Positions 1 to 64,000 of a stretch of DNA of 64,000 bases are shown here, piece after piece. How positions within the stretch are numbered: position 1 is the first letter of the stretch; each line of letters starts with the position of its first letter. Both the position numbers and the translations under genes were made by a program. The notes under the pieces are model-generated. The model was not told the origin of the DNA, ran no database searches, and saw nothing but the letters and a program-made list of their open reading frames with translations. Origin of the DNA: Methyloversatilis discipulorum (GTDB lineage Bacteria > Pseudomonadota > Gammaproteobacteria > Burkholderiales > Rhodocyclaceae); contig NZ_JADMJL010000021.1 in the NCBI RefSeq assembly GCF_018780585.1, forward strand, positions 62,001 through 126,000, written 5' to 3'.

Positions 1-48
1 GTTCGCAGGCCGCGCACCCCATCGTCCGTTCATCGAGAGAGGTCACCC

Positions 49-801
49 ATGATCCATCATCGCCTGCGTCCGTTCGCGGCGCCGCTCCTCGCGGCCGCCT
101 GCTTCGCACTCGCCGGTTCTGCCTACGCCAGCACCACCCACAGCGCCTTCGACGACATCGAGGATTCGATCGCCACCGACGGCTTCAACAACCTGACCGC
201 AGCCCGCATCACCGCCACGCAACTGGCTGCCGGCATCGCGTCGAACAGCGAAACAGAAGGCGGCGCCGTGCTCAGACGCACCTCCGGCGGCGCCTATCCG
301 GCCTCCTCGGGCCTGTACCAGTTCGCCGGCAACGGCTCGACCTTCGAAATGGTGGTCAGCGACGCGGTCGACGGCCTGACCAGCATCGTGTTCCAGACCT
401 ATATCAACGTGAGCACCGGCAGCAACGGCATCTACGGCGTGCTGGCGGCGAACAACCTGCCGCGCCTCAGCTTCAACGGCGGCGAGCAGTTCCTGCTCTC
501 CAGCTCACAGGCGAGCGAGAACCTGGGCTACACCGATTTCTTCACCGGTGAGTTCGTCGCCTCCGACCCGAACAACCCGAACCACCTCACCTTCACCTGG
601 AACCTGGCCAGCCTCGGCGTCACCGTGCCGGTAGACAGCTTCCGCATCACCTTCGCCACCGACAACCACGCGCAGTCGCTCGCCTTCCAGGTCGATCAGC
701 TGGTGGCCGCACCGGTGCCGGAACCGCAGACCGCCGCATTGCTGCTCGGCGGCATGGCGGTGATCACGCTGGTCGCCCGCCGCCGCACGCGTCAGCACTG
801 A
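49..801 (+). CDS. PEP-CTERM sorted surface/exported protein
   Basis: A 250-residue exported protein. It starts with a Sec-type signal peptide (basic start, hydrophobic stretch, cleavage near the ASTT site at about residue 27) and ends in a PEP-CTERM sorting signal: VPEP at residues 223-226, a hydrophobic segment, then an Arg-rich tail (RRRTR). Proteins of this class are recognised by an exosortase and released to the surface or matrix. The middle is Ser/Thr/Asn/Gly-rich, predicted beta-rich, and has no Cys after the signal region. A purine-rich RBS (AGAGAGG) lies 7 bases before the ATG. It sits directly upstream of the haem receptor gene, with only a GC-rich hairpin between them. Function is unknown; its position suggests a surface role linked to haem capture, which is inference. 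Confidence 0.85.
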   Translation: MIHHRLRPFAAPLLAAACFALAGSAYASTTHSAFDDIEDSIATDGFNNLTAARITATQLAAGIASNSETEGGAVLRRTSGGAYPASSGLYQFAGNGSTFEMVVSDAVDGLTSIVFQTYINVSTGSNGIYGVLAANNLPRLSFNGGEQFLLSSSQASENLGYTDFFTGEFVASDPNNPNHLTFTWNLASLGVTVPVDSFRITFATDNHAQSLAFQVDQLVAAPVPEPQTAALLLGGMAVITLVARRRTRQH

Positions 802-817
802 GTCCGTTTCGCCGCAT

Positions 818-847
818 GCGGGCGGTGCCCTCGAGGGTGCCGCCCGC
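818..847 (+). terminator. GC-rich hairpin between PEP-CTERM gene and haem receptor gene
   Basis: A long inverted repeat: GCGGGCGG pairs with CCGCCCGC, and the stem extends inward through GCCC/GGGC around a TCGA loop. No clean T-run follows, so it may be an attenuator or mRNA-stability element that lowers expression of the receptor relative to the upstream gene rather than a full terminator. Confidence 0.45.
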
Positions 848-879
848 TTGCGTTCGCCCATCCAGACTGTCACGACATC

Positions 880-3195
880 TTGAAACACCGAATTCCCCTG
901 CGCCCGCAGCTGCTGCTGGCGCTGATGTGGCCGCTCGCGTGCGCGGCGCAGGACGATGCGCTGTCTGAGGAGGACGTCGTCACGCTGCCGGAAGTGGAGG
1001 TGCGCGACTCCCGCGACGACATCCGTCCGCCCGCGGTCGAACTGACCCCCGATCGGCCGGTCACGACGATAGGACCCGAGGCGATCGAACGCCGCCAGGC
1101 GGGCACGATATTCGACCTGCTGAAGGACGTGCCGGGTGTCGCCGTCGACGGCGGTCCGCGCGCCAGCGGCATGAAATTCAACCTGCGCGGCTTCTCCGAC
1201 AACGAGGACGTGCTGTTCAAGATCGACGGCGCAGTGAAAGGCTTCGAGAAGTACCGCTTCGGCAGCGGCGTATTCATCGAACCCGAACTGCTGAAGGCCA
1301 TCGAGATCGAGCGCGGGCCGTCGCTGAAGTCCGGCTCCGGTGCGCTCGGTGGCACCATCTCGGCCACCACGAAATCCGCTGCCGACTACCTGCGGCCGGG
1401 TGAGCGCGTCGGCGCCCAGATCAAGTATGGCTACAACGCGAACAGCAATGAGCGGCTGCGCATGGTGACGGTATACGGTCGGCCGAACGGTTATCTCGAT
1501 CTGGTCGTCTCGATCGCCCGGCGCGACTCGGACGACATCCGCCTGCCCGACCGCAGCCGGCTCGACCTGACCGCGGTGCACTCGGAAAGCCGCTTCGCCA
1601 AGGCCACCTTCTACGCCAGCGACGACCTGACGCTGGAACTGAGCCAGACCTACTACACGGGAGGCCCCGAGCGCGCACCCTACGACGCGACTGCCGGCAG
1701 TGCAGGCCAGTTCGGCGTGGTCGAACGCAGCATCGAGGACACCACCACCAATCTGCGCATGAACTACACGCCGGCCGATTCATGGATCGCGCTGCGCGGC
1801 ACCCTCGCCTATGAAACGACCGACCTGGATGACGTGCATCGCATCACCCAGAGCCGCATCTGCGTATCGCCATCGACCGCCTTTCCGGCGGCTTTCCGCA
1901 TCGATCGCTGCGACGACGCCTGGCGCTACTCGATCTGGACCGCCGAAGTGTTCAATGACACGCGTTACGCGATTGGCGAACTGCAGGGCGTGCTCAGCAT
2001 CGGCTACCAGGGCATACGTAATAGCCGCGATATCGCACGCGTCACCTCGCGCGCGCTGACCAACCAGCAGGTCTACCCGAACGGCTTCAACGAGGCGCAA
2101 CCGCCGGGCGACAAGGTGTCCGATGCACTGATCGTCGAGAACGCCTTCACGCTCGGCGCCTTCACCTTCACGCTGGGTGCGCGACTCGACCGCTACCACG
2201 TCAGCGCCGAGGGTCAGACGCGCACCAACATGATCGCCGCCGGACAGTCGCCGGACATCCGCTTCGTCAAGCTGTCGCCGGCGGCGGCGCTCACCTGGCG
2301 CATCCCGCGCAGCGACTGGTCGGCCACCGTGCGCTACCACGAAGCTTTCCGCCCGCCGCTGGTTGACGAGTACTTCGCCCGCGGCAGTTTCGCCAGCCGC
2401 TGCGCGAAAAGCGCTGGCTGGTCCTTGCCCGGCAATCCGGTGCTTTATCCGGAACCGCTGTACGACCCTTCAGGCTACGGTCAGACCTACGATCCTGCAC
2501 TCGACCTCGCGCCCGACAACGAAATCTGCGGAGCACTCTACCGGCCGCAGGAATCGTCGAACCACGAACTGACGCTGGCCTGGATGCCGCAACCCTCCTC
2601 GCCGCGCGACGGGCGCTGGCAGGCGCGGGTCACCTACTACGACATCCACACCCGCCATCTCCTGACGTCGTTGAGCAATATCGGGGGCGAAGTCGGCCAG
2701 CCGGGCAAGGAGCGGCGCAAGGGCACCGAACTGGAAATCAGTTACGACGGACTGCATGCCTTCTCGTCGCTGTCGTGGTCACAGATCGACGGCCGCATCA
2801 CCAATGCGGTGGCCGGCACCGACTACGCGCTCTATGGCGTGCCCGGCGACACACTGAGCATCAGTGCCGGCGTGCGCGGGTTCGACGGGCGGGTCGAAGC
2901 CGGCGTGCGGATACGCGACATCGCTGACCGCCGGGCGGCTGCCAGCACGGTAGAAACCGTGTGCTCGCGTCCCGGCACACTGGTCGTGCCGGGCGTCGGC
3001 ACGATAGGCACGCAATACGGCGTACGCCTGTACGACCTGTTCGCCAGCTGGCAGATGACGCGTGACACACAACTGCGCTTCAATCTCGACAACCTCACCA
3101 ACGAAACCTACTGCCTGCAGGATGGCTTCGCCGGTGCGGTCGGCATACAGGCGCCCGGTCGGACGGCGAAGCTGTCGGTGACGATGAGGTTCTGA
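880..3195 (+). CDS. hmuR: TonB-dependent haem/haemoglobin-type outer-membrane receptor
   Basis: A 771-residue outer-membrane TonB-dependent receptor. A short signal peptide ends near residue 24, followed by a TonB-box-like segment (VVTLPEVEV), a plug domain at about residues 55-175 (DLLKDVPGVAVDG, NLRGFSDNEDV, IEIERGPSL, SGALGG) and a long beta-barrel ending in an aromatic residue (VTMRF), as the Bam machinery requires. The plug wording is typical of the haem/haemoglobin/transferrin receptor group. The only start that keeps the signal peptide is TTG at 880. The hmuSTUV genes 2-5 kb downstream support haem as the substrate. The exact ligand (free haem, haemoglobin or a carrier) cannot be read from the sequence. 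Confidence 0.85.
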   Translation: MKHRIPLRPQLLLALMWPLACAAQDDALSEEDVVTLPEVEVRDSRDDIRPPAVELTPDRPVTTIGPEAIERRQAGTIFDLLKDVPGVAVDGGPRASGMKFNLRGFSDNEDVLFKIDGAVKGFEKYRFGSGVFIEPELLKAIEIERGPSLKSGSGALGGTISATTKSAADYLRPGERVGAQIKYGYNANSNERLRMVTVYGRPNGYLDLVVSIARRDSDDIRLPDRSRLDLTAVHSESRFAKATFYASDDLTLELSQTYYTGGPERAPYDATAGSAGQFGVVERSIEDTTTNLRMNYTPADSWIALRGTLAYETTDLDDVHRITQSRICVSPSTAFPAAFRIDRCDDAWRYSIWTAEVFNDTRYAIGELQGVLSIGYQGIRNSRDIARVTSRALTNQQVYPNGFNEAQPPGDKVSDALIVENAFTLGAFTFTLGARLDRYHVSAEGQTRTNMIAAGQSPDIRFVKLSPAAALTWRIPRSDWSATVRYHEAFRPPLVDEYFARGSFASRCAKSAGWSLPGNPVLYPEPLYDPSGYGQTYDPALDLAPDNEICGALYRPQESSNHELTLAWMPQPSSPRDGRWQARVTYYDIHTRHLLTSLSNIGGEVGQPGKERRKGTELEISYDGLHAFSSLSWSQIDGRITNAVAGTDYALYGVPGDTLSISAGVRGFDGRVEAGVRIRDIADRRAAASTVETVCSRPGTLVVPGVGTIGTQYGVRLYDLFASWQMTRDTQLRFNLDNLTNETYCLQDGFAGAVGIQAPGRTAKLSVTMRF

Positions 3196-3623
3196 ACGAT
3201 ATTTCATATGTCAGGAACACTGCAGGGCTGCAAGAATGCGCTTCTGTACTGGATTTCCGCGCCCAATCAATGACATGCAAATGAAACACGCGTTGCACGC
3301 ATGAACACCGTCATGCACCGTAACTGGACACATCACGGCGTTTGAATGTTCGCCATGCGGGAAAAAACCATTCCTAATCATGCTCCAGCGCCATTCATCG
3401 CACTTGGCTCGGCTCTTGCTGGGACGGCCTGTTTCCGCGACGCCCCTGCGAGGGGCGCCGCGCCCATCCTGTCTTTCCGCACAGGAGTCACGTCCGATGT
3501 CTGCCAGCATGGCCGTTCTACAGCTGTCGATGACTGCGCACCGGCACGCCACGCCCGGAACGCGGCGCCACGCGCCGACGCGCGGCAGCGGACGGGCCGC
3601 CACCTCCATTGAATGACCGCACC
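3196..3623. other. 428-bp non-coding stretch after the haem receptor
   Basis: No convincing gene. It is less GC-rich than its surroundings at the left end. A short hairpin (GCGCCCCTCGCAGGGGCG type) lies near 3438-3463. A 39-codon frame at 3497-3616 has an AGGAG-like site, but its low-complexity Arg/His/Thr composition does not look like a protein. It probably carries the end of the receptor transcript and the promoter of the next gene. Confidence 0.5.
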
Positions 3624-3986
3624 ATGCCACATCCATCCGACCCCTACTGCCTCGGTCTCATGCCCGATCCGTCCGAATTTCCCGCACTGGCGGCCAGCGT
3701 CGATGCCGTCATGCTCATCATCCGGCTGTCGGCGCGCTACGGGCCGCTGATGTTCCTGCACGACGCGACCGGTGACGTGCTGCAGCCGCGCTGCCGCCCG
3801 GTTGGCTCGCTGCCGGTCGACGATCATGACGTCAAGCTGGGTGAAGTGGCCGGGTGCGAGTACTGGATCGCACCGTCGGCACTCGATCAGCTCGGCTCGG
3901 GCACTCTGCTGCTCGACGTGCTGGAAGAACGCGGTGACGCCACCGGGCTGGCCAGCCGCTTCGTTCTGCGCAAGGTCGGCAACTGA
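3624..3986 (+). CDS. DUF779-family protein lacking the family's cysteine pair
   Basis: A 120-residue protein that matches the DUF779 family along its length: RLSARYGPLMF near residue 37, then DHDVKLGEVAG, then YWI and LLLDVLEERG. DUF779 genes usually sit beside acetaldehyde or aldehyde dehydrogenase genes and carry a Ser-Gly-Gly-Cys-Cys-Asp segment after the PLMF motif. Here that segment reads LHDATGD, so the vicinal cysteines are gone and only a later Cys (QPRC) remains. No aldehyde dehydrogenase lies nearby. I chose ATG 3624 over an in-frame TTG at 3609 because the homology begins after it. The biochemical role of the family is not known to me. Confidence 0.65.
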   Translation: MPHPSDPYCLGLMPDPSEFPALAASVDAVMLIIRLSARYGPLMFLHDATGDVLQPRCRPVGSLPVDDHDVKLGEVAGCEYWIAPSALDQLGSGTLLLDVLEERGDATGLASRFVLRKVGN

Positions 3987-4130
3987 TCACCCAGCGGGGC
4001 GGCGCAACGTCGTCCCGCTCCTCACTGGCGGCCGCCTCCGGGCCCTTGCATTCATCTCGTTCCCCTTTGCTCGCCCACGCCGCGATGCTGCGCAGCGCTG
4101 TCGTCATGCCTGAGGCTTGACACCATACTG

Positions 4131-4149
4131 CGAATCATTATCATTTAAT
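4131..4149 (+). promoter_or_regulatory. Fur-box-like operator
   Basis: The segment contains AATCATTATC followed by an AT-rich arm. This closely matches the right half of the Fur consensus (GATAATGATAATCATTATC). It lies 36 bases before the ATG of the HemP-like gene, in an otherwise GC-rich region, and is placed to repress that gene and perhaps the PEP-CTERM/hmuSTUV genes behind it when iron is sufficient. Confidence 0.65.
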
Positions 4150-4184
4150 GAAATCGACCGTCCGCGGCCAGACCGCAAGCATCC

Positions 4185-4376
4185 ATGTCCGCCTCAGGCA
4201 ACGAACCGACCGAAGCATTGAAGGTGCGCCTGTCCGCCCTGCTGGACGACCTGATCCGGCACGACGGCTTCGGCTCGCTGAGCGTCGAGGTCCGCCTGCT
4301 CAAGCGCGGCCAGAAGGAAGTCATCATCGACTGCGGCAAGCAGTATCGGTACGTCATCGATTTCGCGCCCGGCTGA
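4185..4376 (+). CDS. hemP: HemP-like small protein
   Basis: A 63-residue protein. Its second half (VEVRLLKRGQKEVIIDCGKQYRY, interrupted here by no gaps) follows the pattern of HemP/HmuP proteins: a Leu-rich strand, a Gly, a basic strand with Val/Ile, then a Tyr-Arg segment. The usual basic C-terminal tail ending in Lys-Leu-Ile-Leu-Thr-Lys is missing and the protein ends FAPG. HemP/HmuP is a small cytoplasmic factor needed, with Fur, for expression of haem receptor genes in several proteobacteria. A Fur-like box just upstream and hmuS downstream support the call. The family match rests on pattern, so it remains tentative. Confidence 0.45.
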   Translation: MSASGNEPTEALKVRLSALLDDLIRHDGFGSLSVEVRLLKRGQKEVIIDCGKQYRYVIDFAPG

Positions 4377-4498
4377 GACCGGCGTGACGCAGCACACTCC
4401 GGCGGCGCGGGGCCGCGGAGCAGGTTTTCAAATCACAGAAACCGCCTGATCGATCGCCTTCGCGGGGAAGGGATAGATGGCTCAGAACGAGGTCCATC

Positions 4499-5146
4499 AT
4501 GTCTTTCCGCCTTCTGCTGTCCGCTGGCGCCCTGTGCGCACTGTCCTCCACCGCCGCCTTCGCCACCAGCGCCAGCTGGGACACCCCGCTCGCCGGTCAT
4601 GACGGCAACGGCAGTTCCGCCGCCACGCCGTGGGCCAGCGGCAGCGTCTATGCCGAGTGGAACGTGTTCGACAGCTTCAGCACCGACGCCACGCCCGACA
4701 TCGCCGGCAGTGGCAGCGTCAGCCAGCTCAACCCGGGCGCCGGCAGCTTCCTGACCGGCAGCGGCAACCTGTATAGCGCCGCCGGCGCAGCCTTCTTCCT
4801 GGTCGACCTCGACGTCGCGCAGAGCGGCACCTGGAATGTGTGGCTGCGCATCGCGACCCAGGGCACGGCGGCCGACACCGTCGCCACGCTCAATGGCATC
4901 GCCGCGAACAAGGTGGTCAGTTACAGCGCCGCGCTCGGCGGCTTCGGTGGCAGCGAGGAAGAGGCCTACTGGACCTGGGTGGTCACCGATCCGCTGTCGC
5001 TGCAGTTCAGCTTCACCAGCTCGGAAGCGCACCTCAGCCTCGACCAGCTCGCCGTACTCGCCCAGTCGGTGCCGGAACCGGCGACCTGGATGTCGCTGGC
5101 TGCCGGCCTCGGCCTGCTCGGCGCCCTGTCGCGTCGTCGCGCCTGA
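4499..5146 (+). CDS. PEP-CTERM protein inside the haem-uptake gene set
   Basis: A 215-residue exported protein with a clear signal peptide ending after FATS (about residue 23) and a C-terminal PEP-CTERM signal: VPEP at residues 191-194, an Ala/Gly/Leu hydrophobic segment, and the tail SRRRA. The mature part is rich in Ser, Thr, Ala, Gly and aromatic residues and contains no Cys, fitting a small beta-sandwich. An ACGAGG-like RBS precedes the ATG. It lies 122 bases after the HemP-like gene and 15 bases before hmuS on the same strand, so it is very likely co-transcribed with the haem importer. The likely role is an exosortase-processed surface factor in haem capture; this is inferred from position only, and no known haem-binding motif is visible. 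Confidence 0.85.
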   Translation: MSFRLLLSAGALCALSSTAAFATSASWDTPLAGHDGNGSSAATPWASGSVYAEWNVFDSFSTDATPDIAGSGSVSQLNPGAGSFLTGSGNLYSAAGAAFFLVDLDVAQSGTWNVWLRIATQGTAADTVATLNGIAANKVVSYSAALGGFGGSEEEAYWTWVVTDPLSLQFSFTSSEAHLSLDQLAVLAQSVPEPATWMSLAAGLGLLGALSRRRA

Positions 5147-5161
5147 TACCGGGAGACCGCG

Positions 5162-6223
5162 ATGACGCCGCACACCGATCCGGAAAGCCTCTATCACACC
5201 TTCCACGCGCTGAAGGCGGAGCGCCGCCTGCGCAATCGCGACGCCGCCGCAGCCCTCGGTATCAGCGAGGGCGAGGCGATTGCCAGCGGCGTCGGCCGCG
5301 ACGCCGTGCGCCTGACCGCGCCCTTCGACACGCTGTTTCGCCGCATGCCCGAACTGGGCGAGGTGATGGCGCTGACCCGCAACGAAGCCGCTGTCCATGA
5401 AAAGACCGGCTGCTTCGAACAGATGTCCGGCGATGCCAAGGTCGGTCTGGCGCTGGGCAGCGCCATCGACCTGCGCATCTTCTACGGTCGCTGGGCATAC
5501 GGCTACGCAGTGACCGAACAGGGTCCGAAGGGCGAGTCGCGCAGCCTGCAGTTCTATGACGCGCATGGCGACGCCGTGCACAAGGTGTTCTCGCGCGCCG
5601 GCACCGATCTCGCAGCCTGGGACCGGCTGGTCGCCGAATTCGCCGCCGCCGACCAGAGCGCCGGCGAAAAGGTCGCGCCGCGCAGCGCGCCCGCCAGCGA
5701 CGAAACGCCGCTCGACGCAATCGACGCCGTCGCCTTCCGCCGCGACTGGCTGGGCATGCAGGACACGCACGACTTCTTCCCGCTGCTGCGCCGGCACAAG
5801 GTATCGCGCCGCCAGGCCATGCAGATCGCGCCCGAGGGCCACGCCAACCGGATCGGCAACGATCTGACGCGTTCGCTGCTCGAAGCGGCGGCCGCCGATG
5901 GGGTGTCGGTCATGTGCTTCGTCGGCAACCCGGGCATGATCCAGATCCACACCGGGCCGGTGCATCGGGTCGAAGTGATGGGGCCCTGGCTCAACGTACT
6001 CGACCCCGGCTTCAACCTGCACCTGCGGCAGGACCTGGTCGACCAGACCTGGATCGTGCGCAAGCCGACCGCCGATGGCGTCGTCACCTCGGTCGAACTG
6101 CTCGACGCAGCCGGTGAAACCATCGCGCTGTTCTTCGGGGAGCGCAAACCGGGCAAGCCGGAGCGCGAGGACTGGCGCGCACTGGTGGCCCAGCTCGGCA
6201 CCGCCGACAGCCTCGCGGCATGA
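5162..6223 (+). CDS. hmuS: Haemin-degrading/haem-trafficking factor HmuS
   Basis: A 353-residue cytoplasmic protein made of two repeats of the HemS/ChuX-like fold, the normal length for HmuS/HemS. Typical family segments are visible in each half: LTRNEAAVHEKTG in the first; in the second, FVGNPGMIQIHTGPV followed by MGPWLNVLDPGFNLHL. HmuS-type proteins accept haem delivered by the ABC importer and store it or break it open to release iron. The stop overlaps the hmuT start (ATGA), so translation is coupled. It follows the PEP-CTERM gene by 15 bases. Confidence 0.92.
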   Translation: MTPHTDPESLYHTFHALKAERRLRNRDAAAALGISEGEAIASGVGRDAVRLTAPFDTLFRRMPELGEVMALTRNEAAVHEKTGCFEQMSGDAKVGLALGSAIDLRIFYGRWAYGYAVTEQGPKGESRSLQFYDAHGDAVHKVFSRAGTDLAAWDRLVAEFAAADQSAGEKVAPRSAPASDETPLDAIDAVAFRRDWLGMQDTHDFFPLLRRHKVSRRQAMQIAPEGHANRIGNDLTRSLLEAAAADGVSVMCFVGNPGMIQIHTGPVHRVEVMGPWLNVLDPGFNLHLRQDLVDQTWIVRKPTADGVVTSVELLDAAGETIALFFGERKPGKPEREDWRALVAQLGTADSLAA

Positions 6224-7068
6224 GCCGCCGACTGCTCCGCAGCACGCTGGTGGCGCTGCTGTTCGCCGCCGGCGCGGCAGTCGCCGCACCGGCGCAGCGG
6301 CTGGTCACGGTCGGCGGCGCGGTGACCGAAATCGTCCATGCGCTGGGCGCAGCCGACCGTATCGTCGCCACCGACACCACCAGCACCTGGCCGGCGTCCG
6401 CGCAGGCGCTGCCCAAGGTGGGCTATCAGCGTGCGCTGGCGGCGGAGGGCGTGCTGTCGATGCGGCCCACCCACCTGATCGCCACCGCCGATGCCGGCCC
6501 GCCAGTCACGCTGACCCAGTTGCGCGGCGCCGGCGTGCAGGTGATCCAGCTGCCGCCGGACCACAGCGCGGCGCAGGTCGGCAACGCGATCCGCATGGTC
6601 GCCGCCGCGCTGGCGATGGAAGACGCCGGCCGCACACTGGCTGAGCGCTTCGATCACGACTGGAAGACGGCACAGCGCGAGGTGGGCGCCCTGCCCGGCC
6701 GGCCGCGCGCGCTGTTCATCCTCGACCACGGCGGCAGCAGTCCGATGGTGGCTGGCGACGACACGGCGGCCGACGCGATGCTGGGCTACGCCGGCGCCGT
6801 CAACGTGATGGCCGGACGCTTCCGCGGTTACCGGCCGTTGACGCTCGAAGCCGCGTTGGCCGCGGCGCCCGACGTGATCGTGACGACTGACGAGGCCATC
6901 GCCGCCGCCGGTGGCGCCAGCGCCTTCCTCGCCCGCCCCGGACTGGCGGCGCTGCCGGCCGCGCGGGCGGGCCGGCTGGTCAGCCTCGACGCACTGCGCA
7001 TGCTGGGCTTCAGCCCGCGCCTGCCACAGGCGGTGAGCGAACTGGCGCGCCGGATGCGCGCGCCGTGA
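6220..7068 (+). CDS. hmuT: Haem ABC transporter periplasmic binding protein HmuT
   Basis: A 282-residue periplasmic binding protein with a signal peptide cleaved around AVAA-PAQR (residues 20-26). The body has the class III binding-protein fold: RLVTVGGAVTEIVHALG at the mature start, VGYQRALAAEGVLSM in the middle, then RALFILDHGGSSPMVAG and YRPLTLEAALAAAPDVI. This arrangement is typical of haem-binding HmuT/ShuT proteins. It overlaps hmuS by four bases at its start and hmuU by four bases at its end, so the set is translated as one unit. Confidence 0.92.
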   Translation: MSRRLLRSTLVALLFAAGAAVAAPAQRLVTVGGAVTEIVHALGAADRIVATDTTSTWPASAQALPKVGYQRALAAEGVLSMRPTHLIATADAGPPVTLTQLRGAGVQVIQLPPDHSAAQVGNAIRMVAAALAMEDAGRTLAERFDHDWKTAQREVGALPGRPRALFILDHGGSSPMVAGDDTAADAMLGYAGAVNVMAGRFRGYRPLTLEAALAAAPDVIVTTDEAIAAAGGASAFLARPGLAALPAARAGRLVSLDALRMLGFSPRLPQAVSELARRMRAP

Positions 7069-8114
7069 ATACGCGCGCACTCACTCTGTCGGCCGGGGCG
7101 CCTGCTTCGCTGGCACTGCCGGCGCTCGCGCTGGCGCTGTTCTGCGTCGTCGTGCTGGCACTGGGCAGCGGCGCGGTCAGCCTGTCGCCGACGGCCGTGC
7201 TCGGCGCGCTGTTCGGTGCCGACGCCGGCAGCGAAGCCGAACTGGTGGTGCGCACGCTGCGCCTGCCGCGCGTGCTGCTCGGCGTGATCGCTGGCGCCGG
7301 TCTGGGCATCGCCGGTGCCGCGATGCAGGGTCTGATGCGCAATCCGCTGGCCGACCCGGGGCTGGTCGGCGTCAGCAGCGGCGCGGCACTCGCGGCCGCC
7401 TGTGTCGTCGTTCTCGGCGAACGGGCGATGAGCGCGGGCGGCTGGCTGGCCAGCTCGGCACTGCCGCTGGCCGCCTTCGCCGGCGCCGCGCTGACCACCG
7501 CCGTCGTCTATGCGGCCTCGCGCCGCAATGGCCGCAGTTCGGTCACGCTGATGCTGCTGTCGGGCATTGCCATCAACGCGCTGGCGATGTCCGGCATCGG
7601 TCTGCTCATGTTCATGGGCAGCGACGCGCAGGTGCGGCAGTTCACCTTCTGGACGCTGGGCAGCCTCGCCGGCGCGACCTGGCCCGGCGTGGTGGCGGCA
7701 ACGCTGGCGGTCGCGCTGGCACTGGGCGCGCTGCTGCGCCGCGCCGGACCGCTCGATGCGCTCGCGCTGGGCGAGTCGCAGGCCGCCCACCTCGGCGTCG
7801 CCACCGCGCGGCTGAACCGCAGTTGCGTGCTGCTGATCGCGCTGTCGGTCGGCGCGACCACGGCGCTGACCGGCACGCTGGGCTTCATCGGGCTGATCGC
7901 GCCTCACCTCGCACGCCGGCTGGTCGGTCCGGCACATGCCCGACTGCTGCCGGCCAGCGCACTGACCGGCGCCGCACTGGTCGTGCTGGCCGACAGCGCC
8001 GCCCGTACCTGGGTGGCGCCGGCCGAACTACCGATCGGCGTGCTGACGGCACTGTTCGGCGCCCCCTTCTTCATCGCCCTGCTGCGCCGTCGCGCCGCGC
8101 ACGAAAGCACCTGA
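7065..8114 (+). CDS. hmuU: Haem ABC transporter permease HmuU
   Basis: A 349-residue inner-membrane permease of the FecCD/BtuC family with about ten hydrophobic segments. Family landmarks are RLPRVLLGVIAGAGLGIAG near residue 68, MQGLMRNPLADPGLVG directly after it, LGSLAGATW in the middle, and GFIGLIAPHLARRLVG (the segment that contacts the ATPase) near residue 272. It starts at GTG 7065, overlapping the hmuT stop (GTGA). It forms the haem channel with HmuV. Confidence 0.93.
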   Translation: MNTRALTLSAGAPASLALPALALALFCVVVLALGSGAVSLSPTAVLGALFGADAGSEAELVVRTLRLPRVLLGVIAGAGLGIAGAAMQGLMRNPLADPGLVGVSSGAALAAACVVVLGERAMSAGGWLASSALPLAAFAGAALTTAVVYAASRRNGRSSVTLMLLSGIAINALAMSGIGLLMFMGSDAQVRQFTFWTLGSLAGATWPGVVAATLAVALALGALLRRAGPLDALALGESQAAHLGVATARLNRSCVLLIALSVGATTALTGTLGFIGLIAPHLARRLVGPAHARLLPASALTGAALVVLADSAARTWVAPAELPIGVLTALFGAPFFIALLRRRAAHEST

Positions 8115-8115
8115 C

Positions 8116-8901
8116 ATGCTCGCTGCCCGCAATCTGACCGTTCGTGCCGGCCGTCGCCTGCTGCTCGACGACGTTACGCTGACGCTGAAGCCGGGCGAAC
8201 TGCTGGCGCTGGTCGGCCCGAATGGCGCCGGCAAGACCACGCTGCTGCGCGCACTGGCCGGCGATATGGACGTCGCACACGGCAGCGTGCTGTGCGCCGG
8301 CGCCGCGCTTCAGGACATCGCACCGCTTGCGCTGGCGCAAATGCGCGCCGTGCATGCCCAGCACCAGCGCACCGACCTCGAATACACCGCGGCCCAGGTG
8401 GTCGAGCTCGGCCGCTTCCCTCACCACCACGGACGCCCGGGCGCCGAAGACCGGCAGATCGCACGCGCCGCGATGGCGCTGACCGGCGTCGACGGCATGG
8501 CGGCACGCATCTGTGCCACGCTGTCCGGCGGCGAGCAGGCACGCGTGCACCTGGCGCGCGCGCTGGCGCAGATCTGGACGGCACCCGAAGGCGCGCACGC
8601 GCTGCTGCTCGACGAGCCGGTGGCGGCGCTCGACATCGCCTGGCAACACCGCACGCTGGCCTGCGCACGCGAATTCGCCCGGCGTCGAGGCTGTGCGGTG
8701 CTGGCCATCGTGCATGACCTGAATCTGGCTGCGCGCTACGCCGACCGGATGGTGCTGCTGGCTGAAGGTCGCATCCGCGCCGATGCCGCCCCCGCCGCCG
8801 TGCTGGCGTCGCCCGAACTGGCACAGGCCTTCGGCCTGCGCTGCCGGCTGCTGCATGACGCGCACGACGGACAGGCTGTACTGATCGCCGAGCCGGCATG
8901 A
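8116..8901 (+). CDS. hmuV: Haem ABC transporter ATPase HmuV
   Basis: A 261-residue ABC ATPase. The Walker A motif GPNGAGKTT is at residues 34-42, the signature LSGGEQ at about residue 136, Walker B ALLLDEP at about 163-169, and the switch His in IVHDLN near residue 200. Length and order match HmuV/HemV rather than a fused transporter. The ATG is one base after the hmuU stop. It powers haem import through HmuU and is the last gene of the haem set. Confidence 0.94.
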   Translation: MLAARNLTVRAGRRLLLDDVTLTLKPGELLALVGPNGAGKTTLLRALAGDMDVAHGSVLCAGAALQDIAPLALAQMRAVHAQHQRTDLEYTAAQVVELGRFPHHHGRPGAEDRQIARAAMALTGVDGMAARICATLSGGEQARVHLARALAQIWTAPEGAHALLLDEPVAALDIAWQHRTLACAREFARRRGCAVLAIVHDLNLAARYADRMVLLAEGRIRADAAPAAVLASPELAQAFGLRCRLLHDAHDGQAVLIAEPA

Positions 8902-9020
8902 TCGGCAAAAATGCGTGGACAGGGGTTTAGAAGACGGCGCGCGCGCCGTAGACCTCGGTGCCCGTCCACCACGAGTGAACGCGGCAGACCCGGCACCAGA
9001 GACACGGCAGATATCCTCCG

Positions 9021-9692
9021 ATGGCAAGCAATCCGATCGAATCCAGCACCTCGACCTTCCTCGGCATGGGCCTGAAGGTCGGCGACCGCATGCAGCTCGA
9101 TCCACCGGCCAAGATCACCGGAGGCGCACGCGTCGTCAGGCTGGTCGGCTATACCGAAGACCGTTCGCTGCTGGTCAGCATGCCCGACGAAAAGAACTGG
9201 AGCGGCTCGCTGATCGAAGGCGACACCGTGCTGGTGCGCACCTTCTCCGGACGCAAGGCCTTCAGCTTCAACAGCCGCGTGCTCAAACGCGCAGTCAGTC
9301 CCTACGAATACCTGCACCTGGAGTTTCCGCCCGCGGTATCGAGCCGTCGCATCCGCCGCGCCGAACGCGTCCGCACCGACATCGCGGTACAGCTCAAGGG
9401 CGCTGACGCGCGCGCCGTGCGCGTCACCAATCTGAGCGCCACCGGGGCCGAACTGCGCAGCAGCGCCGCCGCGGGCGAAGTGGGGGAAACGCTGAGCTTC
9501 ACGCTGCCGCTCAATCTGCATTTCGTCGACATCGAGGTGCAGTGCGAAGGCACGGTGCGCAACGCCCATCCGCTGCCGGACGGCGGTGTCGCCTGCGGCA
9601 TCGAATTCGCAGAACTGGACAACCAGAGCTGGATACTGCTGCGCAGCTACGTCTATCAGCACCTGCTCGATTCGCCGTCCGGGCGCGTCTGA
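9021..9692 (+). CDS. PilZ-domain (YcgR-like) c-di-GMP-binding protein
   Basis: A 223-residue cytoplasmic protein with two beta-barrels: an N-terminal YcgR-N-like domain (residues 15-100, with GDRMQLDPP and VLVRTFSGRKAFSF) and a C-terminal PilZ domain from about residue 108. The PilZ c-di-GMP residues are present: an Arg-rich RRIRRAERVR at 109-118 and the NLSATG loop at 137-142 (D/N-x-S-x-x-G). Such proteins slow flagella or regulate exopolysaccharide when c-di-GMP is high. It stands alone between the haem and ferrous-iron genes; its 3' end overlaps the convergent Cys-rich gene by 37 bases. Which process it controls cannot be told from the sequence. Confidence 0.88.
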   Translation: MASNPIESSTSTFLGMGLKVGDRMQLDPPAKITGGARVVRLVGYTEDRSLLVSMPDEKNWSGSLIEGDTVLVRTFSGRKAFSFNSRVLKRAVSPYEYLHLEFPPAVSSRRIRRAERVRTDIAVQLKGADARAVRVTNLSATGAELRSSAAAGEVGETLSFTLPLNLHFVDIEVQCEGTVRNAHPLPDGGVACGIEFAELDNQSWILLRSYVYQHLLDSPSGRV

Positions 9693-9841
9693 AGCGCGGA
9701 CGGCCGGCTGCAGCCGGTGCATCCACCGCAACCGGCGGACGGCGCACGCAGGGCGCGCCACCACTGACGCAGTGCCCGACCGGCCGCCAGCGCGGCCAGC
9801 GCCACGGCACACAGCGCAACGAAGTCGGTCAGTACGGTCAT
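9656..9841 (-). CDS. FeoB-associated Cys-rich membrane protein
   Basis: A 61-residue protein with one N-terminal transmembrane segment (residues 5-23), a short basic region (RALRQWWRALRA), then the cysteine cluster CGGCTGC and a further C-terminal Cys. This matches the small Cys-rich partners that follow feoB in many bacteria and are thought to assist or regulate ferrous-iron uptake. Its start overlaps the end of feoB by four bases, so it is translationally coupled. Its last 37 bases lie antisense to the end of the PilZ gene. Confidence 0.72.
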   Translation of the reverse strand: MTVLTDFVALCAVALAALAAGRALRQWWRALRAPSAGCGGCTGCSRPSALQTRPDGESSRC

Positions 9842-11709
9842 CCACTCACTCCTGATGCGATGCGGAAGGTCAGGAAGGCTGCCAGCCAGGCCAGCCCGAA
9901 CAGATAGCCCGCCATCAGCAGCGGCGCCCGCCAGCCACCGGTTTCACGCCGCACGGTGGCCAGCGTCGACAGACATTGCGGCGCGAACACGAACCAGGCG
10001 AGCAGCGACAACGCTGTGGGCAGCCCCCAGCTGGCCGAAATCAGCGGTGCCAGCGCCTGCGCAGTGTCGTCCGCGGTGGCCGACAAGGCATAGACGGTAC
10101 CCAGTGCGCTGACCGCCACCTCGCGCGCCGCCATGCCGGGCACCAGCGCGACCGCGATCTGCCAGTTGAAGCCCACCGGCTCGAACAGCGGCAGCAGGAA
10201 GCGGCCCAGCGTGCCGGCGAAGCTGTACTCGATCGCCGGGCCGGTGGCGCCGGGCGGCGGTGCCGGGAAGGTGGCGAGGAACCACAGCAGCACGGTCAGC
10301 GCGAGGATGATGCCGCCGACCCGGCGCAGGAAGATGAGCACGCGCTGCCACAGGCCGATCGCGATATTGCGCACCGACGGCCAGTGATAGTCCGGCAGTT
10401 CCATCATCAGCGTCTGCGTCAGGTCGCGCGCACCGAAGCGCTTGAGCAGCCAGGCGATGGCGATGGCCGACACGATGCCCGCCAGGTAGAGCGCGAACAG
10501 CACCAGCCCCTGCAGTTCCAGCCCGCCGGCAACGGTGCGCGACGGAATGAAGGCGCCGATCAGCAGCGCGTACACCGGCAGCCGCGCCGAACAGGTCATC
10601 AGCGGCGCGATCATGATGGTGACCCAGCGGTCGCGCGGGTTCTGGATCGTGCGCGTGGCCATGATGCCCGGTATCGCGCAGGCGAAGCTCGACAGCAGCG
10701 GAATGAAGGAGCGGCCGGACAGCCCGACGCCGCCCATCAGCCGGTCGAGCAGGAAGGCGGCGCGCGGCAGGTAGCCCGATTCCTCGAGCAGCAGGATGAA
10801 GAAGAACAGGATGACGATCTGCGGCAGGAAGACCAGCACGCCGCCCAGCCCGGCGACGATGCCGTCGACCAGCAGACTGCGCAGCAGGCCGTCCGGCAGG
10901 ATCGATCCGACCGCTTCGCCGATCGTGGCGGTCGCCGCCTCGATCCAGCCCATCGGCGCCTCGGCCCAGGCGAACACCGCCTGGAAGATCAGGAACAGCA
11001 GCGCGCACAGCAGCAGCGGGCCGACCAGCGGATGCAGCAGCACGCGGTCGGCGCGGTCGCTGAAGGCGTGCGCCTGCACGGTGTCGAGCCCGAGCGAAGC
11101 CAGGATGTCGCGCACACGTCTGTGGTCGTCGGCGACGTCGCCCGCTTCCGCCGCCGGCAGCGCGGCGCCCGGGCGCACGTCCTCGAGCAGTTCGAGCAGC
11201 GCGTCGGCGCCACCCGACTTCACCGCCACCGTGGTCACCACCGGCACGCCGAGCGCTTTCGACAGCGCCTCGGCATCGACGTGGATGCCACGCGCCCGTG
11301 CCAGATCGGTCATGTTCAGCGCAACCACCACCGGCAGCCCCTGGCGCATCAGACCGAGCACCAGTCTGAGCTGACGCGGCAGGTGGGTCGCATCGACCAC
11401 CGCAAGGATCAGATCGGGACGACGCTCGCCGGACAGACGCCCCGCGAGCACATCACATGTGACCTGCTCGTCCGGCGAATGCGGCGTCAGGCTGTAGGTG
11501 CCGGGCAGATCGAGCACCGCCAGCCGGCGGCCGGACGGGGTGCGCAGCACGCCCTCCTTGCGCTCGACGGTCACGCCGGCATAGTTCGCCACCTTCTGCC
11601 GGCTGCCGGTGAGCAGGTTGAACAGCGCGGTCTTGCCACAATTCGGGTTGCCCACCAGCGCCAGCAAGGCCGGACCGAGCCGGCTGCTATCGACCACCGT
11701 CTGCGTCAC
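9838..11709 (-). CDS. feoB: Ferrous iron transporter FeoB
   Basis: A 623-residue inner-membrane ferrous-iron transporter. The N-terminal GTPase domain shows G1 GNPNCGKT at residues 20-27, G3 DLPGTYSL near residue 68 and G4 NMTD near 127. A helical GDI-like domain follows, then the membrane part with two Gate-type repeats, including SGYLPRAAFLLDRLMGG and the SFACAIPGIMATRTI segment that carries the conserved Cys. At 623 residues it is on the short side for FeoB (often 700 or more); the loss seems to be in loops since all landmarks are present. It overlaps feoA by four bases and the Cys-rich gene by four bases. Confidence 0.95.
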   Translation of the reverse strand: MTQTVVDSSRLGPALLALVGNPNCGKTALFNLLTGSRQKVANYAGVTVERKEGVLRTPSGRRLAVLDLPGTYSLTPHSPDEQVTCDVLAGRLSGERRPDLILAVVDATHLPRQLRLVLGLMRQGLPVVVALNMTDLARARGIHVDAEALSKALGVPVVTTVAVKSGGADALLELLEDVRPGAALPAAEAGDVADDHRRVRDILASLGLDTVQAHAFSDRADRVLLHPLVGPLLLCALLFLIFQAVFAWAEAPMGWIEAATATIGEAVGSILPDGLLRSLLVDGIVAGLGGVLVFLPQIVILFFFILLLEESGYLPRAAFLLDRLMGGVGLSGRSFIPLLSSFACAIPGIMATRTIQNPRDRWVTIMIAPLMTCSARLPVYALLIGAFIPSRTVAGGLELQGLVLFALYLAGIVSAIAIAWLLKRFGARDLTQTLMMELPDYHWPSVRNIAIGLWQRVLIFLRRVGGIILALTVLLWFLATFPAPPPGATGPAIEYSFAGTLGRFLLPLFEPVGFNWQIAVALVPGMAAREVAVSALGTVYALSATADDTAQALAPLISASWGLPTALSLLAWFVFAPQCLSTLATVRRETGGWRAPLLMAGYLFGLAWLAAFLTFRIASGVSG

Positions 11710-12008
11710 GCTGCCGCTCCATCGGCCGCTCGCACCATTACGCAGTCGGCTTCGGCGCGGCGCAGCGCAAACGTCGACACGCCGACCCTTACCGCCAGCG
11801 GCTCGCCGCCCGGCTGACCGCGACGCAGCACGCGTACCGATTCACCACTGATGAACCCGAGTTCGCGCAGCCGGCTGGCCCATTCCGGCGCCCGGGCGTC
11901 GGCACGCACCTCGACCACGGTCATCGGCGCGCCGACGGTGGCGCTGCTCAGCGCGAAGCCGGCGGTCGGACCGGGCGTCTGGGATTCCACGTCGGAAGGC
12001 GTCGGCAT
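11706..12008 (-). CDS. feoA: FeoA family SH3-like protein
   Basis: A 100-residue cytoplasmic protein. After a short variable N-terminus, residues 28-90 form the FeoA SH3-like barrel (APEWASRLRELGFISGESVRVLRR, read across two strands, then GEPLAVRVGVSTFALRRAEA). FeoA is required with FeoB for ferrous-iron uptake and may act on its GTPase. The stop overlaps the feoB start. A Fur-like site lies 24-43 bases upstream of its ATG, where it would cover the promoter. Confidence 0.92.
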   Translation of the reverse strand: MPTPSDVESQTPGPTAGFALSSATVGAPMTVVEVRADARAPEWASRLRELGFISGESVRVLRRGQPGGEPLAVRVGVSTFALRRAEADCVMVRAADGAAA

Positions 12009-12031
12009 TGCGATATCCGCTGATTCAGATG

Positions 12032-12051
12032 TTGAGAACAGTTTTCATTCT
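12032..12051 (-). promoter_or_regulatory. Fur-like box in front of feoA
   Basis: Read on the minus strand the site is AATGAAAACTGTTCTCAAC. It shares the AATGA-AAC-GTT pattern with the second box in the same intergenic region and resembles degenerate betaproteobacterial Fur sites. It sits close to the feoA start, consistent with iron repression of feoAB. Confidence 0.5.
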
Positions 12052-12152
12052 ACCCGAGCGGACCACACAGAGACAGTCCGCGCAATCCGCCGACCCGCGC
12101 GGAATTTCGATTGCACGCGAATCGATTGTTGCGACGCCGCAACATCCAGTTT

Positions 12153-12172
12153 CCAATAACCGTTCTCATTTA
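12153..12172 (+). promoter_or_regulatory. Fur-like box in front of the siderophore receptor
   Basis: The segment CCAATAACCGTTCTCATTTA (minus strand AATGAGAACGGTTATTGG) resembles a Fur operator and lies about 120 bases before the receptor ATG. Together with the feoA-proximal box it makes this divergent region a likely iron-controlled two-way promoter. Confidence 0.5.
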
Positions 12173-12293
12173 CACTGCGCCGCACTTGCCCATGTTCGTG
12201 CTCCTCGCACGCGCCGGGCAGCGGACCAGCCAGCCCCATTGCGTCGCAGCAAGCCAGTCCAGCCCCCGATATCAACCTACTGGACTAGCACTG

Positions 12294-14492
12294 ATGAAAC
12301 GCTCGATCCCGCAGCAGCCGCTGACGCTGGCCGCGGCCATGCTGATGGCCCTGTCGTCCACCGCCGGCGCCGAAGAACAGAAGCCCGCCACCGACTCCAA
12401 TGTTCCGGTTCTGCCGGAAGTGAAGGTGCGCGACGAGTACGACCGCCCGAACTCGCCGAACCGCGGCTACCAGACAGGCATCGTCACGTCGGCCAAGACC
12501 AAGCAGCTGGCCAAGGACATTCCGCAGGCGATCACCACGGTGACCGAGCAGCTGATGCTGGACAGCAATGCCGACACCATGAAGAGCGCGCTGCGTCATG
12601 TCGCCGGCCTCACCTTCAACTCCGGCGAAGGCGGTCGCATCGGCGACAACATCATGCTGCGCGGCTTCTATTCCTTCGGCGACCTGTACCTGGACGGGGT
12701 GCGCGACGTCGCACAGTACAATCGGGAAGTCTTCCACGTCGAGCAGATCGACGTCCTGCGCGGCTCGGCCGCCATGCTGTTCGGCCGAGGTCAGGCCGGC
12801 GGCGTGATCAACCGCGTCAGCAAGCAGCCGGGCCTCGTCGACCGCACCGAAGTGTCGGCCACCGTCGGCAGCTATGAGTACGGCCGTGTCACAGCTGACG
12901 TGAACAAGGTAGTCGGCGAGAACGCCGCCCTGCGCATCAGCGCGATGAAAACCGATGCGGAAAGTTCGCGTCGCGGCGTCGAGACCAAACGCGAGGGCAT
13001 CGCCCCCACGCTGCGCTGGGGCATCGGCACCGCCGACGAGTTCTCGATCGGACACCTCTATCTCTCGACAGACGATGTCCCTGACTTCGGCGTCCCCTTC
13101 ATCAGCCGCGCGGGTGCGGTTACCCGCACTCAGATCACCCGTCGCCCGCTGGACGTGTCGGCAAGCCGTTTTTATGGCACTCCGTCCGACTACGAGCGTA
13201 ACGACACCAACATCAGTACTGGCATCTGGACACACCGCTTCACGCAGGACACCGAAGTACGAACGGTCCTGCGTTTCGCCGACTACAAGCGTGCATTGTG
13301 GGCAACACAGCCGACATTGGGTGCCGGGATCAACACCACTACTGTCACCGACGCAACTACGGTGGGTCGCCGGACGCACGCCCGTGGCGCCCATGAGCAG
13401 ACCGTCACGCTGCAGAGCGATCTGACCACGAAGTTCGAGGCCGCCGGCATGAAGCACGAAGTGCTGATGGGTGTCGAACTTCTGAACGAAAAGCAGGACC
13501 GCTGGAACTACGTCGCCGCTGCCGCCCCAGCCACCACCGTCGGTAACGCGAACCCTGATCCCGTTCTCCCGGCAAACTACGGCAATCGCACCCGCACCAA
13601 CCGAGCCGGTTACGAGGGTGACTCGATCGGAGTGTACGCACAGGACCAGATCGAATTCATGCCGCAATGGAAGCTGCTGCTTGGTCTGCGCCACGACCGG
13701 ATGGATGCTGACTACTACACGGTTGCCAATCCGCAGTTTCGCCTCAAGTACAACGAGTGGAGCTATCGCAGCGGCCTGCTTTTCCAGCCGGACGATACCT
13801 CGACTTACTACTTCGCCTGGAGTGACTCGTTCAACCCAACGGCCGACCTGTACCAGTTGAACAACGGCACGCGCTACGACGCCGAACGCAGCCGCACGGT
13901 GGAACTGGGTTCAAAGTGGGAACTGCTGGACGGCGCGTTGTCGCTGCGTACGGCTCTGTACCGTGCGACCAAGTTCAATGAACGCAATACTGATCTCGAA
14001 CAAGCGAACTCCTCTGTTCTCTCCAAGGAGCGTCACACCGACGGTATCGAATTCGAAGCCGCAGGTCGTATTTCGCCAAAATGGGACATGTTCGGTGGCA
14101 TCGCACTAATGCGCGCTGAAATCGACGAAGTCTTCGCCGTGAATAACCCGAACATAGTCGGCCTGCGGCCTCGCAATACGCCACGCTACACCGCCAACCT
14201 CTGGACCACTTACCGCCTTACCGAGGCGTGGCGCGTAGGAGGCGGCCTCGAAGCCAAGGGCAATCGCCTTGCTTACGGCACTGGTGGTACCAGTCCGGTC
14301 GGCATCGCGAATGCACCCAGTTACGTGCGTGCCGATCTCATGCTTGCATATGAACAACCGCGCTACGACGTCAAGCTGAACGTTCTCAACGTGTTCAACA
14401 AGCGTTACTACGACGGCATCTACGAGAACGGCAGCATGGTCGTTCCGGGCACTGAACGTGCCTTCCAGCTGACGATGACCCTGAAGTACTGA
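12294..14492 (+). CDS. TonB-dependent catecholate-siderophore-type receptor
   Basis: A 732-residue outer-membrane receptor related to Fiu/FhuE-type siderophore receptors. A signal peptide runs to STAGA-EEQ (about residue 25), followed by a TonB-box-like LPEVKV, then a plug with IPQAITTVTEQLM, IMLRGFYSFGDLYLDGVRD and VEQIDVLRGSAAMLFG RGQAGG. The barrel ends LTMTLKY with the C-terminal aromatic. ATG 12294 is chosen because it gives the signal peptide; the frame is open further upstream without one. It is divergent from feoA. Codon choice in the barrel region (from about 13,050) is visibly less GC-biased than in the plug. The ligand is unknown, probably a catecholate siderophore or its breakdown product. 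Confidence 0.88.
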   Translation: MKRSIPQQPLTLAAAMLMALSSTAGAEEQKPATDSNVPVLPEVKVRDEYDRPNSPNRGYQTGIVTSAKTKQLAKDIPQAITTVTEQLMLDSNADTMKSALRHVAGLTFNSGEGGRIGDNIMLRGFYSFGDLYLDGVRDVAQYNREVFHVEQIDVLRGSAAMLFGRGQAGGVINRVSKQPGLVDRTEVSATVGSYEYGRVTADVNKVVGENAALRISAMKTDAESSRRGVETKREGIAPTLRWGIGTADEFSIGHLYLSTDDVPDFGVPFISRAGAVTRTQITRRPLDVSASRFYGTPSDYERNDTNISTGIWTHRFTQDTEVRTVLRFADYKRALWATQPTLGAGINTTTVTDATTVGRRTHARGAHEQTVTLQSDLTTKFEAAGMKHEVLMGVELLNEKQDRWNYVAAAAPATTVGNANPDPVLPANYGNRTRTNRAGYEGDSIGVYAQDQIEFMPQWKLLLGLRHDRMDADYYTVANPQFRLKYNEWSYRSGLLFQPDDTSTYYFAWSDSFNPTADLYQLNNGTRYDAERSRTVELGSKWELLDGALSLRTALYRATKFNERNTDLEQANSSVLSKERHTDGIEFEAAGRISPKWDMFGGIALMRAEIDEVFAVNNPNIVGLRPRNTPRYTANLWTTYRLTEAWRVGGGLEAKGNRLAYGTGGTSPVGIANAPSYVRADLMLAYEQPRYDVKLNVLNVFNKRYYDGIYENGSMVVPGTERAFQLTMTLKY

Positions 14493-14508
14493 TCGCCCCG
14501 CCGCGATG

Positions 14509-14549
14509 AAAGCCGGGTCGGTGGTCCGCGGACTGCCGGCCCGGCTTTT
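14509..14549 (+). terminator. Bidirectional rho-independent terminator
   Basis: AAAGCCGGG pairs with CCCGGCTTTT around a loop that holds a second small hairpin. The T-run on the plus strand ends the receptor transcript; the A-run on the left arm provides a T-run on the minus strand for the convergent YdjM-like gene, which ends six bases away. Confidence 0.8.
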
Positions 14550-14554
14550 CTCTT

Positions 14555-15622
14555 TCAGCGCCCGCTGAGCGCACGCCAGCCGGCCATCGTCCGCTCGACC
14601 AGCGCCCATCCCGCACCGTTCTCGCACAGCCCGTAGCGGAACGGCAGCGTGTCGCGCCCCGGCGTCTCGAAGCGCAGGTCGCGGAAGCTGACGCAAGCGC
14701 CCCCGCCTGCGCTGCCCACGCTGTCCAGCACCGGAAACATCGCGAACCAGCGGAAGAAGGCGAAATCCGGCGCCGACCAGACCGCGCGCACCTGCTCGCG
14801 CACACCGTCGTATCCGCCATTGCCGAAGCGTTCGCGTACTTCCCACTGCGCCAGCGCGACCGGCCGGTAGTGGGCCGAGAAGCGGCGGATCAGGTTGTCG
14901 TCGGGCCCTGCCTCGAGCAGTCCGGAACGCCGCGTGTTGATGTGCGCGATGTGGTAACGCTGGCCGTCGTCGATCACCGCGGTCCAGTTGAAAGGCGAAG
15001 CCGGCCGCGGAATCGCGTCGATCGAGACGAAGGCGATGCCCTGCTCCACCGCATGACGCCGCGCGGCCTCGATGGCTTCCAACTTGCCGACCGCGCCGAC
15101 GCCGATCCAGGCGCATACCGCGGCCAGGCCGAGCGCGGCAGGCAGCCGGCTGCGCCGCCACAGCGCACTCGCCGCGAGGCCGGCAATCAGCAGCCCGGTC
15201 AGCGGCAGGTCGATGATGAAGGTGGTGCCCCAGCCGAAACGGCGATCCGAGAACGGCGCCAGGATCATGGTGCCGAACTGCGTGATCAGGTCGCCCAGGA
15301 TGTGGATGGCGATGCCGGCGCACGCCACTGCGTAGAAGCGCCGCCAGCCGACACCGCGCGCGCTCAGCAGACGCGGCATCAGCCAGGCCAGCAGCAGCGC
15401 CCACAGCGGCAGCAGTATCAGCGAGTGCGTGACACCTCTGTGGCCGCGCAGATAGGTGAGCTCGGACACGTAGCCGAGCACGAAGTCGAGGTCCGGAAAG
15501 GTGGCGGCCAGACCGCCGGCGAGCACCGTCTGCCAGACCTTGGGCTGGCGTTCGTCGGCCGGCGCGCGTGCCATGAAGCGGCCGAGCAGCGCGCCGGACA
15601 GTGCGTGAGTCAGGGTATCCAA
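14555..15622 (-). CDS. YdjM-like membrane-bound metal-dependent hydrolase
   Basis: A 355-residue membrane protein of the YdjM (DUF457) family. It begins with the hallmark DTLTHALSGALLGR, followed by a DLDF segment (residue about 40) and RGVTHSL near residue 55, which carry the conserved His/Asp residues, and then several transmembrane helices. The C-terminal 170 residues form a soluble, probably periplasmic domain. TTG 15622 is chosen because the family always starts at this motif and a GGAAGA site precedes it by six bases. In E. coli YdjM is LexA-controlled; I see no LexA box here. Substrate unknown. Confidence 0.8.
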   Translation of the reverse strand: MDTLTHALSGALLGRFMARAPADERQPKVWQTVLAGGLAATFPDLDFVLGYVSELTYLRGHRGVTHSLILLPLWALLLAWLMPRLLSARGVGWRRFYAVACAGIAIHILGDLITQFGTMILAPFSDRRFGWGTTFIIDLPLTGLLIAGLAASALWRRSRLPAALGLAAVCAWIGVGAVGKLEAIEAARRHAVEQGIAFVSIDAIPRPASPFNWTAVIDDGQRYHIAHINTRRSGLLEAGPDDNLIRRFSAHYRPVALAQWEVRERFGNGGYDGVREQVRAVWSAPDFAFFRWFAMFPVLDSVGSAGGGACVSFRDLRFETPGRDTLPFRYGLCENGAGWALVERTMAGWRALSGR

Positions 15623-15718
15623 TCGATTCTTCCGTTCAGGTACAGGTCGGATGCGTCGCATGGACAACACCCCGGCGCACTTCGCGCCGATTGTGGCGCA
15701 GTGCACAAGAAGCAGGCG

Positions 15719-15724
15719 TATAAT
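15719..15724 (+). promoter_or_regulatory. -10 element (TATAAT) before the FAD/Fe-S oxidoreductase gene
   Basis: A perfect TATAAT stands 30 bases before the ATG at 15754. No good -35 at the usual distance is visible (TTGTGG at 15691 is too far, 22 bases), so the promoter may need an activator. Confidence 0.4.
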
Positions 15725-15753
15725 GCCGCTCCGATTCGCTTCATGGCTTGTTG

Positions 15754-18700
15754 ATGGAATCCGCTACCGCGCTCATCGATTTGCAAGCTTCGCGCGACCC
15801 TACCCGACTGCGCGAAATCCCGTACAACTACACCTCGCTGTCCGACCGCGAAATCGTCATCCGGTTGCTCGGCGCCCGCATGTGGGACACCTTGTCCAGC
15901 CTGCGCGACGAGCGCATGACCGGCCGTTCGGCACGCATGCTCTACGAAGTGCTGGGCGACATCTGGGTCGTTCAGCGCAATCCCTATCTCGAAGACGATC
16001 TGCTCGACAACCCGAAGCGCCAGGACGCGCTGGTCGGTGCGATGCACCATCGACTGCGCGAGATCGAACAGCGCCGCCAGCCGGGCGGTGATGCCGCATC
16101 GCAGGAGCGTGATCGCAAGGTGGGCGAACTGCTGGCTGCCGCGCGCAACGCGGTCGATGCCTTCGCCGCCGGCTTCGGTGAGACCCGCAAGCTGCGCAGT
16201 CGTATCCGCAAGGTGCTCGGCCGCCACACGCGCGAAGCCAATATCGCCTTCGACGGTCTGGCCCGTGTATCGCACGTGACGGATGCCACCGACTGGCGCG
16301 TCGAATATCCGCTGGTCGTGCTCTACCCGGACACCGAGGACGAGATCGCGCCGCTGGTGCGCGGCTGCATCGAGCTCGGCCTCACCATCGTGCCGCGCGG
16401 TGGCGGCACCGGCTACACCGGTTCCGCCGTGCCGCTGTCGGCCAAGTCAGCAGTCATCAACACCGAAAAGCTGATCGATCTGGGCGCCGTCGAGCCCATG
16501 GTGCTGCCGGGTCTGTCCGAGCCCTACGCGACGATACGCACCGGCGCCGGCGTGGTCACCCGCCGCGTCATGGATGCCGCCGAGAACGCCGGCCTGGTGT
16601 TCGCCTGCGACCCGACCTCGGCCGACGCCTCCTGTGTCGGCGGCAACATCGCCACCAACGCCGGCGGCAAGAAGGCCGTACTGTGGGGCACGGCGCTCGA
16701 CAATCTGGCGAGCTGGCGCATGGTGGACGCCGATGGCTGGCCGATGGAAATCACGCGGCTGGACCACAACCTCGGCAAGATCCACGACGCGCCCGTCGTG
16801 CGCTTTGCTATCCAGCGTTTCGAAACCGACGGCCGCACGCCACGGGGCGAAGCCGACATCCTCGAAGTGCCGGGTGCGCGCTTCCGCAAGGAAGGTCTGG
16901 GCAAGGACGTCACCGACAAATTCCTCGCCGGCCTGCCCGGCGTGCAGAAGGAAGGCTGCGACGGCCTGATCACCAGCGCGCGCTGGATCCTGCACAAGCT
17001 GCCGCCGGTCACCCGCACGGTCTGCCTCGAATTCTTCGGCCAGGTACGCGAGGCGGTGCCGGCCATCGTCGAGATCAAGGACTACCTGGACGGTCTTCCC
17101 AAGTCAGGCAATGCACGCGTGCTGCTGGCCGGTCTCGAACATCTCGACGAACGTTACGTGCGCGCGGTCGGCTACGCCACCAAGGCGCGCCGCCACGGCC
17201 GGCCGAAGATGGTGCTGATCGGCGACATCGTCGGCGACGACGAAACGACGGTGATGGCCGCAGCGTCCGAAGTCGTTCGCCTGTGCAACCAGCGCGGCGC
17301 CGAAGGCTTCATCGCCGTATCGGCCGAGTCGCGCAAGACCTTCTGGCTGGACCGCGCCCGCACCGCCGCCATCGCCCGCCACACCAACGCATTCAAGATC
17401 AACGAGGACGTGGTCATTCCGCTGCCGCGCATGGGCGACTACTGCGACGGCATCGAACGCATCAACATCGAACTGTCGATCGCCAGCAAGCTGCGCCTGT
17501 GCGATGCGCTGGTCGACTTCCTGCGCGGCGAACTGCCGCTGCATGCCGGCGACGCCAATGTCGATGCCGACGAACTGATCGGCGACCGCCGCACCCAGGC
17601 GCTGCAGCAGGTGGCCGCGGTACGCGGTCGCTGGCAGTGGCTGCTGGACAATCTCGACATGCCGCTGGCGCGCGCCGAACCGCTGCTGATGTCGATCGGC
17701 GTAGAGATGGGACCGCTGCTCAACCGCGCCGAAAAGCCGACCCTGTTCCACCGGCTGCAGGACTATTCGGTGCGCGTGTCGTGGAAGCGCGAACTGAAGC
17801 CGCTGCTGGACGAGATCTTCGACGGCGCGATGTACCGGCCGGTGCTCGACCGTGTCGAAATCATCCGCAAGGAAGTGCTGCGCGGCCGCGTATTCGTCGC
17901 GCTGCACATGCACGCCGGCGACGGCAACGTGCATACCAACATCCCGGTGAATTCGGACAACTACGGCATGCTGCAGGAAGCCAATGCCGCGGTGGCCCGC
18001 ATCATGGCGCTGGCGCGTTCGCTTGGCGGCGTCATTTCCGGCGAGCACGGCATCGGCATCACCAAGCTCGAATTCCTGACGCCGGAGGAGCTTGCACCCT
18101 TCATCGACTACAAGCAGCGGGTCGATCCGGACGGCCACTTCAACGCCGGCAAGCTGCTGCCCGGCGGCGATCTGTCGCGCGCCTACACGCCCTCCTTCTC
18201 GCTGCTGGGCACCGAGTCGCTGATCATGGAAATGAGCGACATCGGCCAGATCGCGACCTCGATCAAGGACTGTCTGCGCTGCGGCAAGTGCAAGCCGGTG
18301 TGCTCGACCCACGTGCCGCGAGCCAACCTGCTCTATTCGCCGCGCAACAAGATCCTCGCCACCTCGCTGCTGATCGAGGCCTTCCTGTATGAGGAGCAGA
18401 CGCGACGCGGCGTGTCGCTGCGCCACTTCGACGAATTCGGCGACGTGGCCGACCACTGCACCGTATGCCATCGCTGCGAGAAGCCCTGTCCGGTGGACAT
18501 CGACTTCGGCGACGTATCGATCGCCATGCGCAATGCACTGCGCAAGCAGGGCAAGCGCAAGTTCAACCCGGGCACGGCCGCGTCGATGGCCTTCCTGAAC
18601 GCGACCGATCCGGCCACCATCAAGACATTGCGCGTGGCCATGATGGGCGTGGGCTACAAGGCGCAGCGGCTGGGGCATCGCGTGGGCAAGGCACTCGGCC

Positions 18701-19689
18701 TGGTCGACCGCCAGACCAAGGCGCCGCCGCCGACACTGGGCAAGCCCACCATCAAGGCGCAGGTGATCCACTTCATCAACAAGCCGATGCCGGGCAACCT
18801 GCCGAAGCGCACCTCGCGCGCGATGCTGGACATCGAGGACGCCGCCATCGTGCCGGTCATCCGCGACCCGAAGCGCGCGTCCGAAGACCAGGAAGCGGTG
18901 TTCTACTTCCCCGGCTGCGGGTCCGAGCGGCTGTTCTCGCAGGTCGGTCTGGCCACCCAGGCCATGCTCTACCACGTCGGCGCGCAGACCGTGCTGCCGC
19001 CCGGCTACCTGTGCTGCGGCTATCCGCAGACCGCCGGCGGCAACGCGGAAAAGGGACAGCAGATCAGCACCTCGAACCGCGTGCTGTTCCACCGTGTCGC
19101 TAACACGCTGAACTATCTCGACATCAAGACCGTGATCGTGTCCTGCGGCACCTGCATGGACCAGCTGCAGCAGTACGAATTCGACAAGATCTTCCCCGGC
19201 TGCCGGCTGCTCGACATCCACGAGTACCTGATGGAAAAGGGCGTCAAGCTCGAAGGCGTGCAGGGCGTGCGCTACATGTATCACGACCCCTGCCACACGC
19301 CGATGAAGACGCACGCGCCGCTGAAGGTGGTGAATCAGCTGGTCGGCACGGCCGACGGCACGAAGGTGGCGCTGAATGATCGCTGCTGCGGCGAGAGCGG
19401 CACGCTGGCGGTCAGCCGGCCGGACATTTCGACCCAGGTGCGCTTCCGCAAGGAAGAGGAAATGCGCAAGGGCGCGGACGTGCTGCGCGCCGACGGTTTT
19501 GCCGGCGAGGTGAAGATACTGACCTCCTGCCCGTCCTGTCTGCAGGGCCTGTCGCGCTACGACAACGACAGCAGCACCCAGGCCGACTACATCGTGGTCG
19601 AGATGGCGCGCCACCTGCTCGGCGAGGACTGGGCCGCCCGCTACGTCGAGCAGGCCAACGCCGGCGGCATCGAGCGCGTGCTGCTTTGA
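15754..19689 (+). CDS. Fused FAD-linked oxidase / Fe-S oxidoreductase (DUF3683 type, GlcD-GlcF-like)
   Basis: A 1311-residue fusion. Residues 1-170 are the DUF3683-type N-terminal region. About 180-410 is a PCMH-type FAD-binding domain ([16 protein letters not shown] near 214, then [13 protein letters not shown] near 295). An FAD-oxidase C-terminal domain follows to about 800, with [14 protein letters not shown] and GEHGIG. Then comes a two-cluster ferredoxin module, [11 protein letters not shown] at about 840 and [12 protein letters not shown] at about 901, and a CCG-type heterodisulfide-reductase-like region with [10 protein letters not shown] (about 1086) and CCGESG (about 1210). It joins in one chain the functions split in GlcD and GlcF, suggesting oxidation of a 2-hydroxyacid such as D-lactate or glycolate with electrons passed to the respiratory chain. 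The substrate is not proven. ATG 15754 was preferred to two in-frame TTGs just upstream. Confidence 0.85.
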
Positions 19690-19707
19690 AGCGTCGCGGG
19701 GGCGCGG

Positions 19708-20259
19708 TCAGCGGCGCTGTGCCGCGGCCGCGCCGTCGCGCAGCTCCTGCATGAAGTTCTCCAGCACCCGCTCCTCGTTCGCCACACCGGGTGCGACTTC
19801 GAGGCGCATCGTGCCGTTGCCGGCCGAGCGCTGATCGCGCGCACAGACCACGGTCGCCAGCTGCGTGCCGAAGCGCTCGCTGCGCCCTTCCTGCTGCAGG
19901 TAGCGGTTCTGCACGCGGTAGGCGTCGCGCTCCGAGCGCAGCGTCGCATTGCAGTCGTGCTGGTACAGCGCACCTTTCTGCCGTGCCTCGAGCACGTGCA
20001 CGAACTCGTGCACCAGGAAGGAATTGTCGGTCGGGTCCTGCAGGTCGAGATCGGCGCGTATCAGTATCTGCTCACGGTCGTGGTCGTACAGCGCAACCAG
20101 CTTGTCGCACTCGCGCGGATCGTCCGGACAGGCTTCCTCGACCAGTGCAGCCGGCGCCATCATGCGCAGCGTCGGCAGTTCGGACAGCGGCAGTTCGGGA
20201 TAGCCCGACAGCGCAGCGGCGGCGCTGAACAGATAGGACAGCAGGACGGTGTCGGCCAT
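19708..20259 (-). CDS. Putative zinc metallopeptidase-like protein (HEFVH)
   Basis: A 183-residue protein with a hydrophobic N-terminus (VLLSYLFSAAAALSGY) that may be a signal peptide. It contains the zincin motif HEFVH at residues 84-88 inside NSFLVHEFVHVLEARQKG. Three cysteines follow or precede it (residues 44, 51 and later DCNATL, VVCARD). The region after the motif is Arg/Glu-rich (SERDAYRVQNRYLQQEGRSE), typical of short zincin-like proteins where a downstream Glu completes the site. A GGGAG site precedes the ATG at 20259. It is convergent with the preceding gene, with 18 bases between the ends. Substrate and true protease activity are unknown. Confidence 0.6.
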   Translation of the reverse strand: MADTVLLSYLFSAAAALSGYPELPLSELPTLRMMAPAALVEEACPDDPRECDKLVALYDHDREQILIRADLDLQDPTDNSFLVHEFVHVLEARQKGALYQHDCNATLRSERDAYRVQNRYLQQEGRSERFGTQLATVVCARDQRSAGNGTMRLEVAPGVANEERVLENFMQELRDGAAAAQRR

Positions 20260-20433
20260 GGCGGCGCTCCCTTGCGCGATGCGGTGTGGTCGGGGGCTTC
20301 GACACCGCAGGCGCCAGATATTTCCGCACAGGTTTGCGCAGAACTCGGGCACGCTGCCCGTGTCCCATCGCGAGCCCGGTGCCAGAATGCGCCGGCCGCA
20401 GCGTCCCCGCAAGCCGTCCGACCGGAGCCCGAC

Positions 20434-20895
20434 ATGTCCATTGCACCGCGCCTCTGCGCCAGTCTGATCGCCACTTCACTGTTTGCCTGCAGCGGTGCAT
20501 TTGCCGTACCGGCCGATTCCGCCCAGCCCGGCGTGAGCGCGGCGTCGCCGCGTCTTGCCGGCAGCTGGAGCTGGACCGACCCGCAGCAGTGCAGCGAAAC
20601 CTACGAGTACGCCGCCGACGGCAGCGGCCGCGTCAGCAGCGGCGACGAGCGCGCCGAAATGGCCTACATCTTCGATCCGGTGCCACTGAAGGACGGCTTC
20701 TACCGGCTGCAGGCGACCATCACCAAGGACAACGGCGGGCGCGACTGCGCCGGTGCCGCCAGCGACGACACCAACGAGCGCTACACCGTCTATCTGAAAT
20801 TCCACCCCGATGGCGACCAGCACATCGTCTGCATGGAACCGGAACTGAAGCACTGTTTCGGTCCGCTGCGCCGCAAGGCGGCAAACGGAATCTGA
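20434..20895 (+). CDS. Secreted four-cysteine protein, copy 1 of a tandem pair
   Basis: A 153-residue exported protein with a signal peptide ending near GAFA-VPAD (about residue 25). The mature domain begins LAGSWSWTDPQQCSETYEY and continues GSGRVSSGDE, a lipocalin/META-like beta pattern in which Gly-Ser-Trp starts a barrel. Four Cys (QQC, RDC, IVC, KHC) are all conserved in the neighbouring paralogue, so two disulfides are likely. It lies 46 bases before copy 2. I do not recognise a named family. Confidence 0.7.
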   Translation: MSIAPRLCASLIATSLFACSGAFAVPADSAQPGVSAASPRLAGSWSWTDPQQCSETYEYAADGSGRVSSGDERAEMAYIFDPVPLKDGFYRLQATITKDNGGRDCAGAASDDTNERYTVYLKFHPDGDQHIVCMEPELKHCFGPLRRKAANGI

Positions 20896-20941
20896 CGCAG
20901 CGGCCTACAATCGAAACATGTCGCGCTCTGCGGAGGCCGTC

Positions 20942-21403
20942 ATGCACATCCATCGATTCAAGCAGGCCTGTACCTCTCTGCTGCTCGGCGCGGCGCTGCT
21001 CGCGGCGTCGGCCTCGCAGGCCGCGCGCATCGAAACGGCCGGCCCGCTCGCCGCACCACAGATCGTCGGGCTGTGGAGCTGGACCGACGAGTCGCAGTGC
21101 GTCGAAAGCTACGAATATCGCAGCGACGGCACCGGCCGCGTCAGCAGCGGCAACGAGCAGACCGACGTGAGCTATGTGTTTTCCAGCGTGCCGGTCGCCG
21201 ACGACTTTTTCGAACTGAACGTGACCATCCGGCACAACTCCGGCGGCAAGGACTGTCTCGGGCAGAACGCCGACGACTCGGGCGAAACCTACCGGGTGTT
21301 CGTGCATTTCCGCCAGGGCGAGGACAGTCACCTCGTGTGCTACCGCCCCGACGTGACGCAGTGCTTCGGCCCGCTCTACCGGCAGGCCCTGCCCCGCTTC
21401 TGA
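20942..21403 (+). CDS. Secreted four-cysteine protein, copy 2 of a tandem pair
   Basis: A 153-residue exported protein, the same length as copy 1 and clearly homologous (IVGLWSWTDESQC, YEYRSDGTGRVSSGNE, GKDC, LVCYRPD, QCFGPLYR). The ATG at 20942 has a GGAGG site six bases upstream, preferred over an in-frame ATG at 20918. The signal peptide ends near SQA-ARIE. The two copies keep all four Cys and the Trp-Ser-Trp start but have diverged in the loops, so this is an old duplication. The META lipoprotein gene follows after one base, suggesting one operon of three envelope proteins. Confidence 0.7.
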   Translation: MHIHRFKQACTSLLLGAALLAASASQAARIETAGPLAAPQIVGLWSWTDESQCVESYEYRSDGTGRVSSGNEQTDVSYVFSSVPVADDFFELNVTIRHNSGGKDCLGQNADDSGETYRVFVHFRQGEDSHLVCYRPDVTQCFGPLYRQALPRF

Positions 21404-21404
21404 C

Positions 21405-21800
21405 ATGAGCACGCGCCTCGCATCGCTGCTGGGCGTTCTGCTGCTTGCGGCCTGCACCACCTACGGCGGCGGCGGACCGCCGGATGGGCGCTGGCAGATC
21501 CGCGAGGTCGGCACGACGACAGTACCGGACGACGTCGACGCTCACATCGAATTCCTGCCCGAGGGCCGGCTCGCCGGGCGCGCGGGCTGCAACCGCTACA
21601 CCGGAAGCTGGGCCCGCCAGGGCCACGACCTGCGCTTCGGCCGCATCGCCGCCACCCGCATGGCCTGCGCCGGCGCGGCGATGGACATCGAGAACCGGCT
21701 GTTCGAAATGATGGACAAGGTGGTGCGTCAGGACAGACCGGACGCGCGCACGCTGATCATGGTCACCGGCGACGGCCGGCGCATCGTCGCGACGCGCTGA
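21405..21800 (+). CDS. META-domain lipoprotein (HslJ-like)
   Basis: A 131-residue lipoprotein: a lipobox LLAAC with the acylated Cys at residue 17, a Gly-rich linker, then a META domain. The domain shows DGRWQIREVG at the start, HIEFLPEGRLAGRAGCNRYTGSW in the middle, and RMACAGAAMDIENRLFEMM, which is the family's usual MACA...E...F signature. META domains occur in HslJ, a heat-inducible outer-membrane protein linked to novobiocin resistance. It sits one base after the second four-cysteine gene. Confidence 0.82.
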   Translation: MSTRLASLLGVLLLAACTTYGGGGPPDGRWQIREVGTTTVPDDVDAHIEFLPEGRLAGRAGCNRYTGSWARQGHDLRFGRIAATRMACAGAAMDIENRLFEMMDKVVRQDRPDARTLIMVTGDGRRIVATR

Positions 21801-21810
21801 CCGACGTCGC

Positions 21811-22485
21811 TCAGCGCAGCAGCGACTCGACGCGCGCCAGTTCTTCCGGCGTCGCCAGCAGGCGCACGACCTCGCGCAGATCGGCCTGATCGATAAAATG
21901 CGACGCCCGGCTGGCGACGATCTCGCGGCGCACGACGCCGCCGAAACCGATCACCAGCGCACCGGCTTCAGCCGCTTCGAGATCGGTGATGCCATCACCG
22001 ACCATCACCACGCGTTCGGCACCGGCGCCAACCCGGCGCACGATTTCCGCCTTGCCACCACTGCGCGCCAGCGGAGATTCCGGGTCGAAGCCGGCGTAGT
22101 GGCCATTCGCGTCGAACCTCAGGTCGACGGCGTGCACGCGCTCGTCCGGCACGCCGAGAAAGCGCGCGATGGCCAGCACCGCCTGGCGGATGCCGCCGCT
22201 CACCACGTGCACCTGCCAGCCCAGCGCGCCGAGTGCGGCGATCGCCTCGGCAGCGCCCTCGACACGCGTCTCGATATATTGGCGGCCGACCGCGTCGATG
22301 GTCGACGCGTCGGGCTTGATCAGGTCCAGCCGCGCCGCATAGGCCTCTTCCAGCTTAAGGCGGCCTTCCATCGCAGCATTGGTCAGCGGTACCACCTGAT
22401 CGACCACGCCGGCCTGTTCGGCCAGCACGTCGATGCCTTCAATCGTCGACAGCGTGCTGTCGCAGTCGAACAGGATGGCGCGCAT
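21811..22485 (-). CDS. serB: Phosphoserine phosphatase SerB-like (HAD family)
   Basis: A 224-residue HAD phosphatase. The catalytic motif I is DCDST at residues 7-11 in the form typical of phosphoserine phosphatases, with a nearby Glu (IEGIDVLAEQAG). Motif II is VVSGGIRQ, then Lys in GGKAEIVRR, then motif IV GDGITDLEAA. It is a single-domain SerB without an ACT domain. The ATG overlaps the serC stop (TGATG), though a GTG three bases upstream is also possible. With SerC it makes serine from 3-phosphoglycerate derivatives. Confidence 0.88.
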   Translation of the reverse strand: MRAILFDCDSTLSTIEGIDVLAEQAGVVDQVVPLTNAAMEGRLKLEEAYAARLDLIKPDASTIDAVGRQYIETRVEGAAEAIAALGALGWQVHVVSGGIRQAVLAIARFLGVPDERVHAVDLRFDANGHYAGFDPESPLARSGGKAEIVRRVGAGAERVVMVGDGITDLEAAEAGALVIGFGGVVRREIVASRASHFIDQADLREVVRLLATPEELARVESLLR

Positions 22486-23651
22486 CACCGGCTCATCTCC
22501 TGCTTAACCGTGGCGTAGCCCCAGTCCAGCCAGGGCGTCAGCGCCGCAACGTCGGCGGTATCGACAGTCGCGCCACACCAGATGCGCAGGCCCGGCGGCG
22601 CGTCGCGGTAGGCGGAAATGTCGAAGGCCGCGTCTTCCGCCTCCAGCAGCGCGCACAGACGCTGCACGATGGCCCAGCGCGCCTCCAGCGACTGCGCCTC
22701 GAACCACGGGTCGGTGATCTTCAGGCAGACCGAGGTGTGCGAGCGCACGTCCTCGCGGTCGGCCAGGAAGTCGACCCAGCCGGTCTTCGCCACCCAGCTT
22801 TCGAGCACCGCGAAACTGGCCTTGCTGCGCGCGATCAAGGCAGGCAGACCGCCGATCTCCTGGGCCCAGCGCAGCACGTCGATCTGGTCCTCGACGCACA
22901 GCATGGACGGCGTGTTGATGGTATTGCCCTCGAACAGGTCTTCGGTGAGCTTGCCCTTGTTCATCAGGCGGAACACCTTCGGAATCGGCCAGGCCGGCGT
23001 GTGGCGGTACAGCCGCTCGACCGCGCGCGGGCTCAGTACGATCATGCCGTGCGCCGCCTCACCGCCCAGCACCTTCTGCCAGGACCAGGTGGTCACATCC
23101 AGCTTGTGCCACGGCAGTTCCATCGCGAAGGCAGCCGACGTCGCGTCGCAGATCGACAGGCCGGCGCGGTCATCGGCGATCCAGTCGCCGTCCGGCACGC
23201 GCACGCCGCCCGAGGTACCGTTCCAGGTGAATACGACGTCGCGGTCCCAACTCACCGCCGACAGATCCGGCAGGCTGCCGTAGGGCGCGACCACCAGGCG
23301 TGCATTGGCAAGCTTCAGCACCGGGCCGACGTCGGTCACCCAGTTGGCACCGAAGGCTTCCCACGCGAGGCAATCGACCTCGCGCTCACCGAGCAGCGTC
23401 CACAGTGCCATTTCGACCGCGCCGGTATCCGAACCCGGCACGATGGCGATGCGATAGTCGTCCGGAATGCCGAGCACCTCGCGGCTGCGGACGATGACCT
23501 CCTTCAGCTTGGCCAGACCGTCCTTGGCGCGGTGCGAACGGCTGATGAAGGCGTCCTTGAGCACGTCCAGCGTCCAGCCCGGACGCTTCACGCAGGGGCC
23601 GGAAGAAAAATACGGGCGGGCCGGACGGGTTTCGGGCTTGGCGACAGTCAT
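22485..23651 (-). CDS. serC: Phosphoserine aminotransferase SerC
   Basis: A 388-residue PLP aminotransferase of the SerC family, in the form found in Methanosarcina and alphaproteobacteria rather than the E. coli form. Landmarks are FSSGPCVKRPGW at the N-terminus, PGSDTGAVEMALW near residue 72, and the PLP-lysine segment TTWSWQKVLGGEAAHGM near residue 190. It converts 3-phosphohydroxypyruvate and glutamate to phosphoserine. It is coupled to serB by a stop/start overlap and lies 87 bases after the fhc companion gene on the same strand, so it may be part of a fhcBADC-serCB transcript. Confidence 0.9.
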   Translation of the reverse strand: MTVAKPETRPARPYFSSGPCVKRPGWTLDVLKDAFISRSHRAKDGLAKLKEVIVRSREVLGIPDDYRIAIVPGSDTGAVEMALWTLLGEREVDCLAWEAFGANWVTDVGPVLKLANARLVVAPYGSLPDLSAVSWDRDVVFTWNGTSGGVRVPDGDWIADDRAGLSICDATSAAFAMELPWHKLDVTTWSWQKVLGGEAAHGMIVLSPRAVERLYRHTPAWPIPKVFRLMNKGKLTEDLFEGNTINTPSMLCVEDQIDVLRWAQEIGGLPALIARSKASFAVLESWVAKTGWVDFLADREDVRSHTSVCLKITDPWFEAQSLEARWAIVQRLCALLEAEDAAFDISAYRDAPPGLRIWCGATVDTADVAALTPWLDWGYATVKQEMSR

Positions 23652-23738
23652 GGCGCAATACGGGGGATGCAGGGAAAGCGGGCGAGTATAGCCGCCGCCG
23701 CATTGCGGCGCAGCAGCGCGCGCCGCCGGCTGTGCCGT

Positions 23739-24767
23739 TCAGTTCGCCGCGGCGAGCGGCAGGTTCAGCAGCAGGTTCTGCGGCTTCATCTGCACCAGAC
23801 CCGCTTCGTCCATCGCCAGCGCCATCCAGACCGGACGCGCTTCGCCGTCGCGGCGCAGTTCGGCGCGCATCTCCTGCGGGTCGACGAAATCGAGGCGGAA
23901 CAGCGCAATGATGCGGGCCATGCGGTCGGGCGCCAGTTCGCCGCCCTCGTACAGCGTGTTCAGCAGGTCCATCGCCTCGCGATCGAGGCCGATGTGCCAG
24001 GCCCAGCGATCGTCGTGGATGTCCTTCTGCGGTGCGATGCGGACCGCGCAGCCGTAGAAATGCGCGATCCAGCGCTCCATCACGCGGCACAGCGCATCCA
24101 GCCCGGGCTGGCCGACGTTCAGCGGCAGCACGGCGCGACGCCCCACCCTTGCGTACAGATCGGCGGCGTTGGCCGGATCGAGCACGTCGAGATTCGCAGC
24201 CCGCGGCGCGGCACCCGCCTGCAGGATGAGGCGGCCGATATTGCCGAAGCCGCCTGTTTCGGCGTAGTCGCCGAGCACTTCGGCGTCGGCCATCAGCACG
24301 CGGCCGGACTGTGGCGTCGCGCGCTGATTGCGGAAGAACAGTTCCGCGGCGCGCCACATCAGCGGGTCGTCGCAGTCCTCCAGCAGCGCGTGCAGGATTA
24401 TTTCGGTGAGTTGCGGCACGAACAGCGGCGCGATGCCGGACAGGCCGTCGAGGAACAGCTCCAGCCAGGCCGATTCGAGATCCGGCTGCGCCAGCACACG
24501 GTCGCGGAAGGCGACGTAGGCGAACCAGTTGTCGCGCGCGTCCTCGTCCTTGATGGCGGCGATCTCACCGTGTTCGACGATGCGCGCAGGCGCGGCGTCG
24601 AGCGATGCCACCAGCGCACGTTCCGCGACGCAGCTGTCGTCGACGAGCGCCAGTTCGGGGCGCGACATCCAGCAGCGCAGCAGCGCTTCGGTCACGAGCA
24701 GGCGGCCGGCCGCGTTGCGCCCGACCAGCGGATGCAGCGATTCCGGCCACCAGCGATGCGTCGTCAA
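23739..24767 (-). CDS. Conserved companion of the formyltransferase/hydrolase genes (DUF6352-like)
   Basis: A 342-residue, mostly alpha-helical cytoplasmic protein without signal peptide or transmembrane segments. It starts at TTG 24767, overlapping the fhcC stop (TTGA), so it is translationally coupled to fhcC. From memory it matches proteins labelled DUF6352 that travel with fhc genes in methylotrophs. Segments that could be diagnostic include WWPESLHPLVGRNAAGRLLV at the N-terminus and FYGCAVRIAPQKDIHDD. The role is unknown; tight linkage suggests assembly, maturation or regulation of the Fhc complex, which is inference. Confidence 0.6.
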   Translation of the reverse strand: MTTHRWWPESLHPLVGRNAAGRLLVTEALLRCWMSRPELALVDDSCVAERALVASLDAAPARIVEHGEIAAIKDEDARDNWFAYVAFRDRVLAQPDLESAWLELFLDGLSGIAPLFVPQLTEIILHALLEDCDDPLMWRAAELFFRNQRATPQSGRVLMADAEVLGDYAETGGFGNIGRLILQAGAAPRAANLDVLDPANAADLYARVGRRAVLPLNVGQPGLDALCRVMERWIAHFYGCAVRIAPQKDIHDDRWAWHIGLDREAMDLLNTLYEGGELAPDRMARIIALFRLDFVDPQEMRAELRRDGEARPVWMALAMDEAGLVQMKPQNLLLNLPLAAAN

Positions 24768-25579
24768 GCGCGGACCAGCAGTTCGCCGCGGCCGACCACG
24801 CCCATGTCGCCCATGTAGCGGCGGACCGTGCAGGCACTGGCATCCAGGGCACCGAACGCCCCCGGCAGACCTTTCCAGCTCGCGTAGAGCAGGCTGAGGA
24901 AGCCGAGACGGTGCGGACCGCAATCGACCATGCCCGGCAGCATCTGCGTCGGCAGGCTGTTCACGATCAGCGTGCCGCGCTTCATCAGGTAGCCCGGGTA
25001 GGCGCCGACCGTGCCAGCCACCGCGATGGTGCCGGCGATCATGCGCGCGCCGCAGTAGTCGCCCGCGTTGCCGCTGACCAGGATCTGGCCGCGGCGCATG
25101 CGGTCGCCGAGGCGCTCGCCAGCGTTGCCGCCGACCAGCAGCAGACCACCGGCCATGCCCTTCATTTCACCTGGAATGGCGCCGCCGGCGAATTCAGCGA
25201 CGTCGCCTGCGACCTCGATGCGACCACCCTTCATGCCGGTCGCGCAGAAGGCGCCGGCGTTGCCGCTGATGGCGATGGTGCCGCCGAGCATGCCCTGACC
25301 GACGTAGGCGCCAGCATTGCCTTCGACCGTCACCCGGCCCGACTTCATGCCGGCACCGATGCGCTCGAACTTGCCGCAGTCACCGCGGAACACGAGGTCC
25401 GCCGTGTCGTCGCCTTCAAGCGTGAACACCTCGTCGACGCGTACCGTGCGCTTGCCGATCTGCAGCGTGAGCGCCGCGATGTCGGCGACCGACAGGCCGG
25501 CCAGCGCGGTCGGATTCAGGGCGCCGGCGTCGACGCGCTGGGCAGGTGCGTTGCGCAGCGTGAATACCAGCGCGCTCAT
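24764..25579 (-). CDS. fhcC: Formyltransferase/hydrolase complex subunit C
   Basis: A 271-residue subunit homologous to formylmethanofuran dehydrogenase subunit C. The C-terminal two-thirds is a beta-helix built from repeats such as VTVEGNAGAYVGQGMLGG, IAISGNAGAFCATGMKGG and ILVSGNAGDYCGARMIAG, the same repeat as in glutamate synthase's C-terminal domain. In methylotrophs FhcC is a structural scaffold within the FhcABCD complex that converts formyl-H4MPT through formyl-methanofuran to formate. Its start overlaps the fhcD stop by four bases and its stop overlaps the next gene by four. Confidence 0.93.
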   Translation of the reverse strand: MSALVFTLRNAPAQRVDAGALNPTALAGLSVADIAALTLQIGKRTVRVDEVFTLEGDDTADLVFRGDCGKFERIGAGMKSGRVTVEGNAGAYVGQGMLGGTIAISGNAGAFCATGMKGGRIEVAGDVAEFAGGAIPGEMKGMAGGLLLVGGNAGERLGDRMRRGQILVSGNAGDYCGARMIAGTIAVAGTVGAYPGYLMKRGTLIVNSLPTQMLPGMVDCGPHRLGFLSLLYASWKGLPGAFGALDASACTVRRYMGDMGVVGRGELLVRA

Positions 25580-26472
25580 GACAGGATCTCCCGCAGGTGG
25601 TACTGGAACTGGCCGAGCTTGCCGCCGTAGTTGCCGGCCGACAGGCGGCGGATGCCGCCGGCCGCGCCGATCTTGCAGACTTCACGCATGCCGACCTCCA
25701 TCGCCTTCTTGACCGAGGCGTCGGTCAGGCCGTCGATGACGATTTCGAGCACGGCGCCGATGCGCTCGTCCAGTTCGGACTTGGTCGCGCCACGCAGCGT
25801 CGGGCAGAAGGCGTCATTGGTCGAGGCCGACAGCGCCTTGTACTTCGAGCCGACCTTGGAACCCGAACGCACGACGCCGCCCGGGAAGGGCATCACCACT
25901 TCCGGCAGCTTGCGCATTTCTCGGATGGCCGCCTCGCAGGCTTCCAGCGCCTGCACCTGGGTGTCGGCCAGCACCAGGAAGTTACCGCCGCCGACCGCCT
26001 TCACCATGCGCGCGGTGTCCTGCACCAGGAATTCGCCGTCCATCACCGGCACGCGCCAGTAGCGCTTGCCGCCGATCTGCTTCGAGGTCTGGAAGCCGTC
26101 GCCGAAATAGCGCAGCGTCTTGCCCAGCGGCACCGGGTCGCCTTCGTCCAGACCGGCGAAGATGGCGCTGGTCGGGCTGGTCAGCACGCACTGGCCGACG
26201 CGTCGTTCGATCTGCTTGATCAGTTCCTTGCTCGACACCGCGAACACCAGCACCGACACGCCCGGGCGGCCGTCCGGCGTTTCCGCCGGCGACAGCACGC
26301 GCTCGATGCCCGCCTCGGCGCCGCAGGCGATGACCGAGGTCGCGAAGCCGGTCATCGCGTTGGCCGAATTGAGCGCCCAGGTTTCGTTGTACGCGGTGAT
26401 GATGAGGCGGATGCCCCGCATGCCGAATGCTTCGGCGAAAGTGTCGTCGATCGCTACACCGTTGATGATCAT
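25576..26472 (-). CDS. fhcD: Formylmethanofuran:H4MPT formyltransferase
   Basis: A 298-residue cytoplasmic formyltransferase (Ftr family) that moves the formyl group from formyl-H4MPT to methanofuran. The start at ATG 26472 gives the conserved N-terminus MIINGVAIDDTFAEAFGMRG; an upstream in-frame ATG would only add unrelated residues. Conserved segments include FGDGFQTSKQIGGKRYWRVP and GGVVRSGSKVGSKYKAL. It is four bases after fhcA and overlaps fhcC. Confidence 0.95.
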   Translation of the reverse strand: MIINGVAIDDTFAEAFGMRGIRLIITAYNETWALNSANAMTGFATSVIACGAEAGIERVLSPAETPDGRPGVSVLVFAVSSKELIKQIERRVGQCVLTSPTSAIFAGLDEGDPVPLGKTLRYFGDGFQTSKQIGGKRYWRVPVMDGEFLVQDTARMVKAVGGGNFLVLADTQVQALEACEAAIREMRKLPEVVMPFPGGVVRSGSKVGSKYKALSASTNDAFCPTLRGATKSELDERIGAVLEIVIDGLTDASVKKAMEVGMREVCKIGAAGGIRRLSAGNYGGKLGQFQYHLREILS

Positions 26473-26476
26473 CTGC

Positions 26477-28147
26477 TCAACCCCGCTTCTTGCATGCATG
26501 GGCAATCAGCTTGCTGCCACCGCCGCACTCGCACAGTTCGTCGTCGCTGATCTTGAAATTGTTCATGCGCACCGAGTGGTAGCGCTGGAAGTAGGGTTCG
26601 ATCTTCTTCTCGATGCTGCGATCGAATTCCGGCTTCACCGCGTGCGTGTTGCCACGCACCACCTTGACGATCCGGCCGTCGCGCACCACCAGTTCGCCGT
26701 CCTTGAACACCAGCTCCGGCTTCTCGAACATGCGCTCGCGATCGGCGTCCTCCTTGTAGACGACGATGTCGGCCGCAGCGCCCGGGGCCAGATGGCCGCG
26801 GTCGGCCAGGCCGATCAGCTTTGCCGGCGCGGCGCGCGTCATGATGGCGATCTCGTACAGCGAGTACTCGCGGTCGAGGCCGGCCAGATTGCTCATCGCA
26901 CGCGCGTCCGGGTTGATGGTGTCCAGCATCGCGTTGCGGAAGCTGCGGTCCATCAGCAGCTTGATCAGGTGCGGATAGGTCGTGAACGGCGCGCCATTCG
27001 GGTGGTCGGTGGTCAGGAACACGCGCCACGGGTCATCGACCATCAGGAAGATTTCCAGGCCGATCGCCCACTGCAGCGCGTTGACGAAATTCTGGTCCTT
27101 GTACTTGAAGGGCACGACACCGCAGCCAGCGTCGCACTCGATGTCCATGATGACGGACTTCTTCGGCGAGCCGTGGTCGGCGTTGCGGTACTGCACCATG
27201 TTGTCGCCGGAGGCGGTGACGGTCTGGCCGAACAAGATCTGGCCGACGTCGGCCGTCACGTTCTTCTTCTGGTTGATCGCCTCGGCGATGCGCGCCGCGG
27301 CACTGGAAAACTTGCGGTCGCCCTCGGTGCCGTAGCTGTGGAACTGGATGTGCGTCAGGTGGATGGGCAGGCCTTCGGCCGCGTCCATCGTGCCCAGCGT
27401 GGTGTCGACGTTGCCCGGCACGCCGAGGTTGCTGGCATGCACGTGCAGCGGCTTCGGCACGCCGAGATCATGTACGGCGCGCGACAGCACCTTGACGATT
27501 TCGCGCGGCGTGATGCCGTAGTACGCGTTCTGTTCGTCGAGATCGAGCTTGCGCTGGTTGAACTTGAAGGCCGAAATGCCGCCCGGGTTCACGATCTTGA
27601 TGCCGACCGTCTGCGTCGCGTTCAGCGTCCACGCGACGTAGTCGTTGATCGCCTTCTGATCTTCCTTGGCCGCCATCATGCGCAGGAAGAAATCGTCGCT
27701 GCCCAGCATGGCGTAGCCGCCAGTATCGAGAATGGGCGTGTCGCCCATTTCCATGTGTGCCTGGCGCGCGTTGATCGGCAGGATGGCCGGCTCGAAGGCG
27801 GCCGTGTAGCCCATTTCGGCGTAGCGATAACCGGCCGCCAGCGTGCCGGGCGCTGCGTGACCGCAGCTCGAACGGGTCAGTTCGGTGCGCTCCAGCGGAT
27901 CGCCGCGGTGATCTTCCGGCAGCATTTCGCGCGCGATATTCACCTTGCCGCCACCGATGTGGCTGTGCATGTCGATGGCCCCCGACATGACGATGCGGCC
28001 GGCGATGTTGTACTCGGCGGTGATCTTCTCGTGCTCGTTCGGTCCGGCGACGATGCGACCATCGCGCACGTAGATGTCGCGCACCTGGTCGTTCACGCCG
28101 TTGGCCGGATCGATCACGCGGCCACCGGTCAGTTTGATCAGACTCAC
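26477..28147 (-). CDS. fhcA: Formylmethanofuran hydrolase subunit A (amidohydrolase)
   Basis: A 556-residue amidohydrolase-fold subunit that hydrolyses formyl-methanofuran to formate and methanofuran. The GTG at 28147 overlaps the fhcB stop (GTGA). The N-terminus VSLIKLTGGRVIDPANGVND begins the composite beta domain, and GAIDMHSHIGGGKVN near residue 60 carries the first metal-binding HxH. Further landmarks are HVHASNLGVPGN near 235 and TTDHPNGAPFTTYPHLIK near 380, where the catalytic Asp region lies. The C-terminus returns to the beta domain (LAPGAAADIVVYKED). It is the catalytic centre of the Fhc complex. Confidence 0.95.
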   Translation of the reverse strand: MSLIKLTGGRVIDPANGVNDQVRDIYVRDGRIVAGPNEHEKITAEYNIAGRIVMSGAIDMHSHIGGGKVNIAREMLPEDHRGDPLERTELTRSSCGHAAPGTLAAGYRYAEMGYTAAFEPAILPINARQAHMEMGDTPILDTGGYAMLGSDDFFLRMMAAKEDQKAINDYVAWTLNATQTVGIKIVNPGGISAFKFNQRKLDLDEQNAYYGITPREIVKVLSRAVHDLGVPKPLHVHASNLGVPGNVDTTLGTMDAAEGLPIHLTHIQFHSYGTEGDRKFSSAAARIAEAINQKKNVTADVGQILFGQTVTASGDNMVQYRNADHGSPKKSVIMDIECDAGCGVVPFKYKDQNFVNALQWAIGLEIFLMVDDPWRVFLTTDHPNGAPFTTYPHLIKLLMDRSFRNAMLDTINPDARAMSNLAGLDREYSLYEIAIMTRAAPAKLIGLADRGHLAPGAAADIVVYKEDADRERMFEKPELVFKDGELVVRDGRIVKVVRGNTHAVKPEFDRSIEKKIEPYFQRYHSVRMNNFKISDDELCECGGGSKLIAHACKKRG

Positions 28148-29442
28148 GCTCCCACCTCCTTCATCTTGGCCACGATGGCGGCCGTCACCTGCTCCGCCGC
28201 GGGCAGCGACGACTTCTTCAGCGCCCGCAACGGCAGCGACACCACCTTGTCGGTGCGCACGAAATGCCCGGTCAGGTGCATGCCGGGCGTGGCCACCGGA
28301 ATGAACACATGCGGCTCCGCATCGAGCTTCTGCGTCGGCGGCGCGATCACCACCGTGGGCAGGCCGGTCGACGGCGGCGCAACCGTGTCGTTCAGACTGG
28401 ACAGCCACACCAGCGCGTCGGTTTCGCCATTGGCGACCAGGCGCGACAGGCCGTTTTGCAGCGGGTCGAACTTCGGCGTACCGCTGGCGTAGCTGGTGCG
28501 CATCGGGAAGCCGGTCTGCCAAAGGTGCACCGCACCCATCGTCGAATCGCCGTCGTTGCCGGCCAGCGGCAGCGCGTTGCAGCGCGTCGTCACATTGAGC
28601 TTGCGGGCGATCGCCGCGATGGCGCCGACGTTCATGTCGACCTGCGGCGTGTCGAATGCGGACGCCGTCCACACCAGCACGCTGTATTTCGCCGCCAGCA
28701 ATGCGTCAGCCAGCGCCTGCCAGCGAGCAAGTGCGATGCCCAGCGGCGCCTCACCGGCCACCGGCTGCTTCGCCAGCAGCGCATTGAGCACCGACAGCGC
28801 CTCGGGCATGCGCTTCTTGTCGAATTCGAACACGTCGGGCTGGCGGCCGTCCGGCGACACGCCCGGCGCGGTGTTCAGGCCGGCGCCCATATAGACGATG
28901 TGGCGGCTGGTGGTATCGAAGTCGAACATCGACTCCTTCACCCACACCACGCGCTCGAAGAAACGCGGCTGACGCGACACCGCATCGGTACCCAACAGCA
29001 CGATGAGGTCGGCGCGGTTCTTCACCTCGGCCAGCGTCGTGTTGATGCCGCCGCCGTCCTGCACGGCGCGACTCGCGCGCCAGCCGAATTCGTTATTGAT
29101 GTGCTCGACGATGCCGCCCGCCAGATCGACCAGTTCCATCGCGCCGCGCGCACCGTTCAGGTCCAGCGCCATGCCGCCGAACACCGGCTGCTGCGCGCCC
29201 GCGAGGATGCGCGCAGCTTCCGCACAGGCCTCTTCAAGCGACGCCGGCTTGCCGTCGATGCGGGCGGAAGCGTTCGTCGGAACACCGCCGAGTCGAGCAA
29301 AACCATCGCGCGCCCTGTCGCAGCCGTTGGCCACGACGGTCAGGCCGCTGCCCGCGGTATCGACGCTCAGGTCGTCACAGGCGTGCCCGCACAGCGGACA
29401 GGCCACTTCGGTGACGACGGTCGAAGTCGCTTCATTCGTCAT
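28144..29442 (-). CDS. fhcB: Formyltransferase/hydrolase complex subunit B
   Basis: A 432-residue homologue of the formylmethanofuran dehydrogenase subunit B. Four Cys occur near the N-terminus (ACPLCGHACDDL within residues 14-25 and ANGCDRARDG near 38-46). In archaea this subunit holds the Mo/W pterin; the bacterial Fhc complex is hydrolytic and FhcB is generally held not to act as a dehydrogenase. It is first in a minus-strand operon (fhcB-A-D-C) with four-base overlaps or four-base gaps, divergent from mptG with a 273-base shared upstream region. Confidence 0.93.
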   Translation of the reverse strand: MTNEATSTVVTEVACPLCGHACDDLSVDTAGSGLTVVANGCDRARDGFARLGGVPTNASARIDGKPASLEEACAEAARILAGAQQPVFGGMALDLNGARGAMELVDLAGGIVEHINNEFGWRASRAVQDGGGINTTLAEVKNRADLIVLLGTDAVSRQPRFFERVVWVKESMFDFDTTSRHIVYMGAGLNTAPGVSPDGRQPDVFEFDKKRMPEALSVLNALLAKQPVAGEAPLGIALARWQALADALLAAKYSVLVWTASAFDTPQVDMNVGAIAAIARKLNVTTRCNALPLAGNDGDSTMGAVHLWQTGFPMRTSYASGTPKFDPLQNGLSRLVANGETDALVWLSSLNDTVAPPSTGLPTVVIAPPTQKLDAEPHVFIPVATPGMHLTGHFVRTDKVVSLPLRALKKSSLPAAEQVTAAIVAKMKEVGA

Positions 29443-29655
29443 GAGTCATCCGTTTCATCAGGTTGATAGAACCCGCAGCCCGCAACGATACAACAAGCGC
29501 AAACCTGCGACGGGCGCGCCTTCGCGCACCGCACTGCAGCATCCGGCAGGACAGACCGCACCGCGGTCAACCTGTTTCACATGCGTGACAGCGCGATCCG
29601 TAAACGACCGTCGCCCGACTGTCTTGAACGGCTTCCGGCGCCGTCGCAAAAGCCT

Positions 29656-29686
29656 TTGCCAGTGAGGCCGCCGAATTTGGGATAAT
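29656..29686 (+). promoter_or_regulatory. Candidate sigma70 promoter for mptG/mtdB direction
   Basis: TTGCCA (29656-29661) and GATAAT (29681-29686) are separated by 19 bases, slightly wide. The expected start of transcription is about 20 bases before the mptG ATG. The 273-base region between fhcB and mptG contains no gene, and must also hold the fhc promoter on the other strand. Confidence 0.4.
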
Positions 29687-29715
29687 CCGCGCCTTCGCAA
29701 CGACAGACCCATCGG

Positions 29716-30690
29716 ATGAACGCTTCGCACGCGACCGCCGCCGCCCTGCAAGTCCGGGCTCCCGCTCGCCTGCACATGGGGTTCGTCGACCTTGATGGCA
29801 GCCTCGGGCGACGCTTCGGCAGTGTGGGCCTCACGCTGGAAGGTCTGAACACCACCTTGCAGATCCAACCGGCTGCGAAACTCGAAGTCAGCGGTCACGA
29901 CGCCGAGCGCGCGCGCCGCTACGCGGCGACGATCTGCGAACGCTTCAATCTCCCCCCTGCCCGCATCGACATCACCGGCGCCATCCCCTCGCACTCCGGG
30001 CTGGGCTCCGGCACACAACTTGCTCTCGCGGTCGGCATGGCGCTGGCGCGTCTGCACGGCCTGAAGCTGAACTCGCGCGACATCGCCGGCCTGCTCGACC
30101 GTGGTGCGCGTTCAGGCATCGGCATCGGCAGTTTCGATGGCGGTGGTTTCATCGTCGATGGCGGTCGCGGCGCGCTGGACGCCCCACCGCCCATCGTCGT
30201 GCAAATGCCCTTCCCGGCGGAGTGGCGCATGGTGCTGATCTTCGATCACGCCTGTCGCGGCCTGCACGGGGCGGCCGAGAAGGAGGCATTCCGCGTGCTG
30301 CCGCCCTACAAGGCGGGTCTGGCGGACCGCTTGAGCCGGCTGGTGCTGATGCGCGCACTGCCGGCGCTGGCCGAACGCGACATCGACATGTTCGGTGCCG
30401 CGATCAACGAATTGCAGCAATGTGTCGGCGACTATTTCGCGCCGGCACAGGGCGGCCGCTACACCAGTGCGCTGGTGAGCAGTGTCGCGGAACACCTGGC
30501 CGGGCTCGGTGCAGCCTGCATCGGCCAGAGTTCTTGGGGGCCGACCGGCTTTGCGCTGGCAGCGTCGGAGGCCGACGCGAACGCCATGGTGGCGTCTGCG
30601 CGCACGCGGTTCGCGCAGGCGGAAGGACTGGAATTGATGGTGTGCGCTGCGCGCAACGAGGGCGCGCAGTGGACGGAACTGCCGGGCTGA
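29716..30690 (+). CDS. mptG: Beta-ribofuranosylaminobenzene 5'-phosphate synthase
   Basis: A 324-residue GHMP-kinase-fold enzyme. It joins p-aminobenzoate and phosphoribosyl pyrophosphate, losing CO2 and pyrophosphate, as the first committed step of the arylamine part of H4MPT. The N-terminus RAPARLHMGFVDLDGSLGRRF and the glycine-rich PSHSGLGSGTQLALAVG at about residue 93 are typical of the family, as is SGIGIGSFDGGGFIVDGG. It heads the rightward H4MPT cluster, 102 bases before mtdB. Confidence 0.9.
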   Translation: MNASHATAAALQVRAPARLHMGFVDLDGSLGRRFGSVGLTLEGLNTTLQIQPAAKLEVSGHDAERARRYAATICERFNLPPARIDITGAIPSHSGLGSGTQLALAVGMALARLHGLKLNSRDIAGLLDRGARSGIGIGSFDGGGFIVDGGRGALDAPPPIVVQMPFPAEWRMVLIFDHACRGLHGAAEKEAFRVLPPYKAGLADRLSRLVLMRALPALAERDIDMFGAAINELQQCVGDYFAPAQGGRYTSALVSSVAEHLAGLGAACIGQSSWGPTGFALAASEADANAMVASARTRFAQAEGLELMVCAARNEGAQWTELPG

Positions 30691-30792
30691 TGCCGCAGGT
30701 GCAGACCGGGAATTAGAGGAGAGGTGCGTCACCGCACCCCACAACGACGTAAGAGAGCACCCAGCCTTCGGGCGGAAAGAGCGAGAGAGACC

Positions 30793-31695
30793 ATGGAAAA
30801 CCCGTACATCCTGCACATGTTCAGCCCCACCAACAACATCAGCCCCTTCGATGTGAACATGGCGTGCGACGCCGGCTTCCAGGTGCTGATGCCCTACTCC
30901 GGCGTCGGGCTGGACCAGATCTACGGCCTCACCCAGGATGCCATCTTCTCGCGCGGCCCCAATGGCGTGAAGCGCACCGGCATCTTCATCGGCGGCCGTG
31001 ACATCGGCCTGGCGGCCGACATGCTCGACGCCTGCCGTGGCGCCATGGTGCCGCCGTTCGAAGTGTCGGTATTCGCCGACCCCTCCGGCGCCTTCACCAC
31101 CGCCGCCGCCCTCGTCGCCTGCGTCGAGCGTCAGCTGCGCAAGGCGCACAACACCGAACTCGAAGGCAAGACCGTGCTGGTGCTCGGCGGTACCGGCCCG
31201 GTCGGCACCGCCGCTGCAGTGCTGGCTTCCAGCGCTGGCGCCAAGGTGCTGGTCGGCAGTCATTCGAGCGCGATGCGCGCCCGCGTCGCCTCGGAAGTCG
31301 TGAATACCCGCTACGGTTCGTCGGTCGAGCCGGTCGAAGCGGGTTCGAACGAACAGAAGGAAAGCCTGATGCCCCAGGCCAACGTCATCCTGTGCACGGC
31401 CAAGGCCGGCATCCAGGTGCTGAGCAAGGCCCAGCTCCAGAACGCGCGCTCGCTGCTGGTCGCTGCCGACGTGAACGCCGTTCCGCCGGCGGGCATCGAA
31501 GGGCTGGGCGTCATGGACGACGGCAAGCCGCTCGGCGCCGGATCGGGCAAGGCCGTCGGCATCGGCGCACTGGCCATCGGCAACGTGAAGTACCTGTGCC
31601 AGCGCGGTCTATTCCAGCGCATGATCAACACCGACAAGCCGGTCTATCTCGACTTCCGCGACGCCTTCGCCACCGCACGCGATCTGGTCGCCTGA
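30793..31695 (+). CDS. mtdB: NAD(P)-dependent methylene-H4MPT dehydrogenase
   Basis: A 300-residue Rossmann-type dehydrogenase that oxidises methylene-H4MPT to methenyl-H4MPT. The ATG at 30793 gives the usual N-terminus MENPYILHMFSPTNNISPFD. The nucleotide motif is VLGGTGPVGTAAA at about residue 130, and GAGSGKAVGIGALAIGN near the C-terminus is typical of MtdB, distinguishing it from the folate-type MtdA. Its place between mptG and mch supports H4MPT as the cofactor. Confidence 0.93.
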   Translation: MENPYILHMFSPTNNISPFDVNMACDAGFQVLMPYSGVGLDQIYGLTQDAIFSRGPNGVKRTGIFIGGRDIGLAADMLDACRGAMVPPFEVSVFADPSGAFTTAAALVACVERQLRKAHNTELEGKTVLVLGGTGPVGTAAAVLASSAGAKVLVGSHSSAMRARVASEVVNTRYGSSVEPVEAGSNEQKESLMPQANVILCTAKAGIQVLSKAQLQNARSLLVAADVNAVPPAGIEGLGVMDDGKPLGAGSGKAVGIGALAIGNVKYLCQRGLFQRMINTDKPVYLDFRDAFATARDLVA

Positions 31696-31723
31696 AGCGG
31701 AATCGCGGACGGAGCGCGGGCCG

Positions 31724-32851
31724 GTGTCGCACTGGCTCATCGTCGCCGGCAGTGCGCGTGCACTTGCACGCTCCTGCGTCGAGGCCGGCTGGCGCTGCGA
31801 CGTGATCGATCCATTTGCCGACAGCGACACCGCACGACTGGCCTGCCGGCTGGAACGCGGCGCCCTGTCGGGCGATCACTTCGATGAGCGGCTGCCGGCG
31901 CTGGTCCGGTCGATGGCCGGCAACTGGCGCGGCATCGTCGCCGGTTCGGGTTTCGAGGCCGTCCCGTCAATGCTCGACGAACTGGATGCGATCGCACCGC
32001 TCGTCGGCAACGACGCCACCACGGTCGCCCGCTGCAAGGCGCCGATGGATCTTGCAGAGACGGCGCACCGGGCCGGTATTCGCTGCGCGGAGGTCGACAT
32101 CTCGGGCCCGGTGGCCGGCGACGACTGGCTGATGAAGCCGATAGGCGGCTGTGGCGGCATCGGCGTGCGTCCGGCGCGAGCGGGCGAACAGATCGCCGAG
32201 GGCTGGTTCGCACAACGCCGTATCGACGGCGTGCCGGCGTCGGTGCTGTTTCTCGCCGACGGTCACGACGCGCGCATCGTCGGCGTCACGCGCCAGTATC
32301 CGGGCAGCGTGGCCGGTCCCTACGCCTGGTGCGAGGCGGTCGGCGACCTGCCGCTGAGCCGCGCACAGCACGAGCGGCTGGCGCGCGATGTCGCTGCACT
32401 GACGCAGCAGTTCGGTCTGCGTGGCCTGAATGGCGCGGATCTGGTGTTCGACGGCGAGCACGCGGTGCTGATAGAGATCAACCCGCGGCCCACCGCAACG
32501 ATGATGCTTTATGAAGAGCGCGTGGTCGGCGGTCTGTTCGCCGCCCACGTCGCGGCCTGCGAAGGCCGGCTCGACGAGGTCGAACTGCTGGCCGGCGACG
32601 AGATACGCGGACTGCGCGTGGTGTATGCGCCGGACACGTTGCGTATCGGCGACGATGCGGCATGGCCGGCATGGAGCGCCGACCGGCCGCCAGCCGGCAG
32701 CACGACGGATCGCGCCATGCCGCTGTGCACGGTGCTCGCCGCTGGCCGCGACGGCGCCACCGTCAGCCGGCAACTGCGGCAACGCGAACGACAACTTCTG
32801 GACACGCCCGGCCTTTTCGCCGGACAGATGACGACAACAGCCCTTTCGTGA
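31724..32851 (+). CDS. ATP-grasp protein of the H4MPT cluster (OrfY-like by position)
   Basis: A 375-residue ATP-grasp protein starting at GTG 31724. A pre-ATP-grasp domain (HWLIVAGSARALARSCVEAG) is followed by the ATP-grasp domain with DWLMKPIGGCGGIGV near residue 135 and the Mg-binding LIEINPRPTATMM near residue 250. These enzymes join a carboxylate to an amine using ATP. Genes of this type between mtdB and mch in methylotrophs (orfY in Methylobacterium, by position and from memory) are needed for the H4MPT-linked pathway, presumably in cofactor assembly. The reaction is unproven. Confidence 0.7.
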   Translation: MSHWLIVAGSARALARSCVEAGWRCDVIDPFADSDTARLACRLERGALSGDHFDERLPALVRSMAGNWRGIVAGSGFEAVPSMLDELDAIAPLVGNDATTVARCKAPMDLAETAHRAGIRCAEVDISGPVAGDDWLMKPIGGCGGIGVRPARAGEQIAEGWFAQRRIDGVPASVLFLADGHDARIVGVTRQYPGSVAGPYAWCEAVGDLPLSRAQHERLARDVAALTQQFGLRGLNGADLVFDGEHAVLIEINPRPTATMMLYEERVVGGLFAAHVAACEGRLDEVELLAGDEIRGLRVVYAPDTLRIGDDAAWPAWSADRPPAGSTTDRAMPLCTVLAAGRDGATVSRQLRQRERQLLDTPGLFAGQMTTTALS

Positions 32852-32863
32852 GGAGAACTGAAG

Positions 32864-33862
32864 ATGAGCAACCCTGAACACGGCCCGGTGCTGACCGGTG
32901 CACAGCCCAGCGTGGGCAAGCATGTGATGGCCCTGGTCGAGGGTCTGGTGCGCGACGCCGACGCGCTGCGCATCAAGGTCGAGCCGCTGCCCGGTGGCGG
33001 CCGCGTCATCGACGCCGGCATCAACTGCCCGGGCGGCATCGAAGCCGGCCGCCGCATCACTGAAATCTGCATGGGCGGTCTCGGCACCGCCACCTTCAAC
33101 ACGCGCGAAGCGCACTGGCCGCTCATCATCAACGTGCATTCGACCCACCCGGTCGTCGCCTGTCTGGCCAGCCAGTACGCCGGCTGGAGCCTGTCGCACG
33201 GCGAAGGCAAGGAGGCCTTCCACGCACTGGGTTCCGGTCCGGGCCGTGCGCTGGCGGTGAAGGAGCCGCTGTACAAGGAACTGGGCTACAAGGACGACGC
33301 GAAGCACGCCGTTCTGGTGCTCGAGGTCGACCGCCAGCCGCCGGCCGAGGTACTGGCCAAGATCCGCCGCGACTGCAATGTGCCGGACGACGGCGTGACG
33401 CTCATCCTGACGCCGACGCGCAGCCTCGCCGGCACCGTGCAGGTGGTCGGCCGCGTGCTCGAAGTGGCGCTGCACAAGGTGCATGCGCTCGGCTTCCCGC
33501 TGCAGCACATCGTTGATGGCTCGGCCAGTGCACCGATCGCCCCGCCGGCGCCCGACTTCCTGAACGCGATGGGCCGCACCAACGACGCCATCCTGTTCGG
33601 TGGCGTCGCCCAGCTCTACGTCGATTGCGAGGACGACGCAGCGGCCGATCTGGCGCAGAAGCTGCCGTCGTCGGCTTCGCGCGACTACGGCCGTCCGTTC
33701 GCCGAAGTATTCAAGGAAGTGAAGTACGACTTCTACAAGATCGACCCGATGCTGTTCGCACCGGCCCGCGTGGTGGTGAGCAATCTGCGCACGGGCAAGA
33801 GCTTCCGCGCCGGCCAGATCAACACCGAACTGCTGGCCAAGTCCTTCGGCGAGGGCAAGTAA
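32864..33862 (+). CDS. mch: Methenyl-H4MPT cyclohydrolase
   Basis: A 332-residue cyclohydrolase that converts methenyl-H4MPT to formyl-H4MPT. Family landmarks are [20 protein letters not shown] (residues 43-62), [24 protein letters not shown] and [22 protein letters not shown]-type RBS precedes the ATG by about eight bases. It follows the ATP-grasp gene by 12 bases and precedes the next by five, so the block is an operon. Confidence 0.95.
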
Positions 33863-33867
33863 TCGGC

Positions 33868-34800
33868 ATGAGCGTGCAGCAGGCGGACATCGCCATCGTC
33901 ACCGACGAGCCGGGCTGGCATGGCGCCCGGCTGCGCGAGGCCTTCCGCGCGCGCGGCCTGCTGGCCCGCTACGTCAGCCTCGGTGAGTGCCACATCGACC
34001 TGCAGCGCGGCATTTCCGGCGTCGTGATGCCGGGCTTCGAACAGAAGCTGCCGCAGGCGGTGTTCGTGCGCGGCGTGGCCGGCGGTTCGCTGCAGCAGGT
34101 CGTGCTGCGCATGGATTTCCTGCACTACCTGGGCGAACTGGGCATCCCGGTCTACAACCACGCGCGCGCGATCGAGAAGAGCGTGGACAAGGCGATGACC
34201 AGCGTGCTGCTGCACCGCGCCGGCATCCCGACGCCGCCGACCTGGGTGACCGAGCAGGAAGCCGAGGCGCGCGCCGTGCTGATGCGCGAGTTCGCCGCCG
34301 GGCACGACGTGCTGGTGAAGCCGCTGTTCGGCTCGCAGGGTGAAGGCATCGTGCGGCTGAAGGCCGGCGACGCGCTGCCGGCGGCAGAAACACTGGGCAA
34401 TGTCTGGTACATGCAGCGCTACAGCGCGCGCTCGCGCGACAGCGTCGGTGAGTGGTCGGACTGGCGCGTGATGGTGATCGACGGCAAACCGGTCGCCGCC
34501 ATGCTGCGCCGCGGCAAGAGCTGGCTCAACAACGTCGCCCAGGGCGGCGTCTGCGAAGCGATCCCGGTGTCGCCGAACGACGCGCTGATGCGCCTGGCCG
34601 TCGACGCCACCCGCGCCTGCAGCATGGACTACGCCGGCATCGACATCCTGCGCGACGACCACGGCGAGCTCACCGTGCTCGAGGTCAACAGCATTCCGGC
34701 CTGGAAAGGCCTGCAGGGCGTGACACCGCTGAACATCGCGCAACTGCTGGCCGACGACCTGCTGCGCCGTATTCCGGGCGCCGGCGTGATCGCATGCTGA
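33868..34800 (+). CDS. RimK-like ATP-grasp ligase of the H4MPT cluster (Orf5-like by position)
   Basis: A 310-residue ATP-grasp protein of the RimK/glutathione-synthetase-like group: DVLVKPLFGSQGEGIVRL near residue 150, then VMVIDGKPVAAMLRRG, and the Mg-binding VLEVNSIPAWKGLQ at about residue 272. RimK-like ligases add Glu to a carboxylate; archaeal relatives build the glutamate tails of H4MPT/F420 (MptN, CofF). It starts five bases after mch and overlaps the next gene by seven bases. Probably a glutamyl ligase for H4MPT or methanofuran; the substrate is unproven. Confidence 0.72.
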   Translation: MSVQQADIAIVTDEPGWHGARLREAFRARGLLARYVSLGECHIDLQRGISGVVMPGFEQKLPQAVFVRGVAGGSLQQVVLRMDFLHYLGELGIPVYNHARAIEKSVDKAMTSVLLHRAGIPTPPTWVTEQEAEARAVLMREFAAGHDVLVKPLFGSQGEGIVRLKAGDALPAAETLGNVWYMQRYSARSRDSVGEWSDWRVMVIDGKPVAAMLRRGKSWLNNVAQGGVCEAIPVSPNDALMRLAVDATRACSMDYAGIDILRDDHGELTVLEVNSIPAWKGLQGVTPLNIAQLLADDLLRRIPGAGVIAC

Positions 34801-35684
34801 GCACGCCGGCGGCGGTGCAGCTCGCCACACTGTTCGAGCACGCCTGCCGGCTGGACGTCGAGGCGCTCAAGCCGGGTAACGTCGGCCTGCACGGCGACGG
34901 TCACCGCATGCAGGTCGATGATTTCATCGCCAGCGCACGGGCCGCAGCCGCACCGCTGTGTCGCCTGGATGCGACAGTGGGCGAGCGCATCGAGGACGCG
35001 ATGCGCGCCACCTGGCAGGCGGTCGGCTGCAACACCAATCTGGGCATCGTGCTCGGCTGTGCGCCGATCGCCCATGCCGCACTGCATCGAAACAGCGACG
35101 AAACGCTCCGCGCATCGCTGCAGCGCACACTGGCCGGGCTGACGGTCATCGACGCGTCACACGCGTATGCGGCAATCCGCCTGGCTCATCCGGCAGGCAT
35201 CGGGGAACGCGCCGAGCACGACGTTGCCGAAGCCCCAGTGATCACGCTGCTCGAAGCGATGCAGCTGGCGGCGCACCGGGACAGCATCGCCTCGCTTTAC
35301 GCAAGCGGTCATGCTCTGGTGTTCGATCACCTGCTGCCAAAGTATGTTGCAGCGCGTCGTCGATGGTGCAGTGAAGCATGGGCAGCGACCACAGTGTTCA
35401 TGTTCTGTCTCGCATTGATTCCCGACACCCATATCGCGCGCAAACATGGTGCGGAAACGGCGCGCTCGATACGCGAAAAGGGCGTCCAGATGTACGTTCG
35501 GCTTGAACAATGTCGTGATCCGGTTATGATGCAAGACGCGCTGATGGCATGGGACGCAGAGCTCAAATCAGCCGGAATCAACCCCGGTACAAGCGCCGAC
35601 CTGACCGTCGTGACGGCCTTCCTGGCCGACGTGCTCGAGTGGGTCGACGGGCGGCGCGAAGAGCAGCAGAAGAAGAAGTTTTGA
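34794..35684 (+). CDS. CitG-like triphosphoribosyl-dephospho-CoA synthase homologue of the H4MPT cluster (Orf7-like by position)
   Basis: A 296-residue helical protein of the CitG/MdcB family: CRLDVEALKPGNVGLHGDGHRM near the N-terminus (the family's Ala-x-x-x-x-Lys-Pro-Gly-Leu segment), then GCNTNLGIVLGCAPIAHA, then ATTVFMFCLALIPDTHIARKHG near residue 205. True CitG makes the prosthetic group of citrate lyase, but no citrate or malonate lyase genes are nearby. In methylotrophs this homologue always sits with fae and mch, so a role in H4MPT synthesis is inferred. ATG 34794 overlaps the preceding stop by seven bases. Confidence 0.75.
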   Translation: MLSTPAAVQLATLFEHACRLDVEALKPGNVGLHGDGHRMQVDDFIASARAAAAPLCRLDATVGERIEDAMRATWQAVGCNTNLGIVLGCAPIAHAALHRNSDETLRASLQRTLAGLTVIDASHAYAAIRLAHPAGIGERAEHDVAEAPVITLLEAMQLAAHRDSIASLYASGHALVFDHLLPKYVAARRRWCSEAWAATTVFMFCLALIPDTHIARKHGAETARSIREKGVQMYVRLEQCRDPVMMQDALMAWDAELKSAGINPGTSADLTVVTAFLADVLEWVDGRREEQQKKKF

Positions 35685-35770
35685 TCCTGTGTTTCGCACC
35701 CCGGAACATGGGTTACCACCCCGGGGGGGATCTACCCCCTATAACTGCCTTGTAAATGAGGAGATTCAAT

Positions 35771-36280
35771 ATGGCGAAGATTAACGGTCTGTGTGTTGGC
35801 GAATCCCTGGTTGGTGACGGCAACGAAGTTGCTCACATCGATCTGATCATGGGCCCGCGTGGCAGCGCCGCTGAAGCCGCGTTCGCAAACGCACTGGTCA
35901 ACAACAAGGACGGCTTCACGTCCCTGCTGGCCGTTGTCGCTCCGAACCTGGTCTGCAAGCCGGCCACCGTCATGTTCAACAAGGTCACCATCAAGGGCGC
36001 CAAGCAAGCCGTCCAGATGTTTGGCCCGGCACAGCGCGGCGTTGCAATGGCCGTGGCTGACAGCGTTGCTGACGGCACGATCCCGGCTGACGAAGCCGAC
36101 AACCTGTTCATCTGCGTTGGCGTGTTCATCCACTGGCTGGCCGACGACGACGCGAAGATCCAGGACTTCAACTACCGCGCTGTCAAGGAATCGATCGCCC
36201 GTGCAGTTGCCGGCACCCCGACCGCTGCTGAAGTGGTTGCCAAGAAGGGTTCCGCTGCTCACCCGTTCGCCGCCAACTAA
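35771..36280 (+). CDS. fae: Formaldehyde-activating enzyme
   Basis: A 169-residue enzyme that condenses formaldehyde with H4MPT to methylene-H4MPT, the entry point of the pathway. It is nearly typical of the family: [18 protein letters not shown]-like N-terminus with the catalytic His at residue 22, [39 protein letters not shown] and the end HPFAAN. A strong GAGGAG site precedes the ATG. Codon use differs from its neighbours (many GCT and GTT), as expected for a very highly expressed gene. A clean terminator follows, so it ends the operon. Confidence 0.97.
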
Positions 36281-36302
36281 GCTTCACCGCTCGGTTAGCA
36301 CG

Positions 36303-36339
36303 AACGCCTCCGGCCGCAAGGCCGGGGGCGTTTTCTTTT
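36303..36339 (+). terminator. Rho-independent terminator after fae
   Basis: GCCTCCGGCC pairs with GGCCGGGGGC around a GCAA tetraloop, followed by GTTTTCTTTT. The stem is ten base pairs and lies 23 bases after the fae stop. Confidence 0.93.
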
Positions 36340-36409
36340 GCAGCGTCCGACAGTGTCGATATTGCGATATCTGTCGCGTCGTCGACCTGCGCAGACGCTC
36401 TTATCCCCG

Positions 36410-37951
36410 ATGACTCCAGTTCAACCCGCCCCGAAAGCCGGCCGTCGCGAATGGACAGGCCTGGCCGTGATCGCCCTGCCCTGTCTGGTCTACGCGATGG
36501 ACCTGACGGTGCTCAATCTCGCGCTGCCGGCGATCAGCACCGACCTTGCTCCCAGCGCCGCTCAGATGCTGTGGATCATCGACATCTACGGCTTCATGGT
36601 GGCCGGCCTGCTGATCACGATGGGCACGCTGGGCGACCGCATCGGCCGCCGGCGCCTGCTGCTGGCCGGTGCGGCCGCCTTCGCGCTGACCTCGGTGCTG
36701 GCCGCCTTCGCCAGCAGCCCCGGCACGCTGATCGCGGCGCGCGCCCTGCTTGGCGTGGCCGGGGCGACGCTGGCGCCGTCCACGCTTTCGCTGATCCGCA
36801 ACATGTTCCATGACGAGCACGAACGACAGTTCGCCATCGGCATCTGGATCACCGCCTTCTCGGTCGGCAGTGCGCTCGGTCCGCTGATCGGCGGCGTCAT
36901 GCTGCAGTACTTCTGGTGGGGCTCGACCTTCCTGCTCGCGGTGCCGGTGATGGCACTGCTCCTGCTGCTCGGCCCCTCTCTGCTACCGGAATATCGTGAC
37001 GAACACGCCGGCCGCATCGACCTGCCCAGCGTCGCGCTGTCGCTGTCCGCAGTGCTGAGCACGATCTACGGTCTGAAGCACGCGGCGACGCTCGGGCCCG
37101 ATGCGCTGGCGCTCGCCGCCGTGCTGGTCGGCGTGAGCCTCGGCGTACTGTTCGTGCGGCGTCAGCGGACCATCGCCTACCCGCTGCTCGACGTCGCACT
37201 GTTCCGCCGCCCTGCCTTCAGCGCCACGGTGGCCGCCTACGCGCTGTCCTGCCTGGCGATGTTCGGCGTCTACATCTTCATCGCCCAGCATCTTCAGTTG
37301 GTGCTTGGCCTGTCGCCACTGGAGGCGGGCGTCGCCATCCTGCCGTGGTCGCTCGGCTTCGTGTTCGGTTCGCTGCTGTCGCCGCGACTGGCGCGTCACG
37401 TGTCGGCAGTGTCGATACTGGTGTGGGGCATGGCGATCACCGCCGTCGGCTTCGCGCTGCTGACGCTGATCGACGGACCGCACGGCCTCGCCGTGCTGGT
37501 CACGGCGACAGTCGTGATGAGTCTGGGCATGGCGCCGGTGTTCACGATAGGCAACGACATCATCGTCAGTTCGGCACCGCCGGAACGCGCCGGCGCGGCC
37601 GCAGCGTTGTCGGAAACCAGTGCCGAGTTCAGCGGCGCGCTGGGCATCGCGCTGTTCGGCAGCTTGGGCACGCTGATCTACCGTCATCTGCTCACCGGAG
37701 GCATGCCAGCCGACTTGCCGGCGGCGTTGTCTACCGGTGCGCTGTCGACCATAGGCGGTGCGGTCGCTGCCGCCGCACAGTTGCCCGCGCCAGCCGGCGC
37801 CTCGCTGCTGTCGGCCGCGCACGCCGCATTCACCGACGCGCTGCAGTTCACCGCCGCCTGCGGCGCGGTACTGGTGGCGGGCGCCAGCCTGCTCGTCGCA
37901 CGCATCCTGCGCGTACCGGCGAAAGCTGCCGCCGGGGCCGACGCGCGCTGA
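36410..37951 (+). CDS. MFS multidrug exporter, DHA2 (14-TM) family
   Basis: A 513-residue inner-membrane transporter of the drug:H+ antiporter-2 type with about 14 helices. The N-terminal helix carries YAMDLTVLNLALPAIS (family motif D1), and the loop motif A reads GTLGDRIGRRRLLL near residue 66; GPLIGG (motif C-like) is near 155. It resembles SmvA/QacA-type exporters of cationic dyes and biocides. ATG 36410 is used; a frame open further upstream overlaps the fae terminator. No linked regulator. Confidence 0.88.
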   Translation: MTPVQPAPKAGRREWTGLAVIALPCLVYAMDLTVLNLALPAISTDLAPSAAQMLWIIDIYGFMVAGLLITMGTLGDRIGRRRLLLAGAAAFALTSVLAAFASSPGTLIAARALLGVAGATLAPSTLSLIRNMFHDEHERQFAIGIWITAFSVGSALGPLIGGVMLQYFWWGSTFLLAVPVMALLLLLGPSLLPEYRDEHAGRIDLPSVALSLSAVLSTIYGLKHAATLGPDALALAAVLVGVSLGVLFVRRQRTIAYPLLDVALFRRPAFSATVAAYALSCLAMFGVYIFIAQHLQLVLGLSPLEAGVAILPWSLGFVFGSLLSPRLARHVSAVSILVWGMAITAVGFALLTLIDGPHGLAVLVTATVVMSLGMAPVFTIGNDIIVSSAPPERAGAAAALSETSAEFSGALGIALFGSLGTLIYRHLLTGGMPADLPAALSTGALSTIGGAVAAAAQLPAPAGASLLSAAHAAFTDALQFTAACGAVLVAGASLLVARILRVPAKAAAGADAR

Positions 37952-37955
37952 AAGC

Positions 37956-38657
37956 TCAGCGCAGTGCGGCCAGTGCCTGCGCCAGTTCAGGCACGCTGGC
38001 GACAGCAAGGTCGACCGGAACCGCCGCCGCTGACTCGCCCCGCTCGGCGCCGAACTCGTCCGGCCGCGCCAGAAAGGCGGTACGCAGACCGGCTGCAGAC
38101 GCGGCAGCCAGATCGGATGAATGCGCCGCCACCATCAGCGTCTGCGCCGGTGCCAGATCGAAAGCGTCGGCCGCCGCCAGATACACCACCGGCCGCGGCT
38201 TGTAGTCGCGCGCCACTTCGGCACCGAGCACCGCATCCCAGACAAAGCCGTTGCGCCGCGCCAGATTCACCATCAGCGCGATATGTCCGTTGGAACACGG
38301 TGCGATCCGGTAATCGCGGCGCAGCATCTGCAGACCCTCCGCCACGTCCGGCCAGGCATCGAGCCGGTGCCAGGCGAGGTTGAGCGCGACACGCGCCGCC
38401 TCGTCGCAGTCGTCCAGCCCGGCGCGGGCGAGCACGATGTCGAGGTTGCGCCGATGCAGCCTGTCCAGCTTGCAGAACGGAATACGCCCGGCGCGTACCT
38501 CCTCCATCGCCGGCTGGTACTCGGTCCGCCAGGCATCGGCCAGTGCAAAAGCATCGGCGCGATCGCCGAATACGGCCTGCAGTTCGCGCGCGATCGAGGT
38601 GCGCCAGTCCACCAGCGTGCCGAACACGTCGAACACCACTGCCTTCACGTCCTTCAT
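37956..38657 (-). CDS. Haloacid dehalogenase-like hydrolase (type II)
   Basis: A 233-residue HAD enzyme of the L-2-haloacid dehalogenase group. Motif I is FDVFGTLVDWR (nucleophile Asp at residue 9), followed by a helical cap, APCSNGHIALM (motif II), Lys in ARDYKPRPVVYLAAAD, and VAAHSSDLAAASAAGLRTAFLARP. The dehalogenase group has exactly this SNG/KP/AAH pattern, which supports hydrolysis of 2-haloacids or a related substrate. A GGGAGGA site precedes the ATG at 38657. Its end is convergent with the MFS gene, four bases apart. Confidence 0.82.
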   Translation of the reverse strand: MKDVKAVVFDVFGTLVDWRTSIARELQAVFGDRADAFALADAWRTEYQPAMEEVRAGRIPFCKLDRLHRRNLDIVLARAGLDDCDEAARVALNLAWHRLDAWPDVAEGLQMLRRDYRIAPCSNGHIALMVNLARRNGFVWDAVLGAEVARDYKPRPVVYLAAADAFDLAPAQTLMVAAHSSDLAAASAAGLRTAFLARPDEFGAERGESAAAVPVDLAVASVPELAQALAALR

Positions 38658-38881
38658 GCGTCCTCCCGGCTTATCACCCACGACAGATCTGCATCGATTA
38701 TCCGGCGCTGCGGATCTGATATCTAGCCGGTACCGGCATGACACGACCGCACGCACGAATTCACGTGCACCGGGGAGCTGGCGGGGTTCGAGAACTCCCT
38801 TGGCGCGACGGACACCGTCGGCGCCTCGCACGACATCTCCCATGCGGCTGCACAAACGCGCAATTGGCATACGATGTCGAG

Positions 38882-38906
38882 GTAGCAGGGGCATCTCGCC
38901 CCCTAC
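38882..38906. repeat. Short inverted repeat before the lipase gene
   Basis: GTAG-CA-GGGGC and GCCCC-CTAC face each other around an ATCTC loop. No T-run follows. It may be a remnant of a repetitive palindrome or an mRNA leader hairpin; it lies 37 bases before the chosen lipase start. The rest of the 285-base gap (38658-38942) shows nothing I can name. Confidence 0.35.
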
Positions 38907-38942
38907 AACCAGAACCACGTGACATACGACATGAGGCTCTTC

Positions 38943-39980
38943 ATGCTGAATCGAACCTGCGCCTTCCTTGCATCTCTATTTGCGTTCGGAGCCGGACTTT
39001 CAGGATGTGCGACGTTCACTCAGGAATCGCATCAGGTACTGGTCCGTGATCCGCGCAAAGGAAAGTACGATGAACCGGCTGATGCGGAGCCTCATGCAAG
39101 GATGCAGTGGCAGTACGCCGCAATGAGCGACTATGCATACGAGGCAGCACGGCTGCGCTCCATGGCTGACAGGCAGGTCTCAACGGATACCGCCGAAAGT
39201 GACAAGGTTGCTGCATGCGGAACGATGAACAGGCCGCCCATGCCGGCCGGTTGGACTGCCTGGGAGGATTTTCCGAGCGAGACACTGACCCGGGCCATGC
39301 GAAAGAAGGGCCTCTACCTTCTCGTTCTGGAGAAGGAAACCAGCCCGCGGGAGATCGTCGTGGTCTTCGAAGGAACGAACTTTCTGGAGATTCCTGACTG
39401 GACGGCCAATCTCCGCTGGTTTCTCCGTTTCATTCCTGGACATGAGGACCAGTACACGTTTACCGCACGCCAAGTGGCCGAGGAGTTTCATGAGCGCCTG
39501 CGTTCGAATCCTCAGACTTACCTGCTCATAGCCGATTCCGATGTGCTGCGCCACCCCAACGGAGACACGATTCGGATCGTCTCGACAGGTCACTCGCTGG
39601 GCGGCGGACTCGCCCAGCATTTTGCATACACCTTCAAGCAGGATCCCTCACACGCACGAGGTCCGCGAGTGTCCGAAGTATTTGCGTTTGATCCGTCCCC
39701 GGTGACGGGCTGGTACTCGTCGCCAGATCCTCCACGCACGCACAACGCGAATGGACTGCGAATCAACCGGATATTCGAGCACGGCGAAGTCCTGGCATAT
39801 ATCCGCCTCTTCACAAGCCGCCTGGCGCCGTACACCGAGCATCCGTCTGTCTGGGAATATCGCTACAACTTTGATCCAAAGGCAAACATCATTCGCAATC
39901 ACTCGATGCGAAGTCTGGCGTGCGGACTGTACAGGGCTGCGCACGACCGCAAGGACACTGCCGCCGCCCAACAGCCATGA
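38943..39980 (+). CDS. Class 3 lipase-like lipoprotein
   Basis: A 345-residue exported lipoprotein. A hydrophobic signal ends in a lipobox GLSGC (Cys at about residue 20). The alpha/beta-hydrolase body has a VVVFEGTN oxyanion-type segment near residue 145 and the nucleophile elbow TGHSLGGGLAQHF near residue 215, characteristic of class 3 lipases. ATG 38943 has GAGG six bases upstream, better than ATG 38931 or GTG 38919. Codon use and GC content are clearly lower than in the flanking genes, suggesting transfer. Substrate unknown (lipid or phospholipid). Confidence 0.75.
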   Translation: MLNRTCAFLASLFAFGAGLSGCATFTQESHQVLVRDPRKGKYDEPADAEPHARMQWQYAAMSDYAYEAARLRSMADRQVSTDTAESDKVAACGTMNRPPMPAGWTAWEDFPSETLTRAMRKKGLYLLVLEKETSPREIVVVFEGTNFLEIPDWTANLRWFLRFIPGHEDQYTFTARQVAEEFHERLRSNPQTYLLIADSDVLRHPNGDTIRIVSTGHSLGGGLAQHFAYTFKQDPSHARGPRVSEVFAFDPSPVTGWYSSPDPPRTHNANGLRINRIFEHGEVLAYIRLFTSRLAPYTEHPSVWEYRYNFDPKANIIRNHSMRSLACGLYRAAHDRKDTAAAQQP

Positions 39981-40062
39981 GATAGAACAACGAGAGAAAC
40001 GTCGAGATTCATCATCACAGGTCACACTTCAATCAGCATCCAATCCCGAAGGAGCTCGTCCA

Positions 40063-40557
40063 ATGTCTGTCTACACAAAGCTTCCGGACGGCGCTATCGA
40101 AGTGGTCTTGAAAGAGTATGACCACTTAAAGGAAGAGGTCAGGGAACGCTTGCGCACGGCGTTTTCACACGTCGCCTATGGCGGAGCCATTGCAGCATTC
40201 GCGGTGCCAGCGGCGGACCAACTCGATAAGTGGCGACACGGCTGGATAGTCATCGCGGTGGCTGCCATCGCGGCGATCGCCCTGTTCTGGATCGCCGCCC
40301 TGAATATGAGATGGGTTCAACACTGCGGAAAATACATGTGCGACATCGAAGCACGCATCAACGCCCACTTCGGATTACGAGTTGTGGGCTGGGAACATTA
40401 TGCTTCTGGAGTTCAGGCGTCGCTCTGGTGTTTGATACCGGACTCGCCCGACTGGAAGCAGCCGATAGACGATATCGAGCGGGGCGGCCGATATCTGCAG
40501 CCAGCCGTCCAAGTCGAAGAAGGGATCGACACGGACCGACGGCACGGGTCGCCCTGA
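40063..40557 (+). CDS. Small membrane protein with two transmembrane helices
   Basis: A 164-residue protein beginning MSVYTKLPDG after a GGAG site. An acidic/basic helix (EYDHLKEEVRERLRTAF) precedes two hydrophobic segments (about residues 40-58 and 66-90), followed by a soluble tail with a Cys-x-x-x-x-x-Cys (HCGKYMC). It lies 82 bases behind the lipase gene on the same strand and shares its lower GC content, so they may be a transferred pair. I do not recognise a family. Confidence 0.6.
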   Translation: MSVYTKLPDGAIEVVLKEYDHLKEEVRERLRTAFSHVAYGGAIAAFAVPAADQLDKWRHGWIVIAVAAIAAIALFWIAALNMRWVQHCGKYMCDIEARINAHFGLRVVGWEHYASGVQASLWCLIPDSPDWKQPIDDIERGGRYLQPAVQVEEGIDTDRRHGSP

Positions 40558-40643
40558 TACTCTGTCCAAACGCCTGATCCCATAAGCGAGACTTGCAGCA
40601 CAGGTGGCCACACACTCCTGGAATCACTGCAATCGATCCCCCA

Positions 40644-41045
40644 ATGCTTCTCTCGCCCTCGTACCGACTGCTCGCGGACGCCGTCCTTTTGCTGCACTTC
40701 GCCGTCGTGCTGTTCGTCGTCGGCGGGCTGGTGCTGGTGATCGTCGGCAACACGCTGCGCTGGCGCTGGGTCAACGCGCTGCACTTCCGGCTGACCCATC
40801 TGGCCGCCATCGGCATCGTCGTTGCGCAGGCCTGGATGGGACAGGCATGTCCGCTGACCACGCTCGAGATCTGGCTGCGCCGGCAGGCGGGCGAGGCGAC
40901 CTACGGTGCGAGTTTCATCGAGCACTGGGTGCAGCGACTGCTCTATTACGAAGCGCCGTCCTGGGTGTTCACGCTCGCCTATTCGCTGTTCGCACTGCTG
41001 GTGGCGGTGGCATGGTGGTACTTCCCGCCGCGGCGAGGCAGATGA
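40644..41045 (+). CDS. DUF2784-family membrane protein
   Basis: A 133-residue protein with four transmembrane helices and the DUF2784 pattern: LLADAVLLLHFAVVLFVVGG at the start, WVNALHFRLTHLAAIGIVVAQAW with the conserved His and CPLTTLEIWLR after it, then the aromatic last helix. The ATG at 40644 follows a weak RBS. GC content returns to the genome norm here. Function unknown. Confidence 0.8.
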   Translation: MLLSPSYRLLADAVLLLHFAVVLFVVGGLVLVIVGNTLRWRWVNALHFRLTHLAAIGIVVAQAWMGQACPLTTLEIWLRRQAGEATYGASFIEHWVQRLLYYEAPSWVFTLAYSLFALLVAVAWWYFPPRRGR

Positions 41046-41104
41046 ATTTCCGGCCCCGGCAGCCGCCTGGATCGGAGCCTGCGACCGACAATTTCATGTC
41101 GCGA

Positions 41105-42103
41105 TCAGTAGCTGCCGGCCTCGACCGCCTGCAGGCCCAGTATCGCCTGACGCATGTCGCCGTCCTTCGGCTCCGCCTTGCTGCAGGCCTGGTCGCAGCC
41201 GCCCAGTATCGGGCAGCGCCCGAACAGTTCGGCCGCCCAGTCGACGAAGGCACGCACTTTGGGCGACAGGTGACGGTTCTGCAGATAGACCACCGATATC
41301 GGCATCGGTGACGGCCGCCACTGCGGCAGCACTTCGCGCAAGGCACCCGACTGCAGGTGGGCCTGCACCATGAAGCGCGGCGGCTGGATCAGGCCGAAAC
41401 CCTGCAGCCCGCAAGCGACGTAGGCGTCACCGTCGTTCACCGACACCTTGCCCGGCACCTTGACTTCGGTTACCTCGCCCTCGACGACGAAATCGAGGTC
41501 GTAGATGCGACCGGTGCGGCTGGAGAAGTAATGCACCGCGCGATGCTGCTGCAGGTCGGCCAACGCGACCGGCTCGCCGTGACGTTCGATGTAATCGGGC
41601 GACGCGCAGGTGACGGTCTCCATCGTGCCGATGCGTCGCGCGACCAGCGTCGAGTCCTGCAGTTCGCCGATGCGGATGACGCAATCGACGCTTTCCCGCA
41701 CCAGGTCGACCGGACGGTCGCCCATGCCAATGGCCAGTTCGATGTCCGGATAGCGGCTGTGGAATTCGCACATGCGCGGAATCAGCACCAGCCGCCCGAC
41801 CGGCGCCGGCACGTCGATGCGCAGACGGCCCTTGGGCCCGCGGGCCACCTCGCGGAAGGACGCTTCCGCCTCCTCGACGTCGGCCAAGATGCGCGCACAG
41901 CGCTCGTAATAGGCGGCGCCGTCGGGTGTCAGGCTGATGCGCCGCGTCGTGCGGTTGAGCAGACGCACCTGCAGCAGGTTTTCCAGGTTCTGCACCGCGG
42001 TAGTGACCGTGGCACGCGGCAGGCCGAGGCTGTCGGCGGCACGCGTGAAGCTGTTGGAATCGACGACGCGGGTGAATACCTGCATGGCCTGGAAACGATC
42101 CAT
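41105..42103 (-). CDS. LysR-family regulator of the efflux operon (CeoR/BpeT-like)
   Basis: A 332-residue LysR regulator with an N-terminal winged helix-turn-helix (residues 1-60: MDRFQAMQVFTRVVDSNSFTRAA...) and a C-terminal effector domain. It is divergent from the llpE/RND operon with a 165-base gap, the usual arrangement for its activator; the gap carries the AT-rich patches expected for LysR sites. Three Cys cluster near the C-terminus (CPILGGCDQAC, residues 297, 303, 307), which is unusual for LysR proteins and might sense redox or metal. ATG 42103 is used because it begins the conserved HTH. Confidence 0.8.
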   Translation of the reverse strand: MDRFQAMQVFTRVVDSNSFTRAADSLGLPRATVTTAVQNLENLLQVRLLNRTTRRISLTPDGAAYYERCARILADVEEAEASFREVARGPKGRLRIDVPAPVGRLVLIPRMCEFHSRYPDIELAIGMGDRPVDLVRESVDCVIRIGELQDSTLVARRIGTMETVTCASPDYIERHGEPVALADLQQHRAVHYFSSRTGRIYDLDFVVEGEVTEVKVPGKVSVNDGDAYVACGLQGFGLIQPPRFMVQAHLQSGALREVLPQWRPSPMPISVVYLQNRHLSPKVRAFVDWAAELFGRCPILGGCDQACSKAEPKDGDMRQAILGLQAVEAGSY

Positions 42104-42268
42104 GGCGCAACTCCGGACAAGGGTAGGCAAGCGAGTGCGCACCGGACCTCGTCCGATTATTCGCACTCAGCGAACAGTGTTACCAGATTAGACCAGTTTA
42201 TCCACAGCGAGCCAACATACAGAATCCGGTCACACCTTGACCCCGGCATAGCCGGCAGGACTGACCGC

Positions 42269-43114
42269 ATGAATCTGCTGCACCCCGACGCGCACGGCAC
42301 CGCTGCACCGCACGTGCGCAACATCGACATCGCCGGCCCGCACGGCCGCCTGCCGCTGCGCATCTACCAGCCGCGTTCGGACACCCTGCTGCCGCTGGTG
42401 ATGTATCTGCACGGCGGCGGCTTCGTCGGCGGATCGCTGGACGACGCCGACGTGCCGGCGCGCCACATCGCGGCGACGCTGCCCGCGGTCGTGGTGTCGG
42501 TCGATTACGCGCTGGCGCCGGCACACCCGTTTCCGGCTGCGCCCGAGGACGCCTACGCGGCGACGCTGTGGGCCGCCGACAACGCGGCCACGCTCGGCGC
42601 CGACGCGCAGCGCATCGCGGTCGCCGGCGACGACGCTGGCGGCAACCTCGCCGCCAGCCTGGCGCTGATCGCGCGCGACCGGCAGGACGTGCACATCGCC
42701 GTGCAGGTGCTGATCGGCCCGATGCTGGACCCGAGCATGACGCGCACCGGCGACGCCGCGCGTCTGCAGTCCGACCTGCGCGCCGAGGACTGCGCCGACT
42801 GCTACCGCCAGTACCTGCCGCAGCTGTCGCAGCGCCTGCACCCCTACGCCGCACCGCTGGAGTCGTGCCGCCAGGCCGGTCTGCCGGCAGCCTACATCGC
42901 CACCGCCGGGCGCGACCTGCTGCATTGCGAAGCGGAGAAATATGCCGCGGCGCTGATCGCCGCCGGCGTGCACACCCAGGTCGAGCGTTTCGCCGGCATC
43001 ACGCACGCCACCCTGCTCGCCCATCCGCCGCTGCTCGACGGCGTCGTCCAGTTCCTGCGCTGCCGGCTCGGCCGCGCGCAGGCCGGTCACAACGACGCCC
43101 GTCACGCCGTCTGA
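42269..43114 (+). CDS. llpE: LlpE-like alpha/beta-hydrolase with Asp in place of the nucleophile Ser
   Basis: A 281-residue alpha/beta-hydrolase of the hormone-sensitive-lipase group. The oxyanion motif HGGGFVGG is at residues 48-55. The nucleophile elbow reads GDDAGG at 120-125, where the family has GDSAGG, so residue 122 is Asp instead of Ser. The acid (GRDLLHCEAEKYA) and His (GITHATL) are in place. In Burkholderia a lipase-like gene, llpE, heads the bpeEF-oprC/ceoAB-opcM efflux operon under a LysR regulator, the same order seen here. It is 53 bases before the membrane-fusion gene. It may be an inactive or altered hydrolase. Confidence 0.75.
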   Translation: MNLLHPDAHGTAAPHVRNIDIAGPHGRLPLRIYQPRSDTLLPLVMYLHGGGFVGGSLDDADVPARHIAATLPAVVVSVDYALAPAHPFPAAPEDAYAATLWAADNAATLGADAQRIAVAGDDAGGNLAASLALIARDRQDVHIAVQVLIGPMLDPSMTRTGDAARLQSDLRAEDCADCYRQYLPQLSQRLHPYAAPLESCRQAGLPAAYIATAGRDLLHCEAEKYAAALIAAGVHTQVERFAGITHATLLAHPPLLDGVVQFLRCRLGRAQAGHNDARHAV

Positions 43115-43167
43115 ACACCGATCCGATGCCTCTTCATTCCATCCAACCCTCCAGCAAGGAAGCCGCC

Positions 43168-44376
43168 ATGTCCATCCCGCACACGCGCACCGCCCTCGCC
43201 CTCGTCATCACCGCACTGGTTGCCACCGGCGGCTTTGCCGTCATGCGCGCACAAGCCGACACACCGCCCGCCGCAGCGGCCGCGCCGGCCGCCACCCCGG
43301 TCGAAGTGGCCGAGGTCAGCCGCCAGACCATCATCGACTGGCAGGACTATTCCGGCCGGCTGGAGGCGGTGGATCGCGTCGAAATACGGCCCCTGGTGTC
43401 CGGCACGCTGACCGCAGTGCATTTCCGCGACGGTGCCCGCGTGAAGAAGGGCGACGTGCTGTTCACCATCGATCCGCGCCCCTACGCGGCCGAAGTCGAG
43501 CGCGCACAGGCGCAGCTGGCGGCGACCGAAACGCGGGCCGCCTACACCGCGACCGACCTCGCGCGCGGCCAGCGCCTGGCGGCCGACAACGCGATCGCGA
43601 AGCGCGACCTCGACGAGAAGCAGAACGCCGCGCGCGAAGCCGCCGCCCAGGTCCAGGCGGCGCAGGCCGCGCTGACCGCGGCGAAACTCAACCTCGAATA
43701 CACGCGCATCACCGCCCCGGTGTCTGGCCGCATTTCGCGCGCCGAAGTGACCGTGGGCAACATCGTCGCCGCCGGCGCCGGCACCACGCCGCTGACCACG
43801 CTGGTGTCGATGGACACGATCTACGCCGCCTTCGACGTCGACGAGCAGAGCTTCCTGAAGTACGTGAATCCGGCTCGCGCCGCCGGCGGCGAACCGGTGC
43901 CGGTCTTCCTCGGCCTGGCCGACGAAGAGGGCCATTCGCGCCGCGGCACCGTGGCCTCGGTCGACAACCGGCTCGACACCTCGTCCGGCACCATCCGCGT
44001 GCGCGCCGTGTTCGACAACGCCGACGGCCTGCTGCTGCCCGGCCTCTACGCGCGCATCCGCCTCGGTGGCGGTGCCCCGCGCGAAGCGGTGCTGATCGAC
44101 GAACGCGCCATCGGCACCGATCAGGACAAGCGCTTCGTGCTGGTGGTCGACGAGACCAATCGCACCGCCTACCGCGAAGTGCGGCTGGGCGCGCGTCAGA
44201 GTGGCCTGCGCATCATCGAGAACGGCCTGAACGCCGGCGAACGCATCGTCGTCAGCGGCCTGCAGCGCACCCGCCCGGGCGACACCGTGGCACCGAAGAG
44301 CGTGCCGATGAACCGCGAAAGCCTGGTCGGTGCGCCCGCGCAGCCGGCCCGGCGTGCTCCGAACGTGAAGGCCTGA
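43168..44376 (+). CDS. ceoA: RND efflux membrane-fusion protein (CeoA/BpeE-like)
   Basis: A 402-residue periplasmic adaptor with an N-terminal signal/anchor segment (residues 5-27) and the usual order: first half of the lipoyl domain (SGRLEAVDRVEIRPLVSGTL), helical hairpin around residues 100-165 (Ala/Gln/Leu-rich), second lipoyl half (YTRITAPVSGRISRAEVTVGN), beta-barrel and membrane-proximal domain. It links the RND pump to the outer-membrane channel. AAGGA precedes ATG 43168. It ends four bases before the RND gene. Confidence 0.92.
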   Translation: MSIPHTRTALALVITALVATGGFAVMRAQADTPPAAAAAPAATPVEVAEVSRQTIIDWQDYSGRLEAVDRVEIRPLVSGTLTAVHFRDGARVKKGDVLFTIDPRPYAAEVERAQAQLAATETRAAYTATDLARGQRLAADNAIAKRDLDEKQNAAREAAAQVQAAQAALTAAKLNLEYTRITAPVSGRISRAEVTVGNIVAAGAGTTPLTTLVSMDTIYAAFDVDEQSFLKYVNPARAAGGEPVPVFLGLADEEGHSRRGTVASVDNRLDTSSGTIRVRAVFDNADGLLLPGLYARIRLGGGAPREAVLIDERAIGTDQDKRFVLVVDETNRTAYREVRLGARQSGLRIIENGLNAGERIVVSGLQRTRPGDTVAPKSVPMNRESLVGAPAQPARRAPNVKA

Positions 44377-44380
44377 TGCC

Positions 44381-47300
44381 ATGAACATTTCCAGATTCTT
44401 CATCGACCGACCCATCTTCGCCGGTGTGCTGTCGGTGCTCATCCTGCTGGCCGGCGCGCTGTCGCTGTTCCAGCTGCCGATTTCCGAATACCCGGAAGTG
44501 GTGCCGCCGTCGGTCGTCGTGCGCGCCCAGTTCCCGGGCGCCAACCCCAAGGTGATCGCCGAAACCGTGGCGTCGCCGCTGGAAGAGGCGATCAACGGCG
44601 TCGAGGACATGCTGTACATGCAGTCGCAGGCCAACAGCGACGGCAACCTGACGCTGACCGTCTACTTCAACCTCGGCATGGACCCGGACAAGGCGCAGCA
44701 GCTGGTGCAGAACCGTGTGTCGCAGGCGATGCCAAGGCTGCCGGAAGACGTGCAGCGGCTCGGCGTGACCACGCTCAAGAGCTCGCCCACGCTGACCATG
44801 GTGGTGCACCTGATTTCGCCGGACAACCGCTACGACACGACCTATCTGCGCAACTACGCCGTCATCAACGTGAAGGACCGCCTGGCGCGCATCAAGGGCG
44901 TCGGTGAGGTCGGCCTGTTCGGCTCCGGCAACTACGCGATGCGCGTGTGGCTGGATCCGCAGAAGGTGGCCCAGCGCAACATGACGGCCAGCGACGTGGT
45001 GCGCGCGATCCGTGAACAGAACGTGCAGGTGGCAGCCGGCGTCATCGGTGCCTCGCCGAATTCGGCCGACGTGCCGCTGCAGCTGTCGGTCAACGCGCAA
45101 GGTCGTCTGCAGACGGTCGAGGAGTTCTCGGACATCATCCTGAAGTCCTCGCCCGACGGCAGCATCACGCGGCTGGCCGACGTCGCCCGGGTCGAACTGG
45201 CGGCCTCCGAATACGGCCTGCGCTCGCTGCTCGACAACAAGCCGGCGGTGGCGCTGCCCATCCGTCAGGCGCCCGGTGCCAACGCGCTCGACGTGTCGGC
45301 CGCGGTGCGCGAAACCATGGCCGAACTGGCCAAGGATTTTCCGCCCTCGGTCGAATACCGCATCGTCTACGACCCCACGCAGTTCGTCCGCGCGTCGATC
45401 AAGGCGGTCATCGTGACGCTGCTCGAAGCGATCGCGCTGGTGGTGCTGGTGGTCATCGTGTTCCTGCAGACCTGGCGCGCCTCCATCATTCCGCTGCTGG
45501 CGGTACCGGTGTCCATCGTCGGCACCTTCTCGCTGATGCTGGGCTTCGGTTACTCGATCAACGCGCTGTCGCTGTTCGGCATGGTGCTGGCGATCGGCAT
45601 CGTGGTCGATGACGCCATCGTGGTGGTCGAGAACGTGGAGCGCAACATCGCCGAAGGGCTGTCGGCACGCGAAGCCACCTACCGCGCAATGCAGGAGGTG
45701 AGCGGGCCCATCATCGCCATCGCGCTGACCCTGGTCGCCGTGTTCGTGCCGCTGGCCTTCATGACCGGCCTGACCGGCCAGTTCTACAAGCAGTTCGCGA
45801 TGACCATCGCCATCTCGACGGTGATTTCCGCCTTCAACTCGCTGACGCTGTCGCCGGCACTGGCGGCCATGCTGCTGAAGGGTCACGACGCCAAGCCGGA
45901 CGCGCTGACGCGGGCGATGAACGCCGTGTTCGGCGGCTTCTTCGCGCGCTTCAACCGCTTCTTCAACCGCAGCTCGGAAAGCTACGGGCGCGGCGTCAGC
46001 GGCATGATCCAGCGCAAGGGCGCAGCCATGGGCGTGTATGCCGTGCTGCTCGGCGCAACGGTCGGCCTGTCCTATCTGGTGCCCGGCGGCTTCGTGCCGG
46101 CGCAGGACAAGCAGTACCTGATCAGCTTCACCCAGCTGCCGGCCGGCGCCTCGATCGACCGCACCGAAGACGTGATCCGCCGCATGGGCGAGATCGCGCT
46201 GGCCCAGCCGGGCGTCGAGAACGCGGTCGCCTTCCCCGGTCTGTCGATCAACGGCTTCACCAACAGTTCGAGCGCCGGCATCGTGTTCGCGACGCTGAAG
46301 CCCTTCGACGAGCGCAAGAGCCCGGAACTGTCGGCCGGCGCAATCGCCGCGTCGCTGAACGCCAAGTTCGCCGACATCAAGGACGCCTACATCGCCGTGT
46401 TCCCGCCGCCGCCGGTCATGGGTCTGGGCACGCTGGGCGGCTTCAAGCTGCAGCTGCAGGACCGCGGCGCGCTCGGCTACGCCGAACTGGAAGCGGCCAA
46501 GGAAGCCTTCATCGCCGCCGCAGCGAAGGCGCCGGAACTGGGCCCGACCTTCTCCAGCTACCAGATCAACGTGCCGCAGCTCGACGTCGACCTGGACCGC
46601 GTGAAGGCCAAGCAGCTCGGCGTGCCGATCACCGACGTGTTCGACACCATGCAGATCTACCTCGGTTCGCTCTACGTGAATGACTTCAACCGCTTCGGTC
46701 GCGTCTATCAGGTGCGTGCCCAGGCTGACGCGCCCTTCCGCGCCGAAGCCGCGGACATCCTGGCGCTGAAGACACGCAACGCGAATGGCGACATGGTGCC
46801 GCTGTCCTCGCTGGTCAAGGTGAAGCAGAGCTTCGGCCCGGAAATGGTGGTGCGCTACAACGGCTACACCTCGGCCGACATCAACGGCGGCCCGGCGCCC
46901 GGCTATTCGTCCGACCAGGCGCAGGCCGCGGCCGAGCGCATCGCCGACGAAGTGCTGCCGCGCGGCGTCAAGTACGAATGGACGGACCTGATCTACCAGA
47001 AGATCCTGGCCGGCAACGCCGGGGTCTGGGTGTTCCCGATCAGCGTGCTGCTGGTGTTCCTGGTGCTCGCCGCACAGTACGAAAGCCTCACGCTGCCGCT
47101 GGCCGTCATCCTCATCGTGCCGATGAGCATCCTGGCCGCGCTGACCGGCGTCTGGCTCACCGCCGGCGACAACAACATCTTCACGCAGATCGGCCTGATG
47201 GTGCTGGTCGGGCTGTCGGCGAAGAACGCCATCCTGATCGTCGAATTCGCCCGCGAACTGGAACTGCGCGGACGCGGCATCGTCGAGGCGGCGATCGAAG

Positions 47301-47563
47301 CCAGCCGGCTGCGCCTGCGCCCGATCCTGATGACATCGATCGCTTTCATCATGGGCGTGGTGCCGCTGGTCACGTCGAGCGGTGCCGGTTCGGAAATGCG
47401 TCATGCCATGGGCGTGGCGGTGTTCTCCGGCATGCTGGGCGTCACCTTCTTCGGCCTCTTCCTGACCCCGGTGTTCTACGTGCTGCTGCGCAAGGCCTCG
47501 GGCAAGCGCCTCACCCACGCCGGCCACACGCCGCTGCCCGATGTCGCAGCCGTCGCCCACTGA
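44381..47563 (+). CDS. ceoB: RND multidrug efflux pump, HAE1 family (CeoB/BpeF/MexF-like)
   Basis: A 1060-residue inner-membrane proton-driven pump. It starts MNISRFFIDRPIFAGVLSVL and keeps the 12-helix, two-periplasmic-loop layout; GIVVDDAIVVVENVERN in helix 4 carries the two Asp of the proton relay, with the matching Lys/Thr region near residue 940 (GLSAKNAILIVEFAREL). Sequence character is closest to MexF/BpeF/CeoB, pumps for chloramphenicol, fluoroquinolones and trimethoprim. The four-base gap to ceoA and 14-base gap to the channel gene make an operon. The substrate range is inferred from relatives. Confidence 0.93.
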   Translation: MNISRFFIDRPIFAGVLSVLILLAGALSLFQLPISEYPEVVPPSVVVRAQFPGANPKVIAETVASPLEEAINGVEDMLYMQSQANSDGNLTLTVYFNLGMDPDKAQQLVQNRVSQAMPRLPEDVQRLGVTTLKSSPTLTMVVHLISPDNRYDTTYLRNYAVINVKDRLARIKGVGEVGLFGSGNYAMRVWLDPQKVAQRNMTASDVVRAIREQNVQVAAGVIGASPNSADVPLQLSVNAQGRLQTVEEFSDIILKSSPDGSITRLADVARVELAASEYGLRSLLDNKPAVALPIRQAPGANALDVSAAVRETMAELAKDFPPSVEYRIVYDPTQFVRASIKAVIVTLLEAIALVVLVVIVFLQTWRASIIPLLAVPVSIVGTFSLMLGFGYSINALSLFGMVLAIGIVVDDAIVVVENVERNIAEGLSAREATYRAMQEVSGPIIAIALTLVAVFVPLAFMTGLTGQFYKQFAMTIAISTVISAFNSLTLSPALAAMLLKGHDAKPDALTRAMNAVFGGFFARFNRFFNRSSESYGRGVSGMIQRKGAAMGVYAVLLGATVGLSYLVPGGFVPAQDKQYLISFTQLPAGASIDRTEDVIRRMGEIALAQPGVENAVAFPGLSINGFTNSSSAGIVFATLKPFDERKSPELSAGAIAASLNAKFADIKDAYIAVFPPPPVMGLGTLGGFKLQLQDRGALGYAELEAAKEAFIAAAAKAPELGPTFSSYQINVPQLDVDLDRVKAKQLGVPITDVFDTMQIYLGSLYVNDFNRFGRVYQVRAQADAPFRAEAADILALKTRNANGDMVPLSSLVKVKQSFGPEMVVRYNGYTSADINGGPAPGYSSDQAQAAAERIADEVLPRGVKYEWTDLIYQKILAGNAGVWVFPISVLLVFLVLAAQYESLTLPLAVILIVPMSILAALTGVWLTAGDNNIFTQIGLMVLVGLSAKNAILIVEFARELELRGRGIVEAAIEASRLRLRPILMTSIAFIMGVVPLVTSSGAGSEMRHAMGVAVFSGMLGVTFFGLFLTPVFYVLLRKASGKRLTHAGHTPLPDVAAVAH

Positions 47564-47577
47564 TCCGGAGCATGGAC

Positions 47578-49149
47578 ATGAACACATCATTGAACACGGC
47601 CGACGCCAAGCCGAAGGCCGCCATCGCGAGCAAGCTCGCTCCCACAACGGCCTATCGCTCGCTGCGGACCGGCGCCGTGCTGCTGTCCAGCCTGCTGGTA
47701 CTGGCGGGCTGCTCGGTCATGCAGACCTACGAGCGTCCGGCGGTCGACACGCCGCAGGCATTCAAGGAAGCGCCGGCCGGTAACAAGGACTGGAAGCCTG
47801 CGCAGCCATCTGAAGAACTGGCACGCGGCGAGTGGTGGACGGTGTTCGGCGACGGTCGCCTGAACACGCTGGTCGCGCAGGCGATGGACGCCAACCAGGA
47901 CCTGAAGGCTGCGGCCGCGCGCCTCGCCCAGTCGCGTGCACTGGTGCGCGACGCCCGCTCCCAGCAGTCGCCGCAGGTCGGTGCCGGCTTCGGGCCGACG
48001 CGGCAACGGCAGTCACCGGCGGCACAGGGTCTCGACGACAGCGCGGACGGTCGCGCCCTCACGCTGTGGCGGGCGCAGGCCACCGTCGCCTACGAGGTCG
48101 ATCTGTTCGGCCGCGTGGCCGCCGGCGTCGATGCGGCCAGCGCCACCGCGCAGCAGCGCGAAGCGCTGTTCCGTTCGCTGCAGCTCGCGCTGCAGGCCGA
48201 CGTCGCACAGACCTATTTCCTGATCCGCGAGCTGGACGCCGAACAGGCGCTCTACAGCGGCACCGTGCAGCTGCGCACCGACACGCTGCGCCTGGTGCAG
48301 CGGCGCTTCGACGAGGGAGACGTGAGCGAGCTGGAACTGGCGCGCGCAAAGACCGAACTGGCGTCGGCGCAGTCCGAGTCCTTCGGCGTGTCACGCCGTC
48401 GCGCCAACGCCGAACACGCACTGGCGCTGCTGCTGGGCCGCGCACCGGCGGACTTCGCGCTCGAGCCGCAGCCGCTCGAACGGGTCACGCTCGACATCCC
48501 GCCGGGCCTGCCTTCGGCACTGCTCGAACGGCGACCCGATATCGCCGCCGCAGAGCGCGCGATGGCCGCGGCCAACGCCCGTGTCGGCATCGCGCAGGCG
48601 GCGTGGTTTCCGCGTCTGAACCTGACCGGCGCACTGGGCTACGAATCGTCCGAACTGGGCAATCTGTTCCAGTGGAGCACGCGCAGCTTCGTGCTCGGAC
48701 CGCTGGTCGGCACCGCGCTGACGCTGCCCATCTTCGATGGCGGCGCGCGCGAAGCCGGGTTGGAACGCGCCAGCGCCGTCTATGACGAAGAGGTCGCCGC
48801 CTACCGCCAGACGGTGCTCGGCGCCTTCCGCGAAGTCGAGGACAACCTGGCCGGCCTGCGCATCCTGGCGGAACAGACGCGCACGCAGGACGAGGCGGTG
48901 AGCGCCGCCGCGCGTGCCGCGCAGCTGTCGCAGATCCAGTACCGCGAAGGTTCGGTCAGCCAGCTCGACGTGATCGACGCCGACCGCAGCGTGCTGCTGC
49001 AGCGGCGCATCGCGTCGCAGCTCGAAGGCGAACGTGCGCGCGCCGCCGTGGGTCTTATCCGTGCGCTGGGTGGAGGCTGGCACAGCCGCGCGCCCGCAGA
49101 CATTTCCGACGCAGGGCCGGACCAGCCCCTGCACGCCCGCAATCCCTGA
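47578..49149 (+). CDS. opcM: RND outer-membrane channel lipoprotein (OpcM/OprC/OprM-like)
   Basis: A 523-residue TolC-fold outer-membrane factor. An unusually long signal (lipobox LVLAGC, Cys at residue 45) precedes the channel body with QTYERPAVDTP and GEWWTVFGDGRLNTLV, two repeats of long helices, and the motif LLERRPDIAAAERAMAAANA near residue 310. I chose ATG 47578 because GGAG lies seven bases away; ATG 47572 is also in frame. Residues 16-24 are encoded by a REP-like palindrome, which explains the long pre-signal segment. Confidence 0.88.
   Translation: MNTSLNTADAKPKAAIASKLAPTTAYRSLRTGAVLLSSLLVLAGCSVMQTYERPAVDTPQAFKEAPAGNKDWKPAQPSEELARGEWWTVFGDGRLNTLVAQAMDANQDLKAAAARLAQSRALVRDARSQQSPQVGAGFGPTRQRQSPAAQGLDDSADGRALTLWRAQATVAYEVDLFGRVAAGVDAASATAQQREALFRSLQLALQADVAQTYFLIRELDAEQALYSGTVQLRTDTLRLVQRRFDEGDVSELELARAKTELASAQSESFGVSRRRANAEHALALLLGRAPADFALEPQPLERVTLDIPPGLPSALLERRPDIAAAERAMAAANARVGIAQAAWFPRLNLTGALGYESSELGNLFQWSTRSFVLGPLVGTALTLPIFDGGAREAGLERASAVYDEEVAAYRQTVLGAFREVEDNLAGLRILAEQTRTQDEAVSAAARAAQLSQIQYREGSVSQLDVIDADRSVLLQRRIASQLEGERARAAVGLIRALGGGWHSRAPADISDAGPDQPLHARNP
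47623..47648. repeat. REP-like palindrome inside the coding region of the channel gene
   Basis: The 26 bases have the form ATCGCGAGC-AAG-CTCGCTCCCACAAC, that is, a short palindrome (GCGAGC/GCTCGC) followed by the CTCCCACA tail typical of Pseudomonas-type REP elements. It is in frame within the N-terminal signal region and encodes residues 16-24 of the OpcM-like lipoprotein without breaking it. Confidence 0.6.
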
Positions 49150-49160
49150 GGAGCTAGAGC

Positions 49161-49898
49161 ATGAACACGCAACAGAAAGTCGCCTTCATCACCGGTGGCA
49201 ACCGGGGTATCGGCCTGGAAACCGCGCGCGGCCTCGGCCGCCTCGGCATCGAGGTGGTGATCGGCGTGCGCGACGCAGAGAAAGGCGAAGAGGCTGTCGC
49301 CGCATTGCGCAACGAAGGCATCACCGCCTCGGCCATCGGCTTCGATGCAACCAAGCCGTCGACCTTCCAGGCGGTGTACGACCACTTCGCCAGCCAGTAC
49401 GGCCGGCTCGACATCCTGGTGAACAACGCGGGCATCGCGCTCGGCGATTTCTTCGCGCCGAACGCCAGCACGGTGTCGCAGGACGTCCTGCGCCGCACCT
49501 TCGACGTGAACTTCTTCGCCGTGATCGAACTGACGCAGATCCTGCTGCCGCTGATCCGCCAGGCACCGGCCGGCCGCATCGTGAACCTGTCGTCCATCCT
49601 CGGTTCGCTCGGTACGCACTGCGCGCCGGACTCGCCGATCGCGCCGGCCAAGGAAGTGGCCTACAACGCGTCGAAGACCGCACTGAACGCCTACACCGTG
49701 CACCTGGCGGCCGAACTGGCCGGCACGCCGATCAAGGTGAACTCCGCCCACCCGGGCTGGGTGAAGACCGACATGGGCGGCCCGAACGCGCCGATGGACA
49801 TCGCCGACGGCGGCAAGACCAGCGTGCAACTGGCCACACTGCCGGCCGACGGCCCGACCGGCGGCTTCTTCCACATGGGCGAAGCCCTGCCCTGGTAA
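49161..49898 (+). CDS. Short-chain dehydrogenase/reductase at the end of the efflux operon
   Basis: A 245-residue SDR. The cofactor motif TGGNRGIG is at residues 11-18, NNAG near 90, the catalytic Ser in NLSSILGSLG near 139, and YNASK near 168-172. The character is that of carbonyl-reductase-like SDRs. GAGGAGC precedes the ATG and it is 11 bases after the channel gene, so it is co-transcribed. It may detoxify a carbonyl substrate of the pump or respond to the same inducer; unproven. Confidence 0.85.
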   Translation: MNTQQKVAFITGGNRGIGLETARGLGRLGIEVVIGVRDAEKGEEAVAALRNEGITASAIGFDATKPSTFQAVYDHFASQYGRLDILVNNAGIALGDFFAPNASTVSQDVLRRTFDVNFFAVIELTQILLPLIRQAPAGRIVNLSSILGSLGTHCAPDSPIAPAKEVAYNASKTALNAYTVHLAAELAGTPIKVNSAHPGWVKTDMGGPNAPMDIADGGKTSVQLATLPADGPTGGFFHMGEALPW

Positions 49899-49905
49899 GT
49901 CGCCT

Positions 49906-49932
49906 GCACGCGGCAACTGTGCTGCCGCGTGC
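49906..49932. terminator. Perfect hairpin after the SDR gene
   Basis: GCACGCGGCA and TGCCGCGTGC pair perfectly over ten bases around a seven-base loop, starting seven bases after the SDR stop. There is no T-run on the plus strand, so termination may be partial or the hairpin may protect the 3' end of the mRNA. Confidence 0.6.
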
Positions 49933-50015
49933 CGCGTAACACTTGTGCGCTGCGGCTCGCCTGGCGGCGGGCCGCGCGCTAGATTCGGCGCTCCTGCATA
50001 TCACCGGAGCCCGTC

Positions 50016-50984
50016 TTGAGCCGCCCTGCCATTCTCGTCGCCCGCTACGTCCTGCCTGAGCTAATAGACCGTCTGTCGTCGCATTTCGACGTCGACGCGA
50101 ACCAGGAAGACCGCCTGCTGACGCAGTCCGAACTGATTGCGCGGCTGCAGGGCAAGTCCGGGGTCTTCATCACCGCCAACGAAAAGATCGACGCCGCGCT
50201 GCTCGACGCCTGCCCCGGCCTGCGCGCGGTGTGCACGATGGCGGTCGGCTACAACAACATCGACGTCGCCGCCTGCACCGCGCGCGGCATCCTGGTCAGC
50301 AACACGCCGGACGTGCTGACCGAATCGACCGCCGACTTCGGCTTCGCGCTGATGATGGCGGCCGCCCGCCGCGTCACCGAGAGCGAACGCTTCCTGCGCG
50401 ACGGCCGGTGGACGCACTGGACCTACACGCTGATGAATGGTGTCGACGTGTACGGCAAGACGCTGGGCATCTTCGGCATGGGCCGCATCGGCCAGGCCAT
50501 CGCCCGCCGCGGCGCGTTCGGCTTCGGCATGAAGGTGATCTACCACAACCGCAGCCCGCTCCCGGCCGCCATCGAAACGCCGCTCGGCGCGCGCTGGGTG
50601 GACAAGGACACGCTGCTGCGCGAAGCCGATCATCTGATACTGGTGGTGCCCTATTCGCCGGCCGTGCACCACGCCATCGGCGCTGCAGAACTGGCACAGA
50701 TGAAGCCGACCGCCACGCTGACCAATATCGCGCGCGGCGGCGTGGTCGACGATGCTGCGCTGGTCGAGGCGCTGCGCAGCGGCCGCATCGGCGCCGCCGC
50801 GCTCGACGTGTATGAAGGCGAACCGAAGCTGAATCCGGGCCTGCTCGAAGTGCCCAACGTCGTGCTGACGCCGCACATCGCCAGTGCCACCGGCGCCACC
50901 CGCAAGGCCATGGCCGACCTCGCCGCCGACAACCTGATCGCCGCGCTGACCGGCGGCACGCCGCCGACGCCGGTCAGGCTCTGA
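50016..50984 (+). CDS. D-2-hydroxyacid dehydrogenase (GhrB-like glyoxylate/hydroxypyruvate reductase)
   Basis: A 322-residue NAD(P)-dependent dehydrogenase. The N-terminal catalytic domain is followed by GIFGMGRIGQAIARR (dinucleotide motif, near residue 152), the active-site Arg in TNIARGGVVDDAAL near 235, Glu in the GEPKLN segment, and His in LTPHIASAT near 285. The character is GhrB/GyaR-like. Hydroxypyruvate reduction would suit a serine-cycle methylotroph, but the serine-cycle hpr enzyme is usually of another subgroup, so this may be a general glyoxylate reductase. Start TTG 50016 has a CGGAG site; the end overlaps the convergent gene by 11 bases. Confidence 0.85.
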   Translation: MSRPAILVARYVLPELIDRLSSHFDVDANQEDRLLTQSELIARLQGKSGVFITANEKIDAALLDACPGLRAVCTMAVGYNNIDVAACTARGILVSNTPDVLTESTADFGFALMMAAARRVTESERFLRDGRWTHWTYTLMNGVDVYGKTLGIFGMGRIGQAIARRGAFGFGMKVIYHNRSPLPAAIETPLGARWVDKDTLLREADHLILVVPYSPAVHHAIGAAELAQMKPTATLTNIARGGVVDDAALVEALRSGRIGAAALDVYEGEPKLNPGLLEVPNVVLTPHIASATGATRKAMADLAADNLIAALTGGTPPTPVRL

Positions 50985-51426
50985 GCACGAGCGCTGCCGG
51001 TTCCGGGCCGGCCGGGCACTGCTGTCGCGCGTCAACCTCGGCCAGGAATTCCAGCACCCAGCGGTCGACGCGCGGCAGGCAGCCGGCGAGCGAGTCCTGC
51101 AGTGAATCGAGTTCGAAGTAGTCCGGCTCGTGCAGATAGGGGTGGGTCATCGCGCCCACGTCCGCCGCGTCGTGACTCAGATCGACGACACGATGATCGA
51201 TGTAGTTGTACTGGTGCTGGAAATGGCCGCGCAGCGAACCGCCGAACACGCGGTTCATGAACAGCGAGCCGTAGCGGCAGGAACCGGACAAGTCGACCGG
51301 CACCACCACATTGCGTTCGACCGCCAGCTCGCACCACTTGCGGAACACGAAATCCTTGGCGTGCAGGAAATGCGCGCCGGTACAGGCGAGTTGCCCGGGG
51401 TGACAGGCGTTCCAGTCGGCATGCAT
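50974..51426 (-). CDS. Unrecognised His/Cys-rich protein
   Basis: A 150-residue protein (start ATG 51426) with no signal peptide and no transmembrane segment. It is rich in His and Cys at the N-terminus (MHADWNACHPGQLACTGAHF), with a Tyr/His/Asp-rich middle (QHQYNYIDHRVVDLSHDA, DPYL-like HPYLHEPDY) and four Cys in all besides the terminal one. This may hold a metal site or be a nuclease/hydrolase fold, but I do not recognise a family. A longer start (GTG-type) upstream is possible. Its 3' end overlaps the dehydrogenase gene by 11 bases. Confidence 0.5.
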   Translation of the reverse strand: MHADWNACHPGQLACTGAHFLHAKDFVFRKWCELAVERNVVVPVDLSGSCRYGSLFMNRVFGGSLRGHFQHQYNYIDHRVVDLSHDAADVGAMTHPYLHEPDYFELDSLQDSLAGCLPRVDRWVLEFLAEVDARQQCPAGPEPAALVLRA

Positions 51427-51628
51427 GGTGAGCCCCGGGGCGATGACGGTCGCCCACCGTAGCACGCCGCCGGGCCTGTGCAAGGACGCGCGGTTGAGCT
51501 CGGAAGACCTCAGATTCAAACCGCCAGACTGCGCCAGCCTGTGGGTGGGGTCATCCTACGCCGACAGCGCACAGAGGCAGGATATCTGCCCGCCTTGAAA
51601 CGACCGCCGCTGCCCCTATCTGCGATTG

Positions 51629-52468
51629 ATGACTCCGCTCACCTCCACCCTCGCACTGGCGGCCCTGATCGCGGTGCTGCTGTCTGCCGCACTGTGGCTG
51701 TTCGCCGATCCGCTGCGTACCGCACTGCGCCGGCGCCGCATCCGGGCGCGTCCCTTTCCTGCGAAGTGGCGCCGTCTGTTGCAGCAGAAAATGCCGGCCT
51801 GGCGCGCACTGCCGCCTGACCTGCAGCAGCAATTGCGCCGACGCATCCAGGTGTTCGTCGCGGAAAAGCGCTTCATCGGCTGCGACGGCATGGTGATCAC
51901 GGACGAGGTGCGGGTGCTGATCGCCGCCCAGGCCTGCCTGCTCATCCTGAACCGGCCGACCGACTACTTCGCCGGGCTGCGCGAAATCCTGGTCTATCCG
52001 GGCGCCTTCGCCGTCACCCGCACCGAAACCGATGCCGCCGGCGTGCAGCACGCATGGCGGCGCGTGCATCTGGGCGAATCGTCGTCGCGCGGCCAGGTGG
52101 TGCTGGCCTGGGACGCGGTGCTCGCCGGTGCTGCAGACGCAGCCGACGGGCACAACGTCGTCATCCATGAATTCGCGCACCAGCTCGACCAAGAGAACGG
52201 CGAGGCAAACGGCGCGCCCCCACTACGCGGTGCGGCGCGCGTGGCGCGCTGGGCGGCGGTGATGGGCGCCGCCTACGCGATGCTGCACCAGCAGGTCGCC
52301 GCGCACGAGCCGCCGGTGCTCGACCCCTACGGGGCCTACAGCCCGGCTGAGTTCTTCGCGGTCGCCACTGAAAGCTTCTTCGAGCGCCCGCATCATCTCG
52401 CCGCGGCGCTGCCCGAGGCCTACGCCGAACTGTCGTCCTACTACCGGGTGAATCCGCTGGTGTGGTAG
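51629..52468 (+). CDS. mtfA: MtfA-like zinc peptidase (Mlc titration factor family)
   Basis: A 279-residue zinc metallopeptidase of the MtfA family. An N-terminal hydrophobic segment (residues 6-25) is longer than in E. coli MtfA and may anchor it. The family core is present: VFVAEKRFIGCDGMVITDEVRVLIAAQACLL around residues 72-105 (in two strands), VLAWDAV, the zinc site HEFAHQLD (His180, Glu181, His184) and the downstream Glu in FFAVATESFFERP. E. coli MtfA binds the glucose repressor Mlc and has aminopeptidase activity. The end overlaps the convergent diguanylate cyclase gene by 28 bases. Confidence 0.88.
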   Translation: MTPLTSTLALAALIAVLLSAALWLFADPLRTALRRRRIRARPFPAKWRRLLQQKMPAWRALPPDLQQQLRRRIQVFVAEKRFIGCDGMVITDEVRVLIAAQACLLILNRPTDYFAGLREILVYPGAFAVTRTETDAAGVQHAWRRVHLGESSSRGQVVLAWDAVLAGAADAADGHNVVIHEFAHQLDQENGEANGAPPLRGAARVARWAAVMGAAYAMLHQQVAAHEPPVLDPYGAYSPAEFFAVATESFFERPHHLAAALPEAYAELSSYYRVNPLVW

Positions 52469-53910
52469 CTCACCGGCTGCACCTGCACCACCACGCGGTT
52501 ACGGCCCTGCTGCTTGGCGTCGTACAGCGCCTGGTCAGCGGCGTCGATCAGCGAAGAGGGCTTGCCGGCCAGCTTGCCGACGAAGGCGGGCGGCGGCACG
52601 AAGGTGGCGACCCCGACGCTGATCGTTACGCAATCGTTCACCGACGACTTGCCGTGCGGAATGCCCAGCGACAGCACGGCGCGGCAGGCCGACTGCGCCA
52701 CCGCCGAGGCGTCCGACTCGCCGGTGTCCGGCAGCAGGATGGCGAACTCCTCGCCGCCGTATCGCGCCACCAGATCGGAGGCGCGCCGCGTACAGGACGC
52801 TAGCGCCTGCGCAACACTGCGCAGGCATTCGTCGCCGCCGAGGTGACCGTGCGTGTCGTTGTAGAGCTTGAAGTGATCGACATCCAGCATCAGCAGCGAC
52901 AGCGGCCGGCCGCTGCGCAGACTGCGATGCCATTCGCGACCCAGCGTTTCGCCGAACACCCGGCGATTGGCGATGCCGGTCAGCGCGTCGGTCGCATTCA
53001 GGCGTTCGAGTTCCGACGCCTTCAGCCTCACCCGCTCATGCGCACGGCCGAGATGGACGTACAGGCGCCCGTTCTCGATCACCAGCGCGACCAGCACCAT
53101 GCTGGCCGCCAGCAGCCCGTGGACGCGCCCGACGTAGAAGCCGAGGTCGTAGCGCCCGGCGTTGAACACGGCCACCAGCGCCACTTCCAGCAGCCAGGCC
53201 ACCATGGTGACGATGAGCCACAGATCGAGCGCGGCGCGTGGCTTCTTCCGCCACAGCACATACAGCGCAAAGCCGTTCAGAATCCATATTGCGGACACGA
53301 TCCAGAACATTCGATGGGTATATCCGAGTGCTCCTATCATGATGTCGGGCAATAGATTCGTACCATGTATTGCCAGCAGCGTGGACAGTACGGCCAGCAG
53401 CAGCGTGCATGAAACATGTCGCCCCACGCTGCCGAATATCGAGCGTATTCCAGAGCCCCTGATGCATTCTTTCGGCATCATCAATGAATAGCCGATCACG
53501 CACAGCGGAAATCCGACATGCCAGAACTGGAATATCCACGCAGTGGTCTGCCTGCCCGCACCGAGCAATCCTTCGGGCGAAAACACTTCGGGATAGGTGA
53601 GCAGATGTGGCGCGATCATCGCCGAGGCATAGAAAAAGCCGTCCGCCAGCAGGAACATGGCGCTTGAGCGCAGCGTCACGCCATGCCCGTAGAGCAGTAC
53701 GGCGGTGACCAGATAGACGACGAACAATGCGGAATCGTAGACCGCGACAAATGCCGGAATATGTGGCAAAGGCATTTTCGCGTAGGGCACGCTGATTGCA
53801 AAAAGCAGCAGCGAAAATATGACGACGAGACTGACCAGCCGACGTTCGCGCGGACCGGCCGCATGCGTCGAAAGCAATTCCGGGCTGTCGTCTGTCGATA
53901 CGTATGGCAT
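52441..53910 (-). CDS. Membrane-bound diguanylate cyclase
   Basis: A 489-residue protein. Residues 25-270 form an integral-membrane sensor of about seven or eight helices resembling MASE-type domains; residues 320-489 form a GGDEF domain. The active site is GGEEF at about residues 385-389, preceded by the inhibitory RxxD site (RASD, five residues upstream), so product feedback is likely. It makes c-di-GMP, the ligand of PilZ proteins such as the one at 9.0 kb. The first part of the gene has lower GC than the GGDEF part. No linked phosphodiesterase. Confidence 0.88.
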   Translation of the reverse strand: MPYVSTDDSPELLSTHAAGPRERRLVSLVVIFSLLLFAISVPYAKMPLPHIPAFVAVYDSALFVVYLVTAVLLYGHGVTLRSSAMFLLADGFFYASAMIAPHLLTYPEVFSPEGLLGAGRQTTAWIFQFWHVGFPLCVIGYSLMMPKECIRGSGIRSIFGSVGRHVSCTLLLAVLSTLLAIHGTNLLPDIMIGALGYTHRMFWIVSAIWILNGFALYVLWRKKPRAALDLWLIVTMVAWLLEVALVAVFNAGRYDLGFYVGRVHGLLAASMVLVALVIENGRLYVHLGRAHERVRLKASELERLNATDALTGIANRRVFGETLGREWHRSLRSGRPLSLLMLDVDHFKLYNDTHGHLGGDECLRSVAQALASCTRRASDLVARYGGEEFAILLPDTGESDASAVAQSACRAVLSLGIPHGKSSVNDCVTISVGVATFVPPPAFVGKLAGKPSSLIDAADQALYDAKQQGRNRVVVQVQPVSYHTSGFTR

Positions 53911-54120
53911 TTTCTTGCCAGTTCGTTATGTCGGACCCATGCAAGGGATCCGGACCGCCATTCGGCGGGCTTTCATTTCCCTGAGCTGTTCACGCCGCGC
54001 CGGATCTGCCCGTGATCCAGCCGTGCTGTATCGAAATGCAATCTACTCCTTGCGATTGATCTGTCGGTAAAAAATCGTGGCGTTTGAAACACCGCAAATT
54101 CCGCACCGCAGCACGCAGCC

Positions 54121-54804
54121 TCAGCAGCCCGCGAGCCGGCCGTCGTGCAGCGCGCTCGCCACCAGCACGGCCGGTACGCCAGCGGCGTCCAGCGCCGCCA
54201 GGTCGGCCGCGTCGCGCACGCCACCGGCGGCAATCACGGCGACGTCCGGGCGCCGGGCGCGCAGGCGGTCGATCAGCGCCAGCTCCGGCCCGGCCTCCGA
54301 GCCGACACGCGCCAGCTCCATCGCGATCACCTGTGCCGGCCAGAATCCCGGCGCGTGTGCCCAGTCGGCGCCGAGCGGCACGCCGCCGCGATAGTCGAGC
54401 GACAGCAGCGCCGGCACGCCCGCTGCCGACAGCTTCGCCAACGCATCGGGGTCGGTCAGGCTTTCGCTGCCCAGCACGGGTGTCGCGCCGGTTGCGCGGT
54501 GCAGCGCCAGCGCGGCGTCGGCATCGGCAAAACCACCGTCCACCCAGAACTCGACCCGCGGATGACGCTCGGCCAGTGCGGCGATCACGGCCGCGTGGTC
54601 GCCGCCCAGCCGGCGGATGGCGTCGAGGTCGGCGATATAGATATTGCGGGCGGCGGTGGCGGCGAGCAGCGCATCGACCACGTCCTCCGGCACGCAACCC
54701 TCGACGAGGCGCGAGCGCAGCGGCTGGTAAGCTTGCCGGTCGCCACGGCGCGCGTGCACGACCCGACCTTGCATCAGGTCGATCACGGGTATCAGTTCAG
54801 GCAC
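54121..54804 (-). CDS. HisA/HisF-related TIM-barrel protein of the C1-cofactor cluster
   Basis: A 227-residue (beta-alpha)8 protein. It begins VPELIPVIDLMQGRVVHARRGD, the HisA pattern with the catalytic Asp, followed by phosphate-binding loops (VDGGFADADAAL, AAGGVRDAADLAAL, VASALHDGRL). Unlike a true HisA it is shorter and sits with methanofuran genes instead of other his genes; relatives in methylotrophs are conserved with H4MPT genes. It may act on a phosphorylated cofactor precursor. Start GTG 54804 lies 12 bases from the divergent ATP-grasp start, so the two 5' regions overlap. Confidence 0.72.
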   Translation of the reverse strand: MPELIPVIDLMQGRVVHARRGDRQAYQPLRSRLVEGCVPEDVVDALLAATAARNIYIADLDAIRRLGGDHAAVIAALAERHPRVEFWVDGGFADADAALALHRATGATPVLGSESLTDPDALAKLSAAGVPALLSLDYRGGVPLGADWAHAPGFWPAQVIAMELARVGSEAGPELALIDRLRARRPDVAVIAAGGVRDAADLAALDAAGVPAVLVASALHDGRLAGC

Positions 54805-54816
54805 AGAAAACCTTAT

Positions 54817-55809
54817 ATGAATCAACGAATTTTCGTGTTCGAGTTTATCACCGGCGGCGGTCTGGCCGGCCAGCCGCTGCCGACCTCGCTCGCGCGCGAA
54901 GGCCGCCTGATGCGCGATGCGCTGCTGCGCGACGCCGCCGACATCGCCGGCGCCGAACTGGTGACGCTGCACGACGCCCGGCTCGAAGCGGCGCTGCCCG
55001 AGTCGATCGCGGTGGCCGAGGCCGACGCGTTCGACACGGCCTTCGACGCCGCGCTGGCCGCTGCCGACGCGGTGCTCGTCGTCGCTCCGGAAACCGGCGA
55101 TCTGCTCGCCACGCTGGCCGCCCGCGTCGAAGCGGGCGGCCGCCGCCTGCTCGGCTGCGACGCCACAAGCTGCCGCGTCGCCGCGTCGAAATCGCGCACG
55201 GCCCGCGTGCTGGCCGAGGCCGGCGTCGCCGTGCTGCCGCACTACAGCGACGCCGACGCGCTGCCGGACATTCTCGGCGCGTGGGCAGTGAAGCCGGACG
55301 ACGGCGCCGGTTGCGACGGCCTGCAGCGCCTGGTCGACCGTGCCGCCGCCGCGCGCGCATTGCGCGCCGCCGGGCCGGATCACATCGCCCAGCCCTGGCT
55401 GGACGGCGAAGCGCGCAGCATGAACCTGCTATGCGCGCGCGGGCGGGCGGCGCTGCTGTCGGTGAACCGGCAAGTGCTCGAACACCGCAGCGAACGCGTG
55501 CGCCTCGCCGCGCTCGCTGTCGGCGCCGTCGACGCCACGCCACAGCACGCTGCGCTCGCGCAGCGCATCGCCGCCGCACTGCCCGGCCTGCTCGGGCCGG
55601 TCGGCGTCGATTTCATCGAAACGGCGGATGGCCCGGTCGTGGTGGAGATCAATCCGCGCATGAGCACCTCGGCCTGCGCGCTGCGCGCGGCGACCGGCCT
55701 CAATCTGGTCGCCGCCACACTGAGCGCGGCGCGCGACGGCAGCCTGCCGTCGACCGACGCTCCGCGCCCGCACACCCTTACCCTTGACGCCCATGAAGAA
55801 ACCGTCTGA
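54817..55809 (+). CDS. mfnD: ATP-grasp ligase, MfnD-like (methanofuran biosynthesis)
   Basis: A 330-residue ATP-grasp protein of the tyramine-L-glutamate ligase group. The N-terminus RIFVFEFITGGGLAGQPLP is the family signature; ATP/Mg motifs are AVKPDDGAGCDGLQRLV near residue 150 and VEINPRMSTSACALRAA near 280. MfnD joins glutamate to tyramine in methanofuran synthesis, which the FhcABCD complex in this window requires. It heads an operon: the next gene begins inside its end. Confidence 0.75.
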   Translation: MNQRIFVFEFITGGGLAGQPLPTSLAREGRLMRDALLRDAADIAGAELVTLHDARLEAALPESIAVAEADAFDTAFDAALAAADAVLVVAPETGDLLATLAARVEAGGRRLLGCDATSCRVAASKSRTARVLAEAGVAVLPHYSDADALPDILGAWAVKPDDGAGCDGLQRLVDRAAAARALRAAGPDHIAQPWLDGEARSMNLLCARGRAALLSVNRQVLEHRSERVRLAALAVGAVDATPQHAALAQRIAAALPGLLGPVGVDFIETADGPVVVEINPRMSTSACALRAATGLNLVAATLSAARDGSLPSTDAPRPHTLTLDAHEETV

Positions 55810-56836
55810 CGCCGCGCTGATCGGCTGGGACATCGGCGGCGCTCACGTGAAGGCCGCGCGCATCGACGGCGGCCGGGTGAGCGGCGTGGTGCAGGTGGCC
55901 TGCCCGCTGTGGCAGGGGCTGGACAAGCTCGACGCCGCCGTGGCCGAAGCGCTGGCCGCACTGGGCGCCGCGCCGCGACACGCGATCACGATGACCGGCG
56001 AAATGACGGACCTGTTCGACGCCCGCGCCGACGGCGTGGCCGGCATCGCGCAGCGCATGCGCACCGCACTGGCCGGCGACATTTCGCTGTACGCCGGTCG
56101 CGCTGGCTGGGCGCAGGTCGATGAGGCGCGCGTGCGCGCCGACGTCATCGCCTCGGCCAACTGGCTCGCCACCGCGGCGTGGATCGCCACCCGTCTGCCG
56201 CAGGCGCTGCTGGCTGACGTCGGCAGCACCACCAGCGACCTCATCGTCATCGATGGCGGCGTCGCCACGACCAGCTGCTCCGACGCCGACCGGCTGATCA
56301 GCGGCGAGCTGGTCTATGCCGGCGTCGTGCGCACGCCGCTGATGGCGCTGGCGCCTGCCATCAACTTCAAGGGTCGGCGCCACCGGCTGATGGCCGAGTA
56401 CTTCGCCACCACGGCGGACGTGTGGCGCCTGCTCGGGGAACTGCCGGAGCACGCCGACCAGTACCCGGCGGCCGACGGCGGCGCCAAGACGGTGGAGGCC
56501 AGCGCCCGCCGGCTGGCGCGCATGATAGGTCGCGACCTCGCCGAGGGCACGATGGAAGACTGGCGCGCACTCGCCTCGGCTTTCGCCGAGGCTCAGCTTG
56601 ACGCGCTGGTGGACGCCTGCCGCGCCCTGCCCGGCATCACCGCGCTCGCGTCCGACGCACCGGTGGTCTGCGCCGGCGCCGGCCGCTTCGTCGCCGCCGG
56701 TCTCGCACGCGCGCTCGGCCGCCCGGCCGTCACGCTGGGTGAGCTGATCGCCGACCTCGCGCCCGACTGCGCGGACGAAGCCACCACCTGCGCACCCGCG
56801 GTCGCGGTGGCGTTGCTGGCCGAGGGTGGGCGATGA
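55793..56836 (+). CDS. mfnF: Hydantoinase/oxoprolinase-family C1 pathway protein (MfnF-like)
   Basis: A 347-residue protein of the acetate/sugar-kinase fold (hydantoinase A-like). It begins ALIGWDIGGAHVKAARIDGG, a nucleotide-binding phosphate-1 loop, and has LADVGSTTSDLIVIDGG near residue 145 as the second loop. It corresponds to the H4MPT-linked C1 transfer pathway protein and archaeal MfnF, which couples the furan and tyramine parts of methanofuran. ATG 55793 lies within the end of mfnD; a TTG nine bases upstream is an alternative. It overlaps the next gene by four bases. Confidence 0.75.
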   Translation: MKKPSDAALIGWDIGGAHVKAARIDGGRVSGVVQVACPLWQGLDKLDAAVAEALAALGAAPRHAITMTGEMTDLFDARADGVAGIAQRMRTALAGDISLYAGRAGWAQVDEARVRADVIASANWLATAAWIATRLPQALLADVGSTTSDLIVIDGGVATTSCSDADRLISGELVYAGVVRTPLMALAPAINFKGRRHRLMAEYFATTADVWRLLGELPEHADQYPAADGGAKTVEASARRLARMIGRDLAEGTMEDWRALASAFAEAQLDALVDACRALPGITALASDAPVVCAGAGRFVAAGLARALGRPAVTLGELIADLAPDCADEATTCAPAVAVALLAEGGR

Positions 56837-57015
56837 AACCGTCCGCCGTCATCCATCTGGTCGGTGTCGTCGCCTTCGGCCTGCTTTATGCGCCGTTCAA
56901 GACGTTGACCGGCGGCGGTGCGCAGATGCTCGCGTTGGCCATCGTCTATCTGCTGGTGCTGCGCCTGCTCGGCCAGGTGCTGGACCGCCGCATCGACCGG
57001 CGCGACAGGTCGTGA
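56833..57015 (+). CDS. Small two-helix membrane protein in the methanofuran operon
   Basis: A 60-residue protein with two hydrophobic segments (about residues 6-22 and 31-48) and a strongly basic C-terminus (DRRIDRRDRS). The ATG overlaps the mfnF stop (ATGA), and its own stop overlaps the mfnE start (GTGA), so it is translated with both. I do not recognise a family. It may anchor or regulate neighbouring enzymes at the membrane, which is inference. Confidence 0.6.
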   Translation: MKPSAVIHLVGVVAFGLLYAPFKTLTGGGAQMLALAIVYLLVLRLLGQVLDRRIDRRDRS

Positions 57016-57584
57016 CCCGCGCACCGGTGGTGATCAAGCTCGGCGGCAGCCTGCTGTCCGACCCGCATGACGGACGACTGCAGCGCTGGTGCGAACGGCT
57101 TGCCGGCGAAGCGGCAGGCAGCGCAGTCATCGTGCCGGGTGGCGGGGCATATGCCGACGCCGTACGCGACGCCCAGACGCACTGGCGCTTTTCCGATGAC
57201 GCGGCGCACCGGATGGCGCTGCGCGCGATGGACCAGTGCGGGCTCATGCTGTGCGACCTGTTTCCGGCGCTGGTCGCCTGCGACGATATCGACGCGCTGG
57301 CCGACCACTGCGCGGCCGGCCGCACGCCGGTGTGGCTGCCTTCCCGTCGTCTCGACCTCAGCACCGACATCCCGCGAGACTGGACGGTCACCTCCGACAG
57401 CATCGCCGTCTGGCTCGCTGCCCGCATCGGCAGCCCGGGCGTTCTGCTGGTGAAGTCCTGCGCCCTGCCGGAAGGTGATCTCGCGGCACTCGCTGCACAG
57501 GGCATCGTCGACCCGCATCTGCCGCAGGTCGCGGCCCGGGCGAACATCGACGTTCGCCTCGCCCACGCCGACTCGCCGTTCTAG
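57012..57584 (+). CDS. mfnE: Amino-acid-kinase-family protein, MfnE-like
   Basis: A 190-residue amino-acid-kinase-fold protein, starting VTRAPVVIKLGGSLLSDPHD (Lys-Leu-Gly-Gly-Ser phosphate loop), with VIVPGGGAYADAVRDA near residue 37 and VTSDSIAVWLAARIG near 125. It is like archaeal MfnE, which phosphorylates the aminomethylfuran phosphate to the diphosphate that MfnF consumes. The GTG at 57012 overlaps the preceding stop. It is the last gene of the operon. Confidence 0.75.
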   Translation: MTRAPVVIKLGGSLLSDPHDGRLQRWCERLAGEAAGSAVIVPGGGAYADAVRDAQTHWRFSDDAAHRMALRAMDQCGLMLCDLFPALVACDDIDALADHCAAGRTPVWLPSRRLDLSTDIPRDWTVTSDSIAVWLAARIGSPGVLLVKSCALPEGDLAALAAQGIVDPHLPQVAARANIDVRLAHADSPF

Positions 57585-57605
57585 TTCGGCGCGAAGGTCA
57601 GCGGC

Positions 57606-57690
57606 AACCCCCTCCCACAGACCCCCGCCCGGCTCTTGTCGCGGATCGGGCGCCTCCCTTGTGGGAACAGCACTGGCCGCGACGCTCCGG
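57606..57690. repeat. Degenerate REP-like pair upstream of katG
   Basis: Two facing tails of the REP type: CCCCCTCCCACAGA near 57607-57620 and CCTTGTGGGAACAGC followed by CTGGCCGCGACG at 57656-57683. They resemble the better preserved elements downstream of katG. Confidence 0.45.
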
Positions 57691-57813
57691 GTGCTGGCCG
57701 CACGCGTCCATCAACGCGACCGCGGGAACATTTCGATCTCGCACGTGCCGCAGGTATCGACGATGTGAAATCGAACGTTCCGTCAGTCCTCGATTCCCAT
57801 GTCGCACTTCAAC

Positions 57814-60268
<2,455 letters not shown>

Positions 60269-60285
60269 AGTCGCCCGGCCGTCAT

Positions 60286-60324
60286 GAAAAAGCCCGCCTC
60301 CGCATCCGCGGGGCGGGCTTTTTC
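60286..60324 (+). terminator. Rho-independent terminator after katG
   Basis: AAAAAGCCCGCC pairs with GGCGGGCTTTTT (TCCGCATCCGCG between), followed by a T-run. It lies 18 bases after the katG stop. Confidence 0.93.
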
Positions 60325-60357
60325 ATGATCTGCACCGAAGTCCGCGCTGTGCTGCGG

Positions 60358-60390
60358 CCCTGTCGCGGCCAAGGCCGCTCCCACGGGGAC
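60358..60390. repeat. REP-like element downstream of katG, copy 1
   Basis: CCTGTCGCGGCC-AA-GGCCGCTCCCACGG: a GCGGCC palindrome with the CTCCCAC tail of the REP type, orientation toward copy 2. Confidence 0.65.
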
Positions 60391-60423
60391 TGTTCCAGAC
60401 CCGCAGCCAAAGCCCGGGCGGAA

Positions 60424-60453
60424 GTTCTGTGGGAGGGGTCTTGACCCCGACAG
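60424..60453. repeat. REP-like element downstream of katG, copy 2 (inverted)
   Basis: TTCTGTGGGAGGGGTC-TT-GACCCCGACAGC: the same tail in opposite orientation with a GGGGTC/GACCCC palindrome. Together with copy 1 it forms a BIME-like unit of about 95 bases. The rest of the 258-base gap between katG and the HDOD gene holds nothing else I can name. Confidence 0.65.
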
Positions 60454-60526
60454 CAACCTGAATCGAAGCCCGAGGACTACAGCGAACGCGTCGCGACCGA
60501 GACTGCTCCAACCGGGGAGAGGCGCC

Positions 60527-61525
60527 CTACCCCTGCATCGCCCCGCGCCGCAGCACTCCGTACACCTGTTCGATCTCCGGCAACAGCCCGGCGAATCGCT
60601 CGCGCGTCGGTGCCGGGCGCTGACTCACGTGACATACCGGGTCGTCGTACAGCTCGCTCGCGCCGCCGGCCAGCACACTGGCGGTGAACACCAGATCCGA
60701 CAGTGAGCGCGGCATGCCGGTGCGTGCGCGCGGCTGTTCGTGGTCGCGCATCGCGTCGATCAGCACCTCGGGTACGCCCAGCGACTGCAGCAGCGATTCG
60801 CCCACGCTTTCGTGCCATTCGAGGATGAGCGCATTGACGTCCTGTGCGTCGAACGCCGCCGACGGTCGCCGCGCCAGGCGGTCAAGCAGATAGAAAGCGC
60901 CGATGTCGTGCAGCAGCCCGGCTGTCATCGCCTCGTCCGGATCGAGCGACGTGAGCCGGCGCGCCAGTACGAAGGCTCCGGCCGCCGTGCGCAGCGTGTG
61001 CAGCCACAGCCGGCGCGACAGTTCATCGACGTGCGAAAGCTGGCGCGCACAGCCGATCTGGCCACAGGACACCGCGCGTGCCACGCGCTGTGCGCGATCA
61101 ACGCCCAGCGCCGTCAGCGCATCGCGCACGCCGGTCACCGGCGCTGCGCGCCGACCGCGGTTCGCGCGCCGTAGCAGCCGTGCGCACAGCAGCGGATCGA
61201 CCCGCGCGGCGCCTGCCAGATGCGGCGTCGTCACCTCGGGCGCGCGCAGCGTCTGCCGCACGCACAGCAGCGCGTCGAAACAGATCGGAAAGATCACCCC
61301 CGGCCGCAGATCGCGCGCGAGTTCCGCCAGCAGGTCGAAGGAGCGGGCGCTGTCGTCAGCCGGCGAGAGCACCCGCGCGAAGTCGTGCGTGGCGACGGAG
61401 GGCGTCGTGGCGCTGAACGATGGATTCAATCCGTTCTCCCTGGCGGACGACGGCGCAGACCAAAGCTGCGGGCTGACCGGAACAGCAACCGGTCTCGTTC
61501 CATCCTCTACACGCGGGCGACGCAA
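60527..61525 (-). CDS. HDOD-domain signalling protein
   Basis: A 332-residue cytoplasmic protein with an HDOD domain from about residue 65 to 270: IFPICFDALLCVRQ, VDPLLCARLLRRANR, ALTALGVDRAQRVA, then AMTAGLLHDIGAFYLLDRL near residue 205, where a HD pair remains, and ALILEWHESVGESLLQSLGVPEVLIDAMRDHEQP. HDOD proteins are linked to signalling, often to c-di-GMP or stress control, but usually lack phosphodiesterase activity. The first 50 residues are unstructured and the exact start may be later. Confidence 0.8.
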   Translation of the reverse strand: MRRPRVEDGTRPVAVPVSPQLWSAPSSARENGLNPSFSATTPSVATHDFARVLSPADDSARSFDLLAELARDLRPGVIFPICFDALLCVRQTLRAPEVTTPHLAGAARVDPLLCARLLRRANRGRRAAPVTGVRDALTALGVDRAQRVARAVSCGQIGCARQLSHVDELSRRLWLHTLRTAAGAFVLARRLTSLDPDEAMTAGLLHDIGAFYLLDRLARRPSAAFDAQDVNALILEWHESVGESLLQSLGVPEVLIDAMRDHEQPRARTGMPRSLSDLVFTASVLAGGASELYDDPVCHVSQRPAPTRERFAGLLPEIEQVYGVLRRGAMQG

Positions 61526-61650
61526 GCGGATGCACCCGGAAAGTCGCCATCCGCGTTCAGGACGTCAGCGCATCATCCGCCTGAACAATCCACGGCACCT
61601 GACAACTATGTGGCACTTCGCCGTCGCTCGGGAGCCAATCACCGTCCACG

Positions 61651-61687
61651 CAAAACAAAAAGGGCCTTGAAACATCAAGGCCCCTTC
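61651..61687 (-). terminator. Terminator after the cupin gene
   Basis: On the minus strand GGGGCCTTGA pairs with TCAAGGCCC around TGTT, followed by TTTTTGTTTT. It lies 20 bases beyond the cupin stop. Confidence 0.9.
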
Positions 61688-61706
61688 GGCACAGAAGCGA
61701 ATGCGG

Positions 61707-61982
61707 TCAGCTGTGCTTGTAGTGCTTGCGCAGCGGCTTCACGACTTCCCACATCGACTTCATGCCCTTCGGGAACACGACGAAGTCGCCGGCCTTGATC
61801 ACCACCTTGTCGCCACCCTGCGGCGTCACGTGGATCTCGCCTTCGAGCAGGTAGGCGCTTTCAGTCATCGAGAAGTCGAGCGGAAACTTCGACACTTCCT
61901 TTTCCCAGATCGACCAGCTGGACACGCCCAGCGCCTTCAGCTTCTCTTCGGTCGGGTTGTGATCGACGACGATTTGAGTCAT
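61707..61982 (-). CDS. Small cupin-domain protein (DUF861-like)
   Basis: A 91-residue single-cupin protein. Segments typical of the cupin_3/DUF861 family are WSIWEKEVSKFPLDF, YLLEGEIHVTPQGGDKVVIKAGDFVVFPKGMKSMWEV and a Lys-rich end. AAGGAA precedes the ATG. Relatives are small stand-alone beta-barrels, some related to ureidoglycine aminohydrolase; with only one His/Glu pair preserved, metal binding is uncertain. Substrate unknown. Confidence 0.82.
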   Translation of the reverse strand: MTQIVVDHNPTEEKLKALGVSSWSIWEKEVSKFPLDFSMTESAYLLEGEIHVTPQGGDKVVIKAGDFVVFPKGMKSMWEVVKPLRKHYKHS

Positions 61983-62297
61983 GGCTATTCCTTGATTGGA
62001 TGGGAGGTTGAAACGAAAAACGAGGTCGCCTGGCGGCGACAAAAGCGAAGGACGGTCCACCGTAGCGTGACCGTTACCGAGGGTTGCATGCTCACGGCGG
62101 CCGGCGCACGGGTCAAGGCAGCGCGGTGCGGGATCGCTGAATCGGACCACATCGTTGCGGTGCGGCCGGCTTTCGCGGATCGGATTGTCAGGAACGGAAC
62201 ACTGCCGGAGAGAGGTCTGCTCGCGACTGAACCCTGAACAGAACCGCCACCGGGTGTCGCAAGCTCCGCCGCAGGAAGGACGGCCCGTTCGCGCTGG
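61983..62297. other. 315-bp intergenic region between cupin and pbpC
   Basis: Holds the cupin promoter and the end of pbpC. A small hairpin (GTCGCC/GGCGAC at 62025-62040) is followed on the minus strand, after four bases, by a T-run, so it may be a weak pbpC terminator. No gene seen. Confidence 0.45.
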
Positions 62298-64000
62298 CTA
62301 GATCCCGGGCGGCGCATCCACCGTGAAACGGACGCTGTGATGCCTCCCTCCTTCGTCCATCACGGTCAGCCGGTGCGCACCTGCTTCGTTCAGCAGCAGC
62401 TTGCCGCCCGCATCCGGCACCACCCTCTGCCCGTCCAGCAACCAGTACACCGGCCCCTGTGCGCCGCGCACAGCGAGCTGCAGCGACACGTGGCGCTGGT
62501 GCGGGGCCGGGCGCAGGCGGCTGGCGTCGCTGAGGCCGACGATGCGCAGCGTGGCGGCAGAGGTGCCGCCGGTGGGGGCGCAGCCGGGTTGCCAGTCGGG
62601 GATGCGCTGGTCGGCGGGCAGCCAGCCGTCGAGCCAGGGTTGCAGCAGCGTGGGCCAGCGGGCGGTATCGCGCGGCTGACCGTGGCCGCAGCCGGGCACG
62701 GTGCGCAGACCGCTGGCCGGCTCCAGCCACACGGTCTGGCGCAGGCTGCTGCCGTCGATGCGGTCGGGCCGGGTGGGCGGCACGGCGCCGGCCAGTGACC
62801 AGGCGGCCCGGCGGCGGTGGCACAGCGGCGCGGGCGTTTCGGCAGCGGCCGTGCCCAAGGGCCAGCAGATGTCGACCGGCTGCACCGTGGCCGGACGGTC
62901 GCGCGGGGGCAACGCGTCGCGCGGCAGTGCCGCGGCGATGTCCTTCAGCAGCGGCGCGGCGACATTGGCGCCGAAGAAGCCGGGGTTGGGCGTGCCGTCG
63001 GGCCGGCCCAGCCACACGCCCAGCGCGTAGCGGCCGGACACGCCGACCGCCCAGGCGTCGCGGAAGCCGAAGCTGGTGCCGGTTTTCCAGGCCAGCGGTG
63101 CAGTGCCACCGCCCTCAACAAAGGGCCGGTCCGGGTGGCCGCCGCCTTCGAGGATGTCGCGCACGATCCAGGCCGCGCCCGCGCTCATCAGCCGTGTTTC
63201 CTCGACCGGCGCCTCCGGCGTAAGCCGTGGCTTGCCGGCCAGCCCGCCGGCAGCGAGCGCGCGGTAACCACCGACCAGTTCTTCCAGCGTGACACCGGCG
63301 CCGCCGAGGATGAGGCTGAGATTGGGCTGTTCGCCGGTGGCGATGCGCGGCTTGATGCCACCCTCGGCCAGCCGGGCGGCGAAGCGCGCCGGCCCGATCT
63401 GGTCCAGCAGGTCGACCGCCGGCACGTTGAGCGATCGTTGCAGCGCCTCCGACACGCTGACCGGCCCGGAAAAGTCCGCCTGGAAGTTGCCCGGCTGGTA
63501 GCCACCGAAGGCCTGCGGCGCGTCGATCAACAGGCTTTCGGAATGGATGAGGCCGTCGTCCAGCGCCATCGCGTACAGGAAGGGCTTGAGCGTCGAGCCG
63601 GGTGAGCGCACGCCGCGCACCATGTCGACGTGGGCGCCGCGCGCGTTGTCGCTGAAGTCGGCCGAGCCGGCGTAGGCGCGCACTTCCAGCGTGGCGGTGT
63701 CGAGCACCAGGGCGGCGATGGACACGCGCGGCGGCAGCACGCTGGCGCGGTCGGCCAGCAGGCGCTCGACCGTGGTCTGCAGTTCGCGGTCCAGTGTGCT
63801 GGCGACGCGGGTCAGGCCGGCGGTGCCAGCCTTGCGCGTGCGGCTGCGCAGGCGCTCGGCGGCCAAGGGTGCAAGCCAGGCGCCCTGCAGCTTCTGCGCG
63901 ATCACCGGTTCGATGCGCGCATCGGCCACCACCGCCGGCGACCAGATGCCGAAGTGTTCGAGCCGCGCCAGCACGCGGTCTCGCGCGGTCTGTGCGGCCT
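62298..64000 (-). CDS. pbpC: Penicillin-binding protein 1C, 5' end outside the window
   Basis: The last 567 codons of a bifunctional murein synthase; the frame stays open to the window edge, so the N-terminal transmembrane anchor and glycosyltransferase domain lie outside. Seen here are the transpeptidase nucleophile motif SPGSTLKPFLYAMALDDG, the downstream KTGTSFGFRDAWAVG motif and the C-terminal BiPBP_C beta domain (ASRLRPAPHQRHVSLQLAV to GRHHSVRFTVDAPPG), which are specific to PbpC. It acts in the periplasm on peptidoglycan. In enterobacteria pbpC pairs with an alpha-2-macroglobulin gene (yfhM), which may lie beyond the edge. Confidence 0.9.
   Translation of the reverse strand, partial: AAQTARDRVLARLEHFGIWSPAVVADARIEPVIAQKLQGAWLAPLAAERLRSRTRKAGTAGLTRVASTLDRELQTTVERLLADRASVLPPRVSIAALVLDTATLEVRAYAGSADFSDNARGAHVDMVRGVRSPGSTLKPFLYAMALDDGLIHSESLLIDAPQAFGGYQPGNFQADFSGPVSVSEALQRSLNVPAVDLLDQIGPARFAARLAEGGIKPRIATGEQPNLSLILGGAGVTLEELVGGYRALAAGGLAGKPRLTPEAPVEETRLMSAGAAWIVRDILEGGGHPDRPFVEGGGTAPLAWKTGTSFGFRDAWAVGVSGRYALGVWLGRPDGTPNPGFFGANVAAPLLKDIAAALPRDALPPRDRPATVQPVDICWPLGTAAAETPAPLCHRRRAAWSLAGAVPPTRPDRIDGSSLRQTVWLEPASGLRTVPGCGHGQPRDTARWPTLLQPWLDGWLPADQRIPDWQPGCAPTGGTSAATLRIVGLSDASRLRPAPHQRHVSLQLAVRGAQGPVYWLLDGQRVVPDAGGKLLLNEAGAHRLTVMDEGGRHHSVRFTVDAPPGI

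Follow-up and report, generated by a model that had tools for sequence, protein, structure and literature searches.

The haem-uptake locus

The locus lies in a 64,000-nucleotide stretch of the genome of Methyloversatilis discipulorum, a water bacterium (contig NZ_JADMJL010000021.1, positions 62,001 to 126,000; assembly GCF_018780585.1), referred to here as the window. At its start, two genes for PEP-CTERM proteins, termed here PEP1 and PEP2, lie among the genes for a TonB-dependent haem receptor and HmuSTUV (Table 1). The original prediction had described two such proteins interleaved with a complete haem-uptake gene set, one directly before the receptor and the other between a HemP-like gene and hmuS with a spacing of 15 bases, and this observation is confirmed by our analysis. 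Both proteins have a visible VPEP motif, hydrophobic run, and Arg tail, and both exceed the Pfam PF07589 cut-off of 20.7 bits. The receptor gene, hmuS, hmuT, hmuU, and hmuV are all as described, with overlaps between hmuS and hmuT and between hmuT and hmuU.

Some corrections are needed, however. The gene that had been taken for HemP encodes an unnamed, highly conserved 63-residue protein that is not HemP (PF10636) by Pfam. No family matched it at E<=1, and at E<=10 there was again no match for it or for three of four relatives, while the fourth gave one irrelevant hit (E 0.28); a profile search of the PDB with the small protein likewise returned a single irrelevant hit (E 0.47). In addition, a DUF779 gene lies between the receptor gene and the small gene, and the iron block continues upstream of the window with bfr, tonB, exbB, exbD, and a second rpsD.

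Table 1. Genes and sites at the haem-uptake locus (window coordinates)
Position	Strand	Feature	Evidence
49..801	+	PEP1: signal peptide, mature domain (about 130-714), PEP-CTERM tail; ends 78 bases before the haem receptor ORF	PF07589, 22.3 bits; orthologues in 7 of 8 congeneric genomes
880..3195	+	TonB-dependent haem/haemoglobin-type receptor (the TTG start at 880 is the choice of the ORF finder)	PF07715 plug and PF00593 barrel; best NCBIfam TIGR01785 TonB-hemin, 265.7 bits, below its cut-off of 316.85; best PDB sequence match ShuA 3fhh_A, E 3.8e-22, over residues 61-298
3609..3986	+	DUF779 protein, role unknown	PF05610, 46 bits; in 6 of 7 named congeneric loci, not in L056
4117..4144	+	Sigma-70-like promoter, TTGACA-16-TATCAT	11 of 12 positions; the only promoter-like site found in 1-9100, where shuffles give 0.5 on average
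4129..4143	+	Fur-box-like site overlapping that promoter (TGCGAATCATTATCA)	12 of 14 specified positions; the only match in 64 kb at up to 3 mismatches, 0.07 expected
4185..4376	+	63-residue protein; invariant ..RGQKE.I..C.KQYR.V.D..	No Pfam match; the 13 other rows of its alignment 58-84% identical; in 11 of 399 genomes of the order
4499..5146	+	PEP2: signal peptide, mature domain (4568-5068), PEP-CTERM tail; 15 bases before hmuS	PF07589, 27.9 bits; family in 12 of 399 genomes of the order, own included
5162..6223	+	hmuS, cytoplasmic haem-handling protein	PF05171 HemS, 280 bits; PF06228, 206.1 bits
6220..7068	+	hmuT, periplasmic binding protein	PF01497, 117.2 bits
7065..8114	+	hmuU, permease	PF01032 FecCD, 291.8 bits
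8116..8901	+	hmuV, ATPase	NF010068 heme ABC transporter ATP-binding protein, 280 bits, cut-off 261

Because PEP-CTERM genes are abundant in this genome (49 matches to TIGR02595 at E<=0.001 in 4.56 Mb), about 0.1 would be expected by chance in 8.9 kb. Conservation provides the stronger argument. Eight distinct congeneric genomes besides the window (loci L050-L056 and L133; L numbers denote loci and G numbers genomes of the comparison sets) all have the PEP2 gene, and seven of these eight have the PEP1 gene, while the eighth has a PEP2-family gene in its place. M. thermotolerans has another receptor (38% identical) and a PEP2-family gene instead of PEP1.

Distribution of PEP2 and the small gene

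Absence of the PEP-CTERM genes from this position in most relatives had been named in advance as an outcome that would count against the prediction. Within the genus this is not what is seen, given that 8 of 8 genomes have PEP2. Among HmuS loci at large, however, most lack it, since PEP2 is present in 9 of the 80 loci that were kept, and the small gene is in these same 9. An initial list of PEP tails, obtained by pattern matching with thresholds of our own, held obvious false hits (for example in L074, L097, L103, and L109) as well as true but unrelated PEP-CTERM genes (L085, L086, and L093); only loci matched by the PEP2 profile were counted. Similarly, a single-sequence search of 150 genomes of the family gave many matches to the tail alone and was replaced by a profile of the mature domain.

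This profile, which excludes the PEP tail, matched 12 of 399 genomes of the order. Leaving out the own genome, G482 (the same genome as L060, which was in the profile), and G302 (the same as L061, 96% identical to it and known before), 8 of the remaining 9 have a copy directly upstream of a haem-receptor-like gene, and 6 of the 9 also have it beside hmuSTUV. It should be noted that the profile was built from copies at haem loci, which favours such copies, and that two copies lie away from a complete haem locus (L168 and L169). The small gene and PEP2 co-occur in 10 genomes, with PEP2 alone in 2, the small gene alone in 1, and neither in 386 (Fisher 2.9e-17); that both searches drew on the same 399 genomes is inferred from shared genome labels, and neither the Fisher nor the Mantel values of this work correct for kinship. 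The one copy of the small gene without PEP2 is interrupted by stops near a receptor remnant. The small gene was not found in L135, L163, L168, or L174, and its absence from G508 may be due to the incompleteness of that genome (79%). Some genomes appear under two labels (G482 and L060, G302 and L061, G118 and L050, G070 and L055, all inferred to be the same); these were removed from the genome counts but not from the 35 upstream regions or the 33 alignment rows considered below. PEP2 is also missing from 20 of 31 exosortase-bearing HmuS genomes as well as from 71 of the 80 HmuS loci, so haem uptake does not need it.

PEP2 and the adjacent receptor diverge in step. Their distances correlate with r 0.84 over 15 pairs, and two paralogous pairs within genomes serve as a control: like pairs are 88/88% and 73/65% identical, while unlike pairs are 36-38/42-44% identical. 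Exosortase genes were found in 18 of 18 genomes tested, 16 of them with PEP2, although in G093 the match was only weak; in the own genome PF09721 matches twice (C39 and C23). Cleavage and sorting by exosortase were not examined.

PEP1 holds its place only within the genus. The five relatives found elsewhere, namely, the paralogue in the own genome and four in G173 and G219, are not beside haem genes, although three of these five have a Fur-like site within one mismatch. A role for PEP1 as part of a general haem module was rejected on these grounds.

In two relatives, PEP-CTERM metalloproteases lie inside the haem operon. Two proteins of G108 exceed the cut-off of 24 for the matrixin (M10) family PF00413, with 29.3 and 25.3 bits, whereas the pair in G154 is assigned only by 60% and 68% identity to those of G108. 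A protein at L158 falls below this cut-off with 19.2 bits, and its PEP-CTERM tail, at 18.8 bits, is also below the cut-off for such tails.

Fur-like sites

A Fur-like site with at most 1 mismatch is present in 18 of 35 upstream regions, where 0.01 would be expected, whereas 13 of the 35, that of PEP1 among them, have no such site within 2 mismatches. The pattern used is a consensus from general knowledge rather than one derived here, and its degenerate form (K/M) was chosen after sites had been seen; the plain form was tested on the window (Table 1) and on L130 with its own shuffles. No Fur-like site was found for PEP1 and the receptor, nor was a promoter-like site found for them in window bases 1-9100, although the bases upstream of the window were not scanned for promoters.

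Sequence and predicted fold of the PEP-CTERM proteins

Neither PEP1 nor PEP2 matches a haemophore or haem-binding family such as HasA, HmuY, or NEAT, since only PEP-CTERM families matched at E<=1 in Pfam and NCBIfam. A profile search of the PDB with PEP2 gave only pepsin, at E 0.08-0.1. No His is conserved in the PEP2 family, whereas Tyr69, the proposed ligand, is present in 23 of 24 members. Of five structural models of PEP2, only one was confident (pLDDT 79, compared with 56-61 for the other four). Its best fold matches are carbohydrate-binding modules (CBM35, CBM6), with E 3.5e-3 and TM below 0.5, so the resemblance is weak, and a fold like that of NEAT, HmuY, or HasA was not seen among the 50 of 1192 matches that were examined; whether PEP2 has the fold of a haemophore is thus left undecided by the comparison. 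The model of PEP1 was too poor (pLDDT 48.8), and no fold search was made with it.

A proposed model for surface haem acquisition

Taken together, these results have led us to propose that the locus is an exosortase-sorted, probably Fur-controlled haem-acquisition module in which PEP2 is the surface partner of the TonB haem receptor, a hypothesis that we regard as somewhat more likely than not. In this model, Fur leaves the promoter under iron starvation, and the small gene, PEP2, and hmuSTUV are transcribed, while PEP1 and the receptor would form a second short unit. PEP2 would capture haem or a haem protein and present it to its cognate TonB receptor, after which HmuTUV and HmuS would take haem in. 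In some relatives, PEP-CTERM M10 metalloproteases in the same operon, or in a second cluster preceded by a Fur-like site, would free haem from proteins. In the window, PEP1 probably fills the receptor-side slot that a PEP2-family protein fills elsewhere. The small protein, encoded by the first gene after the Fur-like site, may be a regulator or an accessory in the place of HemP, but this is a guess. The gene order, the tails, the exosortase genes, the Fur-like sites, the co-occurrence, and the co-divergence of PEP2 and receptor are established by the computation, whereas regulation by Fur, cleavage, surface location, the capture and hand-over of haem, and the function of the proteases are inferred from it.

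The interpretation offered in the original prediction, that the two proteins are a dedicated pair of surface or matrix haem-capture factors, is therefore supported only in part. Dedication to haem uptake is strongly supported for PEP2 by its conserved position in other genera, the Fur-box-like promoter, and the co-divergence with the adjacent receptor. A haem-capture factor is the best reading but is unproven, since no haemophore family matches, the predicted fold is only weakly like carbohydrate-binding modules, and the binding of haem and its delivery to the receptor were not assayed. In addition, PEP2 precedes hmuS rather than the receptor in the window. The pair is only half right, given the restriction of PEP1 at this place to the genus.

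A wider reading is possible, though we hold it to be somewhat less likely than not. In this view, the system would be a Gram-negative, exosortase-based counterpart of the sortase-anchored Isd haem relay, that is, a Fur-controlled regulon of exosortase-sorted proteins in which haem-capture proteins, each co-evolving with one TonB receptor, and exosortase-sorted metalloproteases mine haem in the extracellular matrix, together with a new 60-residue accessory protein.

PEP-CTERM proteins are numerous, and very few have a specific function. The PEP2 family would have a precise and testable one, tied to a receptor and to a probably iron-regulated operon. If so, the exosortase system would also serve nutrient capture, and the exopolysaccharide matrix would become a place where haem is held for its maker. 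The analysis also defines two unnamed families, PEP2 and the small protein, in environmental bacteria, some of them cultured species that can be tested.

Alternative explanations

It is possible, though doubtful, that PEP2 is instead an iron-starvation matrix protein, which binds exopolysaccharide through a sandwich like that of carbohydrate-binding modules and builds or localises matrix when iron is short, without touching haem. The best fold matches would be consistent with this, and PEP-CTERM proteins have been linked to exopolysaccharide [Haft 2006, PMC1569441] and to floc formation [PMC9850573]. However, the fold match is weak, and a general matrix protein need not co-diverge with one receptor, be exchanged together with it, or be duplicated with it.

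Less likely still, PEP2 could be an accessory of the receptor (a lid, an assembly or anchoring subunit, or a docking site for a haem protein) that does not itself bind haem. Its adjacency to and co-divergence with the receptor, the lack of a conserved His, and the nearby metalloproteases, which could deal with haem proteins, would fit such a role. On the other hand, in the window PEP2 is next to hmuS while PEP1, a different family that is at best distantly related (23% identity, E 0.004 with tails), sits at the receptor, and some loci have extra PEP2 copies without a receptor of their own. Finally, simple coincidence, suggested by the abundance of PEP-CTERM genes and the genus-specific place of PEP1, is very unlikely, being already contradicted by the recurrence of the PEP2 family in haem loci of other families with different gene orders; the Fur-like sites also speak against it.

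Relation to known systems

In the open-licence PMC literature that we examined on PEP-CTERM proteins or exosortases in connection with haem and iron acquisition, a search that did not extend to preprints or to the spellings "haem" and "haemophore", we found no description of this link. The closest published precedent found is ZepA of Anabaena and other bacteria [PMC10957091], a PEP-CTERM exoprotein that serves metal uptake under a FUR-family regulator (Zur), whose neighbourhoods include TonB-dependent transporters and other PEP-CTERM genes, and part of whose model is a beta sandwich. ZepA, however, suggests such a role for zinc rather than haem (the word "heme" does not occur in the main text of that paper), and homology to it was rejected because its H-X2-9-H-F/Y-H zinc motif is in 0 of the 33 rows of our PEP1 and PEP2 alignments, some of which are repeated between alignments.

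The locus has the core genes of an HmuSTUV haem ABC uptake system with a TonB haem receptor, but classical loci have HemP rather than this small protein and no exosortase substrates. Receptor-paired surface haem proteins (HasA-HasR, HpuA-HpuB, HmuY-HmuR, and the hemophilins) and the sortase-anchored Isd proteins are, as is inferred for the proteins studied here, secreted or anchored, encoded next to their receptor, and iron-regulated, and Isd is a transpeptidase-sorted haem relay; PEP1 and PEP2 have no Pfam or NCBIfam match to such families and another sorting route. Lastly, the PEP-CTERM/exosortase substrates of exopolysaccharide and flocs [Haft 2006, PMC1569441], in a paper whose main text mentions neither "heme" nor "TonB", have the same sorting tail, and exosortase is present here as well, but the genes studied here are embedded in a haem operon behind a Fur-like site.

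Gene arrangement at the haem locus

The window starts at base 62001 of contig C3 of a 4.56-Mb genome, whose nearest HmuS relatives in named genomes are Methyloversatilis (75-82% identity). The original prediction, that two PEP-CTERM genes are interleaved with a haem-uptake gene set, held for the genes themselves: PEP1, the haem receptor, DUF779, a 63-residue protein, PEP2, and hmuSTUV follow one another, both PEP-CTERM tails pass the Pfam cut-off, and the genome has two exosortases. However, the 63-residue protein, which had been called HemP-like, is not HemP by Pfam. It is unnamed and very conserved, with 20 invariant columns over 14 sequences from several genera. Just upstream, outside the window, lie bfr, tonB, exbB, exbD, and a second rpsD.

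Coordinates of the features discussed (L numbers are extracted loci and G numbers genomes examined in this work)
Sequence	Position	Strand	Feature
Window	49-801		PEP1
Window	880-3195		Haem receptor
Window	3609-3986		DUF779 gene
Window	4185-4376		63-residue protein (small gene)
Window	4499-5146		PEP2
Window	to 8901		hmuS, hmuT, hmuU, hmuV
Window	9838-12008	-	ORFs that look like feoB/feoA
Window	12111-14492	+	ORF that looks like a siderophore-type TonB receptor
L130 (just upstream of the window)	11234-11848		Second rpsD
L200	7045-9435		Unlinked metalloprotease cluster
L201	8091-10398		Unlinked metalloprotease cluster
L202	8210-9862		Unlinked metalloprotease cluster
L199	8118-9765		Unlinked metalloprotease cluster
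L188 (G480)	9661-10814		Decayed copy of the module
L166	5960-13339		Expanded haem locus
L167	7365-15312		Expanded haem locus
L131	8780-9619		Stand-alone PEP1-family gene
L209	9175-10003		Stand-alone PEP1-family gene
L211	9753-10622		Stand-alone PEP1-family gene
L135 (G108)	17471-19132		PEP-CTERM-like genes next to the haem locus (with L136)
L136	702-6217		PEP-CTERM-like genes next to the G108 haem locus (with L135)

Conservation within and beyond the genus

Absence of the PEP-CTERM genes from this position in most relatives had been named beforehand as an outcome that would count against the prediction. Within the genus, this is not what was found. Eight distinct congeneric genomes besides the window (loci L050-L056 and L133; L132 and L134 repeat L050 and L055) keep the block from bfr to hmuV, with PEP2 in 8 of 8 and PEP1 in 7 of 8. 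The DUF779 gene is in 6 of 7 named congeneric loci. The exception is M. thermotolerans (L056), in which the receptor is only 38% identical to that of the window, no DUF779 gene was found, and a PEP2-family gene stands where PEP1 should be; thus, the receptor and the upstream PEP-CTERM gene differ together.

Beyond the genus, the picture is sparser. Of 80 HmuS loci kept from GTDB genomes (99 were found), 9 contain PEP2 by profile, namely L050-L056, L060, and L061, and the small gene is found in exactly these 9 and in no other of the 80 (there was one noise hit, in L124, at E 0.015). Of 50 of these HmuS genomes tested for exosortase, 31 pass the cut-off. PEP2 is in 11 of the 31 (7 congeneric genomes, plus 4 of the 43 others searched) and in 0 of the other 19 (Fisher 0.0035, not corrected for kinship).

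A profile of the PEP2 mature domain without the PEP tail matched 12 of 399 genomes of the order and 2 of 398 of the phylum, the latter being the own genome and G173, both already found; consequently, the family is narrow. It should be noted that the 10 rows of this profile all came from haem loci, which favours such copies. When the own genome, G482 (= L060, a profile row), and G302 (= L061, near-identical to it) are set aside, 9 genomes are new, and in 8 of the 9 a copy sits directly upstream of a haem-receptor-like gene. In G177, G396, G508, G154, G173, and G219, it is also near hmuSTUV, while in G451 and G262 it is found with receptor and small gene only. By places, 13 of 15 new matches lie in such loci. 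The exceptions are contig 7 of G262 (L169) and G254 (L168), whose copy has a sub-cut-off PEP tail (14.2 bits), a Fur-like site upstream, and a receptor fragment about 6 kb away. L166 and L167 are expanded haem loci with three and four PEP2 copies and two receptors each. In addition, the search of the 43 other HmuS genomes yielded two more cases, a Rhizobacter MAG and Methylophilus sp. QUAN, which again sit directly upstream of a haem-receptor-like gene. Gene orders differ between groups, so this is not one inherited block.

The small gene, searched on its own in 399 genomes of the order, is in 11. Ten of these are genomes with PEP2 in a haem locus; the eleventh, G480, has a copy interrupted by stops near a receptor remnant, without PEP2, although a same-genus relative (G451) has an intact module. 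The small-gene profile was built from PEP2 loci, which favours the overlap, but the lack of intact copies elsewhere in the 399 does not follow from that. PEP2 occurs without the small gene in G254 and G508 (G508 is 79% complete), and the small gene was not found in L135 (genome G108) or in locus L174 either.

Putative Fur sites

The only promoter-like site found in positions 1-9100 (11 of 12 positions; shuffles give 0.5) overlaps the only Fur-box-like site of the window, 41 bases upstream of the small gene. In 35 upstream regions of module genes from the window and relatives, 18 have such a site with at most one mismatch, where 0.01 are expected from local first-order models, and 22 have at most two, where 0.09 are expected. 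These regions include near-duplicates, and the degenerate pattern was chosen after first looks. The other 13 regions are those of L050, L158, and L159 (three mismatches each), both tested units of G177 and of G154, the small gene of G396 (its hmuS has a site), G508, one of the PEP2 copies of G173, L169, the own metalloproteases, and PEP1.

Pairing of PEP2 with the receptor

For 15 PEP2-family/receptor neighbours, the two distance tables correlate (r 0.84, permutation p 1e-4). The PEP1/receptor pair of the window is not among them, as PEP1 is another family. However, kinship alone could give such a correlation, so the paralogues are the better test. G173 and G219 each have two receptors, each with its own PEP2. 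Between the genomes, pair a is 88% (PEP2) and 88% (receptor) identical and pair b is 73% and 65%, while the values across pairs are 36-38% and 42-44%. The pairs stay together as pairs.

PEP-CTERM metalloproteases

In G108 (between receptor and hmuS) and G154 (between hmuV and receptor), the haem operon holds another PEP-CTERM protein and two PEP-CTERM proteins with zinc-protease motifs. The two of G108 pass Pfam M10, while those of G154 were assigned by identity to them. L158 has one (below the M10 cut-off), and Methylophilus has both next to the locus. A search with one of these proteins found relatives in 10 of 22 genomes. In genomes G005 and G070 the three-gene cassette, and in G909 the two protease genes, form an unlinked cluster with a Fur-like site (1, 2, and 1 mismatches, respectively), whereas the own genome has the two protease genes on contig C77 without such a site. 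Three of the four unlinked clusters of PEP-CTERM M10-like metalloproteases in Methyloversatilis (L199-L202) have a Fur-like site upstream, and the link of these proteases to haem in the present genome is inferred from relatives. Next to the G108 haem locus are five more PEP-CTERM-like genes, two with lamin-tail and SdiA-regulated domains and one alkaline-phosphatase-like.

The PEP1 family

The PEP1 family was found in 3 of 215 genomes of the order (own, G173, and G219) and, in 150 family genomes, full-length only in the genus. Its own paralogue (C77) and the four copies in G173 and G219 are not beside haem genes. PEP1 itself has no Fur-like site, yet three of these five (in L131, L209, and L211) have one with one mismatch upstream, suggesting iron control outside haem loci too.

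Predicted structure of PEP2

The best PEP2 model is a beta sandwich (pLDDT 79, pTM 0.81; the other four models have 56-61). The best PDB matches are CBM35 modules, with E 3.5e-3 and TM below 0.5, and none reaches E 1e-3; this neither shows nor excludes haem binding. Across 24 members, Trp22, Trp31, Gly99, and Gly110 are invariant, and Tyr69 is in 23. By analogy with tyrosine-ligated haem proteins, Tyr69 is our candidate ligand.

Possible role and known precedents

Given these findings, the best reading of PEP2 is an exosortase-sorted surface partner that captures haem or haem proteins for its TonB receptor. The proposal that a dedicated pair of PEP-CTERM proteins serves haem capture is partly supported: haem capture is unproven, and PEP1 does not share the recurrence of PEP2 in haem loci. 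Two other hypotheses are still possible, namely that PEP2 is an iron-starvation matrix protein or that it is a receptor accessory that does not bind haem. Coincidence is very unlikely for PEP2.

The only precedent we found for a PEP-CTERM protein in metal uptake is ZepA (PMC10957091), which acts for zinc under Zur and has a conserved histidine motif that PEP1 and PEP2 lack. In the founding PEP-CTERM paper (PMC1569441), "heme" and "TonB" do not occur in the main text, and our literature searches showed no description of a haem link. Thus, the haem uptake core and the sorting tail are each known, but they are joined here in a way that we did not find in print.

Neighbouring genes

The second ribosomal protein S4 (rpsD) in the iron/haem block lacks any cysteine and is possibly a metal-sparing S4; relatives of it are in 9 of the 80 HmuS loci (L050-L056, L060, and L064). 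Downstream of hmuV, the ORFs that look like feoB/feoA and a siderophore-type TonB receptor, with which no search was made, suggest that the iron island continues in this direction as well.
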